21,420 nucleotides of DNA from a virus. The stretch spans positions 1 to 21,420 of the IMG/VR virus record IMGVR_UViG_3300017967_004806; one strand, given 5' to 3'. The position numbers and the translations under genes were made by a program. Each line of letters opens with the position of its first letter. The first letter of the stretch is position 1. This document shows, in pieces, positions 1 to 21,420 of the stretch. The notes beneath the pieces are model-generated. The model was given only the letters and a program-made list of their open reading frames with translations, was not told the origin of the DNA and searched no databases.

Positions 1-1
1 A

Positions 2-1630
2 GGATTAACCACTGGAGCAACTCCGGTCACTGTAACAGGCACAGATGATTTAACCTACAGCATTGTTCAATTAGAAGTTGACGCCAAAGTTGTGGCAATC
101 ATAGCAAAAGATTCATTCACACCTAAAATTACTATTCCAGGATTTTCACAATTAAATCCAGGTGTAAATTTAAGTTCTACTAATTTTGGCGACAGTATTA
201 ATAAATTGTATGGCACTTCTGAAAAAGCAGAAGCATTAGTTGTGGGTAATTCAACAGTTGCGGCAGGTAATTTTTTAAGATCAGATACAACGTCACTTAC
301 AGATTTTCCTATCAAAGTAAAAACTGACGATGGTATTGAAGTTGGTGCGGCAGGGTCATTCCGTATGTTTGTTGAGCAACAAGCAGGAGTTATTCAACTA
401 GGTACATTGGACGAAGAGATAGATTTTAGATTAAACAATCAAGGATCTGTTTCAACTGTGATGAGAATAAGTTCACAAAATCAAGTAGGAATAAACAAAA
501 CAAATCCTACAGAAGCATTAGATGTATCTGGAAATGTTTTAGCATCAGGCACAATGGTTTCCAACAGCACAACACCTTCAATTAATATTGGCTCAGGCGC
601 CATTGTATCCAAAGGCGGATTGGGTGTTGCTTTAAGTGCCAACATAGGCGGATCAGGAACATTTGGCGGTGATGTTACAGCACACAATATCATTCCATCA
701 CAAAACTTAACTTACAATGTAGGTAGTTCAACAAACAGGTACAACACAATTTACGCAAATCAAATTCAAGCAGGTAGCGTGGTTACCAGCAGTATAACAG
801 GAAATGCATCAACAGCCACTACTGCTGACAAATTGGCACAATCAACAACTTTTAGATTGTCTGGTGATGTAACAGCAACAGATATTTCTTTTGATGGACA
901 AACAGGTGGAACTACAAAAACATTTAACACTTCTATCAGCAATACATTCATAGGTGGTCAAACACTTACAACCACAAGCAACGTGAGTGATGAAATTATT
1001 ATTAACAGAACATCTGGAACAACGGGCATATTCAAAACCACAGTAGGTGCTATTACCACTGGCATTCCAACTCCGCCTGTGGGATCGATCACAATGTTTG
1101 CTGGTGCAACTGCTCCTGCAGATTGGTTGTTCTGTGATGGTGCTGAAGTTCAAAGATCAGTTTACAATACCTTATTCCAAGTGATTGGTACTCAATACGG
1201 AACACCTGCAAATTCTTCAGTGTTCAAACTGCCTGATTTAAGAGGAAGATTCCCATTAGGTAAAGACAATATGTCAAATCCAGGACTAGGACAAGGCTCT
1301 GCTGATAGAGTAACATCACCGACAGCAGACGGTTTAGGTTTAGGTGCAGGCAATGAAAAGAAAACTATTGCCAAAGAAAATTTACCAGAACACGAACACA
1401 GTTTAAGAGCCAACAATGGTGATCAATTTTTTGCCACAAGAAATATTGCAGGTGCTTCTACAGATCCAGAAGTTACCACAACAAGTGGTCCAGATTTAGC
1501 CAATGCCAATGGTGCTCAACAGTTGCCTAACTCAGGTGGTATTGATGGCACAAAAGGTCAAGCAATGGATGTGATGAATCCATACTTAACATTGAATTAC
1601 ATCATTTACACTGGAGGCACAGGAGAGTAA
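2..1630 (+). CDS. Tail fibre protein with C-terminal phage tail collar domain (5' end missing)
   Basis: Virion structural protein, probably a distal tail or short-tail-fibre component. The frame is open from base 2, so the gene begins left of the window. The GTG at 92 lies inside the open frame and should not be taken as the start. Of 542 visible residues, about 162-178 carry a VGINKTNP...LDVSGN motif, and about 230-260 a VGSSTNRYNTIYANQI stretch; both are frequent in beta-rich phage fibre shafts. Residues about 359-425 match the phage tail collar domain (PF07484): PVGSITMFAG, then APADWLFCDG, then FKLPDLRGRFPLG. The protein ends close after this domain, as usual for the family. It overlaps the next gene by one base (TAATG). 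Collar domains usually sit at fibre tips, so receptor contact is plausible. The family call is firm; the exact position in the virion is inferred. Confidence 0.88.
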   Translation, partial: GLTTGATPVTVTGTDDLTYSIVQLEVDAKVVAIIAKDSFTPKITIPGFSQLNPGVNLSSTNFGDSINKLYGTSEKAEALVVGNSTVAAGNFLRSDTTSLTDFPIKVKTDDGIEVGAAGSFRMFVEQQAGVIQLGTLDEEIDFRLNNQGSVSTVMRISSQNQVGINKTNPTEALDVSGNVLASGTMVSNSTTPSINIGSGAIVSKGGLGVALSANIGGSGTFGGDVTAHNIIPSQNLTYNVGSSTNRYNTIYANQIQAGSVVTSSITGNASTATTADKLAQSTTFRLSGDVTATDISFDGQTGGTTKTFNTSISNTFIGGQTLTTTSNVSDEIIINRTSGTTGIFKTTVGAITTGIPTPPVGSITMFAGATAPADWLFCDGAEVQRSVYNTLFQVIGTQYGTPANSSVFKLPDLRGRFPLGKDNMSNPGLGQGSADRVTSPTADGLGLGAGNEKKTIAKENLPEHEHSLRANNGDQFFATRNIAGASTDPEVTTTSGPDLANANGAQQLPNSGGIDGTKGQAMDVMNPYLTLNYIIYTGGTGE

Positions 1631-2019
1631 TGAGTTACAAATTAAACAAAACAGATGGCAGTTTACTTGTAGATTTAGTAGATGGTCAACTGGACACCAG
1701 TTCAAGCGACTTAACACTGATCGGTAGAAATTATTCTGGTTTTGGTGAAGTTCTAAACGAAAACTTTATTCAATTGTTGGAAAATTTTGCCAACACATCT
1801 GCTCCTATTAATCCTATCAGAGGACAACTTTGGTATGACACAGCAGAAAACAGATTAAAAGTTTACAATGGTTCAGCATTTACTTCTTCAGGTGGTACCA
1901 CAGTGGCCGAATCACAGCCAAACATGGTGGCTGGTGATCTTTGGATAGACAGCACAAAAAGTCAGTTATATTTCTTTGATGGTGTTAGACTTCAATTGGT
2001 TGGCCCTGCTTACTCAACA
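1630..2019 (+). repeat. N-terminal fibre module, copy 1
   Basis: Codes for the roughly 130-residue module shared with 3865-4254. Conserved landmarks are N-K-x-D-G at residues 6-10, IGRNYSGFGE at 31-40, NENFIQLLENFA at 43-54, and two 17-residue G-x-(L/I)-W-x-D units. Similarity is at protein level; the DNA has diverged. Confidence 0.75.
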
Positions 2020-3831
2020 GCACAAGGCACATCAGGGTTTCAAGTTGACAGCATTATAGACACTCAAAACATTACACAGACTGTGGTTAAAATGTATGTG
2101 GGTGGCAATCTTGTGGGTGTACATGCCAACGCAACTTTTACTCCTATTGCCACAGCAAGAATTCAAGAACTTGTAACAAACACCAATGCCAATGGCACTA
2201 TACAAAAAGGATTCAATACAGTTGGTACAGATTACAAATACATAGGAACTTCAACTATTTCAGAATCTTTAGTAGATGGAAATGGTGTTGTGAGAACCGC
2301 AGATCAATATTTGGTTTCAGACAGTGATGATACAACTGTAGGCGCATTAACAATTCAAAACAACGCTGGGTTGACAATAGGTTTAAGTAACAATACCAAA
2401 TTACAATTTACTAATAATGCTTTTACAATAGCGAATCAATTATCAAATCAAGACGTTGAAATTAAAGTAAGAACACCGGCTGAAGTTTCTGCATTTAAAA
2501 TTGACACAAGTGCTTCTGCTGTTGGTATATACAAAACTAATCCTACATCAACATTACACGTAGGTGGAAATGCCACTATCGATGGTAATCTTTCAGTCAA
2601 AGGTACTACCACTTCTGTAGATACAGTTAATTTAAGAGTAGAAGATAAAAATATAGAATTGAACATCACAGGAGCAGGCGTTACTACTGACGATGCAGGT
2701 GCTGATGGTGGCGGAATCACTCTAAAATCTGCAGATGGTGATAAAACTTTTGCCTGGTCAAACGGAACAGATGCTTGGACCAGTTCGGAATGGATTGATT
2801 TTGCTGTAGGTAGAGGTATTAAAATTAATACCAACACTGTATTAACAGAAACTTCATTAGGCGGAACAGTTACAGGTTCTTCATTGACATCATTAGGTAC
2901 TTTAGGTAATCTTAATGTTGATGATGTTAATGTAAATGGTTCAACAATAACTTCAGTCAACGCACAATCATTAAAACTAGATTCAGCAACAAGTGCCATT
3001 GAAGTGTTAAACAACAGAAGAATAACAGGAGTTGCTTCACCCGTTAATGCTTCAGATGTTGCCACAAAAGAATACACAGATGGTTCAACAATTATCAGTT
3101 TACAATTAGACGTTTCTAATTTCACGCAAAATGCGGCAGGCAACAACTACTTGAACACAAGAGAAGTGTTGGAACAATTATTTCCAGTGGCAGGATATGA
3201 TTCAAATTCCCCTCAACCACCAATCACTGTACCCGGCAGTGTTATTCCACCAAGGAATCAAGGAGCATTGGCAAGAGTGTTAACAGTTGATTATGGTGCA
3301 GGTGGCGGATTCACAATACCTACATTAGATTTTTCAACACTTAAAAATTTTACACAGGTTGACCAAACAGTAACAGTACAACAAAGAACTATTTCTTCTG
3401 TAACATTTGGTGCACAGGATCCAACGTTGGGAGCAACAACAAAAATAACCACAACACTTTCGCATTTTTATGAAGGTGCTCAACAGGTTGTTATCACAGG
3501 CACCACAGTGGTCAATGGAGTGACAGCAAACATTGATGGAAACTACACAATACAGGCGGCAGAGTTTCCAGCAGAATCACCTAACTTTGTGAGTTTCACC
3601 ATAGACTTAGACACATCTGCATCAGGATGGCAGAGTGCAACCTGCACAGTGGGTACAGTGGAAAGAACTCCTGTAGTAGGTGCCGCAAACAAACAGGTGG
3701 TAGAAGATATTTCAAATGCTTCAAATGTTACTGGTACAATCACATTTGCACCAACAAGAAAATTACTACAATTTGTGGTGAACAATGGTGCTTGGGCATT
3801 TGATAGGGAGATAACACTCACACTATCATAA
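1630..3831 (+). CDS. Large fibre-like virion structural protein
   Basis: A 733-residue structural protein, probably a tail fibre or whisker. The ATG is supported by AGGAG at 1621-1625 and overlaps the previous stop by one base. Residues 1-130 form a module also found at the N-terminus of the next protein. In it a 17-residue unit of pattern GxLWxD...L..(Y/F)(N/D)G occurs twice (residues 65-81 and 102-118). Such a shared N-terminus suggests a common attachment site on the baseplate or neck. The middle contains VGIYKTNPTSTLHVGGN at about 298, a motif typical of fibre shafts, followed by low-complexity Thr/Ser/Asn/Gly-rich beta-type sequence. No enzyme motif is visible. The C-terminal 220 residues, rich in Val and Thr, resemble no family I can name and may carry the receptor-facing or trimerising part. 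Structural role likely; exact location unknown. Confidence 0.8.
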   Translation: MSYKLNKTDGSLLVDLVDGQLDTSSSDLTLIGRNYSGFGEVLNENFIQLLENFANTSAPINPIRGQLWYDTAENRLKVYNGSAFTSSGGTTVAESQPNMVAGDLWIDSTKSQLYFFDGVRLQLVGPAYSTAQGTSGFQVDSIIDTQNITQTVVKMYVGGNLVGVHANATFTPIATARIQELVTNTNANGTIQKGFNTVGTDYKYIGTSTISESLVDGNGVVRTADQYLVSDSDDTTVGALTIQNNAGLTIGLSNNTKLQFTNNAFTIANQLSNQDVEIKVRTPAEVSAFKIDTSASAVGIYKTNPTSTLHVGGNATIDGNLSVKGTTTSVDTVNLRVEDKNIELNITGAGVTTDDAGADGGGITLKSADGDKTFAWSNGTDAWTSSEWIDFAVGRGIKINTNTVLTETSLGGTVTGSSLTSLGTLGNLNVDDVNVNGSTITSVNAQSLKLDSATSAIEVLNNRRITGVASPVNASDVATKEYTDGSTIISLQLDVSNFTQNAAGNNYLNTREVLEQLFPVAGYDSNSPQPPITVPGSVIPPRNQGALARVLTVDYGAGGGFTIPTLDFSTLKNFTQVDQTVTVQQRTISSVTFGAQDPTLGATTKITTTLSHFYEGAQQVVITGTTVVNGVTANIDGNYTIQAAEFPAESPNFVSFTIDLDTSASGWQSATCTVGTVERTPVVGAANKQVVEDISNASNVTGTITFAPTRKLLQFVVNNGAWAFDREITLTLS

Positions 3832-3838
3832 TAGGAAC

Positions 3839-3846
3839 GATAAATA
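3839..3846 (+). promoter_or_regulatory. T4-type late promoter
   Basis: The sequence GATAAATA matches the T4 late promoter consensus TATAAATA at seven of eight positions. It lies in the only noncoding gap between the two large fibre genes, with 18 bases between it and the ATG at 3865. The same CGATAAATAT string stands on the other strand ahead of the minus-strand operon at 21058-21051, which makes chance less likely. Confidence 0.65.
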
Positions 3847-3864
3847 TAAGAAACAAAGGGTATT

Positions 3865-4254
3865 ATGGCATATATTGTTAACAAATTTGATGGAACACTG
3901 ATAGCAACTGTTGAAGACGGTACTATTGATAACACAACTAACCTACGTTTTATAGGTAAAAATTATGCCGGATACGGTGAAATTCAAAACGAAAACTTCT
4001 TACATCTATTAGAAAACTTTGCCAGTGGCAGTCAACCCACAAGACCAATTGGTGGTCAAATATGGTTTGATACTGCTTCAAGCAAATTAAAGTTTTACGA
4101 TGGCACAAAATTTAGAACAACAGGCGGCGCAGAGGTAAGTACATCTGCTCCAGCAGGTTTAACCACAGGAGATTTTTGGTGGGACTCTGCCAACAGTCAA
4201 TTGTATGCATGGGATGGTTCAAGTTTCATACTTGTTGGTCCACAAGGTGTTGGA
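3865..4254 (+). repeat. N-terminal fibre module, copy 2
   Basis: Second copy of the module coded at 1630-2019. Matching landmarks are NKFDG at residues 6-10, IGKNYAGYGE at 30-39, NENFLHLLENFA at 42-53, and the two G-x-x-W-x-D...G units at 64-80 and 102-118, spaced almost exactly as in copy 1. Confidence 0.75.
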
Positions 4255-5331
4255 TCATCTGTAACACAATTTGTTTCAAGACAAATCAAAGACAACTTAG
4301 ATGCCAATCAATTAATCATTGAAGGCAAAGTAAATGATACCACAGTGATGGTGTTCAGTTCAACAGCATTCACAATAGGCACAACAGATCCTTCAAACAC
4401 AATAACAGGATTCGATGTTGTCAAAAAAGGTATCACTCTTGTTAACACACAATCAACCACAAATGGTGTAACGTCAACAGATCACAGATTCTGGGGTACA
4501 GCATCCAACTCAGATAGATTGGGCGGATTTGAAGCATCTGATTTTATCAGAGCAGGTTCAAGTGCTTTTTCAAGCATTGTGAGATTTGGAGATGTAGGAT
4601 TCACAGTTGGTGATTCTAATGATTTAAAAGTGAATATTGAAAATGGAAGCGATGGATCAATTGCCAACGAGATTGGTAATAAAATTTCTTTGAAAGTTAA
4701 CGATAGTGGATCAGTCAACGAGATTGCTTATGTTGGCACAGACGGAATAATACCAGGTGCAGGTAATAAGAATTTAGGAATAACCACAGACAAATGGTAT
4801 GAAGTTCACGCAAACTATTTTAAAGGTTTGGCAGATAGTGCTTCGGGAATATTCTTTGGTTCTCAAACTTATTTGGGAGCAACCACAGCCGTAAACAACA
4901 CAGTGGCTTTGAGAGATGGTACTGGCACAATCACAGCAAATACATTTGATGGTATTGCCACATCAGCCAGTTACGCTGACTTGGCGGAGATTTATTCTAC
5001 TGACAAACAGTATGAAGTTGGCACAGTGATGGCGATTGGAGGAGATGCAGAAACCACAGCATACTTTGATGGTGGTAATGTGTTTGGAGTTATTTCAGAA
5101 AATCCTGCTTTCTTAATGAACAAAGATGCTGAAGGACAACCGATTGCTTTTGTAGGACGTGTTCCAGTAAAAGTAAAAGGTGCAGTTGAAAAAGGCAACA
5201 AAGTTTATGCCACAGATTATGGTATCGCAACCACTACCAAAAAAGGACAGTTGGTTGGTTTTGCCTTAGAATCAAATTCAGATGAATCCATAAAATTAGT
5301 AGAGGTAGCACTAAGGTTAATAAATAATTAA
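3865..5331 (+). CDS. Fibre-like virion protein with autoproteolysis-type C-terminal domain
   Basis: A 488-residue structural protein preceded by a late-promoter element and an AAAGGG ribosome site at 3855-3860. Residues 1-130 repeat the module of the preceding protein, including two 17-residue G-x-x-W-x-D...G units at 64-80 and 102-118. The centre is beta-rich with a Gly-Ile-Thr-Thr-Asp-Lys-Trp segment of the kind found before fibre C-terminal domains. The last 115 residues begin with SASYADLAEIY and contain VGTVMAIGG, GVISENPAFLMN and VAFVGRVPVKV-like segments (the actual sequence starts with I). This pattern resembles the intramolecular-chaperone/autoproteolytic domain called Peptidase G2 (PF11962) in phage appendages. 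I infer a self-processing or trimerisation role, but I cannot identify the catalytic residues from sequence alone. Confidence 0.78.
   Translation: MAYIVNKFDGTLIATVEDGTIDNTTNLRFIGKNYAGYGEIQNENFLHLLENFASGSQPTRPIGGQIWFDTASSKLKFYDGTKFRTTGGAEVSTSAPAGLTTGDFWWDSANSQLYAWDGSSFILVGPQGVGSSVTQFVSRQIKDNLDANQLIIEGKVNDTTVMVFSSTAFTIGTTDPSNTITGFDVVKKGITLVNTQSTTNGVTSTDHRFWGTASNSDRLGGFEASDFIRAGSSAFSSIVRFGDVGFTVGDSNDLKVNIENGSDGSIANEIGNKISLKVNDSGSVNEIAYVGTDGIIPGAGNKNLGITTDKWYEVHANYFKGLADSASGIFFGSQTYLGATTAVNNTVALRDGTGTITANTFDGIATSASYADLAEIYSTDKQYEVGTVMAIGGDAETTAYFDGGNVFGVISENPAFLMNKDAEGQPIAFVGRVPVKVKGAVEKGNKVYATDYGIATTTKKGQLVGFALESNSDESIKLVEVALRLINN
5319..5326 (+). promoter_or_regulatory. Candidate T4-type late promoter
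   Basis: AATAAATA carries the full ATAAATA core and lies 21 bases ahead of the ATG at 5348. It overlaps the last codons of the upstream gene, so the bases are also constrained by coding sequence. This is weaker evidence than the element at 3839, but the spacing agrees. Confidence 0.45.
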
Positions 5332-5347
5332 GAAGGAATAGAATACA

Positions 5348-6211
5348 ATGGCTTTAGTAACTGCGAATAGATTCAATACTCTTAGACAACAGATAGACAA
5401 CGTGTTAGGAAATGGTTCAGGTGATACTGGATATGGACAAACACTTATCACACAATCAGTTCAGGTAGGTGATTTAATCAATGCTACCAACATCAACAAC
5501 GCATATGAAGATTTAAGAAAATGTTACAAACACCAAACAGGTGGTAATCCAGCCAATTCAGTTATTCAAGCAGTAAATCAAGGTGATCTGATCAAAGAAA
5601 ATGACGGTGTAAGTTACACAGGTTGGGATCAATACGAAGCACTAGCCAGTTTGGTTAGCACAAACAGATTAACAGTAGATCCTACACAGCAGGATATTGT
5701 AGTATCGCTACCAAACAATAGAAGTTCTTGGAATGGCACAATCACTTGTATTGTGAATGTAAATTTTTCATCAGCAGATGCTAGAAGACACTACTTCAAT
5801 CAAGGTGGGTACATTCAAATCACATCAAGCACCACAGACAGCAGTTCAAAAGGCACAGACTGGAACAATATTATGGGTGGCAATTCAGTTTTTTCTGCCA
5901 ACAGTTTTACTCATTCAGGAAACGGCACAGTTACAAATGTGGGAAATTATCAGTTGGATGGCACAGTACAAAGAATATTAGCCAATTTTAACGCAGGTGC
6001 AGGCACATATTCTGAGAACGACTATTACATAGATGTCCAAAGCACATCAAACACACAAATTCGGTTCACCATGACCTGGAGAGATCAAGAAACTGGTAAT
6101 CCAGACGAGAATGTTGGCAATTTGAATTGTGATATCTACACTGCCACAGCAATCACAGATGTAATTGGTATAACACCTGGTGTTGTGCGTGGTTCTGGTG
6201 ATAATTTCTAA
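5348..6211 (+). CDS. Phage virion structural protein, function unassigned
   Basis: A 287-residue protein, last of the structural block. AAGGA at 5333-5337 supports the ATG. The N-terminal 60 residues (NRFNTLRQQIDNVLG, then INATNINNAYEDLRKCY) look helical. From about residue 110 the protein becomes beta-rich with many Ser, Thr, Asn and Gly residues, a pattern usual for phage tail or neck decoration proteins. No enzymatic motif, signal peptide or membrane segment is visible. The overall style resembles conserved structural proteins of marine T4-like phages, but I cannot name a T4 counterpart. Its position directly after two fibre proteins and its own candidate late promoter support a virion role. 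No terminator hairpin is visible after its TAA. Confidence 0.65.
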   Translation: MALVTANRFNTLRQQIDNVLGNGSGDTGYGQTLITQSVQVGDLINATNINNAYEDLRKCYKHQTGGNPANSVIQAVNQGDLIKENDGVSYTGWDQYEALASLVSTNRLTVDPTQQDIVVSLPNNRSSWNGTITCIVNVNFSSADARRHYFNQGGYIQITSSTTDSSSKGTDWNNIMGGNSVFSANSFTHSGNGTVTNVGNYQLDGTVQRILANFNAGAGTYSENDYYIDVQSTSNTQIRFTMTWRDQETGNPDENVGNLNCDIYTATAITDVIGITPGVVRGSGDNF

Positions 6212-6219
6212 TCTATAGT

Positions 6220-6248
6220 TTGACTTATATCCAAAAATCAAGTATAAT
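6220..6248 (+). promoter_or_regulatory. Sigma70-type promoter (TTGACT, 17 bases, TATAAT)
   Basis: TTGACT at 6220-6225 differs from the consensus -35 by one base. TATAAT at 6243-6248 is the perfect -10 box, and the spacer is the ideal 17 bases. It lies in the 49-base gap between the structural genes and the accessory chain. The expected RNA start, near 6255, leaves only about six bases before the ATG at 6261. It differs in type from the ATAAATA elements elsewhere, suggesting host-polymerase transcription of the accessory genes. Confidence 0.72.
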
Positions 6249-6260
6249 ATTCTTAATATT

Positions 6261-6596
6261 ATGGATGAATCCTTATCAAAATCTTTGGAACACGCTCAGC
6301 GTCTAAAAACTTTCAATAACCAATTACGATTGTTGAAAGAAAAATGCTTAGAAAATAATATCTATTACACTGAAGGACATCAGTTCACAATAAATTTAAA
6401 CCTTATCAATCATTGTTTAACTCTGATCAATGTCAAACAAACAAATGAAGCAGTTTTTCTTGACGATTACAATATTCCAGTAAAAATACAAGACATAAAA
6501 ACTTTTCACAACGATATTATTGATTTGTATCAACAAAACCTAAATCAATACTTTGTAGAATACAATCAATTGGTGAAAGACAAAGGTGAGATCTAA
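6261..6596 (+). CDS. Small DUF4376-like phage protein
   Basis: A 111-residue, soluble, Asn/Leu/Gln-rich protein and the first gene of the long accessory chain. No Shine-Dalgarno sequence precedes the ATG, and the sigma70 promoter would give a leader of about six bases, so translation may be almost leaderless. The pattern from residue 35, YYTEGHQFTINL, then hydrophobic helix, then VFLDDYNIPVKI, then helix through the end, resembles the DUF4376 module (PF14301) found at the end of phage tail-fibre and fibre-assembly proteins. I cannot confirm that match by eye. Its place right after the fibre genes would suit a fibre-assembly helper. It could instead be an unrelated small early protein. Confidence 0.55.
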   Translation: MDESLSKSLEHAQRLKTFNNQLRLLKEKCLENNIYYTEGHQFTINLNLINHCLTLINVKQTNEAVFLDDYNIPVKIQDIKTFHNDIIDLYQQNLNQYFVEYNQLVKDKGEI

Positions 6597-6598
6597 CA

Positions 6599-7411
6599 AT
6601 GTCCAAAGGGGTATTACTGTTTGCTCACAACAACAGCACTGTTGACTATGTAAAACAGGCTGATTTTTGTGCCGCTCAAATCAAAAAACATTTGAACTTG
6701 CCTGTGTGTTTGATCACATCGGACAAATTTAACGAAGATAAAAATAATTTTAATCATGTGATAGTGGTACCCAAAGAATCTACCAGTCAAACAAAATCAT
6801 ATCATGATGGCAATCAGAGACATAAAGATATATGGAGTAATCATTCTAGATATACTGCTTATACATTGACACCCTATGATGAAACAATAGTGATGGACAC
6901 TGACTTCATAGTGGCTAACAACAACTTAAACAAAGTGTTTGAAAGTAACGAAGACTTTTTGATCAATTACAAAGCACAACACATAGATTTTGATTCAAGA
7001 TACACAGAGGAAATGAAATATGTGAGCGATACAGGTATTGAAATGTGTTGGGCAACTGTGTTTTATTTTAAAAAGACAGAAAGAACAAAGATACTGTTCG
7101 AACTGATTAATCACATTAAAAATCAATGGGACTTTTATAGATTCAAGTATCAAATAACACATCCAAATTTTAGAAATGATTTTGCTTTTGCCATTGCTAT
7201 TCACATGATTAACGACTTTGAAAAAACTGCTTGGCCCAAGCAACTGCCAAGTAAATTATTTTATGTAACGGATAGAGACGGTGTAGATTCTTTTCAAGAC
7301 AACAAATGGACTTTCACATTTGAGTCTGGATTAAAAGCACAAATTAAAGGTATCAACATTCACATAATGAACAAAATAGGATTGAATAAAATTATAGATC
7401 AATATGAGTAG
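6599..7411 (+). CDS. GT-A-like glycosyltransferase, copy 1 of tandem pair
   Basis: A 270-residue predicted sugar transferase. The start is supported by AGGTGAG at 6584-6590. Residues 1-40 form a Rossmann-like beta-alpha-beta start (GVLLFAHNN, then VCLITSD). A DTD motif stands at 100-102 within ETIVMDTDFIVA; the DxD motif of GT-A enzymes binds the metal and nucleotide sugar. A downstream FRNDFAFAIAIH segment supplies the Asp expected near the acceptor site in GT8-like enzymes. The next gene is a clear paralogue. There is no membrane segment, so it should act in the cytoplasm. The donor sugar and acceptor cannot be read from the sequence. Glycosylation of virion protein, host envelope or DNA base are all possible; the proximity to fibre genes slightly favours the first two. 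Confidence 0.66.
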   Translation: MSKGVLLFAHNNSTVDYVKQADFCAAQIKKHLNLPVCLITSDKFNEDKNNFNHVIVVPKESTSQTKSYHDGNQRHKDIWSNHSRYTAYTLTPYDETIVMDTDFIVANNNLNKVFESNEDFLINYKAQHIDFDSRYTEEMKYVSDTGIEMCWATVFYFKKTERTKILFELINHIKNQWDFYRFKYQITHPNFRNDFAFAIAIHMINDFEKTAWPKQLPSKLFYVTDRDGVDSFQDNKWTFTFESGLKAQIKGINIHIMNKIGLNKIIDQYE

Positions 7412-8225
7412 AGGATTTGTATTATTTGTACAGCAAAACAACGACTCTGATTATTTAAAACAGGCAGTGGCGTGTAGTTTGAGTATTAAAAAATTTATGC
7501 CCGATGAAAAAGTGTGTTTGATCACAGATATCACTGTGCCTGCTGATTATCAAAAGCACTTTGACTATATCAAGGATATACCAGGAGATGATTTAGCACA
7601 AAACAGCGATTGGAAAGTTGCGAATAGATGTAAAATTTATGATATCACACCATTCAACGAAACCATTGTGTTAGATGTAGATATGTTGGTATTGGAAAAT
7701 ATCGATCATTGGTGGAAACAATTAAGCAATTATGAATTGTATTACACCAACAAGGTAAAAACTTATAGAGGAGAATGGGCAACCAGCAATTACTATAGAA
7801 GAGTTTTTGTTGAAAATTCTTTACCAAACGTGTATTGTGGATTTCATTATTTTAAAAAATGTAAAAACAACAACAAGTTTTTTGAGTTACTCAAAGACAT
7901 TGTTGTAAATTATGAAGTGTACAGCAAACGTTTTACAAAATATAAAACTCAAACTTGGTGCAGTATGGATGTTGCCACAGCCATAGCAATTGATTTGTTG
8001 AATTTACAACACAAGGTTTTCAGTGATTACTCGAACTTAACATTCACACACATGAAACCCAGAATCCAAAATTATCAAAGCCAAATGAACAATTGGACAC
8101 AGCATATTGATTATAATTTGAACACAAAAAATGAATTGTTTGTGGGCAACGTAAAACAAAAAGGAATATTTCATTATGTGGAAGATAATTTTTTAACTGA
8201 ACAAATGCTGGAGCAATTACAATGA
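7404..8225 (+). CDS. GT-A-like glycosyltransferase, copy 2 of tandem pair
   Basis: A 273-residue paralogue of the preceding protein, overlapping it by 8 bases. Shared landmarks are the N-terminal MSRGFVLFVQQNN strand with DYLKQA, the DVD motif at 91-93 within ETIVLDVDMLVLEN, YFKK in the middle, and CSMDVATAIAID aligning with the Asp-containing segment of its neighbour. Divergence is strong outside these blocks, so the two enzymes probably differ in donor or acceptor. No strong ribosome site precedes this ATG, suggesting translation coupled to the upstream gene. The DxD and fold call follow known GT-A families; the biological substrate is not inferable. Confidence 0.66.
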   Translation: MSRGFVLFVQQNNDSDYLKQAVACSLSIKKFMPDEKVCLITDITVPADYQKHFDYIKDIPGDDLAQNSDWKVANRCKIYDITPFNETIVLDVDMLVLENIDHWWKQLSNYELYYTNKVKTYRGEWATSNYYRRVFVENSLPNVYCGFHYFKKCKNNNKFFELLKDIVVNYEVYSKRFTKYKTQTWCSMDVATAIAIDLLNLQHKVFSDYSNLTFTHMKPRIQNYQSQMNNWTQHIDYNLNTKNELFVGNVKQKGIFHYVEDNFLTEQMLEQLQ

Positions 8226-8815
8226 CCATAAGACCGCCGTTAAAATTTGATGTGATTCGCCCTGAAGTGAAATACTATTTTCGTTTTGATCCTGCGTCAG
8301 GCAGGGTATTAGGTTTTTCTGTACAGCAAAAAGGACACAGCATTGAAATATCGGAAGAACTTGCCAAACAAGTTCAAAGCAAACTGAAACAATTGGGTGA
8401 TTACTTGGTTGTTCTTGAAAACAATCAGTATGTGGTTAAGGCAAAAAATGCGGTGCTTAACAAACAGCACAACAGCACAGAATCAAACAAACATATAAAC
8501 GAAATCATTTACGAAGTACAAAAAAATAAAAAAGATTCTTGTATTAGATTTAATCTTGATCAAACACACAACAACTGGACAATCACCATTGACGATGAAC
8601 TAAAAAACACAATTAAAAATACAACCAATCAACAAAGTGTGCTAAATTTTTTTACAACTCCTCAAGACAATACCAGTGTGCTTGATTATGCTTTTGATGT
8701 AGATTTAACAAAACTTTGCGAAGATGGCAAATTACAAATTCCTCATCAATCAAAATCGACACCAAGGTTGTTTTGTAGAAAAGTGTACAACTATTCATAT
8801 GAGGTAAACAAATGA
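8222..8815 (+). CDS. Phage protein of unknown function
   Basis: A 197-residue protein I do not recognise. The ATG overlaps the previous stop by four bases (ATGA), and GGAG lies eight bases upstream. Residues 12-70 (VKYYFRFDPASGRVLGFSV, then YLVVLENNQYVV) suggest a small beta-rich domain. A polar Lys/Asn-rich linker follows at about 75-100. The C-terminal half, with NNWTITIDDEL and VLDYAFDVDLTKL, suggests a second beta-rich domain. No catalytic motif, Cys cluster, signal peptide or membrane segment is visible. It is locked between two pairs of glycosyltransferase-like genes and is translationally coupled to both sides, so a role alongside them, for example as a scaffold or acceptor, is possible but purely contextual. 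Confidence 0.55.
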   Translation: MTIRPPLKFDVIRPEVKYYFRFDPASGRVLGFSVQQKGHSIEISEELAKQVQSKLKQLGDYLVVLENNQYVVKAKNAVLNKQHNSTESNKHINEIIYEVQKNKKDSCIRFNLDQTHNNWTITIDDELKNTIKNTTNQQSVLNFFTTPQDNTSVLDYAFDVDLTKLCEDGKLQIPHQSKSTPRLFCRKVYNYSYEVNK

Positions 8816-9729
8816 TACTTAAAATAGCAGATATGGATTTTGTGTTTTTGAGCGTGGATGAACCTAATGCTGAAAAGAATTATGCTGATCTGAAAAGGAA
8901 AATACCTTGGGCGAAACGAGTACATGGAGTCTTAGGTTTTGATACTGCTCATAAACGTGCGGCAGAAATATCCGATACAGAAAGATTTATCACAGTGGAT
9001 GCTGATACACAGGTACATGAAGATTTTTTAAATGTGTTGGTGGATATGAAATCTTTAGGTGTAGACAACACATATCAATTCAGTTGGTGTGGACACATTG
9101 AATTAAATGGATTAAAATATGGCAATGGCAGTTTAAAATGTTGGACAAAAGACTTTGTAAAAAATATGCAGACGCATGAAAATCACGATGGAGCAGAAGG
9201 CAGTCAAAATAGAAATGTTATTGAATTTTGTCACTTTCCTAATTATTATCAGTTTAATGAAAATTATTCAAACAGTTACATAGATGGGTCTGCTTATCAA
9301 GCCTGGAGAGCAGGATTCAGAGAAGGTGTAAAAATGAGTTTGGATAGAAACATTAGAAAGCCTCTTAATGAATTGTGGTGGCAAAATTATCAAAGACTGC
9401 TGGTATGGATGTCAGTGGGCATGGACAATCAATATGGAGTTCATGCTATTCATGGAGCAAGAACAGGCTGTTATTTGACAACTTGTACTGATTGGGATTT
9501 TACTCAAGCAAACAATTATAGGTATTTTCAAAATTATTGGAAATGGGAACTACATGATAATGATGACAAGACAGAAACTGATTTTTATCAACAAGTGATA
9601 GAATTAGGAGAAAAAATAAATGATCAGCACAACATAGAATTACCTATAGAACCTTTGAACGCAGAACAAAGTAAATTTTTTAAAAAAGTGTATTACAATA
9701 CACCAAGGATAATAAGGAAAACAATTTGA
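8812..9729 (+). CDS. Glycosyltransferase-like protein, second family, copy 1
   Basis: A 305-residue protein with a nucleotide-sugar-transferase-like N-terminus: MDFVFLSVDEP, then AKRVHGVLGFDTAHKRAA, then RFITVDADTQV with DAD at 63-65. The remainder is rich in Trp, Tyr and Asn, including YGNGSLKCW, AWRAGFREGVKMS and MDNQYGVHAIHGARTG blocks. These blocks recur in the next gene, so the two form a tandem family distinct from the pair at 6599-8225. The ATG overlaps the previous stop by four bases after GAGGT; an internal ATG at 8833 would align better with the paralogue's start and remains possible. The VDAD motif and preceding fold suggest GT-A, but no acceptor or donor is evident. It could also be a non-catalytic relative. 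Confidence 0.6.
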   Translation: MILKIADMDFVFLSVDEPNAEKNYADLKRKIPWAKRVHGVLGFDTAHKRAAEISDTERFITVDADTQVHEDFLNVLVDMKSLGVDNTYQFSWCGHIELNGLKYGNGSLKCWTKDFVKNMQTHENHDGAEGSQNRNVIEFCHFPNYYQFNENYSNSYIDGSAYQAWRAGFREGVKMSLDRNIRKPLNELWWQNYQRLLVWMSVGMDNQYGVHAIHGARTGCYLTTCTDWDFTQANNYRYFQNYWKWELHDNDDKTETDFYQQVIELGEKINDQHNIELPIEPLNAEQSKFFKKVYYNTPRIIRKTI

Positions 9730-10418
9730 TGTATGATATAGTTTTTATAAGTTACAACGAACCGTTGGCAGATCATAATTATAAAATGTTGTGTGAACGC
9801 TTTCCAATAGCACAAAGAATACATGGTGTAAAAGGAATTCACCAGGCACATATAGAAGCGGCAAAATTAGCACTCACAAAAATGTTTTGGGTAGTAGATG
9901 CTGATGCTGAGATAGTGGATGATTTTAAATTTGATCACAAAGCCACAGGTTATAAACAAACATGGGTTCATGTTTGGCGTAGTCGTAACCCTATCAATGA
10001 TTTACAGTATGGTTATGGTGGAGTAAAACTTTTACCTAGAGAATTAACTTTAAAAATGGACACAAACACAACAGATATGTCCACCAGTATATCCGAAGGT
10101 TTTCAGCCAATGGAACAGGTATCAAACATCACAGCATTCAACTCTGATCCTTTCAGTGCTTGGAAATCAGCATTCAGAGAGTGTGCCAAGTTAAGTTCCA
10201 AAGTGATAGATAGACAGGAAGATTCGGAAACAGAACAAAGATTAAACATTTGGTGTACCAAAGGCATGGATAGACCTTATGGTGACTTTGCTGTTGATGG
10301 TGCTCAAAAAGGCAGACAGTTTGGCGAACAGAACAAAGACAAAATAAAAATGATCAACGATTTTGATTGGTTGAAAACACAATTTGAGGAGACTTGCGGT
10401 GTCAGTGAATACTACTAA
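9729..10418 (+). CDS. Glycosyltransferase-like protein, second family, copy 2
   Basis: A 229-residue paralogue of the previous gene, shorter by about 75 residues. It shares MYDIVFISYNEP, the AQRIHGVKGIHQAH block, and WVVDADAEI with DAD at 57-59. It also has YGYGGVKLLP, AWKSAFRECAKLS and a MDRPYGDFAVDGAQKGR block matching the neighbour. I chose ATG 9729 (TGATG overlap with the previous stop) with AAGGA at 9714-9718; the TTG three bases earlier is less likely. The pair appears to be a duplication that diverged, like the pair upstream. The DxD motif suggests metal-dependent sugar-nucleotide chemistry. Substrate unknown. Confidence 0.6.
   Translation: MYDIVFISYNEPLADHNYKMLCERFPIAQRIHGVKGIHQAHIEAAKLALTKMFWVVDADAEIVDDFKFDHKATGYKQTWVHVWRSRNPINDLQYGYGGVKLLPRELTLKMDTNTTDMSTSISEGFQPMEQVSNITAFNSDPFSAWKSAFRECAKLSSKVIDRQEDSETEQRLNIWCTKGMDRPYGDFAVDGAQKGRQFGEQNKDKIKMINDFDWLKTQFEETCGVSEYY
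10387..10391 (+). promoter_or_regulatory. Ribosome binding site fixing the GTG start at 10399
   Basis: AGGAG lies inside the last codons of the upstream gene, seven bases before GTG 10399. It overlaps the codons just after an in-frame TTG at 10384, so that TTG cannot use it and is unlikely to be the start. Confidence 0.7.
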
Positions 10419-11487
10419 GATTCCATTTGATAACATTGTGCGATTCGGACAAAGCACCATGTTAGAGAAAAATTTGTTCAATGTGAGTTGGATACTCAGC
10501 AGATTCTGTAATTACAACTGTTCTTATTGTTGGCCCTATGCTCACAGCAAAAAGGTTGATCACAGACCATTGGAAGTTTACAAAAAGACCATGGACGAAA
10601 TAAAAACGCAAGCCAGAGCAAATGGATTCAACAGTTTTCATTTCAGTTTCTCAGGAGGTGAGCCTACAGCATACAAAAGATTTTTGCCATTGATAGGACA
10701 CTATGCCAAAGACGAGAAAGCCAGATATCAAAGCATACACATGACAACCAACTGTTCTCCAGGTAAGAAATGGTGGGCAACATGGATACAAGCCACTGAA
10801 ACTTTAAAGCGAAGAAGTATTACAGCCAGTTTCCATCACGAATTTGCCGATGAAGATGCGTTTGGAGACAAACTGTTAATGCTACAAGATGCAGGCGTGT
10901 ATGTCACAATCAACCAAGTGATGGTGCCACATCTATTTGAAGAACTGTATGAGAGATGTTCAAGATTCAATCAGAGAGGAATCAATGTAACATTAAAACC
11001 ACAAAGCAACGAATCTGCTAGTGAAATTGTGTCTGGCTACACAGATGATCAGATTGAAATGATGAAAACAGGATTTCCACTCACAATTGAAAACGGAGAA
11101 TTAGTTCAACAGTTGGTTTTGAATGATCACAAGGATAATATGTACAATTTGGATCAAGCAGAAAGATTCAATGCGTTTGGTTTTAACAAATTCAAAGGCT
11201 GGACTTGTAATGCTGGATATCAAAGTTGCATTGTGAGAGAGCCAGGTGGAGAAATCAAAAGAGCATACAGTTGTCATGATGAACCATTAGGAACCATTGA
11301 TGAAGGATTTAAATTATTTAGAACTCCAAACAGATGTATTACTTCAACCTGTGTGAGTTCAGCAGACAGCAAAATTCCAAAAAGTAGAGAATTGGATAAA
11401 CTGGAAGCCATTGAAAAAGAAGAAATCATAATGGAAATCAGTCGTAAGCAATCCAAAGCATTCAAAAAGGAACGAACAAATGTATAA
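10399..11487 (+). CDS. Radical SAM protein with C-terminal SPASM-type domain
   Basis: A 362-residue enzyme that should bind a [4Fe-4S] cluster and S-adenosylmethionine to start radical chemistry. The cluster motif CxxxCxxC is C37, C41, C44 in FCNYNCSYC. The SAM-contacting GGEP motif is at 86-89 (SGGEPT). A SPASM-like auxiliary-cluster region follows: C270 and C277 in WTCNAGYQSC, C292, C313 and C318. The C-terminal 40 residues are charged and helical. The GTG start is fixed by AGGAG at 10387-10391 and overlaps the upstream gene by 20 bases. The pattern W-x-CN-x-G..S...(I) recurs in the proteins at 16351 and 17237, so these three form one subfamily. SPASM enzymes commonly modify peptides or proteins, some sugars or cofactors; the substrate here is unknown. 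Confidence 0.85.
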   Translation: MSVNTTKIPFDNIVRFGQSTMLEKNLFNVSWILSRFCNYNCSYCWPYAHSKKVDHRPLEVYKKTMDEIKTQARANGFNSFHFSFSGGEPTAYKRFLPLIGHYAKDEKARYQSIHMTTNCSPGKKWWATWIQATETLKRRSITASFHHEFADEDAFGDKLLMLQDAGVYVTINQVMVPHLFEELYERCSRFNQRGINVTLKPQSNESASEIVSGYTDDQIEMMKTGFPLTIENGELVQQLVLNDHKDNMYNLDQAERFNAFGFNKFKGWTCNAGYQSCIVREPGGEIKRAYSCHDEPLGTIDEGFKLFRTPNRCITSTCVSSADSKIPKSRELDKLEAIEKEEIIMEISRKQSKAFKKERTNV

Positions 11488-12466
11488 ACTCACCGACATA
11501 AAAGATGTTCATTTGGAAGTGACCAGCAAGTGTCAAGCCAAATGTCCAATGTGTCCAAGACGTATTCAAGGTGGTCCTCTAAATCCTTTTATACATCTTG
11601 ATGAAATAACTTTGGATAGATTCAAGCAATGGTTTCCTGTGGAGTTTATCAAACAATTGAACAGTATGTTCATGTGTGGCAATCTAGGAGATCCTATTGT
11701 AAGCAAGGATACTTTAGAGATATACAAGTATCTGCGTGAAACTAATCCTCATATAAGACTTTCAATGCACACCAATGGCAGTGCTAGAGATACAGAGTGG
11801 TGGAAACAGTTAGCACAAACTCAAGTAAAAGTTACTTTTGGAATAGATGGTTTGGCAGACACAAATCATCTGTACAGAATATCCACAGACTTTGATAAGA
11901 TCATTGCCAATGCCAAAGCATTTATACAAGCAGGTGGATTTGCCAAGTGGCATATGCTAGTGTTCAAGCACAACGAACATCAAGTGGAAACAGCAGAACA
12001 GATGTCAAAAGATTTAGGATTTAAAATTTTTACAACCAAACACACATCACGATTCAAGAAAGATTATTTACAAGTGATAGATGAAAAAGGAAATCCTTTA
12101 CACAAACTGGAACCCACACAGAAAAGTGCTGACATGATTCCTTTGATTGAACAGTCACAGCAAGAAACAACACCCACTATTGTGTGTAAAGCAGTTAAAA
12201 ACAAACAATTATATGTGAGTGCCTGTGGTAATGTATCTCCTTGTTGTTGGTTGGACATGGAATGGATTCCACCCATGCAGGACAGCAGGATAGATTATAT
12301 GGAAAGAATAGGCGAGTTTCCGAATTTAAATACAAGTAGTTTACAAGAAATATTCGATGGAGGATATTTTGACAAAATAGAACAAACTTGGGGTCACACA
12401 CCACTACAAGAATGTGGCAAACAGTGTGGATCATTTGATAAACTGGGAGTTCAATTTGAAAATTAA
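11480..12466 (+). CDS. Radical SAM protein of a GN-GDP-type subfamily with Cys-rich C-terminus
   Basis: A 328-residue radical SAM enzyme, coupled by an 8-base overlap to the one before it; AAGGA precedes the ATG. The cluster motif is C18, C22, C25 in KCQAKCPMC. In place of the usual GGEP it has CGNLGDP at 66-72, a variant seen in one branch of SPASM-type proteins. The HTNGS segment at 97-101 matches the following SAM-binding strand. The C-terminal half carries C236, C249, C255, C256, C312 and C316 with VSPCCWLD, fitting an auxiliary cluster domain. It is clearly not a duplicate of its neighbour. The two may act in succession or as partners; this is inferred from coupling only. Confidence 0.82.
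   Translation: MYKLTDIKDVHLEVTSKCQAKCPMCPRRIQGGPLNPFIHLDEITLDRFKQWFPVEFIKQLNSMFMCGNLGDPIVSKDTLEIYKYLRETNPHIRLSMHTNGSARDTEWWKQLAQTQVKVTFGIDGLADTNHLYRISTDFDKIIANAKAFIQAGGFAKWHMLVFKHNEHQVETAEQMSKDLGFKIFTTKHTSRFKKDYLQVIDEKGNPLHKLEPTQKSADMIPLIEQSQQETTPTIVCKAVKNKQLYVSACGNVSPCCWLDMEWIPPMQDSRIDYMERIGEFPNLNTSSLQEIFDGGYFDKIEQTWGHTPLQECGKQCGSFDKLGVQFEN
12445..12449 (+). promoter_or_regulatory. Ribosome binding site supporting the TTG start at 12456
   Basis: GGGAG stands six bases before TTG 12456, inside the end of the upstream radical SAM gene. The open frame extends further left to GTG 12414, but those codons simply overlap conserved C-terminal coding sequence of the neighbour and lack a comparable site. 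Confidence 0.6.
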
Positions 12467-13073
12467 TATTAAAGATGTGCTGTATTGGATGGATGCCATC
12501 AGACAATCGGATGATAGGTATCGCACATTGGAAAGTTTCTGGAAAGGACAAATCAACAGCAAAGTTTGGCTGATTGACACACTTAAACAATATTTCCAAA
12601 GAGTACCATACAACATTGTGATATGCGGTGGCTGGAATGGAGTGCTGGCAACACTGCTGTTCAACAGCGATCTGGACATCTTAAAAATTACTTCTGTGGA
12701 TAAAGATCCTGCTTGTGAGCCTATTGCTCTCACAATGAACAAAGAGTATGAAATGCGAGGACAATTCACTGCTTTAACTGAAAATATAATTGATTACAAA
12801 TATTACAACAAGCACAATTTGATAATAAACACTGCCTGCGAACACATGACACCGGAGGAATATAATCAATGGATTTCAAAATTGCCCAACAACACTCAGG
12901 TGATACTACAAAGCAATGATTATTTTGACAATGAGGAACACGTGAATTGTCAAAAAGATTTGATCACGTTCAAACAAAATTGTGGCTTGCAAGTTTTTTC
13001 TGCTTCAGAATTAGAAACAGAAAAATACAAAAGATTTATGATAATAGGAGTTAAAAATGGATACAGCAACTAA
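12456..13073 (+). CDS. SAM-dependent methyltransferase-like protein
   Basis: A 205-residue protein of class I methyltransferase type. Residues 52-65 contain YNIVICGGWNGVLA, fitting the glycine-rich motif I that binds S-adenosylmethionine. SVDKDPAC at 80-87 supplies the acidic residues after the second strand, and LIINTACEHM at 122-131 fits motif IV. A helical N-terminus (VLYWMDAIRQSDDRYRTLE) precedes the core. The TTG start is chosen because of the GGGAG site; it overlaps the upstream gene by 11 bases. The first 14 codons of the longer frame, from GTG 12414, are excluded. The substrate is not evident. Placement between a radical SAM enzyme and an oxygenase suggests one step of a shared modification route. 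Not all motif-I-like proteins are catalytic, so activity is inferred. Confidence 0.68.
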   Translation: MKINIKDVLYWMDAIRQSDDRYRTLESFWKGQINSKVWLIDTLKQYFQRVPYNIVICGGWNGVLATLLFNSDLDILKITSVDKDPACEPIALTMNKEYEMRGQFTALTENIIDYKYYNKHNLIINTACEHMTPEEYNQWISKLPNNTQVILQSNDYFDNEEHVNCQKDLITFKQNCGLQVFSASELETEKYKRFMIIGVKNGYSN

Positions 13074-13716
13074 AGTTTTTAACAAATTTAAAGATGGCAC
13101 ACTGCCTTGGTTGGAATTAGATATGAGTTTTACTCCTTACACTGACCACGTGGAGTTTGCCAAATTGGAACAATACTATGTACCACACAGAGAAAAAGAA
13201 ACTCACAAAGGTTGGAGCAGTTGTTGTCTGCATGGTTTGGGCATTGACAAAACACAGGTGGCAAAAGAATATGGCTACGATGATGAATTGAACGCACCTT
13301 ATGACTGGACAGAATTATCACAAATTGCACCTGCGGCAAAAATGTTTTGGGACAAGTTTCCTGCTGAAAGATACAGCAGAATACGTTTTATGAAACTTGA
13401 TCCTGCTGGCAGAATAGATTGGCACAATGACCATCCAGGACATCAACTGCCAGAGGATTTGTGCGAGTACTTGATTCCAATAAATGTGTCGGTGATACAT
13501 CCAGCACTGTGTTACATGGATATAAAAGATCATGGATTAGTTCCATTTGGACATGGCAAAGTTTTTTTAATAAACATACTGAAAGATCATCAAGTGGTCA
13601 ATAACGCCAATGTGGAAAGAATACACATGATTGCTCAAGCACACATAGGCAACCGTAGATCAGAGTTTAATGAATTATTAGATAGGAGTTTGGAGAAAAA
13701 TGGCATTTCAATTTAA
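13057..13716 (+). CDS. Aspartyl/asparaginyl-hydroxylase-like 2-oxoglutarate/Fe(II) oxygenase
   Basis: A 219-residue protein of the double-stranded beta-helix oxygenase class. The metal-binding HxD is H123 and D125 in DWHNDHPG. The distal His is probably H178 in KDHQVVNNANVERIH, and R188 is in the position that usually binds 2-oxoglutarate. Preceding RIRFMKLDPAGRI and following EYLIPINVSV match the strand pattern of the Asp/Arg hydroxylase family (PF05118). AGGAG lies six bases before the ATG, which overlaps the upstream gene by 17 bases. Family members hydroxylate amino-acid side chains in proteins or free amino acids, or small molecules. A second member starts at 21102. The call to the oxygenase class is firm; protein hydroxylation is an inference. 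Confidence 0.8.
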   Translation: MDTATKVFNKFKDGTLPWLELDMSFTPYTDHVEFAKLEQYYVPHREKETHKGWSSCCLHGLGIDKTQVAKEYGYDDELNAPYDWTELSQIAPAAKMFWDKFPAERYSRIRFMKLDPAGRIDWHNDHPGHQLPEDLCEYLIPINVSVIHPALCYMDIKDHGLVPFGHGKVFLINILKDHQVVNNANVERIHMIAQAHIGNRRSEFNELLDRSLEKNGISI

Positions 13717-15103
13717 CGCACAGAATAGAAAGCATGACAACATAGTTTTTGTTTTGGATACAAATTTTCACAAAATAAAAAATGCTTCAGCGAAAGAAAT
13801 AATTCAAAACATTGCTGAATATCAGATAGGTAAAATCAACACCATGGGTTATGATGTTATGATAGCCCTGTCGGCAGATCCCACATTAACAAAATTGGTT
13901 GACCAATATGATTATGCTGTGGTATATAATCCAGATACTGAATTCCAAGGTGGTGCTTTTTTCAAACATTTACACAAACTGATTGAACAGGATTTTTATA
14001 TAGCAGGACACATACTAGACAGAAAAGAAGGATACTATGAACTGCATGAACAATGCTATGTTATCAATCTTAAAAAACACAAAGAACTGGAATTGCCTGA
14101 AATAGGTGAAATGAAAAAGGATTCAGAACACTTTACCACAGAACCTATTAGAAGTGAAGAAAATTTTCACGATGATTATACTCCTTTATGGATTAAGCCT
14201 GGAAATGAACTCAAAAAATATGCTCACAAATGGCATGGTTGGAATGTAATAAGAACAGCATTGGACAACAAAGAAAATATCATTGTGTTTGATGAAGATA
14301 TTAGATTGAGTAAAAAATGTTATTATGCCAAACACGAAACAGATTTTATTGAAAACAGCAAACAGATTTACAAAAAGTACAATCAAAGTGCAAATAGATT
14401 GTTCTATCCCATAAACACAGAAGAACTGCAGACAGTCCATGTAGCAGGCAATGTTAAACAATTGATTACTCCTGCCAGTGGTTTTAATTGGTTAAAGTAT
14501 CTGGACAAATATGGTTGGGACGAGGATACAGAAGTGATATTTTATGATTACAATCCAAATGCACTTTACTACATGGAACAAACAATTAAAAAATTCTCTG
14601 GGGGAGATTATCATCAATTTTTAAAAGACACTAATAGACACAAATCACCAGACTGGTTACCTACAAAATTAGAAATTGCTGACCATTTTGCAGAAATTAG
14701 CAATTTATGGCATATCAAAGACAAAATAAAATTTAAATTTGTGGAATGTGATTTATTGAATGAATTTACATTAAAATTTCAAAATGAACAAAATGTAATT
14801 TTCAACATCAGTAACATTTTTGCCTATGAGCCAACAGTGCCATTTATTCCAACCAAGCAAAGAGTGATTCAACAAAATCAACTTATAAAACTGTTAAAAG
14901 AAAAATATGACAAAATACAATTGATTGTATCGCAACATGCCTGGAGTGGATTTGTAGAATACGATGTAGATGCTGGTCCTGTTGAAAAATTTTATGAAGT
15001 AGATATTGAAAGTTTGAAAGCACCCATGTGGCGATTTGGAAAAGAATGGAAAGCACCATTAACTCCTGAGGAGGAATATGAACAAGAACAAGATGAAGAA
15101 TAG
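13700..15103 (+). CDS. Large two-domain protein: GT-A-like N-terminus, methyltransferase-like C-terminus
   Basis: A 467-residue protein, overlapping its upstream neighbour by 17 bases; GGAG lies just before the ATG. Residues 13-135 look like a nucleotide-sugar-transferase fold: IVFVLDTN, then DYAVVYNPDTEF (77-82) with FKHLHKLI and YVINLKKH after it. About 155-210 contain a WHGWNVIRTAL and IIVFDEDIRLS block. The second half starts with LQTVHVAGNVKQLITPASG at 243-261, and VIFYDYNPNAL at 279-289 resembles methyltransferase motif I or the adjoining acidic loop. The C-terminus ends in a run of acidic residues. A fusion of sugar-transfer and methyl-transfer steps would suit the gene neighbourhood, but both domain calls rest on pattern only. 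It may instead be one unfamiliar domain set. Confidence 0.5.
   Translation: MAFQFNAQNRKHDNIVFVLDTNFHKIKNASAKEIIQNIAEYQIGKINTMGYDVMIALSADPTLTKLVDQYDYAVVYNPDTEFQGGAFFKHLHKLIEQDFYIAGHILDRKEGYYELHEQCYVINLKKHKELELPEIGEMKKDSEHFTTEPIRSEENFHDDYTPLWIKPGNELKKYAHKWHGWNVIRTALDNKENIIVFDEDIRLSKKCYYAKHETDFIENSKQIYKKYNQSANRLFYPINTEELQTVHVAGNVKQLITPASGFNWLKYLDKYGWDEDTEVIFYDYNPNALYYMEQTIKKFSGGDYHQFLKDTNRHKSPDWLPTKLEIADHFAEISNLWHIKDKIKFKFVECDLLNEFTLKFQNEQNVIFNISNIFAYEPTVPFIPTKQRVIQQNQLIKLLKEKYDKIQLIVSQHAWSGFVEYDVDAGPVEKFYEVDIESLKAPMWRFGKEWKAPLTPEEEYEQEQDEE
15069..15074 (+). promoter_or_regulatory. Strong ribosome binding site for the twitch-first radical SAM gene
   Basis: AGGAGG, a full consensus site, lies in the Glu-rich tail codons of the upstream gene, only three bases before ATG 15078. 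A second in-frame ATG at 15093 lies 18 bases beyond, so the first ATG is favoured despite the short spacing. Confidence 0.6.
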
Positions 15104-16358
15104 TTGTACTTTCTGTATGCACCCTTTTACAGGGTTAGCCACAAGAGAAGATGGCGCAATTAAAGTGTGCTGTCGTAGTCTTCCTATTGGAAACATTAAA
15201 GACATGAGTTTGGAAGAAGCATGGAACTCTGACAAAATGAAAGAAGTAAGACGACAAGTGTTAAACGATGAACGTCCAGACGTGTGTGCGCCTTGTTTTC
15301 ATTTGGAAGATCAAGGAGTGCAGAGTTTAAGACAAAGACATATCACAGATTCTTCACCAGAATCTAGAATCAATTTATATCCAGATGCCTTGGATAAACT
15401 GATGGATGATTATTCAATGCCGTTTGATTTGCCCACAATTGAAATTAAGATAAACAATCTTTGTAATTTGAAATGTAGAATGTGTAATCCTTTGGACTCC
15501 ACACAATGGAAAGACTGGAATGCCATAGTGGATCATTACAAAAAAGAAGGCAACTATCTTGTGGATGCTGTGGAAAGTTTAGGATTAACCAAAGCACCGT
15601 ATGTGGGAATATTTGAAGACAAAGATCATTTTTGGGACAACTTGGAAAAATTATTACCGCATTTTAGACGTGTTGAATTTGCAGGCGGTGAGCCTTTAAT
15701 GGATCCTGTACATTATAAAATATTAGACTTACTATCTAAGAATGGAAAAAACATTGAAATAAAATACGCTACCAACGGTACAACACTGGGAATCAAGGGC
15801 GGTAGAACTGTGCATGACTATTGGCCCAAGTTTAAAAGTGTGGCAGTCAATGTGTCAATAGATGGACTTCACGATGTGTATGAATACATCAGAGGCAATG
15901 GCAAGTTTTCAGATATAGAATACAACATCAAAGAAATGAAAAAGATACCCACTGTGAGTAGAATAGTAGGAGCATTTACTGTACAAGCCAACAACATATT
16001 ACAAATAGACAAAGTGATAGACTATTTCTTGCGTGAGATGAAGATTGTGTTTTACAGTCACAGGGTTAACTATCCAAGAGCACTATCGGCACAGGTATTG
16101 CCCAAAGAATTAAAAGATCAGGTAATTGCTAGACTGGAAGCAATGAAACCTAAAATTAAAGATTATGAAATAGTCAAAGAACATCCTGTGCTTGAAAAAA
16201 TTACTCAACAACAGATACAAGACAACATAAACTTTTTACAATCCACAGACTTAAATCAATACTGGCAAGACTGTATTGACTTTAATAGAAGACTTGATCT
16301 TACACGAAACCAAGGACCGTTTGAAAAGATAAATCCGGAGTTTCAACAGTATGTTTAA
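15078..16358 (+). CDS. Twitch-first radical SAM protein
   Basis: A 426-residue radical SAM enzyme with the auxiliary cluster domain at the N-terminus rather than the end. C10, C13, C31, C32, C70 and C73, around the pattern G-N-I-K-D-M-S-L-E-E-A-W, form a twitch/SPASM-like region. The catalytic cluster motif is C129, C133, C136 in LCNLKCRMC, and AGGEP is at 202-206. This order matches the family annotated as twitch domain-containing radical SAM proteins, which is common in marine phages and bacteria and mostly uncharacterised. The start overlaps the preceding gene by 26 bases. It is coupled to the SPASM-last gene downstream. A related, longer protein with the same order is coded on the opposite strand at 18199. 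Enzyme class firm; reaction unknown. Confidence 0.86.
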   Translation: MNKNKMKNSCTFCMHPFTGLATREDGAIKVCCRSLPIGNIKDMSLEEAWNSDKMKEVRRQVLNDERPDVCAPCFHLEDQGVQSLRQRHITDSSPESRINLYPDALDKLMDDYSMPFDLPTIEIKINNLCNLKCRMCNPLDSTQWKDWNAIVDHYKKEGNYLVDAVESLGLTKAPYVGIFEDKDHFWDNLEKLLPHFRRVEFAGGEPLMDPVHYKILDLLSKNGKNIEIKYATNGTTLGIKGGRTVHDYWPKFKSVAVNVSIDGLHDVYEYIRGNGKFSDIEYNIKEMKKIPTVSRIVGAFTVQANNILQIDKVIDYFLREMKIVFYSHRVNYPRALSAQVLPKELKDQVIARLEAMKPKIKDYEIVKEHPVLEKITQQQIQDNINFLQSTDLNQYWQDCIDFNRRLDLTRNQGPFEKINPEFQQYV

Positions 16359-17247
16359 AGTAGAACACTTATACCAGCATATTAGAAACAGCGTCAAAGT
16401 GGAATGGAACCTTGGCAAAAGATGTAACTATGATTGTTCATATTGCCCAGCAGTTATACACGACAATACAAGTCCGCACACAGACATAGAAATATTGAAA
16501 CGTGCTGTGGATCAATTGGCTCAAATAAAAAATGTAAGAATCAGTTTTACAGGCGGTGAGCCTTGTGTTCATCCAAAAATTTTGGAACTGCTAGAGTACG
16601 CAAAACCAAAAGTTTCTTGGCTTAATGTCACCACAAATGGAACTAGAACATCAGAATTTTACACAGACATTTTGGACAGATTGATCAACCATATTGTGTT
16701 CTCTATACACTTTGAATATGACTACCAAAAGGTGATAGAAACCGTTTTAAACGTCTCACAGCACACAAAAAATAAAAATATACTAGCACACGTAATGATG
16801 CTTCCAGGACGCTTAGATGACGTCTCTGACGCTTGTAAGCACCTAAAAGAAGCCGATATTAAGTATGCTCTAAGACCAATTCGCTGGACTGAAACACACG
16901 ATATTTTTGAGGATATGGAGCGTTATTCTGCAGAAGAAAAAGAGTTTTTGGTAACTCAAAATCACACACCGCCTCACAACACAATCATTGATGAGACTGA
17001 ATCCTGTAACACCAACGACTTGTTGATTGAGAAAACAAATCAATTCAAAGACTGGAAATGTAATGCTGGATTAGAAAGTTTAATGATTAATTGGGATGGT
17101 GAAGTTCACAGAGCCACTTGTAGAGTGGGCGGACCTATTGGTAACATTTATGAAGGCACTTTTGTTCAACCCAAAGAAGCAATTGCCTGCACACGACAAT
17201 GGTGCACTTGTGCCGCAGATATCAATATAACAAAAATTAAAGTTTAA
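16351..17247 (+). CDS. Radical SAM protein with C-terminal SPASM-type domain
   Basis: A 298-residue enzyme, last of the plus-strand chain and coupled to the twitch-first gene by an 8-base overlap; GGAG is at 16337-16340. The catalytic motif is C25, C29, C32 in RCNYDCSYC, with TGGEP at 67-71 and TTNGT at 94-98. Auxiliary cysteines are C237 (WKCNAG), C257, C280, C285 and C287, ending CTRQWCTC. Similar spacing occurs in the minus-strand protein at 17237 and, less fully, at 10399. Its last 11 bases overlap the end of that minus-strand gene, leaving no room for a transcription terminator. The partner relation with the twitch-first protein is inferred from coupling and from its mirror repetition on the other strand. 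Confidence 0.85.
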   Translation: MFKVEHLYQHIRNSVKVEWNLGKRCNYDCSYCPAVIHDNTSPHTDIEILKRAVDQLAQIKNVRISFTGGEPCVHPKILELLEYAKPKVSWLNVTTNGTRTSEFYTDILDRLINHIVFSIHFEYDYQKVIETVLNVSQHTKNKNILAHVMMLPGRLDDVSDACKHLKEADIKYALRPIRWTETHDIFEDMERYSAEEKEFLVTQNHTPPHNTIIDETESCNTNDLLIEKTNQFKDWKCNAGLESLMINWDGEVHRATCRVGGPIGNIYEGTFVQPKEAIACTRQWCTCAADINITKIKV

Positions 17248-18202
17248 ATTTATCCAACAAACTTTCGGGCTGACACATACAGGTGTTGCGTTTGTCACAG
17301 ATCTTAGGTTTAATATCAGGATTGAATTTATTCACAAAATCCTTATCGTATATGTTGTAGTTTTCAAACAGTCTTGTTCTACAAGCACCTGTTATAATTC
17401 CAGCAGGATCAATCATCATGCTGTCCACACCAATGTTACACATCCAACCACGGAAATCATTCTGTTTGTTCAACACCAACCAATTACGATTTACCTTTTT
17501 CTTAGAACCATCTTCAAATTTAATTGTGGGCTCACCTTTTAGATGCTTTCTGTTTTTCCATAAGTGCCATATGCTGGGTCTTCTTTTTGTGGGTTTGGCA
17601 ACGTATGCTCTCTGCTCGTCTGTGTAGTTTATGGTTCTGTGCATCACTTCCATGGCACTGATAAACCATGAATGTTTGCTCTGTTTGAATTGATCAATCA
17701 ATCCCAAACAGGTATCCCAAGCAGTGGGATCCATCAACACCATCACATTGGGACTTCTGCCTATTTCGTGCAGTGTGTCTGCCACTTCAATAAAATGAGG
17801 TACATCAATCTGCTTCCAGTGAGCACTCAACAGTATTTTGTCAAACACTTCACCAAACTTGCGCCACCAACGCACAGTTCTACTGCCGTTGGAACTTATG
17901 GTGATGTATGAAGGTATGGCTTTTCTTATTTCTGTAACAAACTCTCCCAACTTGGGCCACAGTGTGGGTTCGCCCCCAACTATGTGTAACTCCAGTTTCT
18001 TTTTGCCTATCTTCTTGTACTGTTCAAACAGATGTTTAAAATTTAACACCAATTGGTCCATGTCATCAGTCCAACGATGTGTGCCTTCATGTGATCCTTC
18101 AAAACAATACCAGCAAGAGAAATTGCAGGTGTTACCTATCATGAATTCTATACGCAACACATCTTTGGGTTGAGGATTATAAACTTGTACTACCTGTTTC
18201 AT
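17237..18202 (-). CDS. Radical SAM protein with C-terminal SPASM-type domain
   Basis: A 321-residue enzyme, last of the minus-strand operon, coupled to the upstream twitch-first gene by ATGA overlap. The catalytic motif is C26, C30, C33 in TCNFSCWYC, followed by VGGEPT at 75-80 and SSNGSRT at 103-109. Auxiliary cysteines are C255 in WMCNIG, C274, C302, C308 and C310. The final pattern C-x5-C-x-C is close to the C-x4-C-x-C of its convergent counterpart at 16351, and both end in short Lys-rich tails. A basic segment around 204-245 (KPTKRRPS, then KKKVNRN) is not found in the counterpart and could contact a nucleic acid or acidic partner, though this is speculative. Function otherwise unknown. 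Confidence 0.85.
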   Translation of the reverse strand: MKQVVQVYNPQPKDVLRIEFMIGNTCNFSCWYCFEGSHEGTHRWTDDMDQLVLNFKHLFEQYKKIGKKKLELHIVGGEPTLWPKLGEFVTEIRKAIPSYITISSNGSRTVRWWRKFGEVFDKILLSAHWKQIDVPHFIEVADTLHEIGRSPNVMVLMDPTAWDTCLGLIDQFKQSKHSWFISAMEVMHRTINYTDEQRAYVAKPTKRRPSIWHLWKNRKHLKGEPTIKFEDGSKKKVNRNWLVLNKQNDFRGWMCNIGVDSMMIDPAGIITGACRTRLFENYNIYDKDFVNKFNPDIKPKICDKRNTCMCQPESLLDKFKL

Positions 18203-19617
18203 AACAAATGGGCCAATTCAGGAAACACTGTTTTGGCATCTACTCCTCGTATAGCATCTAATTTTGTGACATACTCTTTGAATCCAGGCAACAAGAATGA
18301 ATGATCATTTTCATTCATGTGTTTCAACACAGCCTCCCAACGTCTCCATCCATAAGGATTTGTTTTCCAATAATCATCATCCTGCCTGTAGTTTTGCCAC
18401 AGCCAATCTTTGAATTCCATAAATCTTTCTTCAACTTCTTGCTTGTCTTCTTTGGGCAGTATTTGTATGCTTAAGAACGTTGGTATGTACAGCAAGTGCA
18501 TATTAACAAGTCCGCCACCCATCTGCACTCCGCCAGGCACTGTGCCTGCGTTTAATTTTTTGAATCCGCTTTGTACTTTCCATTTCATAAAGTCTGGCAA
18601 GTGTTTCACATTGAATATCTGTATGGCAGTTGCTAGACTGGTTTGTATGTTGTCTGGTGTGTTGTCCAGCATATGTAAATTCTTTTCCACAGTGTCCCAG
18701 TTGGTAGGAAAACGTATGTACTCATCACGTTTGCCCATGGCATCCATGCTCACAGCAAACTTAACTTTTTTAAATTTGCTCCACAGTTCAATTAAATCTT
18801 CATCAACCAATATGCCGTTTGAATTGTAACGCAACAGTATCTTGTCTTGATAACCTTGACGTATGATCTCTTCTATAAATTGTTTGTGTTCTTTGATCAT
18901 TAGTGGTTCCCCTCCAGCAAAATAAACCTGCTTCAAGTTAGGAATCTGTCTGTACATCTCTTCCCAGAACTCAGGCTTTTCATGCCAGAAGTTGTTGAAT
19001 TCTTTTTTGTCCCATTGCAGTTGTTGTTTGACATCCTTGTTCTGTAACTGTGGCATCAACTGTTGCCAGTCCTTAACCCATTTGGAACTGTCGTGTGGAG
19101 AACACATCACACATTTGATATTACAAGTGTGTCCCAGTCTTAAATCCAAGTACATCAACTGTTCAGGCACTGTGCCATCTTCTTTGGTTTGACGTATCAG
19201 TTCAGGAATATCAACTCCATCTTTGTACCATGTGCCAGTTTCCCATATGCGTTTAGAAACAACACCAACTTTTTCTTCTTTGAAACACTTGCGACAACTG
19301 GCAGGTATTTTATTGTTCAACATAGTGGTACGCACACTCTTCATGTAGTCGTTGTTCCATGCTTCCATGGGAGTATCCTTGCCAAAGTTAGCAGGTTTAC
19401 CATCCTCTTTTTTGACGAGGCCCACTTCGTGGTCGGAACCAGCGCCGCTGGCGTTTGCTGAACAGCACAATCTCATATCACCATTGGGTCTTGTGGCAAA
19501 ATGTATCCAAGGCAATATACAAAATGTAGAACTGCCTGAAACAGATTCTAATTCTCTTTGCCATTTACCCAGTTCTGTGTCTTCTGGATTCTGCCAATAT
19601 TCGTTGTGATCAGTCAT
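18199..19617 (-). CDS. Twitch-first radical SAM protein, longer version
   Basis: A 472-residue enzyme related to the one at 15078 and also carrying its auxiliary cluster domain first: C33, C51, C52, C108 and C111. The catalytic motif is C165, C169, C172 in TCNIKCVMC, and AGGEP is at 234-238. Between the CC pair and the conserved EAW the spacing is about 18 residues longer than in the 15078 protein, and this insert (SANASGAGSDHE and following) is coded by a locally GC-rich patch. AGGAT lies about seven bases upstream of the ATG, which overlaps the SGNH gene stop by 8 bases. Long Trp-rich helical stretches (VKDWQQL, WHEKPEFWEEMY) separate the motifs. It probably works with the SPASM protein next to it; substrate unknown. 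Confidence 0.86.
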   Translation of the reverse strand: MTDHNEYWQNPEDTELGKWQRELESVSGSSTFCILPWIHFATRPNGDMRLCCSANASGAGSDHEVGLVKKEDGKPANFGKDTPMEAWNNDYMKSVRTTMLNNKIPASCRKCFKEEKVGVVSKRIWETGTWYKDGVDIPELIRQTKEDGTVPEQLMYLDLRLGHTCNIKCVMCSPHDSSKWVKDWQQLMPQLQNKDVKQQLQWDKKEFNNFWHEKPEFWEEMYRQIPNLKQVYFAGGEPLMIKEHKQFIEEIIRQGYQDKILLRYNSNGILVDEDLIELWSKFKKVKFAVSMDAMGKRDEYIRFPTNWDTVEKNLHMLDNTPDNIQTSLATAIQIFNVKHLPDFMKWKVQSGFKKLNAGTVPGGVQMGGGLVNMHLLYIPTFLSIQILPKEDKQEVEERFMEFKDWLWQNYRQDDDYWKTNPYGWRRWEAVLKHMNENDHSFLLPGFKEYVTKLDAIRGVDAKTVFPELAHLL

Positions 19618-20227
19618 TTAATATCCTATAAATTTTATCTGCTAAAATTTTATTGCTTTCTACACCAGGGTGTAGTTTATCTTCTGCTTTGTCCACATAT
19701 TCTAAACCATCACTATGATAATTGTTAATATTGATAAAATCAAGTGAGTGTTTGTCCAATTCCTGTGGTGTTGCTGGGTAATGAATGTATTTTACATCTT
19801 TTTGTTGTAGATGTAAATCAGCATGATGTATGTGGAACCAACTTTTCATAGCATAATCTTTTTCACTCAAATATTCTGCCCACAATCTTTCTTTGTGTGT
19901 TTTTGCCCAAGGGCCTAATCTATCTCTAAAGAAAGGATATTTGTGAACAGAATTAAACAGCATGTCTCTCACGTAATGAGTCCACATAATAACAACTGTG
20001 TCGTCTTTGTGATAATTGTATTTCAACACATTGTACATGATTTCTGTGTTGCTGGATCCTGGAAACGATTCATTAACTAATTCTAAATCAAGTTTATCTG
20101 CCAACAGTGATGCCCAACCCATCTTGCTTGGTTTTAAATTGTGTAATTTGTCAAACATCCAGTTCTTACAGTCAGGTAAACCTGTTCCATAGGTGTATGA
20201 ACAACCAAATGTGATTAATCTTGACAT
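19610..20227 (-). CDS. SGNH/GDSL-type hydrolase or acyl-ester transferase
   Basis: A 205-residue protein of the SGNH fold. Block I is ITFGCSYTYG with nucleophile S10; block II is probably FPGSSN at 55-60; the catalytic pair is D183 and H186 in DKLHPG. The oxyanion Asn of block III is not in its textbook form: the expected GxND region reads MWTHYVRD. There is no signal peptide, so it should act in the cytoplasm or be packaged. The ATG at 20227 directly precedes the first strand and is backed by a G-run eight bases upstream; the frame extends to 20275 but those codons only overlap the neighbour's conserved end. Family members remove or move acyl groups on sugars, lipids or peptides. The operon context suggests trimming or decorating the product of the radical SAM enzymes. 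Confidence 0.75.
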   Translation of the reverse strand: MSRLITFGCSYTYGTGLPDCKNWMFDKLHNLKPSKMGWASLLADKLDLELVNESFPGSSNTEIMYNVLKYNYHKDDTVVIMWTHYVRDMLFNSVHKYPFFRDRLGPWAKTHKERLWAEYLSEKDYAMKSWFHIHHADLHLQQKDVKYIHYPATPQELDKHSLDFININNYHSDGLEYVDKAEDKLHPGVESNKILADKIYRILND

Positions 20228-21036
20228 TTGCTGATCCCCCATTCTCTTTCTTGACACCAAAAACACTTGCCACACACTGGCACAGGCGACTTTGGATCAT
20301 ATGTCTTGTAATCCAAATCTCCAAAGATTTCTGGATATGTGTTCTTGTCTCCTTCACAACTGCGTGTAAGATTGAATAGGTCCATAATGCCTAATTTTTT
20401 ATATTGGGCAACTATCCAATCTTTTTGTACATATGCGAATGGGTGACAAGCAAAGCCGCCCATGTGTGCTTTGATTAATTTGTCCAGTGTAGCATCAGAG
20501 AGATCATCTAAGACTAAATCTCTTTCCACTAGACGTTCATCAAACTGTTTGTCTGGATTCTTGGTCACACCACAATACCAAGCATCCAATTTTTCTGTGT
20601 GAGCCACGTATTCTGCGTGTGCCCTTAATTCTATTTGATTACCACTTTTTAATTTGCCATATTCATCTGTAATATTTGGACCTACAGATCCCCATTCTAG
20701 TTCTGGAGCAATAAAGTTGGTGTGTCTTTTAAATTGTATTGTAGGAAATGCTGATGTCAGCCAATTGTAGACATCTAAACTGTTTTGTTGTTGCCAAGGT
20801 CTGGTCTTCCAACATCTCACATTGGTGATAATGTGTATTTTGGTATCCACTTGTAGTTGCGATATGATACTGCACAACAGCACACTCATCAAGGCACTGT
20901 CTGCTCCACCACTCACACTGATACCAATATTTTTCCATTTGTCAGAAAATGGAAAAACTACTCCATCTATCTCGTGGAGAATATTCCTATAGATACTAGA
21001 CTGGTAAATTGATTTTATTGTTTCGTAATTAGACAT
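20215..21036 (-). CDS. QueC-like PP-loop ATPase (adenylating enzyme)
   Basis: A 273-residue protein, first of the minus-strand operon. SGGADSA at 42-48 is the PP-loop that binds ATP in N-type pyrophosphatases, which activate a carboxyl or carbonyl by adenylation. A C-terminal zinc-type cluster, C227 with C255, C258 and C261 (SCEGD, then CGKCFWCQER), is the pattern of QueC, the 7-cyano-7-deazaguanine synthase. The length is greater than that of typical QueC (about 220-235 residues), and the region between the two motifs is not typical. No QueD, QueE, QueF or base-exchange gene is visible here, so a deazaguanine role cannot be concluded. QueC relatives also occur in defence (QatC) and in peptide-modifying systems. 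A T4-type late promoter lies just upstream. ATP-dependent activation of a substrate of this operon is a fair inference. Confidence 0.75.
   Translation of the reverse strand: MSNYETIKSIYQSSIYRNILHEIDGVVFPFSDKWKNIGISVSGGADSALMSVLLCSIISQLQVDTKIHIITNVRCWKTRPWQQQNSLDVYNWLTSAFPTIQFKRHTNFIAPELEWGSVGPNITDEYGKLKSGNQIELRAHAEYVAHTEKLDAWYCGVTKNPDKQFDERLVERDLVLDDLSDATLDKLIKAHMGGFACHPFAYVQKDWIVAQYKKLGIMDLFNLTRSCEGDKNTYPEIFGDLDYKTYDPKSPVPVCGKCFWCQEREWGISKCQD
20234..20240 (-). promoter_or_regulatory. Ribosome binding site for the SGNH gene
   Basis: On the minus strand GGGGGAT stands with its G-run eight bases before ATG 20227, inside the end of the PP-loop gene. It favours that ATG over the earlier in-frame ATG at 20242, which this site overlaps. 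Confidence 0.55.
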
Positions 21037-21050
21037 ATTATGGACAAAGA

Positions 21051-21058
21051 TATTTATC
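21051..21058 (-). promoter_or_regulatory. T4-type late promoter for the minus-strand operon
   Basis: Read on the minus strand, GATAAATA runs from 21058 down to 21051, with 14 bases between it and the ATG at 21036. Its CGATAAATAT context is the same as that at 3838-3847. It lies in the 65-base divergent gap. Confidence 0.65.
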
Positions 21059-21076
21059 GCTATTAAGTACGCACTT

Positions 21077-21094
21077 TATAATTCACGATAAGTA
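21077..21094 (+). promoter_or_regulatory. Weak promoter candidates for the right-edge gene
   Basis: TATAAT at 21077-21082 could be a -10 box, but the -35 region (TTATCG at 21054-21059) is poor. GATAAGTA at 21087-21094 differs from the other late elements by one further base and lies only seven bases from the ATG. Neither is convincing, and no ribosome site is seen before ATG 21102. Confidence 0.25.
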
Positions 21095-21101
21095 CAACAA
21101 T

Positions 21102-21420
21102 ATGTTAGAAAAATTAGATACCAAAACTGATTCCAAAAAGTTATATCAATTGTTAAAGCATTTACCAGAAGGTAAGAATGTGTTGAACAACCCCACAGGA
21201 GATTTTTTCTATGATCCTTGGGAGGTACTACCAGAATACAAAGACACTGTGTTGGATGAACTGTTGCAACAGTTACCAGATCATGGAGAAGCCAGACTGA
21301 TTGTGATGAAGCCAGGTGAAAGTTATTCTGCTCATGCTGATATAGACGACAGATATCATGTGACACTGGATGCTGAACACAGTTATCTACATGACATAGA
21401 AAATGAAGTGATGTTTCCAA
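21102..21420 (+). CDS. Second Asp/Asn-hydroxylase-like oxygenase (3' end missing)
   Basis: Open from ATG 21102 to the end of the window, 106 complete codons. The N-terminal part (LYQLLKHLPEG, then FFYDPWEVLPEY) is helical and polar. Residues 64-87 read ARLIVMKPGESYSAHAD followed by IDDRYHV: H78 and D80 form the HxD iron-binding motif, with R84-Y85-H86 in the place that is conserved in Asp/Asn and Asp/Arg hydroxylases (PF05118). The distal His and the 2-oxoglutarate Arg should lie past the window edge. It is divergent from the PP-loop gene. It shares the HxD and flanking strand pattern with the 13057 protein but is not a close copy. A role in the same pathway is inferred from proximity only. 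Confidence 0.68.
   Translation, partial: MLEKLDTKTDSKKLYQLLKHLPEGKNVLNNPTGDFFYDPWEVLPEYKDTVLDELLQQLPDHGEARLIVMKPGESYSAHADIDDRYHVTLDAEHSYLHDIENEVMFP

Follow-up and report, generated by a model that had tools for sequence, protein, structure and literature searches.

A co-retained set of radical SAM enzyme genes near the tail-fiber genes of uncultured T4-like phages

The locus and its source

The window considered here is the whole of the IMG/VR fragment IMGVR_UViG_3300017967_004806, 21.4 kb in length (positions 1 to 21,420), and its features are collected in Table 1, where the radical SAM (rSAM) genes are named A to F. The source is a T4-like phage because the left end carries tail-fiber and virion-structural families and a 100-kb relative, G003, encodes a T4-type portal; the remaining structural genes of that relative were named by eye. 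Within the window, fib2 and fib3 match PHROGs tail-fiber and virion-structural families and fib3 has a Peptidase_G2 domain, and fib1 and str4 were named by eye and position.

Megablast of the window DNA against 50,697 phage records gave no match. At the protein level, the phage records yielded nothing for A or GT4, one weak match for str4, three weakly matching records for F, 40 Vibrio phage records for C (identity of at most 25.7%), and partial matches in 52 records for fib2; MT, searched at the DNA level only, had no match. A profile of F found three relatives in GTDB genomes, by a scan that depends on short exact peptide patterns and that more distant cellular relatives could escape. The closest (76% identity) lies on a 3.5-kb contig in a Thermoplasmata MAG, which is read as a phage fragment because pieces of B, D, and a further rSAM family, D2, are also on it; the other two are Bacteroidota singletons at 29% identity. 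A host was sought and none was found; the single-cell record AG-345-D19 has, on the contig read, only weak F-like and SGNH-like genes in common with the window.

Table 1. Features of the window, with positions counted from its first nucleotide
Feature	Position	Strand	Description	Status
fib1, fib2, fib3, str4	2..6211	+	Tail-fiber/virion structural genes	Context
GATAAATA	3839..3846	+	Late-promoter-like, upstream of fib3	
AATAAATA	5319..5326	+	Late-promoter-like, upstream of str4	
GT1, GT2	6599..8225	+	GT8-like glycosyltransferase genes adjoining island	Not core
h8	8222..8815	+	Fast-evolving protein, no function assigned	
GT3, GT4	8812..10418	+	Mutually related, DxD-bearing, glycosyltransferase-like by eye (17-row alignment)	GT4 frequent, not obligatory
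rSAM A	10399..11487	+	CNYNCSYC; C-terminal Cys270/292/313/318; PF04055 50.5 bits	Core
rSAM B	11480..12466	+	C-terminal SPASM; GNLGDP replaces GGEP	Core
MT	12459..13073	+	Class I SAM-dependent methyltransferase fold (predicted); start probably TTG at 12459	Core
OX	13057..13716	+	Asp/Asn hydroxylase-like oxygenase; PF05118 22.2 bits, cut-off 22.6	Accessory
M2	13700..15103	+	467 aa; no Pfam match	Accessory
rSAM C	15078..16358	+	N-terminal twitch/SPASM domain	Core
rSAM D	16351..17247	+	C-terminal Cys237/257/280/285/287; PF04055 52.5 bits	Core
rSAM E	17237..18202	-	C-terminal Cys255/274/302/308/310; PF04055 45.5 bits	Frequent, not obligatory
rSAM F	18199..19617	-	N-terminal twitch/SPASM domain; most conserved protein	Core
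SGNH	19610..20275	-	SGNH/GDSL-hydrolase-like; Lipase_GDSL_2 E 0.027, under cut-off	Accessory
PPL	20215..21036	-	PP-loop ATPase, QueC-like, C-terminal CxxCFWC	Core
GATAAATA	21051..21058	-	Late-promoter-like, upstream of PPL-SGNH-F-E operon	
OX2	21102..21420	+	Asp-hydroxylase-like oxygenase, truncated by window end	Core

The genes that accompany the rSAM genes are assigned with differing strength. MT, whose start was placed by alignment with relatives, has no Pfam match and no meaningful match in a PDB profile search; its AlphaFold2 model (pLDDT 84.6) supports a class I methyltransferase by predicted fold, with a VIA Z of 17.7 to NodS and listed Foldseek PDB matches that are all class I methyltransferases. 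Nicotianamine synthase tops the Foldseek list, but other methyltransferases fit equally, and an aminopropyl-transfer role was set aside. In PPL, SGGxDSA, RSCEG, and CxxCFWC are invariant across 15 aligned rows; one relative matches QueC (E 0.0078) and PP-loop (E 0.024) families, both under cut-off, and the window's own protein has no Pfam match and no meaningful match in a PDB profile search. The profile of OX2 relatives matches the beta-hydroxylase 7v4f (E 1.4e-14), and PF05118 appears under cut-off in two of them. M2 looks by eye like a glycosyltransferase half joined to a methyltransferase half (best PDB profile E 0.29).

A GT1/GT2 profile of 16 rows weakly matches glycogenin (E 2.8e-4); Pfam GT8 matches none of these rows, and PF01501 is above cut-off in 0 of 22 records. 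GT3 and GT4 yielded Glycos_transf_2 in 1 of 17 rows (E 0.073) and no match in a PDB profile search. Thus, among the neighbors that the earlier note had named, the methyltransferase is borne out by its fold and the oxygenases are hydroxylase-like, GT1 and GT2 match weakly, GT3 and GT4 match almost nothing, and the SGNH hydrolase and QueC-like ATPase have matches under cut-off.

Six radical SAM enzymes and their auxiliary cysteines

Exactly six PF04055 matches occur in the whole record, and with E values of 2.5e-12 to 8.5e-16 they are therefore not chance; all six scores (39.3 to 52.5 bits) pass the cut-off of 29.5. The six open frames span 9.2 kb. A tree of 104 rows puts each of A, B, C, D, and E in a starred clade of its own, and every F sequence falls in one 75%-identity cluster represented by a single tip. 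As judged from this comparison, the six genes are no recent copies of each other, which agrees with the earlier note's count of six distinct genes, as does its description of GGEP in five proteins and GN-GDP in one (GNLGDP in B).

The extra cysteine domains described in that note are real and nearly invariant. The CxxxCxxC cysteines are kept in every aligned relative, except for one column of E at 44 of 45. In A, the three cluster cysteines and four C-terminal cysteines are present in 42 of 42 sequences, and in D the cluster cysteines and all five C-terminal ones are present in 46 of 46; those of E are found in 44 or 45 of 45. B retains Cys18/22/25/66/255/256/312/316 in 48 of 48 relatives and Cys236 in 40, C retains Cys13/31/32/70/73/129/133/136 in 42 of 42 and Cys10 in 39, and each of eight cysteines of F is found in 51 of 51 or, with one gap, 50 of 50. 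SPASM is above the Pfam cut-off in B (24.9 bits, with PF04055 at 39.3 bits), C, and F; A, D, and E have no Pfam SPASM match, yet each has four to five conserved C-terminal cysteines.

C and F belong to NF033640 (twitch domain-containing radical SAM protein; cut-off 170 bits), with 330 and 405 bits, and C is also above cut-off for PF04055. The other four do not belong: A, B, and E score 37, 49, and 36 bits, and the family is absent from the 25 listed for D, the best of which reaches 58 bits. The family name gives no function. F had no meaningful match in a profile search of the PDB, and its structure model was poor (pLDDT 47) and was left unused. Compared with two diverged phages, F ranks first in identity (83% and 84%) of 35 and 29 shared frames; its task must therefore be important to the phage.

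Weak resemblance to viperin and MoaA is seen in A, D, and E, and to QueE in D and E; solved structures matched by a D profile include viperin-like enzymes, MoaA, and QueE. Together with the QueC-like PPL, such enzymes could build a hypermodified nucleoside of DNA or tRNA, and a conserved substrate of that kind would fit the top identity rank of F. A QueD/PTPS gene is present in 5 of 22 records, near the core in G055 and G056. We consider this explanation improbable: no window protein reaches the QueE or viperin cut-offs, PTPS was not found in the other 17 records (all incomplete), and the island's usual position adjoins tail-fiber genes. The QueE equivalogs TIGR03365 and TIGR03963 are listed for D and E far under cut-off, and 7-deazaguanine DNA was dropped as a general role on this score and on the sparse PTPS. 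Viperin-like chemistry was likewise dropped, as the scores for NF038283 (58 bits for D, the best, 46 for E, and 43 for A) are under its cut-off of 180 bits.

Retention of the core and its place beside tail-fiber genes

Scans by F, A, and C, with loci drawn from the best 80 of 208 to 584 matches, gave 24, 19, and 23 well-flanked loci (for F, at least 6 kb of flank on both sides). These loci are not independent, as the scans have several contigs in common and nearly identical ones are among them (e.g. L009/L010 and L025-L027). Among the F loci, A, B, C, D, MT, PPL, and GT4 are present in 24 of 24, and E and OX2 in 23. The A loci hold B and MT in 19 of 19, C, D, and F in 17, PPL and GT4 in 16, and E and OX2 in 12; the C loci hold MT, D, F, and OX2 in 23 of 23, A and B in 22, PPL in 21, GT4 in 20, and E in 14. 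In the window's order OX2 would fall past the flank of the A loci, which accounts for only part of its absences there. No solitary A, C, or F was found at an unrelated locus among well-flanked loci. Co-retention thus shows, at the level of gene content, a core of eight genes: A, B, C, D, F, MT, PPL, and OX2.

This set persists although gene order differs, with 28 of 86 loci of one type and 54 of another. Three loci (L183, L189, and L192) keep all eight core genes with no glycosyltransferase hit, and in L183 the core is a bare block that does not adjoin fib1-fib3 and has no more than a partial fib2-like frame at a distance of 2.4 kb. In two others (L166 and L193), GT4, A, MT, and B are present, D and F match only weakly, and C, E, and PPL are missing. 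Values of dN/dS, measured for six of the core genes (A, B, C, D, MT, and PPL), are 0.04-0.10, a sequence signature of purifying selection; h8, at 0.31, is the highest of 18 genes measured. The records each carry five to thirteen rSAM genes (46 of 46), mostly in one island, and in large records these are confined to a single stretch, a few weak outliers aside. By these sequence comparisons, a block of at least five rSAM enzymes has been maintained together through evolution in dozens of uncultured phages, and this co-retention points to a common chemical modification during infection.

It could be argued that a hypervariable host-recognition region gathers unrelated enzymes with no shared pathway, given that rSAM families N1, D2, D3, and others vary between islands and that strict A occurs in only 12 of 44 fiber loci. 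That explanation is very improbable, as the core survives rearrangement in three scans and stands as a bare block in L183; a chance gathering of unrelated genes was dropped on the strength of the same scans. The dedicated multi-step pathway proposed earlier is supported as a genetic unit but not in its full membership: the glycosyltransferases are dispensable in the three loci above, and OX and SGNH are found in 11 and 10 of the 24 F loci. M2 is found in 12.

The glycosyltransferases raise a further possibility, that the outcome of the island is an altered envelope of the host cell (LPS or a different glycan), as a means, for instance, of keeping out rival phages; GT8-like enzymes would transfer sugars that the rSAM, methyltransferase, and oxygenase enzymes would tailor. 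GT1 and GT2 are present in 44 of 44 fiber loci, GT4 is in all 24 F loci, a sugar-epimerase-family gene immediately follows OX2 in G055/L183, and GT8 genes lie among or beside rSAM genes in Vibrio phage K566. Three loci, however, keep the core without any glycosyltransferase hit, and epimerase-family genes pass the cut-off in no more than 8 of 22 records, in most of them at a considerable distance from the island. Asp-hydroxylase-like and PP-loop enzymes are also not known to be usual in glycan tailoring. We regard envelope remodeling as unlikely, even though PMC7029224 reads the glycosyltransferases of pelagimyophages as remodeling the host envelope.

A scan by fib3 gave 44 loci, of which 43 carry rSAM genes in the 10 kb that follow it downstream. 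The shortfall of strict A in these loci arises in part because the stretch ends at 10 kb; the remaining loci have other rSAM sets or none, and the A-F set is therefore one form among several. The motif NATAAATA, a late-promoter type of T4-like cyanophages, is present in 16 of 16 distinct fib3 upstreams; the str4 motif is found in 7 of 16, 20-21 nt ahead of the aligned start, and the PPL motif in 17 of 26, 13-14 nt ahead of the start. In a wider set, NATAAATA occurs upstream of fib3 in 17 of 17, str4 in 7 of 16, PPL in 20 of 55, and OX2 in 7 of 53, against a background of 7.8% of mononucleotide-shuffled 120-mers. Other PPL upstreams have, by eye only, GGTAAATA- and GATAAGTA-like variants. The strict T4 late promoter TATAAATA occurs 0 times in the window (1.3 expected), and a one-mismatch scan of the window is at chance level (35 versus 36.8 expected). 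The position-specific NATAAATA count is the sole late-promoter signal that stands out. The island usually lies beside tail-fiber genes and, from its position and these promoter-like motifs, is probably transcribed late along with them.

Possible substrates and known systems

The explanation that we tentatively prefer, with confidence just short of even, is a phage-specific, late multi-step modification island of T4-like phages built on the eight-gene core, with a polypeptide as the likeliest substrate. Family chemistry suggests that every rSAM enzyme would use its CxxxCxxC cluster to cleave SAM and would abstract hydrogen from one common substrate, and the auxiliary cluster could serve in electron transfer or substrate binding. 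MT would methylate, OX2 hydroxylate, and PPL activate with ATP the same or a later intermediate. The likeliest substrate would be a polypeptide, given that peptides and proteins are frequent targets of characterized Asp hydroxylases and of rSAM enzymes of the twitch/SPASM type; it would be a phage protein made late or a host protein that is conserved. F and C are far more conserved than the fiber genes, and the target is therefore likelier to be conserved than to be the variable fiber tip.

The combination of rSAM/SPASM enzymes with a methyltransferase and an oxygenase also resembles natural-product clusters, and the product could instead be a small molecule or RiPP-like peptide that diffuses or is packaged. 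In the map of G025, no precursor-peptide gene lies beside the core (frames of at least 60 aa); its genes from OX2 through GT4 are spaced by at most 21 nt where they do not overlap, leaving no space for an adjacent precursor gene, although a distant one could serve. This explanation appears quite improbable. A bolder form of the modification reading, which we hold to be less likely than not, is that a virus-specific assembly line of at least five rSAM enzymes acts in several steps on a single conserved macromolecule, be it a phage protein made late or a component of the host, to give a chemically new modification; F would be the invariant hub. A widespread uncultured T4-like lineage would then have diversified through added rSAM and glycosyltransferase modules.

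Phages with several rSAM genes are already in print, and the earlier note's statement that single rSAM genes are known in phages was too low. The T4-like marine genome TARA_ERS488813_N000010 has 12 rSAM genes and an Fe-S A-type carrier (PMC5332604), and such a carrier is also encoded in 2 of 23 island records tested. The section of that paper considered here gives the count and suggests a link to Fe-S metabolism; that section describes no core set, order, co-retention, or fiber link. The pelagimyophage host recognition cluster, variable and inside the structural module, includes rSAM cassettes, tail fibers, and glycosyltransferases (PMC7029224). It is defined by a position beside tail fibers between VrlC and gp14, and the rSAM genes downstream of fib3 may be a comparable arrangement; in the text of that paper considered here, rSAM genes are mentioned in passing, whereas in the present loci they form a conserved core. 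The cultured Vibrio phage K566 (OZ196521) has five twitch-type rSAM-like genes, two above the NF033640 cut-off and four above that of PF04055. Four cluster with two GT8 genes, both above the Pfam cut-off, one between rSAM genes and the other beside one; the last of the four is on the opposite strand. Identity to the window is 23.6% for F and 25.1% for C. The literature searched mentions multi-rSAM marine phages, but no description of a conserved core was found in it.

Enzymes of the rSAM class are sensitive to oxygen and catalyze reactions that are among the most difficult in biology. These phages nevertheless devote five to thirteen genes to them. The identity of the substrate would reveal a virion modification, a host alteration, or a natural product, new in each case, and would also explain why virus metagenomes have so many "radical SAM" annotations.

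Radical SAM proteins and their cysteines

The six radical SAM (rSAM) genes that the earlier note claimed for this 21,420-base IMG/VR virus record are a sound observation: the reading frames are present where it placed them, all six proteins pass the PF04055 cut-off, and the whole record holds no further PF04055 match. C and F belong to NF033640, the N-terminal twitch rSAM family, whose cut-off is not reached by A, B, D, or E. To the left of the rSAM genes lie fiber and virion genes and then glycosyltransferase (GT)-like genes; to the right lie an SGNH hydrolase-like gene (SGNH), a PP-loop ATPase gene (PPL), and a second hydroxylase-like gene (OX2). The phage may be marine, a label taken from literature on similar phages and from the wording of the earlier note.

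Coordinates of genes and loci, with family scores for the rSAM proteins (NF033640 cut-off, 170 bits)
Feature	Location	Strand	NF033640 (bits)	SPASM domain over cut-off
A	window 10399-11487	+		
B	window 11480-12466	+		yes
C	window 15078-16358	+	330	yes
D	window 16351-17247	+		
E	window 17237-18202	-		
F	window 18199-19617	-	405	yes
h8	window 8222-8815			
GT4 fusion	L065:4221-7394			
GT4 fusion	L069:1587-4133			
E homolog	L098:9995-10957			
Bare core and flanks	L183:996-18558			
K566 rSAM and GT8 genes	L120, OZ196521.1:161548-169287 and 177860-178915			

The earlier note held that cluster cysteines unconserved in homologs would count against its reading. Instead, alignments of 42 to 51 distinct sequences per family (window counted, short fragments excluded) show no change at the CxxxCxxC cysteines, save in one column of E (44/45), and each family has four to five more cysteines that are invariant or almost so. 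The motif is absent from 31 of the 660 rSAM-like frames of the first loci; ten of these were inspected, and nine are apparently truncated. The tenth, an E homolog in island locus L098, reads NFSSWYC, with one cluster cysteine gone, and would reflect either misassembly or a copy without activity. A tree of 104 representatives places A, B, C, D, and E each in a starred clade of its own, and the F sequences, clustered at 75% identity, share one tip; relatives carry additional rSAM families (D2, D3, N1, and others).

Against the relative G003, dN/dS is 0.10 for A, 0.06 for B, 0.04 for C, 0.06 for D, 0.10 for E, 0.10 for the methyltransferase MT, and 0.09 for PPL, fib2, and fib3 alike, with several of the 18 genes measured (F and OX2 lie outside this set) near saturation at synonymous sites. 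The highest value, 0.31, belongs to h8, which sits among the GT genes.

Gene content and order in related loci

Scans for relatives yielded the best 80 of 208 confirmed for F, of at least 521 for A, and of at least 366 for C, and 19 for E. All 46 selected records, the longer ones from the F and E scans, have 5 to 13 PF04055 matches each at E 0.001 and an NF033640 match over cut-off. The F-centered table comprises 86 loci (80 from the F scan, four from the E scan, one from a GTDB genome scan, and the window). Where F has at least 6 kb on either side (24 loci), none of A, B, C, D, MT, PPL, and GT4 is ever missing; E and OX2 are each found in 23 of these loci, and the accessory genes M2 (a 467-residue protein without family match), OX (an oxygenase), and SGNH in 12, 11, and 10. 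Nineteen of the 80 A-loci have at least 9 kb on either side: B and MT occur in 19, C in 17, D and F in 17 each (plus two weak matches each), PPL and GT4 in 16, and E and OX2 in 12. Among 23 well-flanked C-loci of the 80, MT, D, F, and OX2 occur in 23, A and B in 22, PPL in 21, GT4 in 20, and E in 14 (plus six weak). Because some contigs recur between these scans and some are near-identical, the loci are not independent events.

The earlier note proposed checking whether the genes co-occur in the same order. They do occur together, but only 28 of the 86 loci are arranged like the window; F follows MT (26), B (20), PPL (7), or M2 (1) in 54, and the last four comprise two unresolved loci and two without F. 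Retention of the set while its order rearranges is stronger evidence for a common task than synteny alone.

Locus L183 holds a compact block (A-MT-B-F / D-C-PPL / OX2) with no GT or E hit; L192 is the same, and L189 differs by the addition of E. The core therefore consists of eight genes (A, B, C, D, F, MT, PPL, and OX2), and the GT genes, SGNH, OX, M2, and E are additions. L166 and L193 run counter to this: GT4, A, MT, and B are present there, but matches to D and F are weak. Co-retention in three scans gives the dedicated multistep pathway of the earlier note good support as a genetic unit, whereas its GT, SGNH, and OX genes drop out of the core.

In L183, carried by record G055, the bare core is flanked by a QueD/PTPS gene and an epimerase-family gene, not by fib1-fib3, and the flanks also hold genes resembling KdsA and ThyX by eye. 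The contig L121 (3.5 kb), assigned to a Thermoplasmata MAG, has F (76%) and pieces of B, D, and D2, and is probably a misbinned phage fragment.

The tail-fiber locus

For fib3, which is not an island enzyme, 44 of the best 80 of at least 584 confirmed relatives have at least 9.5 kb downstream. The putative virion gene str4, h5, GT1, and GT2 follow in 44/44, weak matches counted; at least one rSAM gene follows in 43, at least two in 35, and strict A in just 12, partly because the downstream stretch is only 10 kb. Genes for rSAM proteins are thus a standing feature of the fiber locus, where they occur in several different sets, A-F among them. The rSAM matches fall in a single stretch in G003 (72-90 kb of 100.6 kb), G050 (55-70 of 104.7 kb), G061 (120-145 of 169.5 kb), G062 (23-43 of 184.9 kb), and G066 (10.5-28.9 of 84 kb); G048 and G049 each have one weak match away from the main stretch.

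The motif NATAAATA lies no more than 60 nt ahead of the aligned start of fib3 (16/16), str4 (7/16), and PPL (17/26), compared with 0/14 for fib2, 0 to 3 for other genes, and a background of 0.003 per 60 nt; in a wider set it precedes PPL in 20/55 (shuffled sequence, 7.8% per 120 nt). After str4, plus-strand genes run on with few, short gaps. Together, motif positions and short gaps suggest that the island would be expressed late with the virion genes.

When G003 is compared with the diverged records G035 and G027, F, covered over 404 of its 472 residues because of a piece boundary, is highest in identity (83% and 84%) among 35 and 29 shared frames, portal and capsid genes not among them; second in the G035 list is an antisense frame inside F. 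Identity of fib3 is 39% and 48%, respectively, and that of str4 is 34% in G027. The far greater conservation of F speaks for a substrate or partner that is itself conserved, and against a role confined to the variable fiber tip.

Partner enzymes and possible role

By comparison of its predicted structure, MT folds as a class I methyltransferase, and the OX2 profile finds a beta-hydroxylase whose structure is solved (E 1.4e-14). Glycogenin is a weak match of GT1 and GT2. In L065 and L069, a long array of degenerate ~100-residue repeats, by eye similar to the GT core itself, is fused to the N terminus of GT4. Of 22 records, all incomplete, 5 encode QueD/PTPS and 8 have an epimerase-family gene scoring above cut-off.

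A gene for an Fe-S A-type carrier (PF01521) is present in 2 of 23 tested records, all incomplete, ~9 kb from A in the related contigs L280 (G056) and L281 (G055). These records agree with a TARA T4-like genome, for which PMC5332604 reports the carrier alongside 12 rSAM genes. PMC7029224 mentions rSAM cassettes in the host recognition cluster of pelagimyophages. PMC9301287 and PMC7150976 report ahbD-like or rSAM annotations but no pathway, and listings from the open literature yielded no closer phage rSAM system of comparable kind.

Overall, we tentatively favor late polypeptide modification as the biochemical role. Host envelope modification ranks next but seems unlikely, nucleic acid modification improbable, synthesis of a small molecule slightly more so, and the absence of any pathway least likely of all. 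Distant twitch-type rSAM homologs in several Vibrio phage records (e.g. H37-H39 and H44) are annotated as 7-carboxy-7-deazaguanine synthase (queE), probably wrongly. In the cultured Vibrio phage K566, twitch-type rSAM genes are clustered with GT8 genes, and this phage could provide a laboratory model.
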